Part shown: positions 1 to 64,000 of the stretch, one piece after another
Layout: every line of letters starts with the position of its first letter
How positions within the stretch are numbered: position 1 is the stretch's first letter
From: an uncultured Sphingomonadaceae bacterium
GTDB lineage: Bacteria > Pseudomonadota > Alphaproteobacteria > Sphingomonadales > Sphingomonadaceae
NCBI GenBank assembly: GCA_947493215.1
Contig: CANLQE010000003.1
Span: 1-64,000 of the forward strand
Reading direction: 5' to 3'
Length of the DNA stretch: 64,000 bases
Program-made: the position numbers and the translations under genes
Notes under the pieces: model-generated
Told to the model about the DNA's origin: nothing
Databases searched by the model: none
The model's input: the letters and a program-made list of their open reading frames with translations, nothing else

Positions 1-106
1 ATTGGCGGCAATATCGCAAAAGGAGCCAAGCAACCCGGTCGATTGAAGTAACGCCGACACCAATAACCGAACCGGAATATGTGATCGGCCGGGAAGCCTA
101 TTGCCG
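1..106 (+). other. possible 3' end of an upstream gene
   Basis: Two forward frames are open from the window edge, one stopping at 49-51 and one at 108-110. The first would end a protein in ...NIAKGAKQPGRLK and leaves a normal gap to the convergent gene at 107; the second would overlap that gene's stop codon. Nothing can be recognised from so few residues, so this only records that a forward gene may enter from the left. Confidence 0.25.
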
Positions 107-1054
107 CTAAGACGCCTTTGCATGACGGTATTTGCGGATCCAGCGAACCAGAGCAAACGCCAGGAGCAAGATAACCAAACCGGCAATTGTCGCTGGTATC
201 GGAAACGACCGTATCAGCCAAATAAGAGAGAAGCCGCCGCTAGAAGCCGCCGCCGCAGGCGCTTTGATGTCATTGAGGCGCCAATCATAATCGGTAAAGC
301 CGATGTCTATATCACCATCAACCAGACTCTCCGTCTGCACAGCTGTCAGATCAAGACTGTCGGCATAAAGCGCCAGAAAGTCTTCCAATGTATCGGCGCC
401 GCGCCAGCCCTGTTCAAAATCATCGCGATACCAGTCGAAAATGCTGGATACAGCGAGCCCGTCCGCGTCCAGCCTGTTACGCGTGCGGTCTGTCAAAAAA
501 GCCTTGGTCGCGCTTTCTAGCTGTTGATCGAGCGTTGCTGCTTCAAATGGTTTGTCGATAAGCGCTGGACAGCCGATACTGGCACAATTGACCGCGAAAT
601 GGATACGTGGTTCATTATATCGACCGCTACCTCGGATCATTTCATGTTCAATCTCGTCAAGCGAACGTGTCCCGCCCAGAAAAGGAATGAACTTTTTTTG
701 CCAAGGGGATGTCGTAATCGTCCCAAGCTCGCGAATGGAGTTCACATCAGGATAGCTATCGACGATTAGCTCCACGGTCCAAGCATTGTAAGCGTTGATG
801 AGAAACGCAAGCTGTTCTTCCGTCGCCCAGCTGTCGAATGTCGTTTGATCGATTGATTCCAAGGCCACCAAATAGGATTTGAGTTGTGATCGCTCGAGTT
901 TGAACTGCTCGTAATCGACGGTTGAAATCGCACCATTATCTGACGAACTAACATGGCGTTCAACCATCTGTCCCCAAGCACTATGATCAAAATTCTGGGC
1001 CATCGCCGGAGTGACAATGAACAGAGATAATATGCTGAATATACGAACTATCAT
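107..1054 (-). CDS. DUF547 domain-containing exported protein
   Basis: 315-aa protein with an N-terminal signal peptide (hydrophobic to about residue 19, ending PAMAQ) and a hydrophobic C-terminal segment (about residues 285-305) followed by a basic tail, so it is probably anchored in the membrane with the body in the periplasm. The middle matches the DUF547 family: the run LINAYNAW near residue 85, then the FAVNCASIGCP motif near 153 with its two cysteines and the DWYRDDF segment near 207. The biochemical role of DUF547 proteins is unknown; some have been likened to papain-type enzymes, which is not established. It stands alone, divergent from the MFS gene at 1307. Confidence 0.85.
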   Translation of the reverse strand: MIVRIFSILSLFIVTPAMAQNFDHSAWGQMVERHVSSSDNGAISTVDYEQFKLERSQLKSYLVALESIDQTTFDSWATEEQLAFLINAYNAWTVELIVDSYPDVNSIRELGTITTSPWQKKFIPFLGGTRSLDEIEHEMIRGSGRYNEPRIHFAVNCASIGCPALIDKPFEAATLDQQLESATKAFLTDRTRNRLDADGLAVSSIFDWYRDDFEQGWRGADTLEDFLALYADSLDLTAVQTESLVDGDIDIGFTDYDWRLNDIKAPAAAASSGGFSLIWLIRSFPIPATIAGLVILLLAFALVRWIRKYRHAKAS

Positions 1055-1306
1055 TGTCGTCCTTTCTCGGATTCACATTCAGGTATGTTTCGGAGAAAAG
1101 CTAGCAAAGGTTACAGAAAGCGGAACTGCACCAGATGCAAAGATCATCTCATGCCCGCTAGGAGACCAAGGCGGACGCTAATGATGTGGGAGCTCAAGTC
1201 CAAAATCAGAAAATGATAATGGAATATACAATGGTGAAAAATTCGGTATCGTATCGAAAACCGCCATGCGTAAAAATTGGCGAGAAAATATTATAGGAGT
1301 CTGGAT

Positions 1307-2791
1307 TTGGCTGAAGCTACAGCGAGCACCGTTTCGCATGCCGACAACGGTGGAGCCCCTGAAACGGGATATGGCAGCCGAAATTATCGAAAATATATAT
1401 TGGGGATGTTGCTGACAGTTTACATCTTCAATTTCATCGACCGCACGATAATCAACATTCTGACAGAACCCATCAAGGAATCCTTCGGGGTCGAGGACTG
1501 GCAAATGGGACTGCTTGGCGGTCCTGCTTTTGCGATCCTTTATACGTTTGTTGGCATTCCTATCGCCCGTTTCTCGGAAAAACATCATCGCGTCTGGATC
1601 ATTGCTGGTTCGGTCGCGCTTTGGAGTCTGATGACTGCCTTGTGTGGGTTTGCGACCAGTTTCATCGCGCTGTTCATTTTCCGTATCGGGGTAAGCATCG
1701 GGGAAGCAGGGTGCTCGCCGCCAGCCAATTCCATTATCGCCGATTATTTCGTCCCTACCGAACGCTCAACAGCGGTTTCGGTCTATGCTCTGGGTATTCC
1801 GCTTGGCGGCATGGTGGCCTATGTTTTTGGCGGTTTTATTGTCGGCAATCTTGATGGTGCGACCGTCGGGGCGATGCTGGCCAGTTGGAATTGGACCTGG
1901 GCTGTTAATCTATTGGATTGGCAAAATATCGAAGGGTGGCGCGTCGCTTTTGTCGTGGTCGGCATTCCCGGCATCATTGTTGCGATGATCGTAAAAATGA
2001 CGATCAAGGAACCCCCGCGCGGCTATACAGATCCGCCCGAGATGCAAAACAAAGAGCAAGTCGGCTTCCGCGAAGTTCTCAAGATTTTATCCAAAAAACC
2101 ATCCTATTGGCATGTGACCATGGGCGTCACCATTGCCTCGTTCGTCAACTATGGGGTGGGCCAATTTTTCGTATCCTTCCTGATCCGTACCCATGACATG
2201 TCGATATTCGATGCATCGGTGAAAATCGCCATGGCGCTGGCCGTCATGGCCTCCATTGGAACTTATATGTCGGGATTTCTCGCGGACAAATATGCCAAGC
2301 GCTTCCCCAAGGCCTTGGCGTTTATTCCGATGTTTGCTTTGCTGGGCGTCATACCGATGCACGTAACCGGTTATTTGGCGGAATCCTTATGGGTGGCTGT
2401 GCCGCTTATGATGGTCGGTCAAATGCTGCTCTATACCTATCTTTGCCCGCTTTATGCTGTGCCAAGTGGTGTGGTCGATAGCAGGATGAGAGCAACGGCC
2501 GTCGCTGTTACCTTGTTCATCGTAAACTTGCTCGGCTATGGTCTTGGGCCGCCGTTAATAGGCGGGCTATCGACGATATTAAATGCGACATTCCTGTCAG
2601 GGATTGATCCCGCACTCAGCTTGGAGGCATGTAAAGGATCCGATCTCGCGGCTGCTGCTCAAACCGCTTGTGAATCCGCGAATGCTGACGGGCTTCAGTG
2701 GTCGATGATCATATTCAAATGTCTCTATATATGGTCTGTTTTTCACTTCTATATGGCAAGCCGGACCATCCAGCGGGACATGGGGCGTTAG
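1307..2791 (+). CDS. MFS transporter, spinster-like
   Basis: Major facilitator superfamily permease of about 494 aa with twelve hydrophobic segments. The first loop carries the charged pattern FNFIDRTIINIL, and the loop after TM2 has the motif-A-like ARFSEKHHR. A GEAGCSPPANSIIADYF segment in TM4-5 is typical of the spinster-like MFS proteins that are common in sphingomonads, often near degradation genes. The substrate cannot be read from sequence. No ATG fits: AGGAG at 1295-1299 lies seven bases before a TTG at 1307, which I take as start; a TTG at 1277 would add ten residues. The gene is monocistronic, divergent from the DUF547 gene. Confidence 0.88.
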   Translation: MAEATASTVSHADNGGAPETGYGSRNYRKYILGMLLTVYIFNFIDRTIINILTEPIKESFGVEDWQMGLLGGPAFAILYTFVGIPIARFSEKHHRVWIIAGSVALWSLMTALCGFATSFIALFIFRIGVSIGEAGCSPPANSIIADYFVPTERSTAVSVYALGIPLGGMVAYVFGGFIVGNLDGATVGAMLASWNWTWAVNLLDWQNIEGWRVAFVVVGIPGIIVAMIVKMTIKEPPRGYTDPPEMQNKEQVGFREVLKILSKKPSYWHVTMGVTIASFVNYGVGQFFVSFLIRTHDMSIFDASVKIAMALAVMASIGTYMSGFLADKYAKRFPKALAFIPMFALLGVIPMHVTGYLAESLWVAVPLMMVGQMLLYTYLCPLYAVPSGVVDSRMRATAVAVTLFIVNLLGYGLGPPLIGGLSTILNATFLSGIDPALSLEACKGSDLAAAAQTACESANADGLQWSMIIFKCLYIWSVFHFYMASRTIQRDMGR

Positions 2792-2908
2792 TATTTAGGT
2801 GGGTCGCAATATTGGAATGGAATCTGGCACTATAACGCCGCTGTTGACCGTTTGGCGGGCATCGGTTTTCGATAGTGCATAATATTGTCTATCAAGGTGA
2901 ACCCGCAC

Positions 2909-3262
2909 TCACCACCACCCGGTAATCTCCATCCCCAGCGCCACAAACGCATAGCCGAGCACGCCATATAATAAGGCGCGGAATACCGGATAAGGGAGGC
3001 GGGCTTTGTGGGGATAGCCTTGCGGATAGATCACTGTGATCCGATCGCCGATGACCGGCGTGGGGAAGGGGGTGTAGACCTTGTCGCGGACCTCCAAAAA
3101 GGTGCCGCTCTCGTCCGCAAAGAGGAAGACCGGATTATAGAGAGTTGCGCCCTTTTCCGACCGGCGGTCGTGGCGAACGATTTTTGCGGATGCGCGGCGG
3201 ACCGGATTGCGCAGAAACGGCAAATCAGCGCGCAGCGTGAGCGCCAGTCCCGTACCTGCCAA
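2909..3262 (-). CDS. DUF3592 domain protein, start uncertain
   Basis: Small membrane protein with the DUF3592 pattern: a beta-rich extracytoplasmic middle (SAKIVRHDRR, YNPVFLFADESGTF, IGDRITVIYPQG) and a C-terminal membrane helix (about the last 25 residues). Family members usually also begin with a membrane helix. The TTG at 3262 would cut that helix in half, while the same frame stays open upstream to 3307 and encodes IETVILWIGLALAG, a good helix. No ATG, GTG or TTG is present there, so either an ATT/ATC start is used or the N-terminus is decayed. Function unknown. It is convergent with the MFS gene. Confidence 0.7.
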   Translation of the reverse strand: MAGTGLALTLRADLPFLRNPVRRASAKIVRHDRRSEKGATLYNPVFLFADESGTFLEVRDKVYTPFPTPVIGDRITVIYPQGYPHKARLPYPVFRALLYGVLGYAFVALGMEITGWW

Positions 3263-3392
3263 GGCCAGACCAATCCAGAGAATGACTGTTTCGATTGCGC
3301 GGGGCTAGCATTGTTTTTTTGGCTTGTTAAGGTGATGGTTGCCTAAGCTTCTCCCGTGAAGGAGAAGGGGCCACTAGGGGAGAGACTATCCA

Positions 3393-3770
3393 ATGACCGC
3401 TTTTCGTATCGCGACCATCATTTTCGCTTTCATTCCACTTTATTTCGGGGTGACCGGAATCTGGCTTGGGGCGGCGCAGTTAATGGGCGGCGAGCCGTTC
3501 GCTAACGCGATGGACAATCAGTTTCGCTATCTCTCTGGTGTCTATATCGGCATCGCGGCGATGCTGTTCTACTCCGCTGGCGATGTTATTGGGCGGGCTT
3601 TGGTCTTTCGGATGGCGGTGCTTGCCGTATTTATTGGCGGTCTTGGGCGCGTGGTTTCTTACTTGAGTGTAGGTGAGCCGCCGGCCCAGCTATTCGCCGG
3701 TATGGTGCTGGAGCTGATCGCGCCGGTTTTCATCCTGTGGCAGGCAAAGGTGATTGGTAAGGCGGCTTAA
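3393..3770 (+). CDS. DUF4345 family membrane protein
   Basis: 125-aa protein of four hydrophobic segments (about residues 7-29, 45-65, 72-92 and 98-119) with the DUF4345 pattern, including MDNQFRYLSGVYIG after the first helix. The family has no known role. A purine-rich GGGGAGAG lies upstream of ATG 3393. It is divergent from the DUF3592 gene, with about 80-130 bp between the starts. Both are small membrane proteins, but a shared function is not supported by anything visible. Confidence 0.85.
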   Translation: MTAFRIATIIFAFIPLYFGVTGIWLGAAQLMGGEPFANAMDNQFRYLSGVYIGIAAMLFYSAGDVIGRALVFRMAVLAVFIGGLGRVVSYLSVGEPPAQLFAGMVLELIAPVFILWQAKVIGKAA

Positions 3771-3932
3771 GCGACCCCCGCAAAACGCGTCTGGTCGTTC
3801 GCCATCTGACACGTGCTTTGCCGCCTTATTTGACGTGCGCTTACGAAAGGCGCATCCTCACCCATGCCGCTGCAACAGGCAACAGGACAGAGCGGCAATT
3901 TCCCAAGGGGGCATAACCCAAAGGAGAGTGTA

Positions 3933-4136
3933 ATGACTGTAGCAAGAGTGACCGAAATTATTTCCGGATCAACCAACTCCATCGAGGATGCGGTGAACGA
4001 GGGCGTTGCCCGTGCGTCGCAAACGCTGAAAAATGTTCAGTCCGCTTGGGTCAAGGATATCAAGACCGTGATAACCGACGGCAAAGTGACCGAATGGCGC
4101 ACGACGTTGGCAGTGACCTTTTTGCTGGAAGATTAG
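3933..4136 (+). CDS. dodecin family protein
   Basis: 67-aa protein matching the dodecin family: VARVTEIISGSTNSIEDAVN, then RASQTLKNVQSAWVKDI and GKVTEWRTTLAVTFLLED. Dodecins form hollow dodecamers that store or buffer flavins, stacking them on a conserved tryptophan; the likely residue here is the Trp of SAWVKD. ATG 3933 is preceded by AAGGAGAG at 3921-3928, a strong ribosome site, and fits the family length; an upstream in-frame ATG at 3864 would add 23 unrelated residues. Single-gene unit. Confidence 0.9.
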   Translation: MTVARVTEIISGSTNSIEDAVNEGVARASQTLKNVQSAWVKDIKTVITDGKVTEWRTTLAVTFLLED

Positions 4137-4173
4137 ACCTTCTTGAAAATTGCAGCCGCCGTTGGACGGCGCG

Positions 4174-4647
4174 CTAATCTACTATCCCGTTCTGATAGAC
4201 GGTCGTGCGCCGGCCATTGCGGATGACGCGCTTGGCAGTCAGTTCCTGATTGCGATAGGGTTCGCGGTAGGACACGTGAACCCAGCCGCTGGCCGGCACG
4301 CCGCGCTGGTAAAATTCCAGGATCAGCTGGTCATAGTTGAGCCGGCGTTCCATCCATTGGCAGACGCGTAGATTGTCGATGCCCGCAATCTCAAAATCTG
4401 CCGCTTCGCCTTTAGCATGCTGTGAACTGCGCGATCCTCGAATGGCGCGATTGACGGCGGGTGAGCGATAGCCAGAGGAAATCAGCACCGGGCGGCCGTA
4501 ATTCGCGCGCAGGGGCTCCAGCACCTTTTCGCAAAGCAGCTTCAACGCTGCGATCTCCGCAGGTCCGGGCGTGTTGTCCAGCATCAGCCGCGTCGCTGTC
4601 TGCGACTGGGTAAATTCGCTGAGGTGGAAATTGGGGCTGAGTTTCAT
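4174..4647 (-). CDS. M15-family peptidase (Peptidase_M15_3-like)
   Basis: 157-aa protein similar to phage-type D-Ala-D-Ala carboxypeptidases/endolysins of family M15. Visible zinc-site pieces are SQHAKGEAADFE (His and Asp ligands) and GWVHVSY (third His), with ISSGYRSPAVNRAIRG ahead of them. Such enzymes cut peptide cross-links of peptidoglycan. There is no signal peptide, as in many phage-derived members. Start taken at ATG 4647 (MKLSPNFHLSEF), the usual N-terminus of this family; the frame continues 12 codons further. No other phage gene is adjacent. Confidence 0.85.
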   Translation of the reverse strand: MKLSPNFHLSEFTQSQTATRLMLDNTPGPAEIAALKLLCEKVLEPLRANYGRPVLISSGYRSPAVNRAIRGSRSSQHAKGEAADFEIAGIDNLRVCQWMERRLNYDQLILEFYQRGVPASGWVHVSYREPYRNQELTAKRVIRNGRRTTVYQNGIVD

Positions 4648-4704
4648 GAGGCGAATGTGCGAGCGGGGCAGGGTCGGTGTCAAGTGGCGGAAGTTATAAC
4701 GGTC

Positions 4705-5046
4705 TCAGTTATCGGTAAAAAATTCAGGAAACTTCCGTTTGATTAGCGCCACCAACACTGTGTCCATGAAGGTATATTTGTCAGCTATCCCAAGTACTCG
4801 GACGGGTTTTTTCGAGAGCAAAGATCTAAATTGCTGGGTCACTTTCTTGTGATGCTCACGTTCCATGACATGGACCTCATCTGCCCATTCTACAAGGTCA
4901 CCAGAAAGCGGTGTCTCGGCGTCATTATTCGTGCCTGCGGAGATGGCTTCGACGCCGCTCACTTCATTTAGAACGGCTTCAGCGGTCGGGCTGCGCCATT
5001 GGTTGCGAGAACAGATGAACAGAAGTCTTCGTGGGCGTTCGCTCAC
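4705..5046 (-). CDS. low-molecular-weight protein tyrosine phosphatase-like
   Basis: 113-aa protein with the phosphatase loop near its N-terminus: CSRNQWRS at residues 12-19, a C-x5-R-S signature with Cys12 as expected nucleophile and Arg18 binding phosphate. It resembles the short predicted tyrosine phosphatases (COG4551 type) rather than classical 150-aa LMW-PTPs, which carry a C-terminal DPY motif not seen here. The GTG start at 5046 overlaps the uvrA stop as GTGA, so it is probably translated from the uvrA message. The partner protein is unknown. Confidence 0.8.
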
Positions 5047-7955
5047 TTCGCCAGCATGTCCTTCAGATAACCACCGGTAAAGCTGCCCTTGACCTTCGCC
5101 ACCTGTTCCGGCGTGCCCTCCGCAACAACTTCACCGCCGCGCACGCCTCCTTCGGGGCCGAGGTCGAGTATATGGTCAGCGGTCTTGATGACGTCGAGAT
5201 TATGCTCAATCACCACAACGCTATTGCCTTGCTCGACCAGTTGGTGGAGCACTTGCAGCAGCTTGCGGACATCCTCGAAATGGAGACCGGTTGTCGGCTC
5301 GTCGAGAATATAGAGCGTTTGTCCAGTTGAGCGTTTGGAAAGCTCCTTGGCGAGCTTCACCCGCTGGGCTTCGCCGCCTGAGAGCGTCGTCGCTTGTTGG
5401 CCGACCTTTATGTATCCAAGCCCCACTTCATAGAGCATCGCCATCTTGTCGCGGATCGGTGGGACCGCCTTGAAGAAGCTCACCGCATCCTCGACCGTCA
5501 TGTCGAGTATGTCGGCAATCGACTTGCCCTTGAACTTCACCTCCAGTGTTTCGCGATTATAGCGTTTGCCGTTGCATTCCTCGCAAGTCACATAGACGTC
5601 GGGCAGGAAGTGCATTTCAATCTTGATCAGTCCGTCGCCGCGACACACTTCGCAGCGTCCACCCTTCACGTTAAAGCTAAACCGCCCCGGTTTATAACCG
5701 CGCGCCGCTGCTTCGGGCAGGCCGGCAAACCAGTCGCGGATATTGGTGAACGCGCCGGTATAGGTCGCTGGGTTGGATCGCGGTGTGCGGCCAATGGGTG
5801 ACTGATCGATGTCGATCACCTTGTCGCAATATTGCAGGCCGGTTATCTTGTCATGCTTGCCCGCGATGATCCGCGCGCCATTCAACGTCCGGGCTGCCGA
5901 GGCATAAAGCGTGTCGATGATCAGTGATGATTTGCCGGAGCCCGACAGGCCGGTAATGCAGGTAAAGGTACCCAACGGGATCGATGCGGTGACATTTTGC
6001 AGGTTATTCGCGGTTGCGCCATGGACGGTGAGCTTCTTGCCATTGCCTTTGCGGCGCTTGGCTGGAACTTCAATCTCCCGTGTACCATTTAGGTACGCTG
6101 CGGTGAGCGATTTCTTGGATTTCAGGATCTGCTTGAGCGTACCTTCTGCGACAACCTCTCCGCCACGGATACCCGCTCCGGGCCCCATGTCGACGACATA
6201 ATCCGCTGTGCGTATAGCGTCTTCATCATGTTCGACGACAATCACGGTATTGCCAAGATCGCGGAGGCGCTTGAGCGTTGTCAGCAATCGGTCATTATCG
6301 CGCTGGTGTAAGCCGATGCTTGGTTCATCCAAAACATATAGAACGCCGCTTAATCCTGAACCTATTTGGCTCGCTAGGCGGATGCGTTGGCTTTCTCCGC
6401 CGGATAAGGTACCGCTGGTCCGATCGAGATTGAGATAATCAAGCCCGACATTGTTGAGGAAGCCAAGCCGTTCAATAATCTCTTTCAGGATAGGTTCGGC
6501 AATCTGCTTCTGTGTCTTGTCGAGCTGGTCCGCAAGGCCGTTGAAGAAGGCGAGGGCATCACCAACGCTGCGCCGGGTCGGGATACTGATATCCTCGCCC
6601 GCGATCTTGACGGCTAGCGCCTCGGGCTTGAGCCGCGCGCCGAGGCAGACTTCGCAGGGCGCCGCCGCCTGAAACTTGGCCAGTTCTTCGCGCATCCATG
6701 CGCTTTCGGTTTGTAGCATCCGGCGCATCAAATTGCCGACGACACCTTCAAACGGCTTCTTCACCTCATAGCTTTTGCGCCCGTCCTGAAAACGGAGAGT
6801 CACGGGAAGACCCTGCGTGCCGTTGAGGACAATGTCGCGGTGATGCTCAGACAGGTCTTGCCACGGCGTATCCAGCGAAAACTCAAAATGCTTCGCAAGG
6901 CTACCCAGAACCTGCATATAATAAGGGCTTGGCGGATTGGACTTAGCCCATGGCACGACGGCACCCTTCTTTATGGACAGCGCCGGATTGGGTACGACCA
7001 GCTGCGTGTCGAAATGCAGCTTTTCACCCAGGCCATCACAGGCGGGGCAAGCGCCTTGCGGTGCGTTGAACGAGAAGAGCCGCGGCGCGATTTCTTCAAT
7101 CGTGAAGCCGCTCACCGGACAGGCAAAGCGTTCGGAAAACACGATGCGGTTGTCGGGCAAGCCGGTGCCCTTCATCTTCGTTCCGGTTGCCGCTTCATCA
7201 CGACCGGGGACAACACCCTCAGCCAGATCAACAAAAGCCAGTCCGTCAGAGAGCCGCAGCGCTGTTTCGAAACTATCGGCCAGCCGGGTTTCCATACCCT
7301 CTTTATTGTCGGTCTCCGCCCGCACGACCAGACGGTCGACGACCACTTCAATGTCATGCTTCAGCTTCTTGTCGAGCTTGGGCGTTTCCTCGATATCGTA
7401 AAATTCGCCATCGACGCGAACACGGGTAAAGCCTGCTTTCTGCCACTCGAGCAATTCTTTACGATATTCCCCTTTGCGCCCGCGTACGACCGGCGCAAGC
7501 AGATAGAATCTAGTTTTCTCTGGCAGCGCCATGACCCGGTCGACCATCTGCGACACGGTCTGGGCGGTAATCGGTTCTCCAGTCGCTGGCGAATAAGGCA
7601 CGCCCGCGCGCGCCCAGAGCAGCCGCATATAATCGTAAATTTCGGTAACCGTCGCGACGGTCGAACGCGGATTGCGCGAGGTCGTCTTCTGCTCGATCGA
7701 GATGGCAGGCGACAGGCCTTCAATATGTTCGACATCCGGCTTTTGCATCATCTCCAGAAACTGGCGTGCATAAGCGGAGAGCGATTCGACATAGCGCCGC
7801 TGGCCCTCGGCATAGATGGTATCGAACGCAAGGCTCGACTTACCGCTGCCGGAAAGTCCGGTAATGACGATCAATTTGTCGCGGGGAAGGTCGATATCGA
7901 CGCCCTTGAGATTATGCTCCCGGGCGCCTTTCACTTTAATATGGGTAAGGCTCAT
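5043..7955 (-). CDS. uvrA: excinuclease ABC subunit A
   Basis: 970-aa UvrA, the damage-sensing ATPase of nucleotide excision repair that loads UvrB. Both ABC modules are complete: Walker [15 protein letters not shown] near residue 32 and [14 protein letters not shown] in the second half, signatures [12 protein letters not shown] and [12 protein letters not shown], and Walker [11 protein letters not shown] and [10 protein letters not shown]. Two zinc modules are visible, one with CPVSGF...CPACDGLG and one with CEVCRGDG...[11 protein letters not shown] LexA-type site lies 58 bp upstream (8013-8027), fitting SOS control. The tyrosine phosphatase-like gene follows with a 4-base overlap. Confidence 0.98.
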
Positions 7956-8012
7956 GTGCGTGCTTTGCCGAAGATGAAGAGGAGAGTCCAGCGGGTCATA
8001 AGGCCGTATTAT

Positions 8013-8027
8013 GTTCTAGTTATGTTC
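8013..8027. promoter_or_regulatory. probable LexA (SOS) operator of uvrA
   Basis: The sequence reads GTTC, seven bases, GTTC. Alphaproteobacterial LexA recognises the direct repeat GTTC-N7-GTTC. The site sits 58 bp before the uvrA start, a classic SOS gene. The repeat reads in the plus direction, opposite to uvrA. Confidence 0.7.
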
Positions 8028-8229
8028 TTTTAGCAAGCGGGTTTGTTTACGAGAGTGTGATGGGCATGGCACGTGGACTATACTGAGACGATCAATGCTG
8101 GAATTGTGGCGGTGCTGTTGAGTCCAAAGAGCGGCAGCAGGGAATGTTTGAAACGCTTCACCAAATGCCCCATTGCACTTTAGCAGTATCACTGTATTAA
8201 TAAAGTAATACAACTGTAGGAGCCTACCT

Positions 8230-9384
8230 TTGAAATATGTTCTATTAATTGGCCCGGCGTTATGTGCAATCGCGCCACTATCCTCGCCCGCTATTGCTGT
8301 CACGGGTCAAGAAAGCCCGTTTTCTAATGAGCAAACTACCCCTGCAGTACAGAATGAAAATCCCACCGACCTCAAGAAAGTCCTCGCCGCCAAATTGCCC
8401 GGCTGGCTCGCTGAATACGATGTGCCGAGTGCGGCCATTGCTTACATCGCGGATGGCAAGATTGCATGGACCCATGTTGCGGGAGAAGCGGAACCGGGTA
8501 AGGCCGCGACGTCGGATACGCTCTACAATATTGCTTCGATGACCAAGCCTCTTGTGGCGGAAACGGTGGTACGGCTGGCTCAGAACGGGGCCTATTCGCT
8601 GGACGAGAGCATGGCCGGTAGCTGGGTTGATCCGGATATAAAATCCGATCCACGGCATAAACTGCTGACGCCGCGCATGGCGCTGGTTCATCGCACCGGC
8701 TTTACCAATTGGCGCTATCAGACCAATGATGTGCTGACCTTCAAAAATGATCCCGATACGCAGTTCGGATATTCGGGAGAGGGTTTCCAATATCTCGCTC
8801 GGTTTGCCGAGAAGAAAATGGACGCGCCGCTGGAAAAGCTGGTGGAGAAACAGATTTTTTTGCCGGCGGGAATGACGCAAACCAGCTTTACGAGAAAGCC
8901 GTGGTTTGAAGGCCGGATCGCGATGTCACGCAACGGCAAGGGCGAGCATGACTATGCGACAGTACGTGAAGGTTGGAACGCAGCGGATGATGTCTGGGCA
9001 ACCGTCGGCGACTATGCGCGGTTCCTAACGTGGGTGATGGATAATCCCGTCAGCGACGAACCGTTGGCGACCTTTTGGACGGCCAAGGAAAATCTCGGCG
9101 GACAGATTTGCGGAGAGGGACGATTGGCGGCAGACGTCTGTCCGAAAAGCCTTGGTTTTGTTGGCGGCTGGAATGTTTATCGAACGGCCGACAGCCTGAT
9201 CGTGATGCATGGAGGCGGCGATGTTGGCGAGCGAACTTTGGGTTTTTTTGATCCGGTTAGTAAAACCGGCGCGGTGATCTTCACTAATGGTGCCAAGGGA
9301 CAGAAAGTGATCCGCGACGTGGTAAAGATATTGTATCCAGACCCCAGTTTTGTTGCGTTTATGAATTTACAGGCTGGAGGATAG
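8230..9384 (+). CDS. serine hydrolase, class C beta-lactamase fold
   Basis: 384-aa exported protein; the signal peptide runs to about residue 23. It belongs to the beta-lactamase/transpeptidase-like family (PF00144): the S-x-x-K catalytic motif is SMTK at residues 103-106, the second motif is YSGEGF near 178 (Tyr present, the usual Asn replaced by Gly), and the third is HGGG near 328. Members include esterases, D-aminopeptidases and penicillin-binding proteins, so the substrate is open. The start is TTG 8230, with TAGGAG about ten bases upstream. Convergent with the sulfatase gene. Confidence 0.85.
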   Translation: MKYVLLIGPALCAIAPLSSPAIAVTGQESPFSNEQTTPAVQNENPTDLKKVLAAKLPGWLAEYDVPSAAIAYIADGKIAWTHVAGEAEPGKAATSDTLYNIASMTKPLVAETVVRLAQNGAYSLDESMAGSWVDPDIKSDPRHKLLTPRMALVHRTGFTNWRYQTNDVLTFKNDPDTQFGYSGEGFQYLARFAEKKMDAPLEKLVEKQIFLPAGMTQTSFTRKPWFEGRIAMSRNGKGEHDYATVREGWNAADDVWATVGDYARFLTWVMDNPVSDEPLATFWTAKENLGGQICGEGRLAADVCPKSLGFVGGWNVYRTADSLIVMHGGGDVGERTLGFFDPVSKTGAVIFTNGAKGQKVIRDVVKILYPDPSFVAFMNLQAGG

Positions 9385-9402
9385 CTACTCGGGCGAAAAA
9401 TT

Positions 9403-10995
9403 TCACCGTCCCGGAAACCGCTCTCCGCTCTCCACATCAATTGTCCCGCCGTCTTTCACCGGAATAACTCCGCGACCAAACCAGACATAGCGGGCTGTGG
9501 GCGCCGTCAGGAGGTTGTCATAATGTTCGCCAGCGTAACCTGTGTCATATCCCATGAGCGATAGCGTCGTCGGAAATAGCTGGCTGTGGCTGCGCCTGCC
9601 GGGAGCGGTTTGATAGTCTTGCTGCACATCGGGCGGCAGAAAGGCTATCAACGGAACTGAAAATTCGGCTGAGACGGGGAAACCGCTGCAATGCGGCGTG
9701 ACACCATCTTCGATGTTCTGGCCATGATCGGACGTATAGAAAATTGCGACTTTCGAGCGATCCACGCCGTCCAGTAGCGTATCGAAAAAATCGGCCTTGG
9801 AATAAGATAACGCGGCTTCATATTGCGCTTGTGTGCTACTGCCTTGCGGCACCGTGCCCTCAGGATAATGATCCTGATACTGGAAATGCACGCCGCGCAG
9901 AATGGCATAGGCAAAGAGCTTGTCGTCCGTCTTTAAACTGGCGTTGAGCGATTGGGCGATTCCGAGATCGGTTTTGATCCCGTCGGCGGCGCTTTCATAG
10001 TTCCCAATCAGCGCCTGTTCTGGCGGTAACAAAAGGTTTTGCGGCGGCCCGGAAATTTGTCCGTCAATCATCATTGTGGCATAGCCTGCCTTGGCCGCAT
10101 AGCCCCAGATGGAAGGCGTGCGGCGCAGGTCTGTTGTGTTGCTGACACTGTGCACATTGACACCAGAACGCAGCGCGACATTAGACGGCGTGCTGCAGTG
10201 CCCCATAGAGGCCGCATCGCCAAAATCGATAGGGTCCATCGCGGAGAGGTCGGGTCGGATGATCTTCGTGAAGCCATCATAGGAGATGCTCTCGTCGACC
10301 AGCCAGAGTATCTTGGTGATGCCAGTCTTTTTATCGGGTATCTGTGTGACTAGTGCGCGCGGCGGCGGAGGATCAGCAGTCCATATAGTCGCTGCGAAAT
10401 TATAGACATTACGTTCGGCAGCCAGCGGATGGAGGCCAAGCGGCCCCCATAGGAAAGAGGGTGCTACGACCAGGGAGATGATCGCTGCGAAAGGCGCTTT
10501 TCCAGCAAGCCGGTCGCCGGTTAATCGGTGTATAGGATAGTGCAGGAGCCGCCGGGCGCCGATTAGTAAAGCGACCACGATTATCAGCTTGCCCAGTGCC
10601 AGTGCCAGCGGCGCGGCAAATTCTGCCGCCGCTTCGCCTGCTTGCCGCGCTTCGCTGAGCAGCCATCCGGTTTTTTGCAGATCGAGTGTATCGCCGACAA
10701 TCTGTCCATAGATGCTGTTCACACCAGCCGAGATGGTTGTCATAGCCAGCAGCGCGATGAACCATCGGCGCGGCAGTAGCGCAGTCGCTGCCAGCAAGAA
10801 GATGGCCTGCACCATGAAGGATAACGCGGCTAGTCCGGCGTTGGCATAGTCATAAGCCGCGGCCCGATAGAGGATCGACTGGGTCAGCAACAGCTGATTG
10901 ATCAGCGCATAAGCGCCGCTGAACAGCAGAAAGCCGGTCAGAAGCCGGCGGATTGGCCATTTGCCGGAAAGGTTGCTGGAAAGGCTGTCGGTCAC
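9403..10995 (-). CDS. membrane sulfatase-fold hydrolase/transferase
   Basis: 530-aa protein with about five N-terminal membrane helices in residues 15-190 and a large periplasmic alkaline-phosphatase/sulfatase domain (PF00884). The domain begins ILWLVDESISYDG, has a conserved Thr/Ser region around GHCSTPSNVALRSG (candidate nucleophile) and the metal motif TSDHGQNIEDG followed by a conserved His. This layout matches phosphoethanolamine or phosphoglycerol transferases acting on lipid A or envelope glycans, but a specific acceptor cannot be assigned. Convergent with the serine hydrolase gene; only 18 bp separate the stops. Confidence 0.8.
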   Translation of the reverse strand: MTDSLSSNLSGKWPIRRLLTGFLLFSGAYALINQLLLTQSILYRAAAYDYANAGLAALSFMVQAIFLLAATALLPRRWFIALLAMTTISAGVNSIYGQIVGDTLDLQKTGWLLSEARQAGEAAAEFAAPLALALGKLIIVVALLIGARRLLHYPIHRLTGDRLAGKAPFAAIISLVVAPSFLWGPLGLHPLAAERNVYNFAATIWTADPPPPRALVTQIPDKKTGITKILWLVDESISYDGFTKIIRPDLSAMDPIDFGDAASMGHCSTPSNVALRSGVNVHSVSNTTDLRRTPSIWGYAAKAGYATMMIDGQISGPPQNLLLPPEQALIGNYESAADGIKTDLGIAQSLNASLKTDDKLFAYAILRGVHFQYQDHYPEGTVPQGSSTQAQYEAALSYSKADFFDTLLDGVDRSKVAIFYTSDHGQNIEDGVTPHCSGFPVSAEFSVPLIAFLPPDVQQDYQTAPGRRSHSQLFPTTLSLMGYDTGYAGEHYDNLLTAPTARYVWFGRGVIPVKDGGTIDVESGERFPGR

Positions 10996-11262
10996 ACTTT
11001 TTTGCTCACATCAGAAAGCCGGTCATTCACAATTTTACCATAGCCAGAAGCCCTTAAGAAACGGTGACCTTGAGCCGCCTTCACTGGCTCTCCGGCCGTT
11101 TTGGTCATGATCATTGAACGGTGGTCGAAGCCCGTCATCTTTTCGTCGAAAGTGTCTGCCCGATGGAAGGGTACCGACATATCACAGGAAAGAGCCACCT
11201 TGTGGTCATGTTCGGTTGCTTACCGGATCGTCACATGGCTTGAATATGGGGGATGGTGCCAC

Positions 11263-11889
11263 ATGACAAACGTAGTTCGTAATTTGGTAACTCGGAAATT
11301 TTTGCCTACCGCATGGGCAAGCTCCTTTTTCCGATCCGGTACCCAAAGCGCCCTACCCCTAATCTGCGCTTTGTTTGCGGCTTTGTTGGCATCATCCCCT
11401 GTTTTGGCTCAATCTGCTACACAGTCGCCGCCGCCTTGCGCGACCGCGGACCATCGGGCTTTCGATTTCTGGATCGGCACATGGGACGTCACGCCAGCGG
11501 GAAAGGAATCGCCCACTGGGATTAACCGCATCAGTGAGCAGCATAACGGCTGTGTGATCCGTGAGGAATATAGCACCCAGGGTGGTTATACCGGCATGAG
11601 CATGAGCTTTTATGATGCTGCCCGCAAGATATGGCACCAGACATGGATGGGCTTGGACGGCACCGCTCTCTACATCGAAGGAGGCCTCAACGAGCGTGGC
11701 GAAATGGTGCTGAGCAATGCCAATTGGCCCGGCTATGTCGCCGGCTCCCAAATCAACCGTGTGACCTGGACTCCGAACAAAAATGGCCAGAATAGAGGCA
11801 GTGTTCGCCAGCATTGGCAGGCGTCAACCGATGGCGGGAAGAGCTGGAAGACTGTGTTTGACGGGCTCTACATCAAACGCGAGGACTAG
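11263..11889 (+). CDS. exported protein of unknown function (lipocalin-like beta fold)
   Basis: About 208 aa from ATG 11263, chosen because a signal peptide (LPLICALFAALLASSPVLAQ) then follows a basic stretch; the frame is open further up to 11101. The mature part is rich in beta strands with HRAFDFWIGTWDVTP near its start, a pattern shared with DUF1579-like proteins of unknown role, and ends in SWKTVFDGLYIKRED. It contains a CATADHRAF cysteine and one further Cys. No operon partner: the sulfatase gene is divergent and the stretch behind it holds a reversed gene relic. Confidence 0.65.
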   Translation: MTNVVRNLVTRKFLPTAWASSFFRSGTQSALPLICALFAALLASSPVLAQSATQSPPPCATADHRAFDFWIGTWDVTPAGKESPTGINRISEQHNGCVIREEYSTQGGYTGMSMSFYDAARKIWHQTWMGLDGTALYIEGGLNERGEMVLSNANWPGYVAGSQINRVTWTPNKNGQNRGSVRQHWQASTDGGKSWKTVFDGLYIKRED

Positions 11890-11892
11890 GTC

Positions 11893-12088
11893 CTATTTGA
11901 CCCGCGTGCGAAACTGGACGGTGAAGCTGGGCGACCTATTGCCGCCGGTCATGACCCCCTTGGGATTCAAACAGACATATGTGATATTTGGATCGTAGCC
12001 GACGACGGGGCTATAGCCGAAGGCCAGGAAAACATAGCGCGAAAATGCGCAGCGTAGCCAGATAAATAACCTTGTTTCCGTCCGACAT
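11893..12088 (-). pseudogene. frameshifted small gene behind gmk
   Basis: The minus strand between gmk and 11889 is open for over 100 codons and ends ...TGGNRSPSFTVQFRTRVK with stop at 11893, but the frame has no ATG, GTG or TTG start near it. An ATG at 12088 with GAAGGCGGA upstream opens a different frame (MSDGNKVIYLATLRIFALCF) that stops after 25 codons. Joining the two by one frameshift gives a small protein of about 64 residues with a hydrophobic start. I cannot name the family. It may be a real frameshift, a sequencing error or chance. Confidence 0.35.
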
Positions 12089-12200
12089 TTTCCGCCTTCA
12101 ACCCTTCGAAGTTCGATAATATATACACGGAAAATATTAAAATTAACTAATAACTGTAGATATTTACCCCCTCCCCAAAAAAAGGGGATATTATTTTCAA

Positions 12201-12866
12201 CTATCCACGCTCTTGCGCGACTAGGTCCCGGACAAAGCCAATGAGGCCGGTTTGCCGCGACCGGCGCATGCGTTCGGTGGCGAGAATATTCTGGACTTTG
12301 GAGAAACAGGCGTCGAGGTCATCATTAATCAGGACATAATCATAACCATCCCAATGGCTGATCTCGCTAGCTGCGCGCTGCATCCGGCTGTCGATAATCT
12401 CATTGCTGTCGGTTGCCCGGCTTTCGAGGCGGTCGCGCAGGACGGCGAGCGAGGGCGGCAGAATGAATATCCGCACAACATCTTCGCCGCCGCGTTGGTA
12501 GAGCTGCTGTGTGCCCTGCCAGTCGATGTCAAACAGCACGTCCTGACCGTCTTCTAGGTTTTTCTGCACCGGTGCCGCGGGGGTTGCATAGCGGTTGCCA
12601 AAGACCGTTGCATATTCAAGGAAGGCATGATCAGCGACCATTTCTTCAAATTCATCGCCGTTGACGAAATAATAGTCTTCGCCATGTTCTTCGCCCGGTC
12701 GTTGCGGACGGGTGGTCACAGACACAGACATGGCGATCTGGTCATCCGCTTCGAGCAGCATGCGCGCCAGCGTTGATTTACCGGCACCAGAGGGTGAAGA
12801 GAGGACAAACAATAGCCCGCGTCGGCTTAGTTCATCGTGTGGGAGGGAAGAAATATCGTCGGCCAT
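12201..12866 (-). CDS. gmk: guanylate kinase
   Basis: 221-aa GMP kinase, which makes GDP from GMP and ATP in the cytoplasm. The P-loop SSPSGAGKSTLAR is at residues 24-36, followed by the GMP-binding region SVTTRPQRPGEEHGEDYYF and the FDIDWQGTQQL segment. An N-terminal extension of about 12 residues precedes the kinase core. Length and order match bacterial Gmk. A short decayed frame lies behind it on the same strand. Confidence 0.96.
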   Translation of the reverse strand: MADDISSLPHDELSRRGLLFVLSSPSGAGKSTLARMLLEADDQIAMSVSVTTRPQRPGEEHGEDYYFVNGDEFEEMVADHAFLEYATVFGNRYATPAAPVQKNLEDGQDVLFDIDWQGTQQLYQRGGEDVVRIFILPPSLAVLRDRLESRATDSNEIIDSRMQRAASEISHWDGYDYVLINDDLDACFSKVQNILATERMRRSRQTGLIGFVRDLVAQERG

Positions 12867-13033
12867 AGCGGCTATTGGCCGAGAAGGGGGCGTGTCGTCA
12901 AGATACTAGTCGCGTTGCAATGCAGATGTTACAGGGCCGGTTGCGGAACTGATGAGATGACAGGCCGGAATTTTATGTTTATCAACCAATTTCAAAGGCT
13001 TTACGCCGCCAACCAAGATGGTGATCTAGGATA

Positions 13034-14152
13034 ATGTTACAGGGCCGCGTTAGCACAATATTTTTCTCGGTCGGTATAACGATCATGATCGGCTGGCTGT
13101 TCTATGTCGGGAAAGATATTATCCTGCCGATTGTCACAGCAATCATCCTGCTCCAAATCCTTTATGCCGCCAGCGCTGCTGTCGCCCGTATCCCGGGCCT
13201 CGGTCGTTCACCGATGTGGTTGCGGGCGACACTGGCGCTGATTGGCGTGATCCTGCTGCTGTTCGTGATGACCCGGATGCTGGTGGCCAGCCTGCAGACG
13301 CTGGTTCCTTCTTTGCCGACCTATCAGACCAATTTGGAAAACCTGTTCGCAGCTTGGTTTCCCGCAGAGAAAGAGACTGCAGCGCTCCAAGCCGATATGG
13401 GCGATATGATGGCCTCGCCCGGCCTGATGATTGACCGGGGCAGCGAAGCGGTGGTGAAAGCGGTTAGCGAATTTGCCACTAAGCTGCTGACCGAAATCGA
13501 TATTGCGGCGATTGCGCAGTCCGTCTTGTCGTCTCTGACCAGTTTTGGCGGCTTTATCTTCATCACCATCCTTTATGCCTCCTTCATGCTGAGTGAGATA
13601 ACCGGCTTTCCGGCCAAGGTGCGGCGGGCTTTCGGCAGCGCTACGGAGTCCAAGGACACGCTGAACATGATCACCCGGATCAACCATGATATTGGTAGCT
13701 ATCTGGCGACCAAGACGCTGATTAATATCATCTTGGGCGTGATTTGCTGGGTCATCATGATGGTGATGGGAATCGAATATGCAGCCTTATGGGCGATCAT
13801 CATCGGATTGCTCAACTACATCCCCTATATCGGTTCGATTGTCGGCGTGGCTTTCCCGGCCCTATTTGCGGTCGCCCAGTTTGGCACGCTCACGGTGCCG
13901 CTAATTGCCACCGGTTTAATGACGGCGGCGCAGGTGATTATCGGCAACGTCGTCGAACCGCGCATGCTCAGCAAGTCGGTCAATCTCAGCCCGATGGTTG
14001 TGCTGGTTGCGCTGTCGGTCTGGAGCACACTCTGGGGCATTCCCGGCGCGATATTGGCGGTGCCGTTCACAACGATCCTGATGATCGTGCTCGCTGGCCG
14101 GAAAGGCACCAAGCCGATTGCCGCTTTGCTGTCGAGCGACGGGCGAGTCTAA
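13034..14152 (+). CDS. AI-2E family transporter
   Basis: 372-aa membrane protein of the AI-2E transporter/UPF0118 family (PF01594). Hydrophobic segments lie at the N-terminus (residues about 8-45 and 60-80), around 170-190, and as a C-terminal set from about 225 to 350 with the typical LLNYIPYIGSIVG and NVVEPRMLSKSVNLSP stretches. Members export small molecules or act as ion antiporters; autoinducer-2 export is shown only for a few, so substrate is open. ATG 13034 has a poor ribosome site (CTAGGATA). Its stop overlaps the convergent MFS gene by four bases. Confidence 0.9.
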   Translation: MLQGRVSTIFFSVGITIMIGWLFYVGKDIILPIVTAIILLQILYAASAAVARIPGLGRSPMWLRATLALIGVILLLFVMTRMLVASLQTLVPSLPTYQTNLENLFAAWFPAEKETAALQADMGDMMASPGLMIDRGSEAVVKAVSEFATKLLTEIDIAAIAQSVLSSLTSFGGFIFITILYASFMLSEITGFPAKVRRAFGSATESKDTLNMITRINHDIGSYLATKTLINIILGVICWVIMMVMGIEYAALWAIIIGLLNYIPYIGSIVGVAFPALFAVAQFGTLTVPLIATGLMTAAQVIIGNVVEPRMLSKSVNLSPMVVLVALSVWSTLWGIPGAILAVPFTTILMIVLAGRKGTKPIAALLSSDGRV

Positions 14153-15495
14153 GCCGCTTCTGCCGTTTCAGGGCGCGCTTCATGCTTTGGCGGCGTCAAA
14201 CAAATCGCAGCAATTACGGATAGACCAAGCAGGATGGCACCGACCAGAAAAGCGAGATCATAGCTACCATAAATGTCAAAAATATAGCCCGCCCCTGCTG
14301 GTGCCATCGCCACGAAGGGCAATAGCAGTGGTGCGAAAGCGGAGTTGATTTTCGCAAAACTTTCCTGCCCGAAAAAATTGCTGGTGAGGGCAGGGGACAG
14401 CGCGAAAAACCCGCCATAGCATGACCCCAATATAAACCCGGCAAGGCTTAGGCCCGCGAAACTCTCTAACGTCCACAGCATGACGAAGCCAGCGAGCATC
14501 GCCGCCATCATGATCGCCATCAACCAGCGCAGCTCGAACCGGTCCCCTAACCATCCGGCGGGTATTCGGCCAGCGCCACTACCCATGATGAAAATGCTGA
14601 CAATCGAAGCGGTCTGAATTTTCGAAATGCCGATATCGGACAGATAAAGGGAACCGTGAGTCAGCAGGAAGGTGCCGACAGCCAAATAGGTGATGTTGAT
14701 GATGAAGATGAAATACACCGCGCGGGTGCGAAAGACTTGACCGAGGGTCCAGCTATGCGCGCTGCGATAGGTGCGCGGTTTGGGCGTGGCTTTTTGCGTG
14801 TCACTCGGCGCTGCATCGGGATCAATATTGTCGGCATGTTGTCCGATATCTTTTGGCCTGTTGACGATAAACTGCGCTAACAGGATTGCCGTCACGACTG
14901 CGGTTGCGCTGACCACCCAGCCGGATTGCCAAGTGCCAAAATTTTCCATCACCCGAATAAGCACAGGTTGCGCGACAAAGCCGCCGACCGCGCTTCCGGT
15001 CATGATGATCCCCAAAACCGTGGCGCGTTTGGCATCGAACCAGTGAATGATCACGGTTTGCCCACATAAAGGCCCGGCCAGCGCCAGGCCCATGCCCATT
15101 AAAACGCCCCAGGATAGGGTCCAGTGCCAGACTTCTGAGACGAAAAAGACGGTCAGGAAAAGGCTGCTTAGCATCAGCGTCAGTCCGATTGTCAGAGTGA
15201 AGCGCACACCCCGTTTGCCGATCATCCAGGCGGTCAGGGGATAGCTGAGCCCGAGTGTGAGGAAGCTGAGACTATGAGCGATCGAGGCTTCGCCGCGGTT
15301 CCAGTCCATCGCCTGCACCATCGCGGGAAAAATCGCAGCATAGGCGAAATAGACAAAGCCGGAGGCCGCAAACTGGACCAAGAAAAACAGCGCAGCATTG
15401 TTCCAGCCGTAAAATTTCTGGCGCGCGGGATGACCTACAGCGCTGCCCGCATTCTCGTCAGCCTGTGTCGTTGTCAAAACCTTCTCTGGTGCCAT
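14149..15495 (-). CDS. MFS transporter, oxalate/formate or monocarboxylate type
   Basis: 448-aa major facilitator permease with twelve hydrophobic segments, a short hydrophilic N-terminus (about 35 residues) and a central cytoplasmic loop near 205-235. Features of the OFA/monocarboxylate group are YFAYAAIFPAMVQAM in TM1, RATVLGIIMTGSAVGG in TM5 and GRIPAGWLGDRFELR after TM8. The likely substrates are carboxylates, but none is indicated by neighbours. Start ATG 15495. Convergent with the AI-2E gene. Confidence 0.85.
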   Translation of the reverse strand: MAPEKVLTTTQADENAGSAVGHPARQKFYGWNNAALFFLVQFAASGFVYFAYAAIFPAMVQAMDWNRGEASIAHSLSFLTLGLSYPLTAWMIGKRGVRFTLTIGLTLMLSSLFLTVFFVSEVWHWTLSWGVLMGMGLALAGPLCGQTVIIHWFDAKRATVLGIIMTGSAVGGFVAQPVLIRVMENFGTWQSGWVVSATAVVTAILLAQFIVNRPKDIGQHADNIDPDAAPSDTQKATPKPRTYRSAHSWTLGQVFRTRAVYFIFIINITYLAVGTFLLTHGSLYLSDIGISKIQTASIVSIFIMGSGAGRIPAGWLGDRFELRWLMAIMMAAMLAGFVMLWTLESFAGLSLAGFILGSCYGGFFALSPALTSNFFGQESFAKINSAFAPLLLPFVAMAPAGAGYIFDIYGSYDLAFLVGAILLGLSVIAAICLTPPKHEARPETAEAA

Positions 15496-15611
15496 CTGAT
15501 CTCCTGATCAGCGGTGGTAGCAGGAGAGGAGCCAGATAGGAAAGTGGTTTGTTCTAAGGAGCAATAGCACTGATAGATCGGAATCTATTCAGCATCCTGT
15601 GATAGCAACGT

Positions 15612-16352
15612 TTACTTCGAAAAATCTGCAACAACGAGCCTATACCCCACGTCCAAACTCTCCGCTTCCACTAAATTTCCATAACGCTCTTCCCAGACAC
15701 CGGAGGCCAAATCGTTTTCCAGCCGTTGCAATGCGTCCGACACGTGATCCAGTTTTGCAAAAGTCGATATTGCTGATCGCACATCCGGGTTCAGATAGGC
15801 ATGTGGTCGCCGCCAATAGGCGCCGAGAAAGCCGTCTGTGCAATCATGGGGCACCGGCACGATCTCGACTGTTGTTTCACCCAATATTTCCGCGAAGACA
15901 TCTAGCTTTGGCATGATCGGCTGGTCGAGTGTGATGATCTCCGGGATGTAATCGGCCAGCCAGAAATAGGGAGACGCGGGGTCAAATGTCAGGATCACCA
16001 CGCGGTGTCTGGCAACGCGGCGCATTTCCAGCAATCCGGTTTTCAGACTAGACCAATGGTGGACAGTCAAAATGGCCATAACCGCGTCGAAAGCATCGTC
16101 GGCAAAGGGCAGGTCTTCGGCGACGCCCTGATGGGCCGTTGCCAGCTCGGGCGGGCGTTGAGCTATCATTTCGGCAGACGGCTCAAGCGCGGTAACTGTC
16201 CGGTCGGTGGGTTCATAAGATCCGGTTCCAGCCCCGACGTTTAAAACAGACGGCGCCTTGCCAAGTGCGCGATCGATTACCGCCGCTATCCGCGAGTCTG
16301 GCTTACGAAGCTTCGCATAATCTACGCCGATTTCATCATAGAGCGGTTTCAT
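15612..16352 (-). CDS. class I SAM-dependent methyltransferase
   Basis: About 246 aa with the Rossmann-type methyltransferase core: motif I VLNVGAGTGSYEP binds S-adenosylmethionine, then ALEPSAEMIAQRP, and DAVMAILTVHHWSS as motif IV. It resembles UbiE/COQ5-like (methyltransf_11) proteins, but the acceptor is unknown. ATG 16352 (MKPLYDEIGVDYAKLRKPD) gives the usual start of this group; the frame extends 13 codons further. Single gene. Confidence 0.85.
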   Translation of the reverse strand: MKPLYDEIGVDYAKLRKPDSRIAAVIDRALGKAPSVLNVGAGTGSYEPTDRTVTALEPSAEMIAQRPPELATAHQGVAEDLPFADDAFDAVMAILTVHHWSSLKTGLLEMRRVARHRVVILTFDPASPYFWLADYIPEIITLDQPIMPKLDVFAEILGETTVEIVPVPHDCTDGFLGAYWRRPHAYLNPDVRSAISTFAKLDHVSDALQRLENDLASGVWEERYGNLVEAESLDVGYRLVVADFSK

Positions 16353-16674
16353 AGGCGCAGCATAGCGGTGGGTGCGATACAGTGCCAGCAATGTCCATTA
16401 TGGGCGCAAAACCGGAGATAGAAAACTGACAGACGAGGAACCGCTAAATCTTAGTCGATCTTTATCTGTCAATGTATCTCGCAATCGATGAATATCTAAA
16501 CTCACCACCAATTTCCTAAGCTAAGTACATTACCGGACTGGATAATCTGTGAGCCAGAACTTATTTTCCAGCCTTTCGAAGCGGCGATTGATCCCGGCCA
16601 ATAGTTCGATAACTGTTTCGGTGCAGACCAGCATTGCAACAACTCCTTGGCGAAAAATCAGAAGGAAAGCCGTC

Positions 16675-17859
16675 ATGACAATCAAGCATGGATTTCTATT
16701 CAAGATCATTTTGGCGATCGCGTTTGTCATTCTGGTTATGTTTGTAACAACCCGTGGCGCATCGCAAATCACAACCCAAACTGGAGAGGCCGTCAACGCC
16801 GAAGCCAGCTTTCTTGATATGGCCTTTTTTGCCGGTGATGAGGTAAGGATTAAAGCCAGCTCAGACGATGATATATTCGCAGCAGGCGGCAGTATTCAGG
16901 TCGATACAACAACCGCAGATCATCTGCTGTTGGCCGGCGGTGAGATTAACATCAAGAATGTCAGGGTTGACGATGTCATCGCAGCAGGCGGGGATTTGAA
17001 CCTGCGGAGCGGTTTAGCGACTGACGATGTGCTGGTTACTGGCGGGACAGTGACGCTTCATCCCAAATTTCAGATTGCCGGCTCTGCCGTTCTTTCCGGG
17101 GGTGAAGTGACTATCAATTCACCGATCCAGAAGGAACTTAGGGTCGCCGCTAGTCGGATCTTTCTGAATTCAGTTGTCGATGGCAATGTTAAGCTTATGG
17201 GCGATGTAATTGAGCTCGGTCCAAAAGCGCGATTGGGCGGAAATCTGCAATATCGCAGCGATAACATTCAAATTTCACCCAGCGCAGTTATTACAGGAAC
17301 CAAGAGTATTTTGCCTGCGGAAGAGCATGATGATTTTGAACGCTGGGGCAAAGGCAGCGCGGCATTTTTCGCTGGGTTTGCAATAGCTGCGGTGCTTGGA
17401 ATCACGTTACTGGTGGTGGTAATTGCACTGATATTACCTGGATTGATGAACAAGGCTTCCCTTTTGATCAAACAGAAACCGCTGTTATCCTTGGGCGTGG
17501 GATTTTTAGCTACCTTCGTCCTACCTTTCGCGCTGTTCATGCTTTTTGCAACGATTGTCGGTGCACCATTGGCGATATTGATCGCAGCGATGCTCTTTGC
17601 TTTTACTCCGGTTGGAGTCGCTGCATCAGCTTATTTTATCGGTATGCAGGGCCGTCAGATAATCAAGAAGCCAGCGGATGATGCGCCGCCCCCAGCCATG
17701 GGAGCTCGACTAATTTGGTCAGCGTTCGCCATTGTCTTGATCTTGCTATTGGGAATAATTCCAATTGTTGGTGGATTGATCTGGTTGCTGATACTCATGT
17801 TCGGAATGGGAGCAATCCTGATGCAAGGTGGATTGGCCTTGGCGCGAGACAGTCAATAG
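16675..17859 (+). CDS. polymer-forming (bactofilin-like) multi-pass membrane protein
   Basis: About 394 aa. One N-terminal helix (residues 10-27) leads to a 150-residue beta-solenoid-like region in which short strands recur with GG turns (FAAGGSIQVD, LLAGGEINI, IAAGGDLNL, VTGGTVTL, LSGGEVTI), as in bactofilin/polymer-forming proteins, here on the outer face of the inner membrane. From about residue 235 four to five membrane helices follow. Such proteins are often annotated as polymer-forming cytoskeletal membrane proteins; the role is unproven. ATG 16675 is preceded by AAGGAAAG; the frame is open to 16549 without a good start. Confidence 0.7.
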   Translation: MTIKHGFLFKIILAIAFVILVMFVTTRGASQITTQTGEAVNAEASFLDMAFFAGDEVRIKASSDDDIFAAGGSIQVDTTTADHLLLAGGEINIKNVRVDDVIAAGGDLNLRSGLATDDVLVTGGTVTLHPKFQIAGSAVLSGGEVTINSPIQKELRVAASRIFLNSVVDGNVKLMGDVIELGPKARLGGNLQYRSDNIQISPSAVITGTKSILPAEEHDDFERWGKGSAAFFAGFAIAAVLGITLLVVVIALILPGLMNKASLLIKQKPLLSLGVGFLATFVLPFALFMLFATIVGAPLAILIAAMLFAFTPVGVAASAYFIGMQGRQIIKKPADDAPPPAMGARLIWSAFAIVLILLLGIIPIVGGLIWLLILMFGMGAILMQGGLALARDSQ

Positions 17860-17920
17860 AACGACCAGTGACGTTTGAACTGGAATATGGAGGCACAGCT
17901 TTGCGGTCTCGGCGAAATAC

Positions 17921-17980
17921 TAATGTCCGCTTTCGGGATATTGCGGACGCAACGCTAGTGTCTGCTTTGGGCGCAAATCG
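17921..17980. repeat. intergenic dyad repeat of the 'tgtcygcttt' type
   Basis: Two imperfect copies follow each other: taatgtccgctttcggg with ttgcggac, then tagtgtctgctttgggcgca. Related dyads lie at about 31826, 39676, 39788, 57065 and 63899 in this window. They look like a dispersed small intergenic repeat of the host. Confidence 0.5.
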
Positions 17981-18087
17981 GAGCAATGAAGTTACAAACA
18001 CATGATATTCCCCGATGACGAAGATGCCATAGATATTTTAACGACCCCTATTGCCGCCAGAAAGTCTTGCCGGATCTTTTTCTAGGT

Positions 18088-18114
18088 TCTAATGACTGTC
18101 AAACTGTCATTAGA
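18088..18114. repeat. 9-bp inverted repeat at the end of the ompW relic
   Basis: TCTAATGAC and GTCATTAGA are perfect arms around a 9-base loop. The hairpin covers the stop of the OmpW-like relic and could be its old terminator, though no T-run follows in either direction. Confidence 0.5.
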
Positions 18115-18283
18115 AGCGATAAGCAAGACCGGCGCTAATCACCCATGGGTCGATTTTATGGCGGGTACGCAGCAACTCGATCCTACGCCGATATAAGGTT
18201 TGAAGCTTTTTGGAATCGTCAAAATGATATTTGACGGTCAGCGTCGCCGCCATCAGAACGACGGTAAAAACGCCCTTGAACAT
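18110..18283 (-). pseudogene. OmpW-family outer-membrane protein relic
   Basis: The frame opens with ATG 18283 and a signal-like MFKGVFTVVLMAA, jumps directly to LTVKYHFDD, and ends IDPWVISAGLAYRF before stop 18110. The end and the VKYHF strand are characteristic of OmpW beta-barrels, which are normally about 200-230 aa; only 57 codons remain. Between them another frame reads FKPYIGVGS, the next OmpW strand, so the relic has large deletions and a frameshift. Not expected to be functional. Confidence 0.7.
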
Positions 18284-18468
18284 ATTTTTTTCATAAAGAT
18301 AACCCCATTAAAACAGGAGTAAATATCTATTCGCTGTTTTGTCTGGCGAGCTCGTGCGCCCGGTCTTGGGATTAATTGCGCGAATAATATTTTAAAGAAT
18401 ATGGCCATTTATCAGTCTTGCAATCCCGAACTGATACTGCTGTGTTGCTGATGCAACGAGGGGGCTCC

Positions 18469-19044
18469 ATGACGATCATATCACGCAACTATCTACTAGC
18501 CGCAGCTAGTCTAGCGATACTCACTTTGGCGATTTTATTCGGGATGGACCGGCCACCGATTTGCGAATGCGGCAATGTAAAGCTGTGGCACGGCGCAGTG
18601 CAGTCGGCAGAGAATAGCCAGCATCTTTCGGATTGGTATACGTTCAGCCATATCATCCACGGTTTTCTGTTTTACGGCCTCGGATTCTGGTTGTTTCGCA
18701 AGCGGCCAGAGACGGCGCGATTGGGTCTAGCCTTATGTTTGGCGGTTTTTATCGAGGGTTTCTGGGAAATTCTTGAAAACTCGCCGATAATTATCAATCG
18801 CTATCGCGAGGCGACCTTTGCCTTTGGCTATGCCGGGGACAGCATTATCAACTCGATGGCAGATATCGGCTGGATGACGCTGGGTTTTTTCGCAGCATGG
18901 CGGATGCCTGTGAAGTGGACAGTGACGATTGCGGTGATATTTGAGCTGGTTGCACTCTATGCCATTCGCGATAATCTGACGCTAAATGTGCTGATGCTTA
19001 CATTTCCGGTTGAGGCAATCAAGGTCTGGCAGGGGGCGATCTAG
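18469..19044 (+). CDS. DUF2585 (UPF0314) family membrane protein
   Basis: About 191 aa with five hydrophobic segments; the second half of the first loop has [18 protein letters not shown], then [17 protein letters not shown] and [20 protein letters not shown], which are hallmarks of DUF2585, a family largely confined to alphaproteobacteria. Function unknown. ATG 18469 is preceded by GAGGGGG; the frame is open to 18418. It ends overlapping the convergent gene by four bases. Confidence 0.88.
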
Positions 19045-19310
19045 GCTTTTCTGTTTTCGGTGGGAGCAGGGGTTCCTTGAATATCGATAATCTGATCTGC
19101 TGCAGGAAGCTCGTCTTCTTCTTCCTTGGATCGGTCATAGAGCGCTTTTGCCACCATGGCGCCGCCGACTAGTAGCGCGCCAGGTAGCGAACGAGTTGCG
19201 ATACGCGCGGCTAACACGCCCACACCAAAACCGAATAGTCCGTTGCCCTTGCCGCGCTTGCGCGCTTCATTGCCAACAAGGGCGGTGGCGACATTTCTGA
19301 GCAATGACAT
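19041..19310 (-). CDS. small glycine/alanine-rich membrane protein, unknown
   Basis: 89 aa. A basic N-terminus ([20 protein letters not shown]) precedes two weakly hydrophobic Gly/Ala stretches (about residues 25-60), then an acidic tail ([12 protein letters not shown]). It lies 21 bp downstream of fumC on the same strand, so it may be read from the fumC message. I do not recognise a family; it resembles other short hypothetical proteins of sphingomonads only in style. Confidence 0.6.
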
Positions 19311-19331
19311 AAATGCTATCCCGATTGTCCG

Positions 19332-20729
19332 TTAGATCATGTTTTCAGGCTTAACATGGGTATCATAGCTTTCCGCGTCAATAAGCCCCAGATCAAGCGC
19401 GGCGGCGCGCAAGGTCATTCCCGTTGCATGCGCATGTTTGGCGATTTTGGAGGCATTGTCATAACCGATTACCGGTGTCAGCGCTGTGACAAGCATCAGG
19501 CTGTTATCAACCAATTCGGTAATGCGCGCTTCATTGGCCTCCAGCCCGTCGACGCAACGCGTGGCAAAACTCGACATGCCGATTGACGCAATTTCTATTG
19601 AGCGCAGGACGTTGGCCGCGATCATCGGTTTGAAAACATTGAGCTCCAAATGACCTTGCATTCCGCCAACGGTGACGGCCTGATGGTTTCCGATCATTTG
19701 CGCAGCGACCATCGTCAGCATTTCGCATTGGGTGGGGTTAACCTTGCCCGGCATGATCGAGCTGCCCGGTTCATTGGCAGGCAGGTTGAGCTCTCCTAGA
19801 CCTGAGCGCGGTCCAGAACCCAGCAAGCGAATATCATTGGCGATTTTATTCAGTGACACCGCAAGGGTATTCAGCGCACCGGACAGCTCTACCATCGTGT
19901 CGTGGGCGGCCAATTCGGCAAATTTATTCGGGGACGAGGTAAATTTGAATCCCGTGATTTTGGCTATCTCGCGGGCCATATGTTCACCGAAATTCTCCGG
20001 TGCGTTGATGCCGGTTCCAACTGCTGTGCCTCCTTGGGCGAGCTGATAGAGCCGCGGCAACACTGCCTCTATCCGGTCGCGCGCAGCCACCAATTGCGCG
20101 GCATAGCCAGAAAATTCCTGTCCCAGCGTCAATGGGGTCGCGTCCTGTAAATGAGTGCGGCCAATCTTGACAATCGCTTGCCAATCCTGCGCTTTTTCCG
20201 CGAGAGCATCATGCAATTGTTCGAGCGCCGGAAACAGCTCCACTTCGAGTGCCAGCGTGGCTGCTACATGCATGGCGGTGGGAAAGCTGTCGTTGGATGA
20301 CTGGCCGCGATTGACGTGATCATTCGGATGAACGGGGTCTTTGCCGCCGCGTGTTCCGGTCAGACTTTCATTGGCAATACCGGCAATCACTTCATTGACA
20401 TTCATGTTGGATTGCGTGCCGGATCCTGTCTGCCAGATCGTCAGCGGAAATTGCGTATCGAAAGCGCCAGAGCGCACTTCTTCCGCGGCGTTGATGATTG
20501 CACCGGCAATTTCAGGGGCGAGTCCGTGAATTCCATTTACCCGCGCCGCGGCTTGTTTGATTGTGGCCAGTGCATGGATGAGCCGGATCGGCATGCGTTC
20601 ATGGCGAGGAAAGGGGAAATTCTCGATGCTGCGCTGTGTCTGCGCGCCCCAATAGGCGTCTTTCTGGACTTCTATCGGGCCAATGCTGTCGGTTTCTATA
20701 CGCGTGGTTTCTGAAGAGGAGCCTGCCAT
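19332..20729 (-). CDS. fumC: fumarate hydratase class II
   Basis: 465-aa iron-independent fumarase that interconverts fumarate and malate in the TCA cycle. Visible motifs are [10 protein letters not shown] (active-site His), the superfamily signature [15 protein letters not shown] and the substrate loop [12 protein letters not shown]. Length and ends are normal. The sspB-like gene ends seven bases upstream on the same strand. Confidence 0.96.
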
Positions 20730-20736
20730 AAGGCAG

Positions 20737-21222
20737 CTACTTCTTCTTGCCGAAGTCCACCGTCACCACGTTGGAACCATCATCGGCGACTTCAACCGGT
20801 TCCTGATCGCCATCATTATGTGCAGGTTCGTGTGCGTCCAGATCGCCTTCTACTTCGTCCACTTGAAATTGCAGCGCAAAATCAACAGCTGGATCGACAA
20901 AGGATGTGATCGCCGCGAACGGAATATGCAACATCGAGCTAATCTGATTAAAGCTCAAGCCTACCTGAAACCGGTCTGCGCTGACCGACAGATCCCAATA
21001 GCGGTTCTGCAGCACAATCGTCATCTCGTCAGGAAATTTCGCGATCAGGTGATCGGGTATATCCACACCCGGCGCGCGGGTCTTGAAAGTGATGTAAAAA
21101 TGATGTTCGCCCGGCAGGCCATTGGCCTCCACTTCACCCAGCACCCGGCCCACCACAGCGCGCAAGGCTTCCTGGACGATCTCATCATAAGGAATCAGGC
21201 TATCGGGGGCGCTATCGTTCAT
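20737..21222 (-). CDS. sspB: SspB-type ClpXP adaptor
   Basis: 161-aa protein of the alphaproteobacterial SspB family (formerly DUF1321). It begins [18 protein letters not shown], has the substrate-groove strands [19 protein letters not shown] and ends, after an acidic linker, with [10 protein letters not shown], which matches the ClpX-binding tail of SspB. SspB delivers ssrA-tagged peptides to ClpXP. Located directly before fumC; divergent from hisB, with about 125 bp of shared promoter space. Confidence 0.9.
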
Positions 21223-21348
21223 TCTTACTTCGTGGCGCGAACGCGGGGCAGGGTCAAGGGCATTTGAACAATTTTCGCCGACTGTGATATTTCTGATTCT
21301 GTAGCGAAATTCTTGCCTGATAAAATCCAGCCTTTATAGGCATCACCT

Positions 21349-21942
21349 ATGAGAACAGCGACAATAGAGCGAAACACCAAGGAAACCGAGATTTTCGTCG
21401 AGTTGAATCTTGACGGAACCGGGCAATATGACGTGTCGACGGGCATTGGTTTTCTTGACCATATGATTGAACAATTTTCACGCCACTCGCTGATTGATCT
21501 GAAGATGAAGATCAAAGGCGATCTCCATGTTGATCAGCATCACACGACCGAAGACAGCGCCATTGCGGTGGGTCAAGCGATCCATCAAGCGCTGGGCGAC
21601 AAGGCTGGCATTGTGCGCTATGGTGGCACTTATTCACCGATGGATGAAACGTTGACACGTATTGCTCTGGATATTTCCGGGCGGCCCTGGCTGGTCTGGA
21701 AAGCAGAATTTTCGCAGGAACGGTTGGGTGAGATGGATACGGAGCTTTTCAAGCACTGGTTCCATAGTGTGGCCGACGCGGCAGGTATTACGCTGCATAT
21801 CGAGCTGCTTTATGGTGAGAATAACCATCATATTGCTGAAAGTATTTTCAAGGGTTTTGCCCGCGCTATGCGGCAAGCGGTAGAGCGCGATCCGCGTAAG
21901 GGTGACGCTATTCCTTCAACCAAAGGCCAGCTTGGTGGCTGA
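21349..21942 (+). CDS. hisB: imidazoleglycerol-phosphate dehydratase
   Basis: 197-aa monofunctional HisB, sixth step of histidine synthesis. Two metal-binding repeats are intact: [12 protein letters not shown] near residue 65 and [15 protein letters not shown] near 164. It is the first gene of a tight run hisB-hisH-hisA-hisF with overlapping or nearly touching ends. Confidence 0.97.
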
Positions 21943-22555
21943 AACCATTGCGCTGATCGATTATGGCGCCGGTAATTTACACAGCGTGCATAATGCGCTG
22001 ATCGCGGCTGGTGCGTCCGGGGTCGTCGTGACCGCCCACCCGGATGTGGTTGCTGCAGCGGACCGCATTGTGTTGCCAGGCGTCGGCGCCTTTGGCGCTT
22101 GTCGCGATGCTTTGGCGGCAATTGACGGCATGATCGCGGCGATGGAGGAAAGGGTGCGGCAGGATGCTGTGCCGTTTCTTGGCATTTGTGTTGGTATGCA
22201 ACTGCTGGCCGACAAAGGCATAGAATTTGGCGAGCATAAGGGGCTTGGTTGGATTGGAGGCACGGTCCACGCGATCGAAGCGCCATCGGTAGATATAAAG
22301 ATTCCGCATATGGGTTGGAATGATGTAACCCCGACAGCAGGCCATGACCTGCTCGAAGCGGGTGAGGCTTATTATCTGCACGGCTATCATTTTGATGCGG
22401 CGAATGCGGATGATATTTTTGCCACCACCCATCACGGTATGCCCTTGGTATCCGCCATTGGCCGCGACAATATTGTCGGCGTGCAATTTCATCCTGAGAA
22501 AAGTCAAGCCTATGGGCTGGCTTTCCTGAAACGCTTTTTGGAGTGGAAGCCATGA
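21935..22555 (+). CDS. hisH: imidazole glycerol phosphate synthase, glutaminase subunit
   Basis: About 206 aa, class I glutamine amidotransferase that feeds ammonia to HisF. The nucleophile elbow [13 protein letters not shown] carries the catalytic Cys, and [13 protein letters not shown] gives the His and Glu. The GTG at 21935 is preferred: it is followed at once by the family start [15 protein letters not shown] and overlaps the hisB end by eight bases; a GTG at 21902 would add 11 residues. Confidence 0.95.
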
Positions 22556-23277
22556 TCGTATTTCCTGCTATCGACCTGAAATCAGGTGAAGTCGTTCGTC
22601 TTGCTGAAGGCGATATGGACCGCGCGACGGTCTATGGCGATAATCCGGCGGAGCAAGCGGGTCTGTTTTCCAAAGCTGGCGCGGAACATATTCATGTCGT
22701 TGATCTGGACGGTGCTTTTGCCGGATCGCCGCGTAATGCCGAAGCGGTTGAAGCGATTGTCGCCAGCTTTCCGGGCTATGTGCAACTGGGCGGTGGCATC
22801 AGAAACCGGGAAACGGTGGAGCGCTGGTTTGAACTGAGCGTGGCCCGGCTTGTCATCGGTACGGCGGCACTGAAAGACCCGGAATTCGTTCGCGACATGG
22901 CGAAGGAGTATGAAGGTGGCATCGTTGTCGCGGTCGATGCGCGGGATGGCATGGTCGCCACGGAAGGTTGGGCCGATGTGTCAGAAGTTAGCGTGACCGA
23001 TATGGCGCGCCGCTTTGAGGACGCCGGGGTCGCGTCGCTTCTCTTCACCGATGTGGGCCGCGATGGCATGTTAACTGGTTGTAATATCGAAGCGACGGTT
23101 GATCTGGCGCGTTCGGTCGATATCCCCGTGATTGCCAGCGGCGGCGTGAAGGGATTGGACGACATTCATATGCTGAGCCAGTTCACACAGGACGGCATTG
23201 AAGGGGTGATTACCGGGCGTGCACTCTATGATGGACGGCTTGATTTGGGAACAGCCATTGCGATGGCGAACCGATAG
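22552..23277 (+). CDS. hisA: phosphoribosylformimino-5-aminoimidazole carboxamide ribotide isomerase
   Basis: About 241 aa TIM barrel. The start [17 protein letters not shown] carries the first catalytic Asp, VAVDARDG the second half-barrel, and the phosphate loops [10 protein letters not shown] and [11 protein letters not shown] are present. ATG 22552 overlaps the hisH stop as ATGA, indicating coupled translation. Confidence 0.96.
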
Positions 23278-23279
23278 AC

Positions 23280-24047
23280 ATGAGCGTTCGTATTCGCGTC
23301 ATACCTTGCCTCGACGTTGCCGACGGCCGCGTCGTGAAGGGTGTCAATTTTGTTGACCTTCAAGATGCCGGAGATCCTGTGGAGCAAGCGCGGGCCTATG
23401 ATGCGGCGGGCGCAGATGAGCTCTGCTTCCTGGATATTGGCGCGAGCCATGAAAAGCGCGATACGATAATAGATGTGGTGCGGCGAACGGCGGAAGTTTG
23501 CTTCATGCCGGTCACCGTTGGCGGCGGGGTCCGGACGGCAGATGATGCGCGTGCGTTGTTGATGGCAGGGGCCGACAAGGTCGCAGTCAATAGCGCAGCC
23601 GTCACGCGGCCTGAGGTGGTGAGCGACATTGCCGGTCGCTTTGGCAGTCAGTGCATGGTGGCCTCGATTGATGCGCGGAAGGTGGAGGAAGGGCGCTGGG
23701 AAATATTCACCCATGGCGGACGCACTTCAACTGGAATTGATGCTTTGGACCACGCGGTGCGCATGGCGGAGCTGGGGGCAGGGGAACTACTTGTCACATC
23801 AATGGACCGCGACGGAACCCGCGATGGCTATGATCTAGCGTTAACGCGAGCGATTGCTGACGCGGTGTCCATTCCTGTGGTGGCCAGCGGCGGTGTCGGC
23901 AATCTTGACCATATGGTCGACGGTGTGATCAAGGGCGGAGCCAATGCGGTGTTAGCCGCCTCGATCTTTCACTTTGGTCAGCACAGCATCGCCGAGGCCC
24001 ATGATGCGCTGCGGGCTGCAGGATTGCCCGCGCGTCATAATAGTTAA
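23280..24047 (+). CDS. hisF: imidazole glycerol phosphate synthase, cyclase subunit
   Basis: 255-aa TIM barrel that closes the imidazole ring using ammonia from HisH. It has the start [19 protein letters not shown] with the catalytic Asp, [10 protein letters not shown]-type loop ([15 protein letters not shown]) with the second Asp, and phosphate loop [12 protein letters not shown]. It begins three bases after hisA. A weak stem (24054-24059 with 24073-24078) followed by A-rich sequence lies behind it. In many relatives hisE comes next; here two PEP-CTERM genes intervene. Confidence 0.96.
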
Positions 24048-24226
24048 GACATAGTCTCAACTTGATCCAAACTGAGACAGTTTAAAAAAAGCTTTTGTTA
24101 ACCATTTATTTTTACACAATATTAATCTTGTTTTCCCATTAACGATTTTTAAACCATTGGCTGGATGGTCCCGGTGAATGGCCTGTTTGAAAACGGAAAA
24201 GCCCATTGGGCGAAGTGAGGGATAAG

Positions 24227-25027
24227 ATGAAAATTGTTCGTATGGCAATAATTGGCACAGCATCGGCGTTCGCTATGGCAGCGGTCCCGGCAAACGCTAT
24301 TTATCCAGCGCAATCCGGCAATGCAGCTTCACAGGGCGGCAAAGGCGGCGGCTTTTCCAGTACGGGCGGTTATTCCAGCACTGGAGGGTTCGGTTCCTCC
24401 AGTCGCGGGGGCTCTTCCAGTCGTGGTGGATCAACAGGCGGTAAAGGCGGTTCCTCCGGATTTGGCGGTAGCAGCGGTAGCGTAAGTTCGACAAGCACTG
24501 GCGGTTCTACATCGACATCTTCTGGCGGATCATCGACCAGCGGCGGATCCACGTCTACCTCGACCGGTGGTGGCACCAGTTCTGGATCTACCGGCGGTTC
24601 ATCGTCTACATCTACCGGTGGTTTCTCCAGCACATCTACTGGCGGCTCAACCTCGACGTCCTCCGGTAACATATCGACATCCTCTGGCGGTGTATCCACT
24701 TCCACCGGCGGCGTTTCGACGTCAACGGGCGGTGTTTCTACCTCCACCGGCGGTGTCTCGACTTCTACCGGCGGCGTTTCCACTTCGACGGGCGGTTCGT
24801 CTAGCTTTGGCGGGTCAAGCAGCTCGTCAAGCTCCAGCAGCAGTTCATCATCCAGCAGCTCATCGAGCAGCTCGTCCAGCTTCGGTGGATCCACTGGTTC
24901 AACGGGTTCAACCGGCGGAACACCCGTTCCAGAACCCGGCGTGATGGTGCTCTTTGGTCTGGGTGTGGGCGGTTTGGCTGCTGGTCGATTGCTGCGGCGT
25001 CGGCGCAAAGACAAGCAACCAGACTGA
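24227..25027 (+). CDS. PEP-CTERM sorting-domain protein, Ser/Gly/Thr-rich
   Basis: About 266 aa from ATG 24227. A signal peptide (to ANA near residue 25) is followed by 200 residues of low-complexity Gly/Ser/Thr, including GGVSTST repeated five times in tandem and a serine run of more than twenty. The C-terminus is a PEP-CTERM tripartite signal: PVPEPG, a hydrophobic helix, and RRRRK. Exosortase cleaves such tails to place proteins at the surface or in extracellular polymer. Exosortase genes are not in this window. A terminator-like hairpin follows at 25052. Confidence 0.85.
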   Translation: MKIVRMAIIGTASAFAMAAVPANAIYPAQSGNAASQGGKGGGFSSTGGYSSTGGFGSSSRGGSSSRGGSTGGKGGSSGFGGSSGSVSSTSTGGSTSTSSGGSSTSGGSTSTSTGGGTSSGSTGGSSSTSTGGFSSTSTGGSTSTSSGNISTSSGGVSTSTGGVSTSTGGVSTSTGGVSTSTGGVSTSTGGSSSFGGSSSSSSSSSSSSSSSSSSSSSSFGGSTGSTGSTGGTPVPEPGVMVLFGLGVGGLAAGRLLRRRRKDKQPD

Positions 25028-25051
25028 TTATTTGCCAAGATATAGAGTTTC

Positions 25052-25081
25052 AAAGGAGAGGCTGCACAGCTTCTCCTTTTT
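25052..25081 (+). terminator. terminator-like hairpin after the first PEP-CTERM gene
   Basis: AAAGGAGAGGCTG pairs with CAGCTTCTCCTTT (one G-U pair) with a very short loop, and ends in a run of five T. It lies 25 bases behind the stop codon, as expected for a factor-independent terminator. Confidence 0.7.
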
Positions 25082-25108
25082 GATTCCGTAGGCACATATC
25101 CGCTGTGA

Positions 25109-25129
25109 TATGTCCCATTTTGGGACATA
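25109..25129. promoter_or_regulatory. 9-bp perfect inverted repeat upstream of second PEP-CTERM gene
   Basis: TATGTCCCA and TGGGACATA flank TTT. It lies about 165 bp before the start at 25294, too far for a terminator of the first gene, which has its own. It may be an operator or an RNA hairpin of the leader. Confidence 0.45.
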
Positions 25130-25293
25130 GGATATCATAGTAAATGTCGGATTAACTTACATTTTTCATGTCGTCCAAAATCCGTTAACTATTGCGATTG
25201 TTGGACAGAAGGGATCTCAGGCTTTTGGCAAGAAAATTGCTTAGCTTTATGCTGAAGTTTTTTAATTTTTGACCAATGCCCCGAGGTTTGCCC

Positions 25294-25662
25294 ATGAATT
25301 TTCCCAAACTAGCAATGTTGAGTGGCCTGGCTGCGATCAGTTTGGTTGCCGCGACTCCGGCACAGGCGACCTGGTACACCTACAACAGTAACGCCGGTGG
25401 CGGTTGGAGCACTTCCGGCGGCTGGCATGTTTCAGGCTGGGGAAACTCTGGTTGGGGGGCATCCGGTTGGGGCAGCTCAGGATGGGCGTCTTCCAGCTTT
25501 GGCGGGGGAACCTCTTCCAGTACATCGACCAGTTCATCGTCAGGCGGTTCGTCATCCGGCGGCACGCCCGTTCCCGAACCCTCTAACATGCTTATGCTTG
25601 CGCTCGGCGTTGCTGGTCTTGTTGCCGGACGTTTCGCGGCCCGCAGGAAACGAGACAAGTAA
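25294..25662 (+). CDS. PEP-CTERM sorting-domain protein, Trp/Gly/Ser-rich
   Basis: About 122 aa. Signal peptide to about residue 25 (ATPAQA), then a short repeat region with SGWG units (GNSGWGASGWGSSGW) and a Ser/Thr stretch, then the PEP-CTERM tail PVPEPSN, a hydrophobic helix and RRKRDK. The tail closely matches that of the preceding gene, so both probably go through the same exosortase. ATG 25294 is preferred since CGAGG precedes it and the signal peptide then starts normally; an ATG at 25276 is possible. A strong terminator follows at 25712. Confidence 0.83.
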   Translation: MNFPKLAMLSGLAAISLVAATPAQATWYTYNSNAGGGWSTSGGWHVSGWGNSGWGASGWGSSGWASSSFGGGTSSSTSTSSSSGGSSSGGTPVPEPSNMLMLALGVAGLVAGRFAARRKRDK

Positions 25663-25711
25663 TAAAAATTCGTCGCCATTGGTGCGCAGATCCTTGATCT
25701 CGCAGCACCAT

Positions 25712-25747
25712 GAAAGGGCCGTCATCGGGGGATTAGACGGCCCTTTC
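25712..25747 (+). terminator. strong hairpin terminator between PEP-CTERM gene and hisE
   Basis: GAAAGGGCCGTC and GACGGCCCTTTC are perfect 12-bp arms around a 12-base loop, followed by CTTTGC. It isolates hisE from the PEP-CTERM genes, so hisE needs its own promoter. Confidence 0.8.
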
Positions 25748-25818
25748 CTTTGCATAATCGGGGCCAGTGCGACGCAAAGGCTTGACGCCTGTCCCTTTGC
25801 TCGCGCAAACGGACTACC

Positions 25819-26136
25819 ATGACAGATATCTTGCAAAAGCTGGAAGCAACCATCCATCAGCGCCGTGACGCTGATCCCAACAATAGCTATGTCGCCAGCC
25901 TGCATGCCAAGGGTCGCGCTAAAATGGCTGAGAAGCTGGGTGAGGAAGCGGTCGAAGCGGTGATCGCCGCAGTACAGGATGACAAGACCGCTATGACGGG
26001 GGAGGCAGCGGATGTTCTGTTTCACCTGATGATCTTGCTCGCCGACATGGATCTTTCGATTGATGACGTGCTGGCTGAACTTGCGCGCCGCGAAGGTCTG
26101 TCCGGCATAGCCGAAAAAGCTTCAAGAAAGGACTGA
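25819..26136 (+). CDS. hisE: phosphoribosyl-ATP diphosphatase
   Basis: 105-aa HisE, an all-helical MazG-like NTP pyrophosphohydrolase for the second step of histidine synthesis. The metal-binding EEAVEAVIAA and GEAADVLFHLMILL helices are intact. It lies 1.77 kb from hisF, separated by two unrelated genes and a terminator. The HIT gene begins four bases after its stop. Confidence 0.95.
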   Translation: MTDILQKLEATIHQRRDADPNNSYVASLHAKGRAKMAEKLGEEAVEAVIAAVQDDKTAMTGEAADVLFHLMILLADMDLSIDDVLAELARREGLSGIAEKASRKD

Positions 26137-26139
26137 TCC

Positions 26140-26520
26140 ATGGCGATTGATGCAACCCAGGCTTATAATGATCAGAATATTTTCGCCAAGATATTGCGCG
26201 GGGAAATTCCCAACAAGACGGTTTATGAGGATGACCATGTCCTCGCCTTTCACGATATCAATCCGCAAGCCCCCCATCACATATTGGTGATCCCCAAGGG
26301 CAAATATGTCAGTTGGGACGACTTTTCAGCCACCGCAAGTGAGTCCGAGATTGCCGGTTTTGTGCGCGGCGTCGGTCATGTGGCAAGACAGGCAGGCATG
26401 GTAGAACCTGGTTATCGCCTGCTCGCCAACATCGGCCATGATGGCCATCAAGAAGTCCCACATCTGCACGTTCACATCTTTGCTGGAAAACCACTTGGCC
26501 CAATGTTGATGAGAAGCTAA
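26140..26520 (+). CDS. hinT: HIT family (HinT-like) protein
   Basis: 126-aa histidine-triad hydrolase of nucleoside phosphoramidates. It has the typical NIFAKILRGEIPNKTVYEDD start, HDINPQAPHHILVIPK, and the active-site triad HLHVHIFAGKPLG near the C-terminus. It is directly behind hisE and presumably in the same transcript. Confidence 0.93.
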   Translation: MAIDATQAYNDQNIFAKILRGEIPNKTVYEDDHVLAFHDINPQAPHHILVIPKGKYVSWDDFSATASESEIAGFVRGVGHVARQAGMVEPGYRLLANIGHDGHQEVPHLHVHIFAGKPLGPMLMRS

Positions 26521-26578
26521 GTACAAGATCAACTAGGCCGTTCAAACGGCGCGTAAAGTATACAGGGGAGTTTCAGAT

Positions 26579-28012
26579 ATGGCAGGACCAGCAGCACCAA
26601 TCGGAGAAGGTTGGTCATCGCGGACAGCCTTTATTCTAGCAGCCGTGGGCGCGGCCGTCGGCCTTGGCAATATCTGGCGTTTTCCGACGCTGGCTGGCGA
26701 AAATGGCGGCGGCGCGTTTGTGCTCGTTTATATTGGATGTATCCTTTTGATTGGTTTGCCGATGATGCTCTCCGAAATATTGATCGGTCGGCATGGTCGT
26801 AGTGATGCGTTTCATAGTGTCGTCAAGGTCGCCGAAGATTCCAAGGTTAGCAAAAATTGGGGTATATTTGGTGGTATCGGTATATTAAATGCCTTCCTGA
26901 TCCTCACCTTTTACAGCGTCGTGGCCGGTTGGGTCATGTACTACGTTGGCGTGATGAGCGTTGATTTTCTGGGCGCCCTATTCTCCGGCGATCCGTTCGC
27001 CGGTGCATTGGCCGGCGAGAATCCGGAAACCATTCCAGGCCGCATGACCGACCTGTTTGCGAATATCCCCATGTTGATGGGCATGCATACATTGTTCATG
27101 ATTATCACCATCTGGATTGTTGCGCGTGGTGTTACCGACGGGATTGAGAAAGCGGCAACTTATCTGATGCCAACCTTTTTCGTGCTACTCGTTCTGATCA
27201 CGCTTTATGGCGCATTTACGGGGGAATTCGCTAAGGCCGTTTCTTTCCTGTTCACTCCTGATTTCTCCAAATTATCGCCTGCGGTGGTAAACGATGCCTT
27301 GGGACAGGCGCTATTTTCGATGAGCGTCGCCTCGGCTGCGTTGATTACTTATGGCGGCTATGTGTCCAGGGAAACCAATCTCGCTCCCACGGCCGGTATG
27401 ATTGCTTTTGCTGATACCGGTGTCGCCCTTCTGGCCGGTTTGATGATTTTCCCTATCGTGTTTGCGGTTGGCCTAGATGTCGCGGCAGGACCGACATTGG
27501 TATTCCAGTCCCTCCCTATAGCATTTCATAACATGCCTGCGGGATCGCTGGTTGGATTGCTATTCTTCGTATTGATCTTTTTTGCGGCTCTCACCAGCTC
27601 GATATCTTTGCTGGAGGGCGTGGTCGCCTGGGCGATGCGGCGGTTTGAATGGAGCCGTGCCTTTGCAGCATGGCTGGTTGGCGGCGTGATATTCCTGATC
27701 GGTGTCGCCTGCGCCTTATCTCTTAACGTGTGGAGTGACGTTCGCCCGCTTGGGTTTATTCCGCTTTTTGAGGATAAGAATATCTTCGACGCGATTGACG
27801 ATTTGGTCTCGAAAATATTGCTCCCGGTTACGGCCTTTTTAACAGCGGTCTTCATAGGCTGGCGTGCCGATAAAAAACTGGTGAAAGAAGAAACAGGTTT
27901 GGAAGGCGCGATGTTTGGATTGTGGCGCTTCCTGATTGCTTGGCTGGCACCGCTGGCAGTGACAATGATTTTCGTTTTTGCGGTTTTCCCCAACCTGATT
28001 GGTCAGGGCTAG
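26579..28012 (+). CDS. sodium-dependent transporter, NSS/SNF family
   Basis: 477-aa symporter with twelve hydrophobic segments. The first helix region SSRTAFILAAVGAAVGLG with NIWRFPTLAGENGGGAF is the Na+ site signature of the neurotransmitter:sodium symporters (LeuT, TnaT). The last segment is complete. Bacterial members take up amino acids or related amines; the substrate is unknown. Start ATG 26579 has a fair GGGGAG upstream. The yacG frame starts three bases after the stop. Confidence 0.92.
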   Translation: MAGPAAPIGEGWSSRTAFILAAVGAAVGLGNIWRFPTLAGENGGGAFVLVYIGCILLIGLPMMLSEILIGRHGRSDAFHSVVKVAEDSKVSKNWGIFGGIGILNAFLILTFYSVVAGWVMYYVGVMSVDFLGALFSGDPFAGALAGENPETIPGRMTDLFANIPMLMGMHTLFMIITIWIVARGVTDGIEKAATYLMPTFFVLLVLITLYGAFTGEFAKAVSFLFTPDFSKLSPAVVNDALGQALFSMSVASAALITYGGYVSRETNLAPTAGMIAFADTGVALLAGLMIFPIVFAVGLDVAAGPTLVFQSLPIAFHNMPAGSLVGLLFFVLIFFAALTSSISLLEGVVAWAMRRFEWSRAFAAWLVGGVIFLIGVACALSLNVWSDVRPLGFIPLFEDKNIFDAIDDLVSKILLPVTAFLTAVFIGWRADKKLVKEETGLEGAMFGLWRFLIAWLAPLAVTMIFVFAVFPNLIGQG

Positions 28013-28015
28013 GCC

Positions 28016-28219
28016 TTGCCCAGCGCACGTGCCTCGAAATGCCCGGTTTGCCGCAAACCAAAGTCGCAGAAATTTACGCCTTTCTGCAGCGCAGGCTGCA
28101 AAGACCGTGATCTGCTGCAATGGTTGGGGGAGGGCTATAAAGTGCCCGGACCGGCTGTTTCGCCAGACCAGTTGGCGGATCATTTTGCAGGAGATACCGG
28201 CCGCGACGGCGAGTCGTAA
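28016..28219 (+). CDS. yacG: DNA gyrase inhibitor YacG
   Basis: 67-aa zinc protein with CPVC near residue 9 and FCSAGCKDRDLLQWL near 28, the C-x2-C...C-x3-C ligand set of YacG, which binds GyrB and blocks DNA binding in E. coli. The start is TTG 28016: only one sense codon separates it from an in-frame stop, so no other start is possible. It follows the NSS gene by three bases and was likely co-transcribed with it. Confidence 0.87.
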   Translation: MPSARASKCPVCRKPKSQKFTPFCSAGCKDRDLLQWLGEGYKVPGPAVSPDQLADHFAGDTGRDGES

Positions 28220-28318
28220 ACATGCTTGGAAAAACGGCTATTTTTAGGCTGGACAAGCCATACAAGCCCCGCCTATAGCGGCGCTTCCAATTCGGTGGGT
28301 CCATTCATCCTACCCGTT

Positions 28319-28394
28319 GCCCGAATAGCTCAGTTGGTAGAGCAAGCGACTGAAAATCGCTGTGTCGGTGGTTCGAATCCGCCTTCGGGCACCA
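28319..28394 (+). tRNA. tRNA-Phe (GAA)
   Basis: Full cloverleaf: acceptor GCCCGAA pairs with TTCGGGC, D-arm GCTCAGTTGGTAGAGC, anticodon loop CTGAAAA with anticodon GAA, T-arm with GGTTCGAATCC, discriminator A and encoded CCA (28392-28394). The accessory DNA starts right behind it, and a degenerate copy of its 3' part lies at 28773, so it is the probable integration target. Confidence 0.97.
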
Positions 28395-28496
28395 CTATTT
28401 TTTCTCTTATATAACAAGTACTTAGCGTGAGCGTGGTGCTCGGAATTGATGGCGGAATTGCGCGCTTTCAGGCGATGGTACGCTTTCGATTCTGCT

Positions 28497-28577
28497 GGCA
28501 GAGACCATTTGGCGGCAGCCATATGGGGGTCAAATACCGATTTATCTCTATGGCCCGAAACGCTGGCACCAGATGCA
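28497..28577. repeat. 80-bp element-end repeat, copy 1
   Basis: Starts with GGCAGAGACCATTTGG and ends with ACGCTGGCACCAGATGCA. The same stretch with substitutions occurs at 28908-28988 and 61060-61140. Copy 1 is the only one not next to a recombinase gene, so it may mark the end of a lost element. Confidence 0.7.
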
Positions 28578-28772
28578 TGTTCAGTATTGGGTGCCGGGAA
28601 AGATAATAACGGGGGATCAGCCGGGTATCGAAAAGTCAGATGTGCGAAGCGACTCGAAACAATCGGGATTCCGGATTTCGATTGCTCGCCCGCCCGGACA
28701 ATTTTTGCCTGTTTTGGTCTCTGCTGCCACGACTTTTATAAAAGTTAAAGAATTCAGAGGCTTATGGGGTTC

Positions 28773-28830
28773 GTGTCGATGGTTCGCATTAGACTACGTG
28801 CACCACTTTTTTCCTAAGTTTTCGGTGTCT
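28773..28830. repeat. degenerate tRNA-Phe 3' end duplicate and shared flank
   Basis: From 28775 the sequence matches the T-arm, acceptor and CCA of tRNA-Phe at about 23 of 31 positions, then continues into CACCACTTTTTTCC, similar to the bases behind the tRNA (CACCACTATTTTTTCT). The stretch 28799-28830 recurs at 60953-60983 next to the second recombinase module. Interpreted as a decayed attachment-site duplicate. Confidence 0.5.
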
Positions 28831-28907
28831 CCAGATATCAGCGAAATGTGCTGATTTAGTGCCTATATTTCCGCGAGTTAGCTGACGTTGACGCCGGTCG
28901 CTTGCTA

Positions 28908-28988
28908 CCAGAGACCATTTGTCTGCGGCTATATGCGGCTGAAATGGCCAATGATCTCGATGGGCCGAAACGCTGGCACCAGATGCAC
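28908..28988. repeat. 80-bp element-end repeat, copy 2
   Basis: ACCAGAGACCATTTG to CGCTGGCACCAGATGCA; contains the inverted pair CCATTT/AAATGG. It ends 25 bases before the stop of recombinase 1, the same position that copy 3 has to recombinase 2. Confidence 0.7.
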
Positions 28989-29013
28989 TTTTAGAATTAG
29001 GCGGTTTTTGGGG

Positions 29014-30630
29014 CTATTTGAACCCAAGCATTGCGCGCTGGGCAGTCCAGCAAAGCGGTAGACTTCCGAAGCGCAATACCTTTCGACCAGTTAGATCAAC
29101 AGGCTGCGTTCCATCGGCAATGGCGGTAATGATATCCGGAGCCAAATAGCTGAGACGGGTAAGTTGTTGTAGGTGCCGTTTGCTATATTCGGATAGCATA
29201 GGCGAGGGGATGCCGCGGACCATTTGATCCTGTGCAGCGAAAGCATGGGCAATCAATCGAAGCAACACGGGATCGGGATCACGTTTTGTCAATCCTTCGC
29301 CTGCAGCGATAGCCAGCTTCAAATCTCGACCTTTGCTGACGAGCTTCGTCTTAATAGAAATTAAAACTGTTTGATCCTGTTCTGGAGGTGTAAATTCTAA
29401 ACTGATTGCGCTTTCTTCAATTGATACTCGCGTACCTAAACTGGCCAGCACTTGGCGTTGTTCGAGGATGTTCATTTCGAGCAATGAGCTTGCAATGGCA
29501 TTTCGTTTGCTGATTGCCTCCGATAGCACCGCAGCAGATCCCTGCTCATCGGATACTGTGGATTTGAGTTTCTTTGATACCGCGTTGATCACCAGCCGTT
29601 CTATCTCACCGGCAGGCATTCGCCATTTTTCGGATTGATCGCCAGGCATTTGTCGCGTGACATAGTATCGATAGCGCTTCGATCCCTTCTTCGCATGTGC
29701 TGGTGTCATTGGCTTGCCATCCGGATCGGTTATGATGCTTGTTAGCAGACTGGGGTTGCGGCTCTTCTTGCCAAGCGCGTTGTCACGCCTGTTCTCAGAG
29801 AAGCTCGATTGAACACGTTCGAACAGCTCATCCGAAATGATCGGCTGATGCACACCGTCATATATTTGGTCCTTATGGCGAACCTTGCCGAGATAGATTG
29901 GGTTCTGGAGAAGATGGGTCAAGGTACCGGTCTTGAAGTGTATGCCGCCGGCGATGCGTCCGGACTTGTAGACGCGGGTTCTGGTCCGGATGTCTTTTGC
30001 GGCCAGCTCATCAACCACCTGCGGGACCGATTTCAGCCGTGAATACTGTTCAAATACGTACCGCACGGTGTCGGCCTCAGTCTCATTGATCAGAAGCTGT
30101 CGCTCTTCGATATTATATCCAAAGGGAACACCACCGCCCATCCACATGCCCTTCTTTTTCGAAGCAGCAACTTTGTCCCGGATCCGTTCACCTGTAACTT
30201 CGCGTTCAAATTGGGCGAAGGACAGAAGGACGTTGAGTGTGAGCCGACCCATGCTGGTTGTGGTGTTAAACGATTGGGTGACGCTCACAAAGCTGGCTTC
30301 TGTCTCGTCCAAAATCTCGACGATCTTGGCAAAGTCGGCAAGACTGCGCGTCAGGCGATCCACCTTGTAAACGACAATGATATCGACCTTACCGACTTTG
30401 ACATCTTCGAGCAGTTGGACAAGGGCAGGGCGTTGCATATTGCCGCCAGACCACCCGCCATCGTCATAAAGTTCTGAAACTGCTTCCCAGCCTTCACTGG
30501 CTTGGCTCAATATATAGGCCGCGCAGGCTTCTCGCTGTGCATCCAAACTATTAAAGTCCTGCTCCAAGCCATCCTCTGTCGATTTACGGGTGTAGATCGC
30601 GCATCGCTTTCGTTTCGCGCGTTCAACCAT
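29014..30630 (-). CDS. serine recombinase, module 1
   Basis: 538-aa large serine recombinase. The N-terminal resolvase domain carries CAIYTRKS with catalytic Ser17, DAQREAC, VVYKVDRLTR and FNTTTSMGRL; a recombinase domain (PF07508) with YLGKVRHKDQIYDGVHQPI follows, then a zinc-ribbon-like region with few Cys. Start ATG 30630 is the counterpart of the start in module 2 and overlaps the DUF2924 stop by eight bases; an ATG at 30657 would add nine residues. The C-terminal third differs most from its paralogue at 61161. Presumably integrates or excises the surrounding element. Confidence 0.92.
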   Translation of the reverse strand: MVERAKRKRCAIYTRKSTEDGLEQDFNSLDAQREACAAYILSQASEGWEAVSELYDDGGWSGGNMQRPALVQLLEDVKVGKVDIIVVYKVDRLTRSLADFAKIVEILDETEASFVSVTQSFNTTTSMGRLTLNVLLSFAQFEREVTGERIRDKVAASKKKGMWMGGGVPFGYNIEERQLLINETEADTVRYVFEQYSRLKSVPQVVDELAAKDIRTRTRVYKSGRIAGGIHFKTGTLTHLLQNPIYLGKVRHKDQIYDGVHQPIISDELFERVQSSFSENRRDNALGKKSRNPSLLTSIITDPDGKPMTPAHAKKGSKRYRYYVTRQMPGDQSEKWRMPAGEIERLVINAVSKKLKSTVSDEQGSAAVLSEAISKRNAIASSLLEMNILEQRQVLASLGTRVSIEESAISLEFTPPEQDQTVLISIKTKLVSKGRDLKLAIAAGEGLTKRDPDPVLLRLIAHAFAAQDQMVRGIPSPMLSEYSKRHLQQLTRLSYLAPDIITAIADGTQPVDLTGRKVLRFGSLPLCWTAQRAMLGFK

Positions 30631-31081
30631 TCGCGGGCACCTTCGGTTCGTATCCACTTCGCTTTTTCAATCCGAAGAAACGAGGGCCGGACCAATGCGC
30701 GCCGGTTATCTCGCCAGCAATGTGACTTAGACTGGAGTAGTGGCGACCTTCAAACTCAAAGCCATCATCACAAACAAGCACATGGTAGCTTTTGCCATTC
30801 CATGATCTGACCAGCCGTGTTCCAGTCTTGAGCGAGATGGCGTGCATATGGCCGACCTTACCGGTTCGTTCCACTCGTTTGCGCAATCGTTCGATCTCGC
30901 GTTTGGTGGCACCGGGGAGGCTTCCATGCATACGTTCCTGCAGCCGGTTAGCGATCCCGCGCCGAAGCAAGTCGGGACAGATATCAGGCGCAGGCGACTT
31001 GAACGTATCGCGCCAAGCAGACCGCAACTGTGCAGGAGGCATGGTCATGAGTTCCGCTAACCTTATGTCGAGGACAGTCAT
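30623..31081 (-). CDS. DUF2924 domain protein, module 1
   Basis: 152-aa basic protein of the DUF2924 family: PPAQLRSAWRDTFKSPAPD, LLRRGIANRLQERMHG, then a small beta domain LKTGTRLVRSWNGKSYHVLV and SLSHIAGEITGAHWSGPRFF. The last part resembles DNA-binding beta folds (RAMA-like), with the conserved HWSGPRFFGL. It is coupled by 4- and 8-base overlaps to DUF3489 before it and recombinase behind it. This trio is a recurrent mobile module in alphaproteobacteria; DUF2924 may be a directionality or accessory factor, which is inference. Confidence 0.9.
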   Translation of the reverse strand: MTVLDIRLAELMTMPPAQLRSAWRDTFKSPAPDICPDLLRRGIANRLQERMHGSLPGATKREIERLRKRVERTGKVGHMHAISLKTGTRLVRSWNGKSYHVLVCDDGFEFEGRHYSSLSHIAGEITGAHWSGPRFFGLKKRSGYEPKVPANG

Positions 31082-31326
31082 GCTGCGCCTTTTCCACTTT
31101 TATCGCTTGGGCTGCGCGTGATGCGATAGACCGTTCCATCATCGCCGCGCTGCTCACGAGCTAGAACAAAGCCTTTCTTTCGCAGGCCTGTAAGGAAAGC
31201 GCGAACGCTGTGCTGTTTCCAGTTTGTTGCTTTGCATATCTCAGCAAGGGTTGCTCCCTTGGTTCGCGACAGCAGCGTAATGACTTTTGCAGATTTAGTC
31301 TGCGGTTCTAATTTGGTTGATGACAT
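31078..31326 (-). CDS. DUF3489 domain protein, module 1
   Basis: 82-aa winged-helix-like protein: SAKVITLLSRTKGATLAEI, then TNWKQHSVRAFLTGLRKKG as a helix-turn-helix, ending in a basic tail. Probably the regulator or DNA-binding factor of the module. Start ATG 31326 corresponds to 63473 in module 2; the frame is open much further but without conserved content. It overlaps DUF2924 by four bases. Confidence 0.88.
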   Translation of the reverse strand: MSSTKLEPQTKSAKVITLLSRTKGATLAEICKATNWKQHSVRAFLTGLRKKGFVLAREQRGDDGTVYRITRSPSDKSGKGAA

Positions 31327-31344
31327 TGAGGGTCTCCAGCTTGG

Positions 31345-31361
31345 CGCTGGACATTCCAGCG
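31345..31361. promoter_or_regulatory. 7-bp inverted repeat just upstream of DUF3489, module 1
   Basis: CGCTGGA-CAT-TCCAGCG, 19 bases before the DUF3489 start. Module 2 has the same hairpin, one base pair longer (63492-63510). Its conservation suggests an operator, perhaps autoregulatory. Confidence 0.5.
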
Positions 31362-31438
31362 TTTCCACTGACCCGAGCCGCTGATCGCTCAATGGAGCGG
31401 GCGGCTTGTCGCAAGTGATCTTTGCGACACCAACAGCA

Positions 31439-31521
31439 ATGCTCGAACAAACTCCGAAGTCCAGAGGTTTATGTGCATATTTGTAAAAGTTGCATATGGA
31501 CTTCCATGCCAAGTCGAGCAT
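31439..31521. promoter_or_regulatory. 83-bp nested dyad, module 1 (att-site or structured-RNA candidate)
   Basis: Outer arms ATGCTCGA (31439) and TCGAGCAT (31514), inner arms GAAGTCCA (31456) and TGGACTTC (31497). Nine bases separate outer from inner arm on both sides, and the inner loop is 33 bases. The same arms and the same 9/33/9 spacing recur at 63585-63667. It lies between DUF3489 and the divergent 72-aa gene. Confidence 0.6.
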
Positions 31522-31531
31522 GGGTTGGAAC

Positions 31532-31750
31532 ATGGCAGGTACAGACGATGAAATTGGTCCGATCAAGGTGCGAACTGGATTGTTTGCGCTTATCACTGCA
31601 CGATTAGAGGATGCCCATGAAATCGCTGTCAAGGGGCAGGCCACCAAGATCGGCAATCAAAATATTGGCGATTTGATTGTTGATCTGCGTTCGATGCTCG
31701 ATGAAATCAATATTCACATTGATGCGATCGATTTGATACAAGATCCCTAG
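31532..31750 (+). CDS. small conserved module protein, copy 1
   Basis: 72 aa from ATG 31532. It shares with the protein at 63678 the core TGLFALITARLEDAHE-AVKGQ and the end LDEI-----AI-LI, and looks like one long helix pair. An upstream in-frame ATG at 31490 lies inside the nested dyad. Function unknown; divergent from the recombinase operon. Conservation of sequence and place in both modules supports it as a real gene. Confidence 0.75.
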   Translation: MAGTDDEIGPIKVRTGLFALITARLEDAHEIAVKGQATKIGNQNIGDLIVDLRSMLDEINIHIDAIDLIQDP

Positions 31751-31963
31751 CGGCAGTCTGCCGACCATCAGCTTTCCACTCAGTTGTAGTCACTTTGCCC
31801 CGGGTCTGAAATTGGGCCGATTGCTGAATGTCTGCTTTCAGTGTCCAGACGTCCAAAAGCAACCTTGCGCGTGCACAACTGCGGCGAGGAATAGGAGAAA
31901 GCTCATCGTCAGCCGACCTCCGGCATCTTCGCGATAATCCGGATAGTTTGGAGTTCAACTGCT

Positions 31964-33727
31964 CTACGGCCGGCATATGATGTACCCAGTCGCGCCCATT
32001 TCCTTGGATGCGGCGAAGTAGTTTGTGAGTAACCAATATAGCTGGACAAAATGAGCAGACGGCGCATGCCCTTGAGCCGCGTCAGCAAACACCTGGGCCA
32101 CTCTTTCGCGGCTCAATGACGATGTTACGATGAAGACCCGCTTTGCTAGGTCTGGCGCTGTTCGCGTCATCGAGATTGCTTTCTCGACTTCTGCCCTCGG
32201 TCCACCTCTCATCATCTTGTGAATCGCAGTTTGGGCGTTGTTGTTGTTGTAAGTCTGATCCCAACCATCCAGTTTTCTGGTCATTGAACTCTCTGGAAGC
32301 GACATGTTACCCAAATTTTTTAACGCCTGTCCTACGGCTTCATGGAATGTTGATGCGCCGAGCGAATCCTCGCCATGCTTCGCGTGATAAAAACTAACTG
32401 TTGAAGGACTGGAAGAAGTAGAAAGACCGATAAAGTCAGCCCATTCATCCCCAAGGTCGTCGCAAATCAGAACATTGCAGTCGGCTGCTATATGATCGTT
32501 CACCGATCGAAAAACAGAACCTTCTGTGAACTCAGCTTGACCATTCTCAAATGTGCCTTTTTCGCTTGTCACATTTTCCAATGCTGGTTCAGCCTTCAAG
32601 TGGGCCAAGAAGCTCTCTCCGCCCCCAGCGAGAGCAGGCTCGCGAAACAGTGTGCCGCCAAGGTAAGCGAGCTCAAGTTCATTGAAAAGCACAGTGAAAG
32701 TATTCGTCTGGTTGATGTGCTTAACCAAGGATCGTTGCTCTGGATCCTCGCCAAGGGGGAAGCCAGTTCGTTCAATAGAGACACCTTCGAATGCAGGTAA
32801 GTCGAATTTCAATAATGCAATCCGTCGTTTGTTTATTCTGATTTGCCCAATATGCGTAAGACCATCCGGTGATTTGATGTGAATCGTCTCACCTACGTTC
32901 GTAAGAGGGAATGTCTCATCAATCTGGTTCAGAAGCGCTTTAGTGGCTTCGGAAGTTATCTCTAATCGTCCATTCTCAGAATCTCGCATCAGCCGATACT
33001 GGGCGTCTTCTTCCATAACCAACTCTGTAAGAGCGGGAACATCGATAGCAAGATAAGTCGGGCGCGTGCCTTTTGGCAACGAACCCAGGTCCTGCGGCCT
33101 CGCAAAATTTCGGATGAAAGCGGCAGACTCTCCATTGTCCGCCTCGAGCAGGTCAATTGTGGTCCGAGCCCAGTCTATGGCTTGTTCGTAATATGCACGA
33201 TCGGCCCGCATTGATATCCGACCAGTGCTGGGTGTCGCTGAGTAGTTTCCGTCATCTCGACGCACACGGTAGCCAAGTGGAGCAAACTTATTCGCGCTCG
33301 ATGTAGGAACCGAATTAGCTAGATCGTATGCCTCGAATGTTTTTCCGCGCACTGCGTGTTTTGAATTCGATGTGTTCTTAACCCGCAGCAGCTCAAATAC
33401 CGCCGACTGTTGTGCGATGGCTTGCTCAACTCGCTCATTCGAAATTCCGCTGAGATAAGTGTTCTTGAATTTTGAAGTAAGATCGACGCCCGCTTTCATG
33501 ACGGCGACATGATCGGAATGTTCAATGATGAGCAAAGCGCCAAACACTCTTTCGACTGCTCGTGCACCTGCATCAAGGAAACTGGGTTTGCGCTCGAATG
33601 AGAAGCAAATAGCCGAAAAGGTGCAGCCGTTATGCTGCTCCCTTACATGGCAAAACAGGTTTCTCGTTGGGTTTTGAGATTGCTTACGAACCGACCGAAA
33701 CAATTCATTTATTCCATTTGCCGACAT
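31964..33727 (-). CDS. large protein with nuclease-like C-terminal motif, unknown family
   Basis: About 587 aa from ATG 33727; the frame continues to an ATG at 33838, inside the divergent gene's leader. No membrane segment. The only recognisable piece is in the C-terminal third: CDDLGDEWADFIGL at about 422-435 followed by FYHAKHG at 446-452, an acidic cluster and Lys arranged as in PD-(D/E)xK nucleases, then an ASTFHEAVGQALKNLG helix. The N-terminal 400 residues are unassigned. Divergent from the DUF2235 gene and next to a nuclease-helicase pair, so a defence role is a fair guess. Confidence 0.6.
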   Translation of the reverse strand: MSANGINELFRSVRKQSQNPTRNLFCHVREQHNGCTFSAICFSFERKPSFLDAGARAVERVFGALLIIEHSDHVAVMKAGVDLTSKFKNTYLSGISNERVEQAIAQQSAVFELLRVKNTSNSKHAVRGKTFEAYDLANSVPTSSANKFAPLGYRVRRDDGNYSATPSTGRISMRADRAYYEQAIDWARTTIDLLEADNGESAAFIRNFARPQDLGSLPKGTRPTYLAIDVPALTELVMEEDAQYRLMRDSENGRLEITSEATKALLNQIDETFPLTNVGETIHIKSPDGLTHIGQIRINKRRIALLKFDLPAFEGVSIERTGFPLGEDPEQRSLVKHINQTNTFTVLFNELELAYLGGTLFREPALAGGGESFLAHLKAEPALENVTSEKGTFENGQAEFTEGSVFRSVNDHIAADCNVLICDDLGDEWADFIGLSTSSSPSTVSFYHAKHGEDSLGASTFHEAVGQALKNLGNMSLPESSMTRKLDGWDQTYNNNNAQTAIHKMMRGGPRAEVEKAISMTRTAPDLAKRVFIVTSSLSRERVAQVFADAAQGHAPSAHFVQLYWLLTNYFAASKEMGATGYIICRP

Positions 33728-33889
33728 CGCCCGACGGGGAGCGTAAAAAAATGCCGATCGGCCTAGATTGAGAAATTCGATCAATAGGATTTCCCAGGTG
33801 AGAGGTAATTTGTCCTTAAAGTCATGCCGACATTTCAAAGCTATGATAGAGAAGGTCTTTCTTGGACCTATTCATCATGGGAAGCAACA

Positions 33890-35059
33890 ATGCCAAAGAA
33901 TATTGTACTATTGCTTGATGGTACCTCAAATGAAATAAGTTCTGACCGAACCAACATCTTGCGCTTGTACGGAGTTCTCGAAAAAAGCGACCACCAGCTC
34001 GTATATTACGATCCAGGCGTTGGAACATTCGGAGCAGATGGCGCCTGGTCGCGGTTTTGGCGTAAAGCCAACGAAGTTTGGGGCCTGATGACTGGCTGGG
34101 GTCTCGATCATAATGTGAAGGAGGCCTATCGTTTTTTGGTCGAGAATTACGACAATGGGAAGCGGGCGGACGATCAAGACGTCCCGCGCGATCAAATCTA
34201 CATATTTGGCTTCAGCCGTGGTGCATACTCAGCGAGAGTTTTGGCCGGATTCATTCACGCAGTCGGCTTGATCGAAGCGCGAAACCTCAATCTGCTTTCC
34301 TACGCATATCAAGCGTACAAGCAGATTGGTCAAAACGCCGAAGAGGAGGCTTTCGAGGAAGTCCGTCTTTACGAGCGGATTCTTGGGAATGATCGTCCGC
34401 CCATAAGAATGCTTGGTCTATTCGATACCGTAGCGTCGGTAATTGAGAGCGGCAGGAAAGGGCCGAGGCTTAAGTCTCACGCCTTCACGAGCAGCAACAA
34501 GAGTGTTGAGTTTGTTTCGCACGCTATCGCAATAGACGAAAGGAGAACGATGTTTCGACCGATGCTCTGGCCTGATGGTGAGGAGTATTGGGGGAATCCA
34601 TTCAAAAAGATGAATGCTAAGCCGCAGGATGTTGAAGAGGTTTGGTTTGCTGGTGTTCATGGCGATGTGGGTGGTGGGTATCCTGAGAAAGAAAGTGGCC
34701 TCTGCAAAGTGCCTCTCGTCTGGATGATCGACCGATCAAAGGCCGCTGGCTTAAAGTTCCGGACACAAAGCGTGAACTCGTTGGTTCACGGGAAACGAAA
34801 AAACTCAAAATACATTGCGCCTGATCCGCTTGGAAAGCCACATAATACTATGACGTTTTGGTGGTCCCTGATGGAGTTTATTCCGCGTAAGAAGCCGAAA
34901 AATTCATCACGACCTTCGATATTTGGAATTTCCATACCGTTCTTTGAGCGTCGCTTCATGCCTCCAAGGTCCAAAGTCCACGTTTCAGTAATTCAACGTC
35001 AGGAGGATCTTGGAGAGTGGAGCAAAAACATTCCCGACGATTTCGAAAGCGCTTGTTAG
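33890..35059 (+). CDS. DUF2235 hydrolase-fold protein
   Basis: About 389 aa with the DUF2235 (T6SS phospholipase Tle1-like) alpha/beta hydrolase domain: start KNIVLLLDGTSNE, nucleophile elbow GFSRGAYSARV with Ser109, GLFDTVASV, and the HGDVGGGYPE motif giving the catalytic Asp/His region. No signal peptide and no VgrG/Hcp or immunity-like neighbour, so a T6SS effector is unlikely; stand-alone forms are of unknown function and may be lipases acting in the cell. ATG 33890 is favoured as it precedes the domain directly; ATG 33824 would add 22 residues. Confidence 0.8.
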   Translation: MPKNIVLLLDGTSNEISSDRTNILRLYGVLEKSDHQLVYYDPGVGTFGADGAWSRFWRKANEVWGLMTGWGLDHNVKEAYRFLVENYDNGKRADDQDVPRDQIYIFGFSRGAYSARVLAGFIHAVGLIEARNLNLLSYAYQAYKQIGQNAEEEAFEEVRLYERILGNDRPPIRMLGLFDTVASVIESGRKGPRLKSHAFTSSNKSVEFVSHAIAIDERRTMFRPMLWPDGEEYWGNPFKKMNAKPQDVEEVWFAGVHGDVGGGYPEKESGLCKVPLVWMIDRSKAAGLKFRTQSVNSLVHGKRKNSKYIAPDPLGKPHNTMTFWWSLMEFIPRKKPKNSSRPSIFGISIPFFERRFMPPRSKVHVSVIQRQEDLGEWSKNIPDDFESAC

Positions 35060-35315
35060 CCGACCTTAAACGTTAGTGTTGCGACCAAACTGGGCTGAGA
35101 GCGGATTGACGGAAACTAATTGCGGAAAAGTAGTAAACTGACGTTCGGTATCAACCACATTTTTGTACATCTCCCGCTGCGAAAGAGGCTGCTCGCCATC
35201 AGTTTCAAGACCTTGCCGTTCGAGTTATTGTTCCCACAATTATAGAGCCTGCCATTTCGTTGTCGGCACTTCTCCCTCTTGCTTTCTTCCCAGACGCTGG
35301 ACGCAACTCATTTTT

Positions 35316-37037
35316 ATGCAGGTAGGGAATGTAGAAATCGTGGCATCAGCAGGAAAGTCATTGTTAAAAAACTCAAATCGGCCAATACTTCGCGCCAACG
35401 CCAGTCAGGAGAATGGCTACGTGCTTAATGATTTGAGTAATATAGCTCCATCGTCAGATGCTGGTGGCATTGCTGCCCGCAAAGGGTTTCGAATTCAGGA
35501 TCATGTAGCCGCTCGCCTAGTGTTAGAGATGATCCATGATTCCTCAATCTTGCAAGTAGAATGCGAAACTGGTGATGACGTTATCCTGCGCCGAATTGAT
35601 GCTGGCAAAACGATCATCGAATATATTCAAGTTAAAACGACTGAGTCGGACACAAAATGGTCCATCAAGGAACTGACAAAACGCGTCGGCACCAAAGCAG
35701 GCAGTTCGGTTTGCGAGAAATCTCTCCTGTGCGACAAACATGGGGAGATCGCATGGTTTCGTTTTGTCTCCACGCGCGCGGTGTCGGGAAAGTTACAGCC
35801 ATTCCGACGCGCACGCAACAAACGCACGAATTCTAACGGTCTTGCAGGTCTCATCACCAGTTTCTCGATTAGACACAAAACAACGAAGTCGGTGTCCGGT
35901 CGGACACTGTCCGATTGGGCAGCCAACATGCTTTGGGAGGTTGAGGGCGAAGAGGAGGCCTTAATCTCGCGTAACATCAACGCTCTACTTAAATTATCAA
36001 GCGGCCAAGGCGTTAATCCGAGCTACGAAGTAATGGATCAAGTCTATCGAGAGCTTGCCGACAAAGTTCGCACCATGGGCGACAAGCCGTCGGCGGATGC
36101 CGAAGAAAAGGTCTGGACACGCGGAGACTGTTTGAAGTGGTGGGCCGCTCAGGTCGAAGCTATGCGGAAGGCGGCTAGTGCAACTGTCAAAGTTTATCAG
36201 GTTTCCAACGTCCCGCAGTTCTTCTCAGAGATTTGCTCAATGGATGAAGAGATGATCAGGCGAGCCTTGTACGCGTATGATGTCGAGTTCGATGGCGAGG
36301 TTTGGCGAAAAGATGAGCTGATTGATCACCTGCTAGATTGGCTCCCTGAAATCGCGCTTCCACCGCAAACCCTTGCGAACTTTAATCACCTGGCCGCAAG
36401 GAGACTGCCCAGCGAGGCGTTGAAAGAGTTAGAGCGCCGCGGCCCTACTGACATTCCGCAGTTGATCGCCACCCTCATGCTGCACGCGATTCTGCGTCAT
36501 CATTTTGGTGCCGAGCCGATAGCCTGCCGCATCTTTTTCTTGGTGAGTGGACAAATGAGGGCAAATAGCGCTCACATCGTTCAGTTGCCTGACAGCGAAG
36601 AAATCTGGCTCGGTCGGTCTCGTCTGGTCACTGCCTCCTCTCATAAATCTGCAACTGCTGAGGTCCTTGCTGAATTGCGGACCGCTTTGGCGAGGGACGT
36701 CCTGAAGGAGGAGCGAGACATCATCATTCAGCTTCGGGAGCCAAGGCACCTCCGAGACGACAAATTAGACGTGATACTGTCGAACACCGGAAAGACATCT
36801 GATTTGTTAAAGGTCATGCATCTGCCTTTTCTCGTGGCTTATGACAGCGCAACGCTCGGTGCTGGTTTTGATGCGGCCTATCTAGAAAAGCTCAAGACAG
36901 AAGTTGAGAAGGAATACGAGAGAATCAAGGCCCTGCTGGATGAAGAGTTGGAGACTGTTCAGATCTCACTGTTCCTCGTCCCGGTCGAATGTGCCGACAC
37001 ACTTGCAAAGGAATTTGAGGCTAAGTTGAGGAAATGA
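35316..37037 (+). CDS. DUF4297 (Cap4-like) nuclease domain protein
   Basis: About 573 aa if ATG 35316 is used; GTG 35340 is possible and neither has a good ribosome site. An N-terminal DUF4297-type nuclease (residues about 48-230) shows GGIAARKGFRIQDHVAARL, ECETGDDVILRRID and EYIQVKTTE, the acidic residues and Q-x-K of Cap4-family PD-(D/E)xK enzymes. The C-terminal 340 residues are helical and unassigned, ending in a coiled stretch. Its stop overlaps the helicase start as ATGA, so the two act together; comparison with HamA of Hachiman is natural, although HamA is shorter (DUF1837). Confidence 0.75.
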   Translation: MQVGNVEIVASAGKSLLKNSNRPILRANASQENGYVLNDLSNIAPSSDAGGIAARKGFRIQDHVAARLVLEMIHDSSILQVECETGDDVILRRIDAGKTIIEYIQVKTTESDTKWSIKELTKRVGTKAGSSVCEKSLLCDKHGEIAWFRFVSTRAVSGKLQPFRRARNKRTNSNGLAGLITSFSIRHKTTKSVSGRTLSDWAANMLWEVEGEEEALISRNINALLKLSSGQGVNPSYEVMDQVYRELADKVRTMGDKPSADAEEKVWTRGDCLKWWAAQVEAMRKAASATVKVYQVSNVPQFFSEICSMDEEMIRRALYAYDVEFDGEVWRKDELIDHLLDWLPEIALPPQTLANFNHLAARRLPSEALKELERRGPTDIPQLIATLMLHAILRHHFGAEPIACRIFFLVSGQMRANSAHIVQLPDSEEIWLGRSRLVTASSHKSATAEVLAELRTALARDVLKEERDIIIQLREPRHLRDDKLDVILSNTGKTSDLLKVMHLPFLVAYDSATLGAGFDAAYLEKLKTEVEKEYERIKALLDEELETVQISLFLVPVECADTLAKEFEAKLRK

Positions 37038-39223
37038 CGATGGAGCTTGATAACATTCGCCAGTGCATAGCCAATCCGGACAAAATGATCGAATGTCGCT
37101 TCCCGATTTTTCGCGAAGTCACGCGTCTAGCCAACAGAGAACAGACAAGCGCGATTGCTCGTGAGCTGATCATTCGCATCCTTCCCCACAAAGCGCTTCT
37201 CACGGATGGATATGACGATTTGCTCGATGCTCTGGTGCGAGAGGTGGGCTTATTCCCCTATGCCGATCAGGGAAAGAACGTCACTATCGAGGAGCAAATG
37301 CTCTTCGAAGCTCACAGAGTGCAGGGCATAGGGCAAGAGAGGTTCTTTCATAGCCTACAGCTTGCTGTCTTTCAGGAGATCGTGAATGGACGGAATGTAG
37401 TTTTGAGCGCGCCAACTAGCGTTGGCAAAAGCCTAGTGATCGACGCTGTGCTCGCAACGCGGCTGCATAAGAAGGCCGTCATCATTGTCCCTACGATCGC
37501 GCTGATTGATGAGACCAGGCGACGCATTACGGCTACTTTGGACGGCACTCACGACATTATCACTCACCCGAGTCAGGATCGTCTCGGCGACGGCAGACCA
37601 ACCGTCTACATTCTCACTCAAGAAAGAGCCCTTGGACGAAATGACCTCAGCGACGCTGACTTTTTTGTCATAGACGAATTCTACAAGTTAGATCTTCGTG
37701 ATGCGCGAGACGAAAGGGCAATCGATCTCAATATCTGCTTCCATAGATTGGCCCAGAACGGCGCTCAATTTTACCTTATTGGACCCAATATCGCGAATGT
37801 CAGAGGCCTTGCGGCCTCATATAAACATGTATTCATGCCGTCGGATTTTTCCACCGTTGCGCTAGATATCGAATATTTCAATCTAAGACAGAAAGGCGAG
37901 GAGCGAAATGCTAAGCTCGTCGAACTTTGCGCTTCGCTCAACAGTCCGACGCTTGTTTATTGCCAGTCGCCTCGCAGCGCGCGGGATGCAGCGCGAAATA
38001 TATACGAGAAATCCGAGCTTCCCATCAGCGAGGCAACGAAAGACGCCGTGGATTGGCTGGAGCAGTACTTTCCGACTGAATGGGAGGTTATTCAGGCTCT
38101 GAAGCGTGGCATCGGCATCCATCATGGAAATGTTCCAAGAGCAATCCAGCAATTCATGGTTAGAGCTTTTGAGGAAGGCCGAATCAAGATTCTCGTATGC
38201 ACCTCGACAATTATTGAGGGCGTAAACACTGTCGCCGAGAACGTCATAATTTTCGATCGTAGGACGAACACAACTACGATCGACGATTTCACGTTCAGAA
38301 ATATCGCGGGTAGAGCAGGGCGCATGAATCGCTACTTCATCGGCAAAGTATTCGTCTTGGAGGAAGCTGTAGCTGAAGGGGATCACGTCGTCGATTTGCC
38401 AGGGGGGCAGCAGGATGAAACAACGCCACTTTCTCTTATACTCGATCTCCCTCCCGGCAGCTTAACTTCGCTTTCACAGGAGCGGATCACGACCGTCATC
38501 GAGGAGTCCAAGCTAAGCGAGGCGACGATCCGGCAAAATCGTTACATTCCAATCGAAGATCAGAACGCGCTCTTTGAAGCGATTTCAGCACTTTACGATA
38601 GCCATCCTGAGTATCTCCAGTGGAAGGGGATTCCTCGGTCAGAACAACTGCTTGCGGTCTGTAACCTCATTTATGATTATCTCGACCGCGGCACCTCGCT
38701 TCGCAGGCATAAAATTTTTGCCGGGGACCAGCTTCAGGCTGTGCTTACCAGCTTGATGGCCGCTGACGACTTCAAAGACTTCATTGCTCAGCGAGTTGAG
38801 AGTCGATGGAAGGATGACACGATTAGCGACGCCGTCGAACAAGCGTTGTCGTTTCTGCGGAACTATGTTGGATACAAGTTTGGGCGTCAGTTGACGGCGT
38901 TAAGCCGCATTCAAGCTGACGTTCTTTCCAGATACAAAAAAGCCGTTCCCGGCGACTATTCCATGTTTGCTGCCCATGCGGACTCATTGTTCATGCCGGC
39001 CGGGCTCTTCGCGTTGGACGAATATGGAGTTCCCTCAGAAATTGCCCGCAAAATTATGATTGATAGCGGCACGATCGAGAGCGTCGATCAGGGGCTTCGC
39101 ATCCTCGCCGGGATCGATCTTGGCCAGCTAAAGCTCGAACCTTTTGAAAGGGAAATCCTCGAAAGCGTTCGCCAATCGCTGCCGCTTCGCGCGTTCACGA
39201 AGGTGGAGGACGAGGGAATTTAA
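37034..39223 (+). CDS. Ski2-like DEAD/DEAH-box helicase, HamB-like
   Basis: 729-aa superfamily 2 helicase. Motif I SAPTSVGKS (125-133), Ia PTIALIDE, II VIDEFY (213-217, DEFY in place of DEAD/DEAH), IV TLVYCQS, V CTSTIIEGVN (389-398) and VI NIAGRAGR (423-430) are all present, and a 300-residue helical tail follows. The set is typical of Ski2/Hel308-like and Hachiman HamB helicases. It is coupled to the Cap4-like nuclease, with a short DCL protein behind. Probably an ATP-driven DNA sensor that licenses the nuclease, by analogy with Hachiman. Confidence 0.85.
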   Translation: MTMELDNIRQCIANPDKMIECRFPIFREVTRLANREQTSAIARELIIRILPHKALLTDGYDDLLDALVREVGLFPYADQGKNVTIEEQMLFEAHRVQGIGQERFFHSLQLAVFQEIVNGRNVVLSAPTSVGKSLVIDAVLATRLHKKAVIIVPTIALIDETRRRITATLDGTHDIITHPSQDRLGDGRPTVYILTQERALGRNDLSDADFFVIDEFYKLDLRDARDERAIDLNICFHRLAQNGAQFYLIGPNIANVRGLAASYKHVFMPSDFSTVALDIEYFNLRQKGEERNAKLVELCASLNSPTLVYCQSPRSARDAARNIYEKSELPISEATKDAVDWLEQYFPTEWEVIQALKRGIGIHHGNVPRAIQQFMVRAFEEGRIKILVCTSTIIEGVNTVAENVIIFDRRTNTTTIDDFTFRNIAGRAGRMNRYFIGKVFVLEEAVAEGDHVVDLPGGQQDETTPLSLILDLPPGSLTSLSQERITTVIEESKLSEATIRQNRYIPIEDQNALFEAISALYDSHPEYLQWKGIPRSEQLLAVCNLIYDYLDRGTSLRRHKIFAGDQLQAVLTSLMAADDFKDFIAQRVESRWKDDTISDAVEQALSFLRNYVGYKFGRQLTALSRIQADVLSRYKKAVPGDYSMFAAHADSLFMPAGLFALDEYGVPSEIARKIMIDSGTIESVDQGLRILAGIDLGQLKLEPFEREILESVRQSLPLRAFTKVEDEGI

Positions 39224-39262
39224 TATATCGGAGAATTCACAACATTTATAATGGGAGGCAAC

Positions 39263-39577
39263 GTGGCTAAGAAGATCGACCTATCTACCGGCAAATCATT
39301 CAGAAATATTGCTGAAGCAAAGCGGCACTTCTCCGCGTTGCTCAAAGTTACTCCTCTGAAAGCAGAAATTTCGGGGGCAGACCTCGAAGACGTTCGTGCG
39401 GTTTATCAAGCATATTGCAGCGTCACAGATTGGGAATTGCCGTCCATGCCCGTAGGGTTCTTTCCTATCCATGAGCGCGGCAAGGAATATACTACCCGCT
39501 GTTTCGGTGTGAGGTTCGAGGATGGCTCAATCGGTCGCTTTTCTATCCAAACAGCATTGAGCAAGATCGCCAAGTGA
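39263..39577 (+). CDS. DCL family (DUF3223) small protein
   Basis: About 104 aa matching the DCL/DUF3223 pattern: FRNIAEAKRHFSALLKVTP, an acidic helix, FFPIHERGKEYTTRCFGV and FEDGSIGRFSIQTAL. DCL-domain proteins occur alone or with HNH nucleases in bacteria and as DCL in plastids; the role is unclear. GTG 39263 is chosen because GGGAGG lies five bases before it; ATG 39251 would place the ribosome site inside the gene. It starts 40 bases after the helicase stop and probably belongs to the same operon. Confidence 0.72.
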   Translation: MAKKIDLSTGKSFRNIAEAKRHFSALLKVTPLKAEISGADLEDVRAVYQAYCSVTDWELPSMPVGFFPIHERGKEYTTRCFGVRFEDGSIGRFSIQTALSKIAK

Positions 39578-40111
39578 GCTTGTGAATGTACCGGTTTATT
39601 ACCGGCAGTTTTTGCTTCAAAGCTGGCAATCGGGACTGTCCAAGAATTCAGTCAGTCAATTTTAAGCAATCTAAGGTCTGCTTTCGAACAAGCGACAACA
39701 GAGCTAAAATGTCCTGTGTTGAGGCGCGTTTCAGACCAGCGGCAATTGGGCCGATTGCCGACCTGCAGCTTTTCGTCGTTAGATCGCTTAAAGCGGACAT
39801 TCTGCTAACGACCCACAAGGATCAATCATTCGGGAGTTTAGACCTCCCAACAATACCAAACCCCGCTTGGGCACAAGGTGCTGCATCACGGTATCTTCAG
39901 GCGCTATGACAATTTCTGCCGCCAGCGGCAGTTCAGCCGATAGTTATGACATGACCTTGCACGGTGATGATAATCGGCTTGGTTGCGCGACTGTAGAGAC
40001 CGAAGGGGTCGACCCGGTCCTCTGATCGCATCACATACCCTTTCGAAAAAGCGCTTCTAAATAGGGCAAGTCTAATCCCGCTATCATTTTAAACCTCATT
40101 CACTATTGTCG
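39578..40111. other. noncoding stretch with repeat relics
   Basis: No credible gene. It holds pieces of the dispersed intergenic dyad: taaggtctgctttcgaac near 39674 and ttaaagcggacattctgc near 39787, with about 100 bases between. The rest (39830-40111) shows nothing recognisable. Confidence 0.5.
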
Positions 40112-41098
40112 TCATCGGTTTTTCCTTCCGATGGTTGAGTCAACTAACTGACTGATGCGAAGTATATTGGTCTCGGCGTCTGAGATAGTTCGATTTAGGA
40201 TTGCTCGTGCAGGCTCTTTGCAACACACTAAGTCCGCTGCCTCACCGACGATCACTGCAGCGATATCCGGATCGTCAAATTCCTGTGCAGTTTCAAAACG
40301 AATTTGCTCCACCGCAAGATTCTCTGCGAGCCCGTTCACATTTCCGCTCCATTTCCGCGTGAAAGAATTACGCATGGTGCGAAGGTTCCAGCCAGACGGC
40401 CACTCGAGTCCGCGTGCGATATCGAAAACGGAACTGCGCTCGGTATTGTCTCCGTTGCAACCAATGGCGGCCTGCTTGACGTTATCGCTAGCGAGCGACT
40501 CGTCACTGGCAAAGAACGCGGTTCCGCACAAAGCACCGGCAGCTCCGAGCGCGAGCGCGGCAGCTAGACCGCGACCGTCAGCGACCCCGCCTGCGGCAAT
40601 AACTGGTATCCCACCCGCAAGATCGACAACTGCGGGAACGAATGGCAGCGTCGAGCGAGTGCCGCCGTGACCGCCGGCCTCGGTACCCTGTGCCACTACA
40701 GCATCGACTCCAGCGTCAATCGCTTCGCGCGCCTGATCCAGCGTCTGCACCTGTACAATGAGCTTCGTTTGTCCACGCCGAATGCGGGGTAGAAAGGGGC
40801 GAAAATCTCCAAAAGACAGCATTAAAACGGCGGGATCACGGTCGAGAGCAATATCGAGTAAATGAGGCTGGCGGACCAGAGACCAGGTAATAAAGCCGAC
40901 ACCGATCCGGGCATCGCGCGCTGCATTCAACTCGCGTTCGAGCCAGTCGGCATCGCCATAACCTCCACCGATTAGCCCGATACCGCCTGCTTGGCTCACC
41001 GCTGCCGCGAGCGCTCCTCCGCTGACGCCTGCCATCGGCGCAAGGAGCAATGGATGTTTGATCTTGAGTAGATCGCAAAGGGGAGTGTGAATTGGCAT
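40112..41098 (-). CDS. nitronate monooxygenase family protein
   Basis: About 328-aa FMN TIM barrel of the NMO/2-nitropropane dioxygenase family. FMN-site features are HPLLLAPMAGVSGG, VVAQGTEAGGHGG with the catalytic-type His, and VIAAGGVADGRG followed by GAAGALCGTAF. Such enzymes oxidise alkyl nitronates such as propionate-3-nitronate. ATG 41098 is used; a TTG at 41107 overlaps the tautomerase stop as TTGA and could be the true coupled start. Last gene of a run GST, NTF2-like, tautomerase, NMO. Confidence 0.88.
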   Translation of the reverse strand: MPIHTPLCDLLKIKHPLLLAPMAGVSGGALAAAVSQAGGIGLIGGGYGDADWLERELNAARDARIGVGFITWSLVRQPHLLDIALDRDPAVLMLSFGDFRPFLPRIRRGQTKLIVQVQTLDQAREAIDAGVDAVVAQGTEAGGHGGTRSTLPFVPAVVDLAGGIPVIAAGGVADGRGLAAALALGAAGALCGTAFFASDESLASDNVKQAAIGCNGDNTERSSVFDIARGLEWPSGWNLRTMRNSFTRKWSGNVNGLAENLAVEQIRFETAQEFDDPDIAAVIVGEAADLVCCKEPARAILNRTISDAETNILRISQLVDSTIGRKNR

Positions 41099-41103
41099 TT
41101 CAG

Positions 41104-41310
41104 TCAACTCTGCTGCGATTTTCTATACTCTTCACAAGGAAGACCACCTATTCCCCAATTTTCCATCTCAACTTCATCAATTACAACGAAAGTCGTAGCC
41201 GGGTTTTTGTCGAGAACCTGAGCGAGCAAGTCGGTAACGCCGCTAATAAGCTCTATTTTCTGATCAGCCGTAACACCTTCTCGCGTCACCTTGATATTTA
41301 CATAGGGCAT
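41104..41310 (-). CDS. 4-oxalocrotonate tautomerase family protein
   Basis: 68-aa protein beginning MPYVNIKVTREG, so Pro1 is available as the general base after Met removal, and with ADQKIELISGVTDLL and VVIDEVEMENWGIGG as in 4-OT. The Arg11-like residue is in TREG. Substrate unknown. It sits between the NTF2-like and NMO genes with close spacing. Confidence 0.9.
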   Translation of the reverse strand: MPYVNIKVTREGVTADQKIELISGVTDLLAQVLDKNPATTFVVIDEVEMENWGIGGLPCEEYRKSQQS

Positions 41311-41321
41311 GATGATTTCTC

Positions 41322-41696
41322 CTAAAGTTCACGTTCAGTTATCTGGAATATCTTGGCCATTATGCGCCAGACGCCATCGGTTCGCACCAGTGTTAGAAAG
41401 TCGGTAAAGTCGCGCGAACCTATCGAACAACGAACCCGGGCAAAGGCGGTGTTCGCACCCGCAAACTCTATGGCATCGACCAAGTCACGCCGGGGCTCAT
41501 CTCGCGATGCAGGAGACTCGCGAACCGCCACGACGGGGAAATATTCGTCCATCGTGCGATAAAGCATCGGCGTTTCATCCGCAGTCGCATAGATTGCCTT
41601 TGGATGGAACGCTGCTGCCAGCTTGGTGGTGTCGGCGTGATAGAGCCCATCAAAATAGGTTTCCAGGACGCTGCCTATTGCTGCGAAATCGTTCAA
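41322..41696 (-). CDS. NTF2-like (putative lumazine-binding) protein
   Basis: 124 aa with the SnoaL/NTF2 cone fold pattern: YFDGLYHADTTKLAAAFHPKA at the start, then FTDFLTLVRTDGVWRIMAKIF at the end, as in the putative lumazine-binding family (PF12893). Function unknown; often accompanies oxidoreductase genes. Its start overlaps the GST stop by four bases. Confidence 0.82.
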   Translation of the reverse strand: MNDFAAIGSVLETYFDGLYHADTTKLAAAFHPKAIYATADETPMLYRTMDEYFPVVAVRESPASRDEPRRDLVDAIEFAGANTAFARVRCSIGSRDFTDFLTLVRTDGVWRIMAKIFQITEREL

Positions 41697-42322
41697 GCGC
41701 CTTGCTCCTGCTTAATGAGCCCTTCGGTCGTCATTGCCTTGACCGTGGCGGGGCGGGTGCTGATGCAGGCCACATAGGCTTGTGTTTTCGGCCATGCGTT
41801 AAGATTCATTCCAACGAAATTTGTCCAATTTAGCACAACAAACGCATAGGCATCTGCGACTGTGAAGCTATTGCCCAAAAGATGGGACCGGCCGTCTGTA
41901 AGGCTGCGTTCTATATGATCGATACGGCGCTCGATACCGGCCACTATCTGCTGCTTTTCTTCATCATTAAACTCGTTGCCCGAAAACAAAGGACTGAAAG
42001 AGTTATGTAGTTCAGAAGATATAAAATTGAGAACTTCCTGAAGCCTTGTTCGCTCCAGAGTACCATTTTTAGGTGCAAGCCCGGCCTCGGGTGTCTGATC
42101 GGCCAGATACTGGAGCACTGCGGGATTTTCCGTGATAATGTCACCATCGTCGGTGATCAGAGCAGGGACGTAGCCGTTTGGACTAATTTTTCGGAAATCT
42201 TCTCCGGTTTCGGTTTTTTTCGCCTCGGTGTCGGTCTTGTCGAGTTCAAACGAGATATCAAGCTCGTTCAAAATGATGTGAGATGCCAGCGAGCACGCGC
42301 CGGGTTTATAATAGAGTTTCAT
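41693..42322 (-). CDS. glutathione S-transferase, beta-class-like
   Basis: 209 aa. The thioredoxin-fold half starts KLYYKPGACSLASHI with the conserved Cys10 of bacterial beta-class GSTs, then NGYVPALITDDG and ITENPAVLQYLAD for glutathione contacts; the helical half ends with TVADAYAFVVLNW. First gene of the four-gene run, divergent from the HxlR regulator at 42449. Confidence 0.9.
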   Translation of the reverse strand: MKLYYKPGACSLASHIILNELDISFELDKTDTEAKKTETGEDFRKISPNGYVPALITDDGDIITENPAVLQYLADQTPEAGLAPKNGTLERTRLQEVLNFISSELHNSFSPLFSGNEFNDEEKQQIVAGIERRIDHIERSLTDGRSHLLGNSFTVADAYAFVVLNWTNFVGMNLNAWPKTQAYVACISTRPATVKAMTTEGLIKQEQGA

Positions 42323-42389
42323 GGGTCTTACCTTCGGTTGGATGGGAGAGGAAGAGCAGACATGGGCTTCTTGATAACCATTGACAACT

Positions 42390-42435
42390 AGGTTTCTGGT
42401 AGATACTTAAATATCAAGTTACCGCGAAGAAACCT
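42390..42435. promoter_or_regulatory. operator candidates between GST operon and hxlR-type gene
   Basis: AGGTTTCT (42390-42397) and AGAAACCT (42428-42435) form an 8-bp inverted repeat around an AT-rich near-palindrome (ggtagatac-ttaa-atatcaagttacc, in two parts). Its position between divergent genes fits binding by the HxlR protein. Confidence 0.45.
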
Positions 42436-42448
42436 GGTTACCCAAACT

Positions 42449-42799
42449 ATGGCACTTAAAGCACGTAAGAACAAAAGCCCCGAGCCACCGGAACCGTGCA
42501 TGCTGACGCATTGCATGGCGGTGATTTCGGGAGCTTGGGCAGTCAATGTAATCTGGTCGCTCCGCGCCGGCCCACGCCGTTTCAATGAGCTGCGAACCGA
42601 CATTCCGCCGATCTCGGCGAAGGTGCTGTCTACCCGTTTGAGTGAACTGGAGCAGCGCGGCGTGCTGGTCCGGAACGTTCAACCAACATCACCGCCATCA
42701 GTGGAGTATACTCTGACCGATCTAGGCGCGGAGTTAGTACCTGCATTGGACGCAATTGTGGGAGTTGGACACAGGCTGAAGGCGCTAGAGAACATATGA
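42449..42799 (+). CDS. HxlR-family transcriptional regulator
   Basis: 116-aa winged-helix regulator: CMLTHCMAVISGAWAVNVIW, RFNELRTDIPPISAKVLSTR (recognition helix) and LVRNVQPTSPPSVEYTLTD (wing) are typical of HxlR proteins, which often sense aldehydes, oxidants or electrophiles through cysteines; Cys17 and Cys22 are candidates. Divergent from the GST-NMO operon, which it probably controls. Confidence 0.9.
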   Translation: MALKARKNKSPEPPEPCMLTHCMAVISGAWAVNVIWSLRAGPRRFNELRTDIPPISAKVLSTRLSELEQRGVLVRNVQPTSPPSVEYTLTDLGAELVPALDAIVGVGHRLKALENI

Positions 42800-43249
42800 C
42801 CGTTTAGACCGTGGTTACCTATACGTACTGTACTGTTTGCAGCTCGCTCTGCGGACTTTCTTCACCACCTGCTCCGGAGATGCCTTTGAGTATTTTGACA
42901 AACCAATCTGTCTCATTAACGCTGTCGTAGGGCACCGATCTCCGTTTGTGGCAAGACCCAAACGATCGCTTAGGAATTAACTCTAGCCAACGGCCCCGCG
43001 ATCAACTTATCAGCCATTTGGTCGCTGATCGGACTACACATTTGTCGCATAGAAGGGGAGCTATTCTGTTAAGAGTTGCTCCTGCAGCGTGCGTGCCCCG
43101 TCGGTTTGCACATCACCAGTATGCTTAGTCAAAATCGGCTCAAAAAGCGCAATCAAACATTCAGTGTCGGCGACATGATTGTGCATAGAACCTCGAGGGA
43201 AAACGTGCCGCGCGATAGCCTTCGCGATTTTCAAATAGTCTCTGGACGT
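42800..43249. other. intergenic stretch with one short open frame
   Basis: No recognisable gene. On the minus strand an ATG at 43186 with CGAGG upstream opens 41 codons (MHNHVADTECLIALF..., stop 43061) directly behind the crotonase-like gene region; its family is unknown and it may be a remnant. Nothing else stands out. Confidence 0.35.
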
Positions 43250-44110
43250 TCAATATTTACTTCTTTGGCGCGCGATGAAGCGTTCTAGGGCGGCTTTGGC
43301 TTCCGGTGAATCTGCGAGCTCGTTAAAAGCAAGTTGATCGTTCTTCAACGCCTTCTCATGGGATTCATTGGCAGCGAGAGACATACGACCTTTGTATACG
43401 CCTAAGGCATTCGTATCGAGTTCATTTGCAAGTTTCTCTCCCAGAGCCACGGCTTCTTTCAGTGTTTCCTGCAGTGGGGATACCCTTGATACCAAACCCA
43501 TAGTCAATGCTTCCTCTGCGCCGACCATACGTCCGGTTAATATCATCTCCTTGGCCCGCCCGTGCCCAATCAACCTTGGTAAGCGCTGCGCTCCTCCAAA
43601 ACCTGGAAAGAGGCCCGCATGCACTTCCAACTGCGCAAACCGTGCGTTGTCAGCCGCAATGCGAATATCGCACGCCAATGCCAACTCATTACCGCCGTTG
43701 GCGGCAAGCCCACGCACAGCGGCAATAATCGGTTTTCGATAAGCCTCCATCCGGTTAAAGGTGCTGTAAGCGAAGTCGGAATGAGTCGCGCCTTTTGGCC
43801 CTGTTTCGCCGGGACCATTTTCACCCGCGCCGCCGGAGAATAAACCGTCCGAGCCGGTAATAACCAGCGCGCCGATGGCGGGGTCATTTTCAGCAATATC
43901 TAGCGCTGCATTGATATCCCTAAGGACTGCGATGGAGACTCCATTGATGGGTGGCAACGCCATTTCCAAGACCATAACCGCCCCTTGGGTAGTGACCTTT
44001 AGGCTTGTGAATGCCATCTGTGTTTTCTCGTTTGCAGATGCGCTTGTGAAAAGCATACTGGCACCCACCGTGGTTACAGCTGCTCCTGCTAAAACTTCGC
44101 GTCGATTCAT
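43250..44110 (-). CDS. crotonase-fold protein with Tat-like signal
   Basis: 286-aa enoyl-CoA hydratase/isomerase family protein. The crotonase core (from about residue 33) has the oxyanion-hole regions around GLFSGGAGENG and AANGGNELALACD, and LEVHAGLFPGFGG, so both usual Glu positions are filled. Unusually, it starts MNRREVLAGAAVTTVGAS followed by a hydrophobic stretch and ASA, a twin-arginine type leader. CoA thioesters are not expected outside the cytoplasm, so either the leader is a spurious extension or the substrate is not a CoA ester. A Met at residue 32 (MAFTSLKV) offers a cytoplasmic start. Confidence 0.82.
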   Translation of the reverse strand: MNRREVLAGAAVTTVGASMLFTSASANEKTQMAFTSLKVTTQGAVMVLEMALPPINGVSIAVLRDINAALDIAENDPAIGALVITGSDGLFSGGAGENGPGETGPKGATHSDFAYSTFNRMEAYRKPIIAAVRGLAANGGNELALACDIRIAADNARFAQLEVHAGLFPGFGGAQRLPRLIGHGRAKEMILTGRMVGAEEALTMGLVSRVSPLQETLKEAVALGEKLANELDTNALGVYKGRMSLAANESHEKALKNDQLAFNELADSPEAKAALERFIARQRSKY

Positions 44111-44161
44111 GGCTTTTCCTTTTGTTTGTTTTTGTTTTGATTTTAAACGATGCGACCCTGC

Positions 44162-44296
44162 TCACCGATCAGCGAGGCACCAGTTTGGTTGCTGCTTGCC
44201 GCGCGGACCCGCTGGATATTTGATCAGGGCGAACCCGTCATATTCCGTGACGACAAGCTTGCCCTTAAGTTCGGTTAGCCCGGTTGAATTTGATGA
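44162..44296 (-). pseudogene. possible C-terminal gene fragment
   Basis: An open minus-strand stretch without start codon, bounded by stops at 44299 and 44162, reads GLTELKGKLVVTEYDGFALI and on to WCLADR. The composition looks protein-like and it lies behind the CPBP gene on the same strand. I cannot assign a family; it may be the tail of a deleted gene. Confidence 0.3.
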
Positions 44297-44330
44297 TTAT
44301 TGAGACGGCGGTGAAAAATGTGAGCGAGCT

Positions 44331-45053
44331 TCATTCCATCACGCCAAGGTAAAGTAACGTCATGCCAAGTGTGTTGGATAGTCCATGGGACAACACAAGC
44401 GGCCAAAGGGATCGCTTGAAAGCCAGATATAGAACGCCTGACGCGACACCAATTGCGCCGTTCGCCACCCATCCAGCTATGCCTTGGTAGTAATAGTGTC
44501 CCTGCCCGAACAAGAATGCTTGGCAAACGATGGCCAGAAAAGCTGCAAAGGGAACTCCGGTAAAGAAGTCCTCGAAGCGCGAGAATAGCACTCCACGGAA
44601 GAGTACTTCTTCAGTAAAACCGCCAATAATCCAGGCAACCGCCAGCCAGAAGAGATAGACCGGCAAATTGCCTAGAAGGTTGTCGAAACGCCCCTCGAAC
44701 CGTGCATCTATGGCTTGTGTCGCCTCGTCCGGCGCAGGAAACAAATCAGTTCCCAGCGACTGGACGAGAATATCAACGCCGAGAGTGACGATCAACGCGA
44801 TAACGGTCCATAGCGCCAGTTGCTTCATGCTCTTAGGTCGCGTTAGTCCGATACTGCCCCACCTGCTCCCGCGCTTGCGAAGACAGATGGTCGCGACGCA
44901 CAAGGCAAATAGAAGAGAGATTGGTCCGGCAAAGGTCCATAACGCCTCTACTTGCAGCAACAGATTCTTGCTTATCAGGAGAGCGCCGATGATGAGTGTG
45001 AGATCGCGAAGGGACGCCCAGCGATTGGTATCAGCAGAAGTTGTGGGTGTCAT
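44331..45053 (-). CDS. CPBP-family intramembrane metalloprotease
   Basis: 240 aa with seven to eight hydrophobic segments. The Abi/CPBP motifs are present: EEVLFRGVLF (EExxxR), FGQGHYYYQG (FxxxH) and SHGLSN (HxxxN type), which coordinate zinc in the membrane. Related proteins process prenylated or membrane peptides, some as bacteriocin self-immunity. No peptide gene is visible nearby. Start ATG 45053. Confidence 0.88.
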   Translation of the reverse strand: MTPTTSADTNRWASLRDLTLIIGALLISKNLLLQVEALWTFAGPISLLFALCVATICLRKRGSRWGSIGLTRPKSMKQLALWTVIALIVTLGVDILVQSLGTDLFPAPDEATQAIDARFEGRFDNLLGNLPVYLFWLAVAWIIGGFTEEVLFRGVLFSRFEDFFTGVPFAAFLAIVCQAFLFGQGHYYYQGIAGWVANGAIGVASGVLYLAFKRSLWPLVLSHGLSNTLGMTLLYLGVME

Positions 45054-45087
45054 AATATCAACCTATTTGTGGGGAGCTTGATCGAAG

Positions 45088-45771
45088 CTACCCTCTTGCC
45101 GAAGACTTCAACTGGCCCATCATGAGATCAAGATATTGGGCTTCCAGAGCGTGCAGCTCTTTTGATGTTTCTCGCGACTTCATGCGGGAATAGAGGTCCA
45201 TCAAGGCGGGGCAGGTCTCTCGCTGTGGCAGTTGACCAGCATGATCGAGATTGACCATTTGCGCGTAGACAGAAATATCTGCGAGCGTGAGGCGATCTTC
45301 GGAAAAATAGTCTTTGCCCGAAATCTCGTTTTCAAGATATCCAAATCGCCCGGGCAATATTTGTGTGACGGCTTCCTCAATTTTGCCAGTGTCGATGGGC
45401 TTGCCAAGCATCTGGTTGATAAAGGTTGGCCGGAACACACCCTCACTGATATCGCTAAACAAGGCGGTATCAGCATATTCCTCAATCCATAGGACATAGC
45501 CGAGCGCCTTTGGTGTGCTTGGGATTAGCGAACCGTTTAAAGTCGGAAATGCGTCATCGAGATACGCGCTGATCGCGGAGCTATCGTTGAGGACGTAATC
45601 TCCATCCTCCAAAACTGGGATACGGAGCAGCGGGCTGATCGACGCAAAATATTCGGGAGGTTTATAGGGATTGATGTCCTTACTTTCAAAGGGAATCGCC
45701 TTTTCCATTGCGACGAGTGTTACCTTGCGTGTGAAGGGGGACAGTGCTGATCCGTGTATGACAATGCTCAT
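45088..45771 (-). CDS. glutathione S-transferase family protein
   Basis: About 227 aa. N-terminal thioredoxin-like half: MSIVIHGSALSPFTRKVTLV, with Ser in the catalytic position, then ISPLLRIPVLEDGDYVL and NDSSAISAYLDD; C-terminal helical half ending LTLADISVYAQMVNLDHAG. The frame is open another 279 bases upstream, but that part is the neighbour gene in another frame. ATG 45771 overlaps the stop of the membrane-protein gene as ATGA. Confidence 0.88.
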   Translation of the reverse strand: MSIVIHGSALSPFTRKVTLVAMEKAIPFESKDINPYKPPEYFASISPLLRIPVLEDGDYVLNDSSAISAYLDDAFPTLNGSLIPSTPKALGYVLWIEEYADTALFSDISEGVFRPTFINQMLGKPIDTGKIEEAVTQILPGRFGYLENEISGKDYFSEDRLTLADISVYAQMVNLDHAGQLPQRETCPALMDLYSRMKSRETSKELHALEAQYLDLMMGQLKSSARG

Positions 45772-46181
45772 GCTGAAGCCTCGTTCTGGCGAGCGAGGGC
45801 GAGCCACCCCAGAAGCAGGAGCCCTGAAATCACTGCAACTCCAACAACCACGACACTGATGCCGCCGATCGTGAAGTTGGTGCCGTCTGAATGAACCATC
45901 GATCCGCCATAAAGCGGCCCTGCAGCCCATGCGATCAAGAAAGATGTGCTCAAAATCAGGCCAAGCACAATACCCAGCCGCGGAGCGATGCCTTTCCAAA
46001 CCAGTATAAGCGCGAGGATAGAAATAGCGGCATTTTCTAGCAGCTGCCACGCCTCATGAAGGCGCGCGTGACTAGGCCATTCTGGATTAAACAGGTGCGA
46101 GTTGCTGATTTCCATAAACGGTATCACGACAGATAACACGAAAGCACATAGTGCTACGGATAGGATAGTGATCTTTGGCAT
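45768..46181 (-). CDS. four-helix membrane protein, unknown
   Basis: 137 aa with hydrophobic segments at about 5-22, 48-66, 70-88 and 108-130 and a loop with NSHLFNPEWPSHARLHEAWQ. It resembles small uncharacterised membrane proteins with a His-rich first loop; no family is named with confidence. It leads the pair with the GST at 45088 and is divergent from the TetR gene at 46254, whose operators lie in its promoter. Confidence 0.7.
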   Translation of the reverse strand: MPKITILSVALCAFVLSVVIPFMEISNSHLFNPEWPSHARLHEAWQLLENAAISILALILVWKGIAPRLGIVLGLILSTSFLIAWAAGPLYGGSMVHSDGTNFTIGGISVVVVGVAVISGLLLLGWLALARQNEASA

Positions 46182-46204
46182 TCGAGAATTCTTTTCGTTA
46201 TTAA

Positions 46205-46246
46205 ATAGACAATGTCTATATTGACTATTAAATAGACGGTGTCAAT
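46205..46246. promoter_or_regulatory. two TetR-type operator half-palindromes
   Basis: ATAGAC-AAT-GTCTAT (46205-46219) is a perfect 6-bp dyad and ATAGAC-GGT-GTCAAT (46232-46246) is a second copy with one mismatch, 27 bases apart. They sit between the membrane protein gene and the tetR-type gene; the second covers the region just before the regulator's start. Confidence 0.65.
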
Positions 46247-46253
46247 ATGGGTT

Positions 46254-46859
46254 ATGTCCAAAGAAACATCATTTCACCACGGCGATCTGAAACGGGTGTT
46301 ATTCGATGCGGCTCTCAAGCTTCTCGATCGCGATGGCGTTGATGGCGTCACAATCAGAGCGCTCGCTCGCGAAGCCGGGGTTTCTCATGGTGCTCCCGTC
46401 AATCACTATCGTGATCGCGAGGCCTTGTTGACTGCGCTTGTGAAGCGACAGTTTGAAACGATCTTGAAGTCGGTTGAAGAAGGCCTTTCTGCAGCAACTG
46501 CCGCTCCTAACGCCTGGATTGAGGTGTTCGGCAAAGCACTATTGGATTTCGGATTTCAATATCCGCACCGCTACAAGCTTTTGTGGCGAGGGGATTTGAT
46601 TGATCTACAAGACAACGACCTTTCAAAGCTTATGGATCAAATCTACGATCAACTTTGTGATGAAATCGAGCGCTCTGTTCCAGAGGCTGAGTTTGATCGG
46701 GACACCGTAGCGGTAGCCTTCTGGTCCATGATACATGGCTATCTGGACATGAGACTTTCAGGGATGTTCGTCCCGCTAGATGATAAGGTAAGCGGGAAGC
46801 CGCGCGATGTAGCGCTCCTCGAACTCTTTAAAATGCTCGTGTCACACGGCAAATCTTGA
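46254..46859 (+). CDS. TetR-family transcriptional regulator
   Basis: About 201 aa. The N-terminal helix-turn-helix is VTIRALAREAGVSHGAPVNHYRD; the C-terminal ligand domain has PHRYKLLWRGDLIDL and IHGYLDMRLSGM. ATG 46254 follows the operator region; an ATG-like start at 46239 would add five residues and lies inside the second palindrome. Likely represses itself and the divergent membrane protein-GST pair. Confidence 0.88.
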   Translation: MSKETSFHHGDLKRVLFDAALKLLDRDGVDGVTIRALAREAGVSHGAPVNHYRDREALLTALVKRQFETILKSVEEGLSAATAAPNAWIEVFGKALLDFGFQYPHRYKLLWRGDLIDLQDNDLSKLMDQIYDQLCDEIERSVPEAEFDRDTVAVAFWSMIHGYLDMRLSGMFVPLDDKVSGKPRDVALLELFKMLVSHGKS

Positions 46860-47417
46860 TGCCTGCTTTTTAAGGTTCATTTTTGACACTCCATCTTCTC
46901 TTAAATGAATAAAGTGTTGCGACGACCAGTTGAGAACACACGCCCAAAGCGGACGGAGAGCAAAGCGTCCTAGGTTCGGACCTTCCTATGGTTTCCGCTA
47001 TATCCCGAGGCTGTGTAAAAACGCAATGATTTCTGCTATAGTCTGAGCGGTTGTTCAGGAGGCGGATATGAAGCGGTTTGTCGAAGGTGCGGATCGTGAT
47101 CAAACTTTTTTACTGCCGCCATCACTGGAAGATTATGCCATTCATCAACGTTTTATCGGTGCGGATCGCCTTAGAGCTGCCGAAAGGCAGTTAGCTTTGC
47201 CAAAAGTAGCCTGACTTCCTTCAGGAATTGCCGATAAACTAAGCAATCGTGAACGGCAGAAACTGAGTGGTTTGCAGAGTGGCTGGTTTTAGACAATAAA
47301 TCCAAAATTTCTGACATTTGACGTCAGCATATATTCCTAGGCATTATCAATCCAAGTTTATCAATTTTTTTGCACTTCGGAGTTAGTTCGCAGATAATTA
47401 CTTTGCCTATTAGTATA
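46860..47417. other. intergenic stretch with IS relic
   Basis: Apart from the transposase relic at 47009-47214 nothing coding is seen. The flanks are AT-rich, and a 'cccaaagcggacgg' near 46950 echoes the dispersed repeat. Confidence 0.45.
47009..47214 (+). pseudogene. IS1182-like transposase relic
   Basis: GGCTGTGTAAAAACGC at 47009 resembles the left end of IS1182-type elements. An ATG at 47068 with AGGAGG just before it starts MKRFVEGADRDQTFLLPPSL, the usual N-terminus of these DDE transposases (normally about 450 aa), then the frame leaves the family and stops at 47214 after 48 codons. A deletion has removed the rest; no right end is visible. Confidence 0.55.
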
Positions 47418-48350
47418 TCATCCTGCAACTTCAACGTCACGGCTATGCACCTCATCCTTACAATGGCAACAAATGACCTTTGGTATAAGTGGATTTGCGC
47501 AAGTTTGATGGATCATATGATAGGAAGGCCTGCGCTTGCCAAACAACCAGCTTTCACCCCAGTGAAACATCAGTAGTGCCACATTAAACAGGTCATGACC
47601 TGACGGCGTGAGTGTATATGCATAACGGGGTGGCTTTTCCGAATAGAGAGTCTTTGTCAGAATTTCTTCCCTAACCAAATGCTTTAAGCGAGAAGACAAG
47701 GTTCCCCTGGGAATCCCTAATCGCTGCTTAAAATTTTCAAATGTAGTTGAATCATTAAATGCTTCTTTCAACACCATCATTGTCCACTGATCACCGATAA
47801 CCGCAAGGGTTTGCGCGACCGGATCGTTCCTCTTGTCTTGCTCGAATGCTTCTCTGTTTAACTGGCGACGAACTTTGAATTGTGGTTGTTCGTTGGAATC
47901 GGGACTCGACGAGAGGCGTACATGATTTAACAAAACTAGCGTTTCACACTCGGCGCATATTAATTCTGTTTCCAAAATTGAACCACATTTAGTGTGGATC
48001 AATTGCAGCTGTGAAGCACTAGGCTTCCAACGCTCTCCCCACGCCTTCATCATCATAATCATCCCGTACAAATCATGCCCTGCTTCGCTGAGAAGATACT
48101 CATGTCTCAACGGACGATCGGAATATGGGCGCTTAAACAGGACATCGTGATTGACCAAATGAGTCAATCGCTCGGTGAGGCGCGCACGAGCAATGGCGAG
48201 GACCTTTTGATATTCATCAAACCTGCGACAACCAAAAAATGCTTCGCGCAGGATTAAAAAAGTCCAGCCATCTCCCAGCACTTCAAATGTTCGAAGCAAA
48301 GGGGATTTGACTGAGCTTAACTCAGAATCGTTACTTTGGGTGCCGTTCAT
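47418..48350 (-). CDS. tandem HxlR-domain transcriptional regulator
   Basis: 310 aa containing two HxlR winged-helix domains: residues about 17-110 (VLGDGWTFLILREAFFGCRRF, ARLTERLTHLVNHDVL) and about 175-270 (VIGDQWTMMVLKEAFNDSTTF, RGTLSSRLKHLVREEIL). Each is followed by a short Cys-rich tail (CGSILETELICAEC; CANPLIPKVICCHC), possibly zinc-binding. Single HxlR proteins act as dimers, so one chain may mimic a dimer. Divergent from the enoyl-CoA hydratase gene at 48448, which it likely controls. Confidence 0.85.
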   Translation of the reverse strand: MNGTQSNDSELSSVKSPLLRTFEVLGDGWTFLILREAFFGCRRFDEYQKVLAIARARLTERLTHLVNHDVLFKRPYSDRPLRHEYLLSEAGHDLYGMIMMMKAWGERWKPSASQLQLIHTKCGSILETELICAECETLVLLNHVRLSSSPDSNEQPQFKVRRQLNREAFEQDKRNDPVAQTLAVIGDQWTMMVLKEAFNDSTTFENFKQRLGIPRGTLSSRLKHLVREEILTKTLYSEKPPRYAYTLTPSGHDLFNVALLMFHWGESWLFGKRRPSYHMIHQTCANPLIPKVICCHCKDEVHSRDVEVAG

Positions 48351-48447
48351 AGAGCCATTGTAGTCATAATTTGAGAAAATCCAACAACGAGATTGACTCA
48401 GTCTAATATTGAGACCATATATTAAGTCTAATAACGAGACTTATTAA

Positions 48448-49356
48448 TTGATGATTGGAAAAAATATGGCGAATACCCCTCATGGATTTCATCGCAGCAC
48501 AGCTGCTCTACCCACTTTTGAAGATCTGATTTTCGAAGAGGCGGAAGGAGTCGCAACCATTACGTTGAACAGACCTGATTCCGTGAACGCGCTATCTCTA
48601 AATCTATCAAGAGAGTTTTTTGAAGCACTCGAATATCTGCGTGATCAGGAACGTTTTCATGTTGTTGTGATTAAGGGAGCAGGCGGCAATTTCTGTGCTG
48701 GTGATGATCTAACCGAGATGGGCTCTGGCGCGTGGGGTAATGCCAATCAGGTGATGCGGCGCGTCCGATACTATCAGCAGATGGCAAATACGCTGGAAGA
48801 ACTGGATAAGATTACGATTTGTGCGGTTGACGGATTTTGTGTGGGTGGCGGTCTGGAAGTTACCATGGCAAGTGACTTTGTAATCTGTACGGAACGCGCA
48901 CGCTGGGGCATGCCAGAGGTCGATTGGGGGATAACACCAGGCTGGGGCGGAACGACCCGTATGGCTCGCCTCATCGGGCGGAGGATGACCAAGGAAATCA
49001 ATCTCCTCGGAGCATTGCATCCCGCCCGACTGGGAAAGGAGCTTGGTCTATTCAATAGAGTTGTTGCGAACGATTCCCTTGAAGCGGAAACGCAGAAGCT
49101 CGTTGATCTTCTTAAAATCAAGAACCAGCAGGGCCTTCGCCAGTTGAAGTTCATGATCAACAAGAACGTTGAGGCCGATCTTTATACCGCACAAGGCTTT
49201 GAGTTGCTTGGCGCAGGTCTCACGACCGCGATCAATAGCCGTACTGAAGTACCTGATGCTGATCAGGAACACGGATGGGCATCATATAAGAGCGGTGATC
49301 AAGACAGTGCCATTCGCATCCGACGCGAGCAATCTATCGATTTCTGGGTCGATTGA
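48448..49356 (+). CDS. enoyl-CoA hydratase/isomerase family protein
   Basis: 302-aa crotonase. NFCAGDDLTEMGSG and GFCVGGGLEVTMASD form the oxyanion hole with the first Glu, and GMPEVDWGITPGWGG brings the second Glu. The C-terminal helices are complete. Likely hydrates or isomerises an unsaturated acyl-CoA. First of three genes (hydratase, alpha/beta hydrolase, hotdog thioesterase) that make a plausible small catabolic operon. Confidence 0.88.
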   Translation: MMIGKNMANTPHGFHRSTAALPTFEDLIFEEAEGVATITLNRPDSVNALSLNLSREFFEALEYLRDQERFHVVVIKGAGGNFCAGDDLTEMGSGAWGNANQVMRRVRYYQQMANTLEELDKITICAVDGFCVGGGLEVTMASDFVICTERARWGMPEVDWGITPGWGGTTRMARLIGRRMTKEINLLGALHPARLGKELGLFNRVVANDSLEAETQKLVDLLKIKNQQGLRQLKFMINKNVEADLYTAQGFELLGAGLTTAINSRTEVPDADQEHGWASYKSGDQDSAIRIRREQSIDFWVD

Positions 49357-49411
49357 TTGTGGTAACCCCGGCGGTGCCGGAAATGCATTGCCAATATTCG
49401 AGGTACTCCAA

Positions 49412-50299
49412 ATGGAAAATATGAAAATAGTAAACGAATATCGCCGGTCAGCCCAATTGGAGCATGGCGAACTAAGCTATATTGACACCGATCCCGGCGG
49501 TTCTTCCACTAAAGCTCCAATCCTTTTTGTTCATGGCAGCGGTGTAAATGCAATGCTTTGGCGCCATTTGATCGTTGCGATGAAATCTTCCCATCGTTGT
49601 ATCGCCGTAGATATGCCGTTGCACGGACAATCATCTGCAACGCTCGATATGGATTTTTCGCTCAACGGCCTAGCCAAGATTCTTGAGGAATTTTGCGAGA
49701 ATCTCAAACTAAAGAAACTAAATTTGGTAGCTAATGATCTTGGTGGCGCGGTTTCCCAGACATTCGCTGTCAATAGACCTGATTTGATCCAAAGCCTGAC
49801 CCTGTCAAATTGCGATGTCCATTCAAACCTTCCGCCCGATACATTCAAGGACACAGTCGCATTGGCTTACGCGGGCACGTTATGGGAACGTGCCAAACCA
49901 TTGACAATGAGTGTTGATCTAATGCGGCACCACAGTGAAGTCGCCAAAGGGTATGAACATCCCGAAAAATTGAGCGAGGCACTTCTGAGGTCATATCTGG
50001 AACCTGTCCTCGGTACCAAAGACCGAACAAAAATATTTGAACGGACACTGGTATCTGCACGCGGTGAAGATTTGATGGCAATCGAGCCTAAGCTAAAGGT
50101 GCTAGATGTGCCGGTGTTAATTATCTGGGGGACGGAGGACGTGTTTTTCTCCTTAGTGTGGGCGCAATGGTTGCGGGATACGTTGCCGGACGTGCGAGCT
50201 TATCATGAAATCCAAGGAGCGAAGCTATTTTTGCCGGATGAACATTCAGAAACCTTCGCATCTCTTCTGGAAGAGTTTTTGAACGCGATTGAAAGCTAA
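49412..50299 (+). CDS. alpha/beta hydrolase with Asp nucleophile position
   Basis: About 295 aa alpha/beta hydrolase: ILFVHGSGVNAMLWRHL (oxyanion), nucleophile elbow LVANDLGGAVSQ with Asp where esterases have Ser, as in dehalogenases and epoxide hydrolases, and VPVLIIWGTEDVFF with the third acid. Where a catalytic His is expected near the end the sequence reads GAKLFLPDEHSE, so the His is displaced or absent. ATG 49412 starts the conserved region; the frame is open upstream across the end of the hydratase gene. Substrate unknown. Confidence 0.8.
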   Translation: MENMKIVNEYRRSAQLEHGELSYIDTDPGGSSTKAPILFVHGSGVNAMLWRHLIVAMKSSHRCIAVDMPLHGQSSATLDMDFSLNGLAKILEEFCENLKLKKLNLVANDLGGAVSQTFAVNRPDLIQSLTLSNCDVHSNLPPDTFKDTVALAYAGTLWERAKPLTMSVDLMRHHSEVAKGYEHPEKLSEALLRSYLEPVLGTKDRTKIFERTLVSARGEDLMAIEPKLKVLDVPVLIIWGTEDVFFSLVWAQWLRDTLPDVRAYHEIQGAKLFLPDEHSETFASLLEEFLNAIES

Positions 50300-50351
50300 G
50301 TCTTGAGACAGTGTACTGTTCAAATTTGGATATCGTCCCAGGAATCAAGCT

Positions 50352-50783
50352 ATGCAATCAGCTATAACAATTGAAGAACTCAACGCGTTCTTTCTCGAGG
50401 CTTTTCCGGGAGATATTGAGTTCGAACAAGAAATTGTGTTCGTGGAGAATGGTCGTTCAATTATTCAAATCAAATCTTCTCCAAAACTGCTGAGACCAGG
50501 TGGATATTTTTCTGGCCCTACACAAATGTCTCTTGCTGATAAGTCTTCATATGCTGCGGTTTTTACGCGATTGGGAATTGTTCCGATGGCTGTTACATCC
50601 AATCTTAACATTAACTTCCTGCGACCATGCATTGGCGATGCCGCCGAAGCGGAAGCCAGCATCGTCAAGTGCGGGAAATTTTCAATTGTTTTGGAAGCGA
50701 AGATAAGAGCCGTCGGCTCACGAAAAGTTGCCAGCCATGCAATGGTTACTTATGCAAGGCCAAACAATCCGCAACGCTTCTAG
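50352..50783 (+). CDS. PaaI-type hotdog thioesterase
   Basis: 143-aa hotdog-fold protein: GGYFSGPTQMSLADKSSYAAVF places the usual Asp of the PaaI/YbgC group, then SNLNINFLRPCIGDAAEAEA and SRKVASHAMVTYA. It probably hydrolyses an acyl-CoA. Third gene of the hydratase-hydrolase-thioesterase set, 52 bp after the hydrolase. Confidence 0.85.
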   Translation: MQSAITIEELNAFFLEAFPGDIEFEQEIVFVENGRSIIQIKSSPKLLRPGGYFSGPTQMSLADKSSYAAVFTRLGIVPMAVTSNLNINFLRPCIGDAAEAEASIVKCGKFSIVLEAKIRAVGSRKVASHAMVTYARPNNPQRF

Positions 50784-50979
50784 AACAAGACGGATATTTG
50801 ATGATATTTCAATGACAAGTGGGGCAAACAATTGGATGACAAATATTGGCAGGATGCAACATGTTTAAGGAGATATCGACAGTTCAAGAACACAGATGAC
50901 CATTATCCTATAGAATATTTAGTCAAACAGAAAGCATCCAGAGCCTTTCACATTATACAGCCTCATCCTTAAGGCCATT

Positions 50980-51411
50980 TCATTTTGGAAACTTCGCGTA
51001 TGTGTAGACCTGCTCCAGACTCGACGCCCATGAAGGTTGCTCCGAGGCGAATATTCTGACCCGTTCGACAACGTTAGGCGGCTCGCTTAGAAGTCCAGCT
51101 GGAACGATCATTTTTGTTTCGTCCCCACCTATCCACGGAACGCCGGACCCACAAACTCGGCAGAATGACTTGGAGATGTCCCGGCCGGGGGTCTGATAAT
51201 TGATAATATCGCCAGAACCCCTAAGCCAGTTGAACCCGTCAATATTCGCGAACAGGTTCGATGCAAAAGCCGACCCGGTTATTTGGCGGCACTGATCACA
51301 GCTACAGAAAAAAAGTTTGTCGAATGCGTCCAAAACCTCAAACGTGACTCCTCCGCAAAGGCAGCTCCCATTTAATGTCTTGATGGATCTGTTGTTTTGT
51401 GTGGTCATCAT
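50980..51411 (-). CDS. GFA family (CENP-V/GFA domain) protein
   Basis: 143 aa with the zinc pattern of glutathione-dependent formaldehyde-activating enzymes: GSCLCGGVTFEV, CSCDQCRQITG and FCRVCGSGVPW. The family binds two zinc ions; most members have no proven activity. Monocistronic; the 196 bp to the thioesterase gene hold nothing convincing. Confidence 0.88.
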   Translation of the reverse strand: MMTTQNNRSIKTLNGSCLCGGVTFEVLDAFDKLFFCSCDQCRQITGSAFASNLFANIDGFNWLRGSGDIINYQTPGRDISKSFCRVCGSGVPWIGGDETKMIVPAGLLSEPPNVVERVRIFASEQPSWASSLEQVYTYAKFPK

Positions 51412-51731
51412 TTGTACCTTTCATTTTAGACTAGAGCCCGGGTCGATTGCCATCGACAACAAAATCTAAATACAACGTAGAAAACACCAAAACTGCCATT
51501 ACCCAATGGATTGAAACCGGCATCAGACTTTGTTGGTCAGCCGACTTGATTCCGGCGATAAAGGGCACGGTGAATGTTGGTCATTAACTAAAAACTTAAT
51601 CGGCTCAGTGACACAATTTAATCGCTGCTCAGGATACATTTTTGAAGATACTCGCCCGGCTGCTGCCCGTTAGGAGGGGGCGCGGGTCAGCAGCTGAGCG
51701 ATATCTTGCTAGGAGCGACCATCCAGTGAAG
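51412..51731. other. intergenic stretch with short hydrophobic frame
   Basis: No assigned gene. On the minus strand a GTG at 51568 opens 45 codons ending at 51431, with one hydrophobic helix (SIHWVMAVLVFSTLYLDFVV) and an end VDGNRPGL; there is no ribosome site, so it may be the tail of a lost membrane protein. The rest shows nothing. Confidence 0.3.
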
Positions 51732-52298
51732 TTACCCAGCGTTTGCAATGTCTGGTGACCAAGCGTTCGTAGCGAACTCCGTATCGACATCGGTGTGGGC
51801 GATGTGGTTGGAGTAGTTTGACATTACCTTGAGCGCGGTACCCAGCACTACTTCAAGGACGGTCTGCTTGGTGTAGCCACCACTAAGGAAGACCTGAATA
51901 TCCGTATCTTGTGGCCAACCGCGAGTTTCATTGATGACGGCTGCGAAAGTACGGAGGGCTTCGAGTTTGGCATCAGCAATTGGTGTGTTGGTGCGCAACG
52001 CTTCGATCACATCTGCGGGAACACCTGTCCTCTGCGAAATCGAAGTGTGAGCGGCCATGCAATAAGTGCAGCCGTTCAATCGGTTGTTGGTCATCAAGAT
52101 GATCTGACGCTCGGCTTCTGACAGATCGGTTTTCTCAAAGATGCCAGAAAGTGTCATGTAACCTTCGAGCATTGCCGGCGCCTCAGCCATTGTACCGAGC
52201 AGGTTGGGGATAAAGCCGAAGCCAGTTTTTGCGCCTTCAAGTAGAGGTTTCGCGCCTTCTGGTGCAGTTTCAATGGCGTGGGTCGTGAAAGTAGTCAT
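51732..52298 (-). CDS. carboxymuconolactone decarboxylase/AhpD-like protein
   Basis: About 188 aa, CMD-fold protein with NGCTYCMAAHTSISQ, the C-x2-C and His of AhpD-type alkylhydroperoxidase sites. GAKTGFGFIPNLLGTMAEAP at the start is typical of this subgroup. Probably a peroxide or aldehyde-linked detoxifying enzyme. ATG 52298 has CCGGAG ten bases before it; the frame extends 37 codons further without support. Confidence 0.87.
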   Translation of the reverse strand: MTTFTTHAIETAPEGAKPLLEGAKTGFGFIPNLLGTMAEAPAMLEGYMTLSGIFEKTDLSEAERQIILMTNNRLNGCTYCMAAHTSISQRTGVPADVIEALRTNTPIADAKLEALRTFAAVINETRGWPQDTDIQVFLSGGYTKQTVLEVVLGTALKVMSNYSNHIAHTDVDTEFATNAWSPDIANAG

Positions 52299-52414
52299 TG
52301 TATATCTCCGGTTTTGAGTTGCAGCGGATTTAGGAAGCGTAAAAGCTGACACTAGAACTCGTCCAATTGCCTCAGTATTTCGCCTGCCGATAGCCAGCGA
52401 AATACCCAAATCTG

Positions 52415-52855
52415 TTACTTGGCATGCATCTCGATAAGTTCGATATTATATCCATCAGGGTCTTTGAGAAATGCGATGTTTTCACGATGCCTGGTTTCGT
52501 CCACGGCGTGGGTCATCGGCCCTGCGTCGCGGGTGATGTTAACGCCCATATCCTTAAGCCGAGCGCAGGCGGCGTAGATATTGGCAACGCCCAACGCGAT
52601 GTGCCCGTAGCGGCTGCCATGGGAATAATCGTTATCGTCCCAGTTCCAGGTTAGCTCTATCGTAGGGACATTCTCTTCATCTCCATATCCCACGAACACA
52701 AGCGTGAAGCGGCCATCGGTGAAAGTTTCCCTGCGCAATTCGCGCATACCGAGTGCATCGCGGTAAAACGCAATCGATCGGTCGAGGCTGCTCACCCGTA
52801 TCATAGTATATAAAAACGACGAGGGTAAAGCTGACGGTTTTGATGATGTGTTCAT
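52415..52855 (-). CDS. VOC family protein, glyoxalase I-like
   Basis: About 146 aa with the glyoxalase I pattern: FLYTMIRVSSLDRSIAFYRD, GMRELRRE, YGHIALGVANIYAACARL and FLKDPDGYNIELIE. The expected metal ligands (His/Glu pairs, for example the His of YGHIAL and Glu of IELIE) are in place. May be lactoylglutathione lyase, though accessory VOC enzymes look alike. ATG 52855 fits the family start; downstream of 52958 on the same strand. Confidence 0.85.
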   Translation of the reverse strand: MNTSSKPSALPSSFLYTMIRVSSLDRSIAFYRDALGMRELRRETFTDGRFTLVFVGYGDEENVPTIELTWNWDDNDYSHGSRYGHIALGVANIYAACARLKDMGVNITRDAGPMTHAVDETRHRENIAFLKDPDGYNIELIEMHAK

Positions 52856-52957
52856 TTTTTCTCTCAATATGTAAACTTGCCTCAAAAGGTTGGCGAGCGG
52901 CAACGAGCCGCCCGCCAACAATAGACTCTGTGAAGCCCCGGGGGAGGGGCCGCAGAG

Positions 52958-53437
52958 CTATTTGCAGATTGAGCCGGTGTAGCGGACGAGTCCGACAAGA
53001 TTGTCAGGGTCGCGCAAATCGACCAGCCCATAGCTACTAAAACGGCCCTTATATCCTTTGAGCGTGCCGCGGGTCACATCCTCCTGAATATGATAGGAAA
53101 TCTCGATCATAAATCGCCCTGGCTTCCCTGGGACCGCCGTGAGAATGCCTAAGTCTTTGGTCTGGAACGCTCCGCCATCTTCCCTCCCGAAATAATGCTC
53201 CATATCCATTTCCATTCCGGTTGGAGTCTGCCTTTGCGCAGTGATCTTGCCAGCGGCATTTTGCACACTGCCGGTCAGCGCGGCGGAGATAATCATCGGC
53301 TTGCCTTCGCCTTCGGCGAAGAAATTAGGGATCGCGACGCCGCCGATTGGCATGCAGGTTTCTGCGTGGGCCGTTGAAGCGAAGCTGACGACCATTAGTG
53401 AGCCAGTAATCAGTGAAAGCATGGTTCTCTTAGACAT
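52958..53437 (-). CDS. exported protein of unknown function
   Basis: 159 aa with a clear signal peptide (to AHA near residue 25), then ETCMPIGGVAIPN, a beta-rich body and a C-terminal YTGSICK, so the two cysteines may pair. I do not recognise a family; similar short periplasmic proteins occur in sphingomonads next to tautomerase or regulator genes. It lies 39 bp behind the tautomerase gene and is likely co-transcribed from the promoter at 53.95 kb. Confidence 0.65.
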   Translation of the reverse strand: MSKRTMLSLITGSLMVVSFASTAHAETCMPIGGVAIPNFFAEGEGKPMIISAALTGSVQNAAGKITAQRQTPTGMEMDMEHYFGREDGGAFQTKDLGILTAVPGKPGRFMIEISYHIQEDVTRGTLKGYKGRFSSYGLVDLRDPDNLVGLVRYTGSICK

Positions 53438-53476
53438 TGGTAATTCCTTATTATATTTGTCAGATGGTGATTTGGA

Positions 53477-53908
53477 TCACGCTGCTTGCGGGATATTCAT
53501 TGCAGTCTGAATGTCAGGCAGACGCAGCACTTGCCCTGCACCCCAGTTGCCATCGGTAACTTCATAGAGCATCGCCCAGTGATTAAGGCGTCCTACAAAC
53601 AGGCCAACGATATCATTCACAATGGCCCCAATTTCGCTGATAAGCTCTTCTCGGGTGCGGAGGGTGAGCGCTCCTTCTGGCGTCGTAACTGCAATGCGCA
53701 GAGGCGGTTCGTCGATCGCTTCGCCGCCGACATAAACGGATCCCTTGGGGAGAGCCAAGTAATGCGCCCACACAAGTGACTGCGCAGCGGCGTCATCTAT
53801 TTCGGCACGTTCGGCTTTCAAAATCGCGTTTGAAACGCGCGATATCAGGGCGTCTTGGTCTGCTTTGTCGAGCACGCCTTCTGTAGCTATGACTTGGAGA
53901 TATGGCAT
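53477..53908 (-). CDS. tautomerase superfamily protein (long form)
   Basis: About 143 aa starting MPYLQVIATEG, with Pro1 of the tautomerase family, then KADQDALISRVSNAI and LRIAVTTPEGALT. Longer than 4-OT and close in size to MIF/cis-CaaD types. Start ATG 53908 places Pro second; the frame is open to 53944. First gene of a run with the exported protein at 52958, under the TetR operators at 53994. Confidence 0.82.
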   Translation of the reverse strand: MPYLQVIATEGVLDKADQDALISRVSNAILKAERAEIDDAAAQSLVWAHYLALPKGSVYVGGEAIDEPPLRIAVTTPEGALTLRTREELISEIGAIVNDIVGLFVGRLNHWAMLYEVTDGNWGAGQVLRLPDIQTAMNIPQAA

Positions 53909-53993
53909 TTTTTTTCCTTTGTGGGTTGGGCAAATGAAACACATTGTTGCATTTATATAGAGGTCGTTATATATCGTCCTAAGAGCCTATTAT

Positions 53994-54036
53994 ATAGCGT
54001 TCGTTATTTCGTCAAGATAAATATAACGAACGCTAT
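53994..54036. promoter_or_regulatory. paired TetR operators
   Basis: ATAGCGTTCGTTAT (53994-54007) and ATAACGAACGCTAT (54023-54036) are exact inverse copies over 14 bp, separated by 15 bases. They lie between the tautomerase gene and the tetR-type gene. Similar 14-mers recur at 56851, 56865 and 56917. Confidence 0.7.
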
Positions 54037-54068
54037 AATAGTGTGGGAAATTAGAGAGGGATTTGAAT

Positions 54069-54626
54069 GTGGCAAAACAAGATGAGCGCAAGCAGAAAAC
54101 AAGGCGGCGTATGCTGGAGGCCGCAGGGCGCGGTTTCCGCAGTCAGGGATATGATGGTATTGGGGTCGACGGGCTAGCAAAAGGGGCTGGAGTCACGTCC
54201 GGTGCGTTTTACGCTCATTTCGGGTCGAAAGCTGCAGCATTTGAGGCGGCACTTTCGGCTGGTCTCGATGAAGTCATCTCAGCTATCCCAGAATATCAAC
54301 TGGAGTTTGGCGAAGGTTGGACGAAGGCTTTCTCCGACTATTATCTTGGCAAGGCCCACCGTGATGATATTTCAGGTGGTTGCGCGATGGCCGCCTTTTC
54401 TCCGGAAGTTGTCCGTGCAAGTGAAGAGACGCGCGCGCTCTATGAGGAGAAGATGCAGATAATTGCCAGTCTGGTTGCCAAAAGAATGCCAGGAAAAACC
54501 GAAGCGCAACGTATCGCAAATGCCTGGTCCCTTTTAAGTAATTTAATCGGGGGCGTCACGTTGGCCCGAGCGATGAGTAGCCCTGCACTTTCGGACAGAA
54601 TACTGGAAGCAGCTAAACAGATTTGA
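54069..54626 (+). CDS. TetR/AcrR-family regulator
   Basis: About 185 aa; N-terminal helix-turn-helix VDGLAKGAGVTSGAFYAHFGSK and a C-terminal domain of the AcrR/NemR-like group with FSDYYLGKAHRD and SGGCAMAAFSPEV (a conserved Cys in this group). GTG 54069 is chosen with GAGAGGG nine bases upstream; TTG 54063 is possible. Likely represses itself, the divergent tautomerase run and, from shared sites, the PfpI gene at 56108. Confidence 0.88.
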   Translation: MAKQDERKQKTRRRMLEAAGRGFRSQGYDGIGVDGLAKGAGVTSGAFYAHFGSKAAAFEAALSAGLDEVISAIPEYQLEFGEGWTKAFSDYYLGKAHRDDISGGCAMAAFSPEVVRASEETRALYEEKMQIIASLVAKRMPGKTEAQRIANAWSLLSNLIGGVTLARAMSSPALSDRILEAAKQI

Positions 54627-54834
54627 AAGACCATAGACCAATTGAATTATTAGCACCAAAGAGTACTGCTATTGGTAATCACCACTGCATCACCGGCAAT
54701 GGCCAGTTCAATAGGCCAGCTATGAAAACGAGTTCATGAAGCGGCCGAAGACGGGTTGGTGAGCTACTGAGTTCGGTTGTTGCGTCAGCTTATCCATCGG
54801 ATTGGTTCCTTTTGTTTGCCTGAAATACTCTGCG

Positions 54835-55242
54835 TTATAATCGGCGTTCCGATTCTTTAATGGGTATATCGTTGATGCTCGCGAAACGGTTTTGCATCAG
54901 GCCATCGGTATCAAATTCCCAATTCTCGTTACCGTAGCTGCGCCACCATTCATTATCTTGATCTCGCCATTCATATTCAAAGCGGACGGCGATGCGATTG
55001 CCTGTAAATGACCATAATTCCTTCTTGAGCTTATAGTCGCGCTCCTTGTTCCATTTGGCGATTAGAAATGCTTTGATTTCCTCACGGCCCACCAGAAAGC
55101 TATCGCGATTACGCCACTCGCTGTCTGGTGTATAGGCAAGAGCCACCCGTTCTGGAACGCGGCTATTCCAGCCATTTTCCGCGGCTTGCACTTTGGCGCG
55201 TGCGGTTTCTTCCGTGAAGGGAGGGACGAGTGTCTGTGTCAT
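54835..55242 (-). CDS. DUF1348 (NTF2-like) protein
   Basis: 135 aa matching DUF1348: [34 protein letters not shown], then [20 protein letters not shown] and [16 protein letters not shown]2 cone fold, function unknown. It ends 209 bp behind the TetR gene on the opposite strand and starts three bases after the stop of the gene at 55246. Confidence 0.9.
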
Positions 55243-55245
55243 GAT

Positions 55246-55725
55246 CTATTCGGCAGGGTCTGAAGCGGCTGTCGCAATGAGCAACGCGCCGAACGCGATA
55301 ACCACTATGCCACTTATTACTGCGGCACCGATGCCCACCTTCCCCAAAGTGCTGGCATTGGCTGTATCTTCGGGCAGATCATAAGGCTTCCCGTTCATCA
55401 TCAGTTGCGGGTGTTGATCCAATGTAAAACCAATACGCGCTTGTCGAGGTTGGAGATTATAGCTGCTCGATTTGACCTCAATGTTACTCGGGACAAAATT
55501 ATACGGATCTTGTTGGAGACGATGTTGTTGAAAGCTCAGATTAAACTGGGGCTTGGACATTGCAGCGTTACGTTCACCTCCCAATGGTATCGTCAGATTT
55601 ATGGAGCTACGTATATCGCGTTCGCCATATTGATGAAGCGGATGTGCAGTTTGCGCGGATAAGCTGCTCGCGAAAAGCGATGTTATCATTACAAATAAGC
55701 TTACATATCTCAAATTTTTAATCAT
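55246..55725 (-). CDS. exported protein with C-terminal membrane helix, unknown
   Basis: 159 aa: signal peptide (to SAQ near 24), a soluble part rich in Gln/Asn with NLSFQQHRLQQ, and a C-terminal hydrophobic segment GKVGIGAAVISGIVVIAFG. No family recognised. It immediately precedes the DUF1348 gene on the same strand. Confidence 0.6.
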   Translation of the reverse strand: MIKNLRYVSLFVMITSLFASSLSAQTAHPLHQYGERDIRSSINLTIPLGGERNAAMSKPQFNLSFQQHRLQQDPYNFVPSNIEVKSSSYNLQPRQARIGFTLDQHPQLMMNGKPYDLPEDTANASTLGKVGIGAAVISGIVVIAFGALLIATAASDPAE

Positions 55726-55770
55726 CTAACTTCCTTTTAGAATTTTGTGATCCGATGATCAGCATCCGTA

Positions 55771-56049
55771 TTATTTGTCTTTGGAAGATCGAAACCACAT
55801 CCTTTTGAGATAGCCTTTTGGCTTCTTCATCACCCGAAACAGAGCTCCTGCAATGTGGAGAATAGCGACCAACATAGTTATCTTGCCGATTAGACCGTGG
55901 TACTCGCGCAACGGATATTCCCAAAAATCAGGCAGTGTTGAACTGGTTCCCAGAAGTAAAGTGGCATAGGCGCCGGATTGAAACCGACACTGGACTATAT
56001 TGGCCCGCCGAACTTTTTGCGAACGCCATCTCGATCTCCTAAATCTCAT
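55771..56049 (-). pseudogene. truncated cytochrome b561-like gene
   Basis: The frame encodes only the last part of a cytochrome b561: WEYPLREYHGLIGKITMLVA followed by ILHIAGALF and a basic tail PKGYLKRMW. The two His of the final heme helix are present, but helices 1-3 (about 100 residues) are missing; the 30 residues before are basic and unlike the family. Read as a 5'-deleted relic. Confidence 0.55.
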
Positions 56050-56107
56050 ATCGAGTGAAGCTGTTGTCCGCCTGGATGTTGATGTACCAAGCGTTTCATT
56101 TTGGGAA

Positions 56108-56749
56108 TCAAGATAGCTTTGTTATCATCGCCTGCACTGCAGCAACTCTCTCAGGTCCGGCTTTTTCCGGAGAACCGGAATCAAAAGGGGGCTGCGGATC
56201 ATATTCGATGAAGAGCTGTATTGTACGCGCCAACTCGTCGCCCGCAAGTTCAGCTGCCAGTGTTAACCCGAAGTCGATACCCGCAGTAACTCCGCCGCCC
56301 GAAATGCGGTTCCGATCGCGTACCACGCGTTCAGCAATTGGTTCCGCTCCGAAGCCGCTCAACTGATCGCGAAATGCCCAATGACATGCCGCTTTATATC
56401 CTTGGAGCAAACCGGCGGAACCCAGCAGAAGCGAACCGCTGCAGACCGACGTCACATATTGCGCGACTGAACCTTGTCGCTTAAGGAATTGCAGCGTCAT
56501 TTCGTCGTCGAGCAGCGATACCACACCCAATCCTCCACAGACGCAAATGACATCTAGGTCCGGACAGTTGTCGAACGTCGTGGTTGGGTTGATTGAAAAG
56601 CCTGCGTCAGCAGTGACGGGGGATAGATCTTTCCAGATCATATGAATTTTGGCGCCTGGAATACGACTCAAGACTTCGGCCGGCCCGGTAACATCTAGCT
56701 GAGTCATTTTTGGGAAAATCAGAAAACCTATGTGAATGTCAGGTGTCAT
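56108..56749 (-). CDS. DJ-1/PfpI family protein, isonitrile hydratase-like
   Basis: About 213 aa glutamine-amidotransferase-like protein: IGFLIFPKMTQLDVTGPAEV start, Cys elbow VTSVCSGSLLLGSAG, then ACHWAFRDQL and SGGGVTAGIDFGL. This matches the InhA-type isonitrile hydratase/AraC-associated group. ATG 56749 has GGAG six bases before it; ATG 56761 is also in frame. Upstream lie three 14-mers like the TetR operators at 53994. Confidence 0.86.
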   Translation of the reverse strand: MTPDIHIGFLIFPKMTQLDVTGPAEVLSRIPGAKIHMIWKDLSPVTADAGFSINPTTTFDNCPDLDVICVCGGLGVVSLLDDEMTLQFLKRQGSVAQYVTSVCSGSLLLGSAGLLQGYKAACHWAFRDQLSGFGAEPIAERVVRDRNRISGGGVTAGIDFGLTLAAELAGDELARTIQLFIEYDPQPPFDSGSPEKAGPERVAAVQAMITKLS

Positions 56750-56761
56750 AGTTGGCTCCAT

Positions 56762-57131
56762 CGTAAAATTTTTATGTTTTAAGCAGTGATTGATTTTTTC
56801 CGGTTCCCACGTACTTCGAGGGCGAAAGTCATGTATTTGCTTGAATTAAAATAGCGATCATAATATAACGATCGTGATGTCCGATAGCCACGTCTAGTTC
56901 GGGCGTCAATATTAAAATAGCGAACGTTATATATGGATGCCGATTTCCGCTTATTGCCATGGAGAAGAGTGTTTCTTAAGGTAGACCTGAATGACAATAC
57001 TCCACCAAATCCGGGCAGCGTGAATTTCATCGTTTTCCACCCGGGAACCGATTAAACTCTAGGGCCTGCTTTCGGGATGAAGCGGACATTAAAGGTGCAG
57101 CCTCATGGAGCTTTAGGTAGCGCAATCGAAC
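56762..57131. other. regulatory stretch upstream of the PfpI gene
   Basis: No credible gene; an open minus frame across 56779-57030 consists largely of the operator sequences. It holds operator-like sites (next entry) and, at 57063-57094, a dispersed dyad (cctgctttcggg...aagcggacatta). Confidence 0.5.
56851..56930. promoter_or_regulatory. three operator-like 14-mers matching the TetR sites at 54 kb
   Basis: ATAGCGATCATAAT (56851), ATAACGATCGTGAT (56865) and ATAGCGAACGTTAT (56917) share the ATARCG-WWCG-YTAT pattern with the two sites at 53994-54036. They are 100-180 bp upstream of the PfpI gene start. Confidence 0.55.
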
Positions 57132-57383
57132 TCAGTCGTTCCCATCCAGTAAAGTGGTGAGTTCAACATTAAGCGCATCGGCAATACGTGCCATAACCAT
57201 AAGACTGGGGTTACGTTTGCCACGCTCAATTCCGCTCACGTAAGTAAAGTCGATTTGAGCATCAAAAGCCAGTTGCTCCTGCGTCAGTCCTGCTTTTTTC
57301 CGTAATGTTCGGATGTTCATTCCAACGATGGTGCGCCAATTTTTCATTGGCCAACCGGAGACGCCTAGAGAGATATTCTCCAT
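57132..57383 (-). CDS. XRE-family regulator, C-protein-like
   Basis: 83 aa or 71 aa if ATG 57347 is used. One helix-turn-helix fold: IRTLRKKAGLTQEQLAFDAQ, FTYVSGIERGKRNPSL, ARIADALNVELTTLL, close to restriction-modification controller proteins in size and pattern. No ribosome site precedes ATG 57383, and the double operator starts two bases upstream, so it may be leaderless, as C-protein genes often are. Divergent from the PH-domain gene. The nearest methyltransferase is at 59035 and no restriction enzyme is seen. Confidence 0.85.
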   Translation of the reverse strand: MENISLGVSGWPMKNWRTIVGMNIRTLRKKAGLTQEQLAFDAQIDFTYVSGIERGKRNPSLMVMARIADALNVELTTLLDGND

Positions 57384-57384
57384 G

Positions 57385-57418
57385 GACTATAGTCTAAATT
57401 AACCTTTAGACTATAGTC
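57385..57418. promoter_or_regulatory. double palindromic operator of the XRE gene
   Basis: A perfect 14-bp inverted repeat with 6-base spacer (TTAACC). Each arm contains the palindrome GACTATAGTC, 24 bp centre to centre. It resembles C-boxes (GACT...AGTC) of restriction-modification controllers and overlaps both divergent promoters. Confidence 0.75.
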
Positions 57419-57449
57419 TGTGTTTTGTCGAAGGAATGAAAGGAAGAAT

Positions 57450-57938
57450 ATGGCCAGCTTAACATATGAAGATGGATCGCAGGATGCGCGCAGTATAGAG
57501 TTTAGATCATCAACCAGAGCATTTTTGCTAAAATCGGGAGCAGGGTGGCTAACGATAGCGGCCACAGCACTGACGGCGGGGATGGCGGCGGTTGTTACCG
57601 CGCCCATCGTCGGATTTAAGCTCCTGAATAATATCACCAGCAAATACTGGCTTGAGGGAGACCGGCTCTTCATGCGCCGCGGCATTATCTTTCGCAGCGA
57701 AGAAGAAATTGAACTTTACCGGATTAAGGACGTGAAGGTCAGTTTCTCGATTATCCAGCAGATGTTTGGCAATGGTAATATTTCCATCATCTCATCAGAC
57801 GCCACCAGCAACAGCGGCTTCGAAGCAACTTTTGTCATCCCCAATGTCGAAGAAGCGAGGGGTATCAGAGAAGAGCTCCGCGCCCGCACAGAAGCTGCCC
57901 GGCGCAATCGCGGTGTCCGCGAATATGACATTTCTTAG
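57450..57938 (+). CDS. PH-domain (bPH2/DUF304-like) membrane protein
   Basis: About 162 aa. One hydrophobic hairpin (about residues 26-60), then a bacterial PH domain: SKYWLEGDRLFMRRGIIFR, EEIELYRIKDVKVSFSIIQQ and ISIISSDATSNSGFEATFVI. Role unknown. ATG 57450 has AAGGAAGA upstream; the frame is open to 57420. Followed after 12 bases by the exported-protein gene, likely an operon under the XRE operator. Confidence 0.85.
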   Translation: MASLTYEDGSQDARSIEFRSSTRAFLLKSGAGWLTIAATALTAGMAAVVTAPIVGFKLLNNITSKYWLEGDRLFMRRGIIFRSEEEIELYRIKDVKVSFSIIQQMFGNGNISIISSDATSNSGFEATFVIPNVEEARGIREELRARTEAARRNRGVREYDIS

Positions 57939-57950
57939 AGGAGAGGGTTC

Positions 57951-58586
57951 ATGAACAAGAAAGCAATATTGATAAGCGCGGCTATATTAAGCCTGAGTGT
58001 CGGAACTGCCCCTGCACAGGCAGGACTTTTTGGTCCCGGTAAATTCAAGGTTGAACAAACCGATGATCGGTTCTCCGATGCACCGACTACTATATTTACC
58101 GGTCGGAACAATCGGGTTTCCAAAAAATCGGTTGTTGGCGGTTTCCATGTCGATGACAAAGGGATGTATTTGGAACCATTGGTCGTAAAATCCCGCGCCG
58201 ATGGCAGTGTCGTTCGAACCGGCTTTGTCCTTCACAATAAAACGCAGCTGAGTTCTGACTATGGATCGCCTAACAGCATCGGCATTCCCCAGCAGGTCAG
58301 TTTTCTGATTGACGGAACGAAGCTAATCAAAGCTTCCATTTATCGCGGTGAATCAAGTTCGGGAAATCGCATCGACTATAACAGCGTGGGACGATATGCT
58401 TCGACCGCAATCGCGGAAAGTGGCACCATCTTTGTCACGCCAGATCAGATGCAGGCTATTGCCAATGCCCGCACCGTAGCGATCAAGATAGCAGGATCAC
58501 GCCGATCAGTGGTCTATGAATCCAAGGATATCGGAAAAAAGTTCCTTAAGAATGTGAGAAGCTTTTGGACTGCTTATGGTGTATAA
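57951..58586 (+). CDS. exported protein of unknown function
   Basis: 211 aa with a signal peptide (to AQA near 24), then GLFGPGKFKVEQTDDRF, a beta-rich body and a basic tail. GAGGAGAGG precedes ATG 57951. No family recognised. It follows the PH-domain gene closely and ends convergent with the DUF5681 gene, five bases away. Confidence 0.65.
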   Translation: MNKKAILISAAILSLSVGTAPAQAGLFGPGKFKVEQTDDRFSDAPTTIFTGRNNRVSKKSVVGGFHVDDKGMYLEPLVVKSRADGSVVRTGFVLHNKTQLSSDYGSPNSIGIPQQVSFLIDGTKLIKASIYRGESSSGNRIDYNSVGRYASTAIAESGTIFVTPDQMQAIANARTVAIKIAGSRRSVVYESKDIGKKFLKNVRSFWTAYGV

Positions 58587-58591
58587 ATACT

Positions 58592-59038
58592 TTAATATTT
58601 TCGGGTTCTCGAGCGCATCCTGTTCAAAAGATCCTCGTGATCTTTAGGTGGGCCATTATGCTCATCCTGGCCAAACCCCTTCTCATACTCATTGAGTGTC
58701 TTGATAGCATCCCAGTTTTCGGCTTGATGGCTATGTAAAAGATCGTGTCTTAACTGCGCAACAGCAAGCATCATGCGGGGATTACCTTCAAGCGCTACTT
58801 GGATCATTTTCCAATAGAGTGCCAATATGGCTGGAAGTTTCCTAACTTTCCCTTGGATCTTTATATCAATGGTTTCTTCCATCAAATTCAGGATATCATA
58901 ACGAAGCTGCCGTTCCGTAAAAGCCCTTTCTTTTTTCCGCGGCCGTCCCTTTGGGTTGCCGGATGCACCCGTTTTGAATTGACCATTTGCAGTGCGCTTT
59001 TTGGATTTTTCGTCGCCCCAGGCGCTATTGTCGCTCAT
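58592..59038 (-). CDS. DUF5681 domain protein
   Basis: 148 aa; N-terminal NGQFKTGASGNPKGRPRKK is the DUF5681 signature, a basic AT-hook-like start, followed by a helical body. Family members are found next to phage-like or mobile methyltransferases and terminases; some are small-terminase-like in context, which is inference. Its start overlaps the methyltransferase stop by four bases. Confidence 0.85.
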   Translation of the reverse strand: MSDNSAWGDEKSKKRTANGQFKTGASGNPKGRPRKKERAFTERQLRYDILNLMEETIDIKIQGKVRKLPAILALYWKMIQVALEGNPRMMLAVAQLRHDLLHSHQAENWDAIKTLNEYEKGFGQDEHNGPPKDHEDLLNRMRSRTRKY

Positions 59039-60390
59039 GTTCCATGCTCCTTCTTTACTGTTCCCCAGACAGAACGGAAGGCAGTCGTCCGTTCAAAAGT
59101 TTGCCCTGTGGCTTCAAGTATTGATTGCTTGCCGGTCATGGCTTCCCAGCGCTGGACGATGACATCGCAATAGATTGGATCGAGTTCCATCATGCGCGCA
59201 CTTCTTCCGGTACGCTCCGCAGCGACCAGTGTGGTTCCGGATCCGCCAAAACTGTCTAGAACAATGCCTCCGCGTTGCGTGACATCCATGATGGCATCGG
59301 CAATCATCGTGACCGGTTTGACGGTGGGGTGCAATTTGAGCTTATCCATCCGGTCTCGCCCAAAGCTATTGATCCCGGCATATTCCCATACGTTGGTTCG
59401 GTATCGCCCCTTGTCCCCCAGACCAAAGTTGTTGATATGTGAAGCACTGCCTTTTTTCCAAACCAATACCATTTCATGCTGGCTGCGATAAAAGCTTCCC
59501 ATGCCGGCATTGGTCTTTTTCCAGACACAGATGTTTTTGAGTTCATCAAAAACTATATGACCTGCGGAGAGAAGTTCTCCCAAATGACGCCAGTCCATAC
59601 ACACAAATGCAATAGCGCCGTCTCGGCAGTTGTTCGCAGCCACATATAAGCTGTCTTCAAGGAACTGTGTGAATTGGCCCGATGACATTTCACCGGATGC
59701 TTCCAGAAATTCCCGATGCCGGATCTCGCCAAGACCACTGACGTGACCATCGATCTTCACATTATACGGTGGGTCGGTGAATACCGCATCCGCAACATCG
59801 CCTTGCATCAGGCTTGCCATATCAGAATGGGATTTCGCATCACCGCATAGCAACCGATGCCGTCCAAGCATCCAGACGTCACCTGTGACAGTTACGACCT
59901 TGAGAGGGTCTATTTCACAAGGTGGACAATCATCATCTGTATCAACCGTTGATTCAGGATCTGCCATGTCGGCATCCTTGATCGACATATCGACCTCACC
60001 AATTTCAAAACCGGTGATTGAAACGTCAAATTCGGTTCCGGCGATCTCAGCCAGCTCAATTGACAATATCTCTCTGTCCCACTCCGCATTGAGCGCCAAT
60101 TTGTTGTCGGCAATGAGATATGCTTTCTTTTCCGTTGCGGTCAGATTGTTGAGCCGCAAACATGGTACTGTCTGCATGCCAATCTTGCGAGCCGCCGCCA
60201 GGCGCCCATGGCCAGCAAGAATGGTATTCCGGTCATCGATAAGCAATGGATTGGTAAAACCGAATGTAATCAGTGATTTTTCAATTTGTACAATCTGTTT
60301 ATTGGAATGTGTCCGGGCATTTCGGGGCCATGGTTTGAGATCACTCAACGCAATCTGTTCGACCTTATCTGAATGAATTTTTGACAACAT
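59035..60390 (-). CDS. ParB-domain DNA methyltransferase (N6-A/N4-C)
   Basis: About 451 aa. A ParB/Spo0J-like N-terminus (IALSDLKPWPRNARTHSN, TILAGHGRLAAARKIG) is fused to an amino-methyltransferase: DPPY at 206-209 and, in the C-terminal part, DSFGGSGTTLVAAERTGR for SAM binding, the order of beta-class enzymes such as CcrM. Such orphan methylases occur in phages and mobile elements and modify DNA at an unknown site. Start ATG 60390; repeats of ACTACG lie upstream. Confidence 0.92.
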   Translation of the reverse strand: MLSKIHSDKVEQIALSDLKPWPRNARTHSNKQIVQIEKSLITFGFTNPLLIDDRNTILAGHGRLAAARKIGMQTVPCLRLNNLTATEKKAYLIADNKLALNAEWDREILSIELAEIAGTEFDVSITGFEIGEVDMSIKDADMADPESTVDTDDDCPPCEIDPLKVVTVTGDVWMLGRHRLLCGDAKSHSDMASLMQGDVADAVFTDPPYNVKIDGHVSGLGEIRHREFLEASGEMSSGQFTQFLEDSLYVAANNCRDGAIAFVCMDWRHLGELLSAGHIVFDELKNICVWKKTNAGMGSFYRSQHEMVLVWKKGSASHINNFGLGDKGRYRTNVWEYAGINSFGRDRMDKLKLHPTVKPVTMIADAIMDVTQRGGIVLDSFGGSGTTLVAAERTGRSARMMELDPIYCDVIVQRWEAMTGKQSILEATGQTFERTTAFRSVWGTVKKEHGT

Positions 60391-60440
60391 AACTTTGATC
60401 CCAGAGCGAAGAATTACACCCAAGAAGCATACAAGGTGCA

Positions 60441-60594
60441 ACTACGTCAATGGTAGATAAGTTATTGATATAAAATACTTTACTACGATACTTTCTACGT
60501 CAAATACTACGTTAAACTATTGCTCTTCTTGCTATGAAAACTTCGATAGGGATGCGAGCAAAAATGCGATTGTCAACGCGTAAAACTACGACAA
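60441..60594. promoter_or_regulatory. cluster of ACTACG repeats upstream of the methyltransferase
   Basis: Five copies of a short motif: ACTACGTCAA (60441), ACTACGATAC (60482), TCTACGTCAA (60494), ACTACGTTAA (60506) and ACTACGACAA (60585), all in the same direction, the middle three spaced 12 bases apart. This looks like a cooperative regulator-binding array. Confidence 0.5.
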
Positions 60595-60952
60595 TGCGTT
60601 CGGTTTGTGCTTCAATATACACGTCGAATTTGAGTTTCGGATTACGATGAACTTTGTCCTGAAATGTTTAGGTCAAACGGACGTTCGCGACTGGAAAGTG
60701 AGGCATGGGTCAAGTCCATTGATGGGCTTCACCGGCAGCCCCTGTTTCGTTCCTGTTATTCCGATTTAACGCCCTGATATTGTGAATTGTTTTCCTGTTG
60801 TTAGATAACAGGCCAATGTCTTAAAACGGCCCAATAACTGGGAATGACCGATAGAACGGGGGAGGGTATTGCCAGAAATTCAGCTTTTTAGCTCATTTTC
60901 AAGGAATATCAGGACTTTTCATCAGAGACCGGTTCTCCGCAGACTGCGTCGC

Positions 60953-60983
60953 GCACCACTTTTTTCCTAAATTTTCAGTGTCT
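60953..60983. repeat. shared flank of module 2
   Basis: GCACCACTTTTTTCCTAA and the following TTTTCAGTGTCTC match 28799-28830 with few changes. It is the outer boundary of sequence shared by the two recombinase modules. Confidence 0.6.
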
Positions 60984-61059
60984 CGCACTCGGTAAACAGT
61001 ATGCGATTTTTATCCCTATTTATCTGTCGGTTAGCGGAGGATGGTGCGTAGACCTTGTC

Positions 61060-61140
61060 GCCAGAGACCATTTGTCGTCCGCGATATGGCGACAAAATAG
61101 CCAAGTGTCTCGATAGCCCAAATACTGGAGTCCAGATGCA
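61060..61140. repeat. 80-bp element-end repeat, copy 3
   Basis: GCCAGAGACCATTTGTCG to CCAGATGCA, with the perfect inverted pair TTTGTCG/CGACAAA. It ends 20 bases before the stop of recombinase 2, as copy 2 does for recombinase 1. Confidence 0.7.
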
Positions 61141-61160
61141 CTAGTGGATTTAGGGAGGTT

Positions 61161-62783
61161 TTAGGCTGAAGCGAACCCAAACATCTTGCGCTGACCGGCC
61201 CAGTCTAACGGGATTTTGTTGATGCGCATGATCTTGCGTCCGGTGAGATCCGGTGGTTGTGTTCCATCGACAATTGCAGAGATAATATCAGGAGCCATGA
61301 AGCTTAATCTCACTAGCTGCTGCAAATGGCGCTGCTTATAGTGATTAACCATCGCTGAGGATATTCCTCGAACCAGAAGATCTTGGGCTGCAAAAGCATG
61401 AGCAATCAGTCTGAGCAACACTGGGTCGGGATCGCGTTTGATAGGTCCGTCATCCGGTGCAACTGCTAATCTCACCTCTGATCCTCGACTAACTAGTTTA
61501 GCTTCAATCGAAAGTTTGATTGGTTGATTCTGATTGGGAGGCGTAAACTGGATTTCGATTGTTCTGCTGTTTATGGAAACACTAGTTTTATAACCGAGTA
61601 ACAATGCTCGTTGATCACTGATAGACATTGCGGGCAGGTGGATTGAAGTTTGGCGATCCAGATCGATCTGAACTTCTAATTCTCGCGCATCATCAGTTTC
61701 TGCGCAGCTAAATGTCGCCAGTTGCTTAGCAATCGCATCGATAACCAGTAGCTCGATCTCGCCTGCGGGCATTCTCCATTTGGGAGATTTGTCTCCAGGT
61801 GATGCCCGTGAGACATAGTAGCGATAGCGCTTCGGCCCCTTCATGGCATGTGCTGGCGTCATCGGCTTGCCATCAGGGTCGCTAATCATACCCGTTAGCA
61901 AACTGGGGTTGCGACTTTTCTTGCCCAGCGCATTGTTGCGCCGGTTTTCGGTGAATATGGATTGAGCACGCTCAAAAAGCTCATCGGCAATGATCGATTG
62001 ATGCGCTCCATCATAGATTTTGTCTTTATGCTTTACTTTCCCGATATAAACAGGGTTCTGGAGAAGGTGGGTCAAAGTACCAGTCTTGAAATGGATGCCC
62101 CCTGCGACCCGACCAGTCTTACAAACGCGGGTTCTGGTCCGGATATCTTTTGCGGCTAGTTCATCCACCAACTGCGGAACCGATTTGAGCTCAGCATAAC
62201 GTTCAAAAACTAGTCGAACTGTTTCAGCTTCAGCGTCATTTACACGGAGCCGTCGCTCTTCGACATCATATCCGTAAGGAACACCGCCACCCATCCACAT
62301 GCCCTTCTTCTTGGATGCTGCAACTTTGTCGCGGATGCGTTCGCCGGTTACCTCGCGCTCAAATTGGGCGAAGGAGAGAAGCACGTTAAGTGTCAGCCTT
62401 CCCATACTGGTCGTGGTGTTGAAGGATTGGGTGACGCTGACGAAGCTCGCCTCGCTTTCATCCAGTATTTCTACAATTTTGGCGAAGTCTGCCAGTGCAC
62501 GAGTGAGCCGGTCTACTTTATAGACAACTATGATATCGACTTTGCCTGCTTTCACATCATTAAGTAGCTGCACAAGGGCAGGCCGCTGCATATTGCCGCC
62601 AGACCAGCCGCCATCGTCATAAAGCTCTGGAACTGCTTCCCAGCCTTCACTCGCTTGGCTCAATATATAGGCGGCGCAAGCTTCTCTCTGGGCATCGAGA
62701 CTGTTGAAGTCTTGTTCCAGGCCATCTTCGGTCGATTTACGAGTGTAAATGGCACATCGCTTGCGTTTGGCGCGCTCAACCAT
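61161..62783 (-). CDS. serine recombinase, module 2
   Basis: 540-aa paralogue of the recombinase at 29014, with the same resolvase domain (IYTRKS, catalytic Ser17), recombinase domain and GGVPYGYD hinge. The first 370 residues are almost the same in both; the C-terminal third is strongly diverged (insert around FSCAETDDARELEVQ). Start ATG 62783 overlaps the DUF2924 stop by eight bases. Probably the integrase of the element that carries the DUF5681 and methyltransferase genes behind it. Confidence 0.93.
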   Translation of the reverse strand: MVERAKRKRCAIYTRKSTEDGLEQDFNSLDAQREACAAYILSQASEGWEAVPELYDDGGWSGGNMQRPALVQLLNDVKAGKVDIIVVYKVDRLTRALADFAKIVEILDESEASFVSVTQSFNTTTSMGRLTLNVLLSFAQFEREVTGERIRDKVAASKKKGMWMGGGVPYGYDVEERRLRVNDAEAETVRLVFERYAELKSVPQLVDELAAKDIRTRTRVCKTGRVAGGIHFKTGTLTHLLQNPVYIGKVKHKDKIYDGAHQSIIADELFERAQSIFTENRRNNALGKKSRNPSLLTGMISDPDGKPMTPAHAMKGPKRYRYYVSRASPGDKSPKWRMPAGEIELLVIDAIAKQLATFSCAETDDARELEVQIDLDRQTSIHLPAMSISDQRALLLGYKTSVSINSRTIEIQFTPPNQNQPIKLSIEAKLVSRGSEVRLAVAPDDGPIKRDPDPVLLRLIAHAFAAQDLLVRGISSAMVNHYKQRHLQQLVRLSFMAPDIISAIVDGTQPPDLTGRKIMRINKIPLDWAGQRKMFGFASA

Positions 62784-63234
62784 TGGCAGCTACTCTGGGT
62801 TTATAGCCACTTCGCTTTTTCAAACCGAAGAAGCGAGGACCGGACCAATGCGCTCCAGTAATCTCTCGAGCGATGTGACTGAGGCTTGTATAACTTCGAC
62901 CTTCAAATTCAAAGCCGTTGTCGGAAACCAGCACATGATAGCTTTTGCCATTCCACGACCTGACCAGCCTTGTTCCCGTCTTCAGCGAGATCGCATGCAT
63001 GTGACCAGCTTTACCGGTTCGTTCGACGCGTTTGCGAAGCTGCCCGATCTCTCGTTTTGTGGCACCAGTCAGGCTGCCATGAACACGTTCCTGCAGCCGG
63101 TTTGCGATACCGCGCCGAAGCAGGTCCGGCCCGATATCAGGTGCGGGTGACTTGAACGTATCGCGCCAGGCAGACCGCAACTGGGCAGGAGTCATGGTCG
63201 CAAGTTCCTCCAATTGAGTGACGAGCGCAGTCAT
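62776..63234 (-). CDS. DUF2924 domain protein, module 2
   Basis: 152 aa, close paralogue of the protein at 30623, same length, with RSAWRDTFKSPAPDIGPD, TGTRLVRSWNGKSYHVLV and the end HWSGPRFFGLKKRSGY. Differences are scattered substitutions, most in the first 12 residues. Overlaps DUF3489 by four bases and the recombinase by eight. Confidence 0.91.
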   Translation of the reverse strand: MTALVTQLEELATMTPAQLRSAWRDTFKSPAPDIGPDLLRRGIANRLQERVHGSLTGATKREIGQLRKRVERTGKAGHMHAISLKTGTRLVRSWNGKSYHVLVSDNGFEFEGRSYTSLSHIAREITGAHWSGPRFFGLKKRSGYKPRVAANG

Positions 63235-63473
63235 GCCGCACCTTTGGTATCTTTGTCGCCTGGGCTTTGTGTGATGCGATAGGTTGTGCCATCTTCACTG
63301 CGCTGTTCTCGTGCTAGCATATAACCCTTCTTGCGTAGGCTTGTCAGGAAAGCGCGGATGCTGTGTTGCTGCCAGTTCGTTGTTTTGCAAATCTCGGAGA
63401 GAGTAGCACCTTTTGTTCGCGACAGCAGCGTAATGACTTTTGATGATTTGGTTTGTGGTTTTGTGTTCGCCAT
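63231..63473 (-). CDS. DUF3489 domain protein, module 2
   Basis: 80 aa, paralogue of 31078-31326: SSKVITLLSRTKGATLSEI, NWQQHSIRAFLTSLRKKGY, then a basic tail. First gene of the trio; the hairpin at 63492-63510 lies directly upstream of its start. Confidence 0.9.
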   Translation of the reverse strand: MANTKPQTKSSKVITLLSRTKGATLSEICKTTNWQQHSIRAFLTSLRKKGYMLAREQRSEDGTTYRITQSPGDKDTKGAA

Positions 63474-63491
63474 TTTTGGGTCTCCAGTTTG

Positions 63492-63510
63492 GCGCTGGAC
63501 CTTCCAGCGC
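63492..63510. promoter_or_regulatory. 8-bp inverted repeat upstream of DUF3489, module 2
   Basis: GCGCTGGA-CCT-TCCAGCGC, perfect arms, at the same distance from the DUF3489 start as 31345-31361 in module 1. Confidence 0.5.
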
Positions 63511-63584
63511 TTCCACTGACCCGAGCCGCGGATCGCTTGTGAGGCGGGCGGCTTGTCGCATCGATAGTTACGACACTAACGACA

Positions 63585-63667
63585 ATGCTCGAACAAACAC
63601 CGAAGTCCAGTGGCTTGTCTGCATATTTGAGAAAGCTGCATGTGGACTTCTAGCCAAAGTCGAGCAT
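63585..63667. promoter_or_regulatory. 83-bp nested dyad, module 2 (att-site or structured-RNA candidate)
   Basis: Outer arms ATGCTCGA (63585) and TCGAGCAT (63660), inner arms GAAGTCCA (63602) and TGGACTTC (63643), with 9-base gaps on both sides and a 33-base loop, exactly as in module 1, although the loop sequence differs at several places. Confidence 0.6.
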
Positions 63668-63677
63668 GGTTTGGCGC

Positions 63678-63893
63678 ATGGCAAACGATGACGAAATTGA
63701 TCCGGTAAAGGTACAAACGGGGTTGTTTGCACTGATAACCGCGCGGCTCGAAGATGCGCATGAATTTGCTGTCAAAGGGCAATCTGAGAACGCAAATGCC
63801 GAACAAGCGGCCGGTTACGTCGGCGACATCATATCAAATTTGGATGAAATTTATGTCCAACTGAATGCCATAGAGTTGATCAAAAATCTGTAA
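63678..63893 (+). CDS. small conserved module protein, copy 2
   Basis: 71 aa starting MANDDEIDPVKVQTGLFALI, paralogue of the protein at 31532. The first half is well conserved and the second (after AVKGQ) is more variable. Divergent from the recombinase operon. Function unknown. Confidence 0.75.
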   Translation: MANDDEIDPVKVQTGLFALITARLEDAHEFAVKGQSENANAEQAAGYVGDIISNLDEIYVQLNAIELIKNL

Positions 63894-63895
63894 CA

Positions 63896-63935
63896 CGTAA
63901 TGTCTGCTTTATCCCGAAAGCGGACACTAGAAATT
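63896..63935. repeat. dispersed intergenic dyad after module 2
   Basis: TAATGTCTGCTTT, a short loop and AAAGCGGACACT make a hairpin of the dispersed type seen at 17921 and 57065. It may mark the host sequence just outside the mobile module. The last 65 bases show nothing recognisable. Confidence 0.5.
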
Positions 63936-64000
63936 GACTGAAATGTCAATCCATACTCATATAGGCGTCGAGTGTCTGATGAAAATGCCGGATTCGGCTT

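Follow-up and report, generated by a model that had tools for sequence, protein, structure and literature searches.

Organization and Identity of the Operon

The locus considered here raises the question of whether an operon that joins a nuclease gene to a helicase gene and a third, small gene encodes a new kind of defence system or a copy of one already described. It lies in the first 64,000 nucleotides of contig CANLQE010000003.1 (assembly GCA_947493215.1) from an uncultured Sphingomonadaceae bacterium; this whole stretch is called the window below. A sequence-only reading of this DNA had proposed a Hachiman-like system and had suggested that it may be a distinct subtype or an undescribed system.

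Table 1. Features of the operon and its flanks, in window positions.
Feature	Coordinates	Strand	Remarks
tRNA-Phe	28319..28394		adjoins the recombinase region
large serine recombinase with DUF2924 and DUF3489 genes	29014..31656		
624-aa protein	31964..33838	−	PADLOC candidate defence family PDC-S71, 2e-122
Tle1-like (DUF2235) phospholipase-type protein	33824..35059		just upstream of the operon; Pfam 2.9e-76
abpA (AbpA-type HamA)	35316..37037	+	N-terminal Cap4 (DUF4297-like) and degenerate HamA/DUF1837; start codon uncertain
hamB/abpB, Ski2-like SF2 helicase	37034..39223	+	729 aa; ATGA overlap with abpA
hamC, DUF3223/DCL-like small protein	39251..39577	+	108 aa from ATG 39251
second serine recombinase and DNA methylase (N6_N4_Mtase) protein	59035..62783		weak ParB_N match in the methylase protein

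As shown in Table 1, the end of abpA and the start of hamB confirm the ATGA overlap by which nuclease and helicase had been said to be coupled. A likely alternative start of hamC is the GTG at 39263, which is preceded by GGGAGG and gives 104 aa. Full-length profile and PDB matches bear out the proposed Hachiman-like defence and its nuclease of Cap4 type. In AbpA, PF14130 matches the Cap4 domain at residues 50–252 (4.5e-28) and PF08878 matches a HamA/DUF1837 domain at residues 333–557 (3.9e-29), and the protein is matched by the PADLOC models HamA1 (PDLC00173, 2.7e-205) and HamA2 (PDLC00198, 8.7e-187) and by the PDB chain 8zue_A (3.1e-41 across residues 45–572). The Q-x-K motif of the nuclease is present as Q105-V-K107 and aligns with its counterpart in AbpA. 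The helicase was likewise correctly named, as it matches HamB2 of PADLOC (PDLC00201, 6e-239) and 8zue_B (2.5e-114 across residues 29–674), with Hel308 and polymerase theta helicases also matched. The C-terminal part of the nuclease protein, previously left unassigned, is the HamA domain, and the N-terminal Cap4 domain had been mistaken for the HamA equivalent.

On these sequence matches, the window operon is a copy of the described AbpAB system, which is also filed as Hachiman type II. With the C-terminal region recognised as HamA and the three-gene layout already published, the novelty of the system is rejected: a fused nuclease beside a helicase corresponds to AbpAB, HamAB together with a DUF3223 gene has been described as Hachiman type II, and both proteins are clearly assigned. 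An undescribed system is thus ruled out by the profile, PDB and literature matches.

The window shares with AbpAB of E. coli (PMC10732053; structure 8zue) the Cap4-HamA fusion, the 729-aa Ski2-like helicase, the Q-x-K motif and the degenerate HamA site, and differs from it by the added hamC. A Citrobacter AbpAB (L011) is 25% (AbpA) and 33% (AbpB) identical to the window proteins. Hachiman type II was defined in PMC8565338 as HamAB with HamC (DUF3223), with 379 systems, and an alphaproteobacterial type II locus from Sphingopyxis witflariensis protected E. coli against phage. The window is likened to that locus by gene set, irrespective of the short or fused form of HamA; the PADLOC HamA2 models cover both short (about 280–315 positions) and fused-length (542) forms. 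The adjacent HamA, HamB and HamC genes of the window make up this type II gene set as judged by matches to PADLOC HMMs. The window HamC lies on a different branch from the tested HamCs that accompany HamAB.

Loss of the HamA Active Site and Proposed Mechanism

The HamA active site was compared in an alignment of 25 HamA domains, consisting of that of the window, five other Cap4-fused ones (L018, L005, L006, L011, L012), five unfused ones picked from hits (L004, L040, L042, L043, L054), and those of 14 further genomes from a 398-genome phylum sample, in which 16 genomes were positive including the window's and that of L040. The catalytic quartet E/D/E/K is complete in all 17 unfused HamAs and in none of the eight fused ones, seven of which are fused to Cap4 and one (L078) to a trypsin-like domain; lone quartet residues remain in L005, L012 and L079. 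In the window the quartet reads T/N/R/R, with all four active-site positions changed, and the intact D-GExK nuclease site of a canonical Hachiman type I HamA is absent from the window HamA in this alignment. The AF2 model of AbpA reached a pLDDT of 40 at an alignment depth of three sequences, so that the case for a dead HamA site rests on the alignment, by which the HamA domain of AbpA is catalytically degenerate.

It could be supposed that the HamA domain is still a nuclease, which would make AbpA a double nuclease, as PF08878 recognises the domain well over its cut-off (102.6 vs 25 bits). However, all four active-site positions are altered, and PMC12278908 (Tuck et al.) calls the HamA domain of AbpA catalytically inactive. 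We regard a double nuclease as extremely improbable, and an active HamA domain is ruled out by the alignment.

The rule that a fused HamA has lost its catalytic quartet is already published. In PMC12278908, which also covers Hachiman sensing, AbpAB is proposed as a Hachiman variant and the reason for the inactive HamA domain is called enigmatic; in PMC12799240, motif loss is reported in virtually all protease-HamA fusions, and the dead HamA acts through oligomerisation (HamMAB). As in the window, the trypsin-HamA fusion of HamMAB, to which L078 corresponds, has an effector fused to a dead HamA and run by HamB; unlike the Cap4 of the window, this effector, a protease, works by switching on a separate nuclease. 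From this oligomerisation in the protease fusions, AbpA is read as an effector joined to a regulated tether, and we infer that the same step may operate in the Cap4 form.

The corresponding experiments on AbpAB are reported in PMC10732053, which presents AbpA as a Cap4 domain joined to HamA and places D45, Q58 and K60 at the Cap4 site. Defence was lost in the Q58A, K60A and helicase mutants, and growth arrest by AbpAB was triggered by T4 Gp32 bound to ssDNA or by DNA damage. The authors' own view, given as speculation, is that an identity of about 16% speaks against AbpAB being a direct counterpart of Hachiman.

Given its degenerate HamA domain, AbpA should have Cap4 as its effector, and HamB is expected to sense the DNA state. 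HamB/AbpB would act as a sensor helicase that surveys DNA and may be triggered by single-stranded DNA, phage SSB, replication or repair intermediates, or damaged replication structures. The dead HamA domain of AbpA would dock on HamB and, on release, gather AbpA copies, whereupon the Cap4 domain, with an acidic residue and Q105-x-K107, would cut DNA and cell growth would stop. HamC would be an add-on, probably a modulator and most likely a small nucleic-acid- or complex-binding one, that tunes when a DNA-state-sensing system fires. The window operon fits a known modular rule, in which HamB is the sensor, HamA is reduced to an inactive regulatory tether and another effector is added.

Taken jointly, it is very probable that the locus is a complete AbpAB-type Hachiman operon with HamC, and that it serves as an anti-phage abortive-infection system with a HamB sensor, a dead HamA tether, a Cap4 nuclease and a HamC modulator. 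The present analysis itself shows the domains and residues, the order of the genes, their relatives, the lost HamA active site and the patchy presence of HamC. Papers on relatives provide the anti-phage activity, the need for the Q/K and helicase residues, the type of trigger and, for the protease fusion, the oligomerisation of dead HamA; by analogy, the activity, residue requirements, triggers and oligomerisation would extend to the window copy, and the role given to HamC is likewise conditional.

A Rare, Travelling Cassette

A second copy of the three-gene cassette was found in an alphaproteobacterial MAG (L018/L024, JAHJHR010000007.1), with identities of 79, 90 and 76% to the window proteins. 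The DNA similarity between the two is confined to 35372–39584 of the window, and the flanks are without match. One other genome of the genus has no match to 39600–44400 of the window, so the downstream sequence differs there too. The system is rare: among 149 Sphingomonadaceae genomes it is carried by the window's own genome only, and a full-length match was obtained in 2 of 385 genomes of the class-level sample, one again being the window's own.

Identity and Distribution of HamC

The protein of the third gene, DUF3223/DCL-like, matches HamC2 of PADLOC (6e-11) and has the fold of 2K0M over its whole chain by fold comparison; its score against DUF3223 (PF11523) is 13.5 bits, under the Pfam gathering cut-off of 21; the 104-aa HamC of L024 reaches 19.6 bits. 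A phmmer search of HamC against the PDB returned a single match, with an E-value of 0.35. The structure 2K0M is called HamC in PMC8565338, which gives the function of HamC as unknown. In PMC9705548, DUF3223 in a Tetrahymena La protein aids the folding of defective pre-tRNAs, which is a weak hint that the fold touches nucleic acid. The window HamC had no match in phage records and one 49-residue match in viral contigs.

Co-occurrence of the three genes was borne out by their linkage in L018, but HamC is present in only two of the seven Cap4-fused AbpAB loci (window, L018). It was not found in L005, L006, L011, L012 and L079, where a very divergent HamC could be missed. In the 398-genome phylum sample, HamC lies beside the system in 3 of the 16 HamA genomes (the window's, G175, and G505, in which the helicase reads as two shorter ORFs); in G823, the HamA gene and a HamC-like stretch are on different contigs.

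The same HamC family also occurs behind IetAS, whose core, an AAA ATPase and a subtilase, is unrelated to HamAB. A scan of 84,980 genomes with the four HamC rows of alignment A2 gave 14 loci, namely one AbpAB, 12 IetAS (in L033 only the end of IetS is visible, and in L036 hamC is split) and one at a contig edge; as two of the four rows came from IetAS loci, 12 of 14 overstates the IetAS share. The less biased alignment A1, with three of nine rows from IetAS loci, found HamC in five genomes of the 398-genome sample, with AbpAB in one, HamAB in one, an SMC ATPase in one, no recognised partner in two (G791, G823) and IetAS in none; five is a lower bound because G505 was missed and was recovered later by a broader profile. 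In the 385-genome sample, PADLOC PDLC00204 found three HamC genomes (AbpAB 2, HamAB 1, IetAS 0). On plasmids, HamC-like matches occurred in 23 distinct records, and the 12 opened comprised four with IetAS, two with HamAB and six without a recognised partner. Counted in reverse, hamC was present in two of six opened plasmid IetAS loci (28 IetS records matched), with one hamC broken.

The partner genes match PADLOC IetA and IetS at 2.6e-156 and 1.1e-298 in the R. jaguaris pair and at 7.1e-81 and 7.2e-43 in the Agrobacterium pair. The HamCs of three such loci (L007, L028, L010) fall in PADLOC HamC2 (6.9e-9, 2.3e-8 and 1e-12). Among the IetAS loci with hamC (L007, L010, L025–L035), HamC is 46–52% identical to that of the window in L025–L035 and 28% in L010. 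In ten loci with unbroken hamC and whole ietS (L025–L032, L034, L035), hamC follows ietS by 12–57 bases in the same strand and order, counted to an assumed hamC start, which in L025 and L035 lacks a start codon. In L033, where the contig ends within ietS, the spacing is 122. IetS is 84–99% identical to that of R. jaguaris, across several families. In the window itself, no IetA or IetS was found by PADLOC among the eight proteins from 29–39.6 kb, or in a tblastn search of the whole window with four IetA/IetS queries. The linkage of HamC to IetAS was not found in searches of an open-licence literature library; subscription papers, supplements or bioRxiv may report it.

Near the HamC loci, three further observations were made. 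A 239-aa HamC2 protein (PADLOC 6e-75) lies directly behind an SMC-type ATPase (LmuB-like match, 3.6e-25), near a phage-type integrase (L039:9745–12921). Small genes for WGR-domain proteins are found no more than about 7 kb away from Hachiman or IetAS loci that carry HamC (L042:6520–6774, L043:6934–7185, L008:13921–14160). Caspase-family proteases, identified by annotation and for L010 by Pfam, are divergently upstream of IetAS-HamC in Agrobacterium (L010:265–1419) and Komagataeibacter (L044:277–1437).

Origin and Possible Role of HamC

In a first HamC tree of 27 rows, a starred branch (98/95) separates two HamC groups. The same split appears at 92/89, under the star level, in a second tree of 24 rows, from which four long rows (L009, L017, L038, L041) were dropped and to which L071 was added; neither tree included the broken or contig-edge HamCs L008, L036, L037 and L044. 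In the 24-row tree, the window HamC falls among orphans and IetAS HamCs of the R. jaguaris type, and the HamCs of HamAB loci group with those of the SMC-linked locus and of the Agrobacterium IetAS. Since the split is under the star level there, reliance is placed on AU tests, which rejected a single clade of AbpAB and HamAB HamCs (p 1.8e-5) and a single clade of IetAS HamCs (p 0.026); the trees were built on 103 alignment columns with some long rows, and the AU groups were chosen after the first tree was seen. From the split and the AU rejection, "Hachiman type II" appears to bring together two or more recruitments of HamC. Typing Hachiman by the presence of HamC therefore joins loci in which HamC has a separate history.

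These results bear on whether HamC could be an obligatory, Hachiman-specific third subunit, with the three-gene form as a coherent subtype of single origin. The PADLOC subtype was indeed named on the association of HamAB with HamC (PMC8565338), and hamC is close behind hamB in the window, L018, L042 and L043. The counts given above for Cap4-fused loci and HamA genomes, the rejection of one clade for AbpAB and HamAB HamCs and the presence of the same family behind IetAS all stand against such a subunit, which we consider improbable. HamC as a Hachiman signature is weakened by the IetAS linkage and the AU test.

It may also be asked whether HamC, as a passenger or plasmid-maintenance gene without relation to defence, lies beside defence genes on mobile DNA by chance. 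Half of the opened plasmid records have a HamC-like gene without a recognised defence partner, and three IetAS loci with intact-looking iet genes have a broken or shortened hamC next to a mobile element: IS21 in L008 and a DDE transposase in L036, both with the break near residue 29, and in L044 an IS110 transposase that follows a truncated copy. A chance neighbour is nevertheless rather unlikely, because hamC keeps its strand and order and lies 12–57 bases behind ietS in the ten loci from several families, and because the L018 cassette retains a HamC with 76% identity although the flanks there have no DNA match to the window. Broken hamC beside intact-looking iet genes fits an accessory better than a core part, and HamC looks more like an accessory open to exchange than like a signature of Hachiman.

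We propose tentatively, at somewhat less than even likelihood, that HamC is a small transferable accessory found with defence systems that have no other relation to one another, namely AbpAB, classical HamAB, two or more sorts of IetAS and perhaps an SMC ATPase locus resembling Lamassu. According to PMC10732053, Lamassu, ietAS and AbpAB, together with AbiQ, DarTG and Borvo, are triggered by phage replication proteins, so that on this reading HamC may be a shared adaptor that reads phage replication intermediates or damps the response to them. The repeated linkage of HamC to two mechanistically different systems is a more useful outcome than the operon itself.

Flanks of the Operon

The gene of the 624-aa protein is divergent from the DUF2235-like gene, and its product has no Pfam match over the cut-off. 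In L079 (42% identity) and L042 (26–33%), too, relatives of the DUF2235 protein are encoded close to genes of Hachiman type. The recombinase region next to tRNA-Phe is possibly the edge of an integrated island, and the second serine recombinase lies on the other side of the operon.
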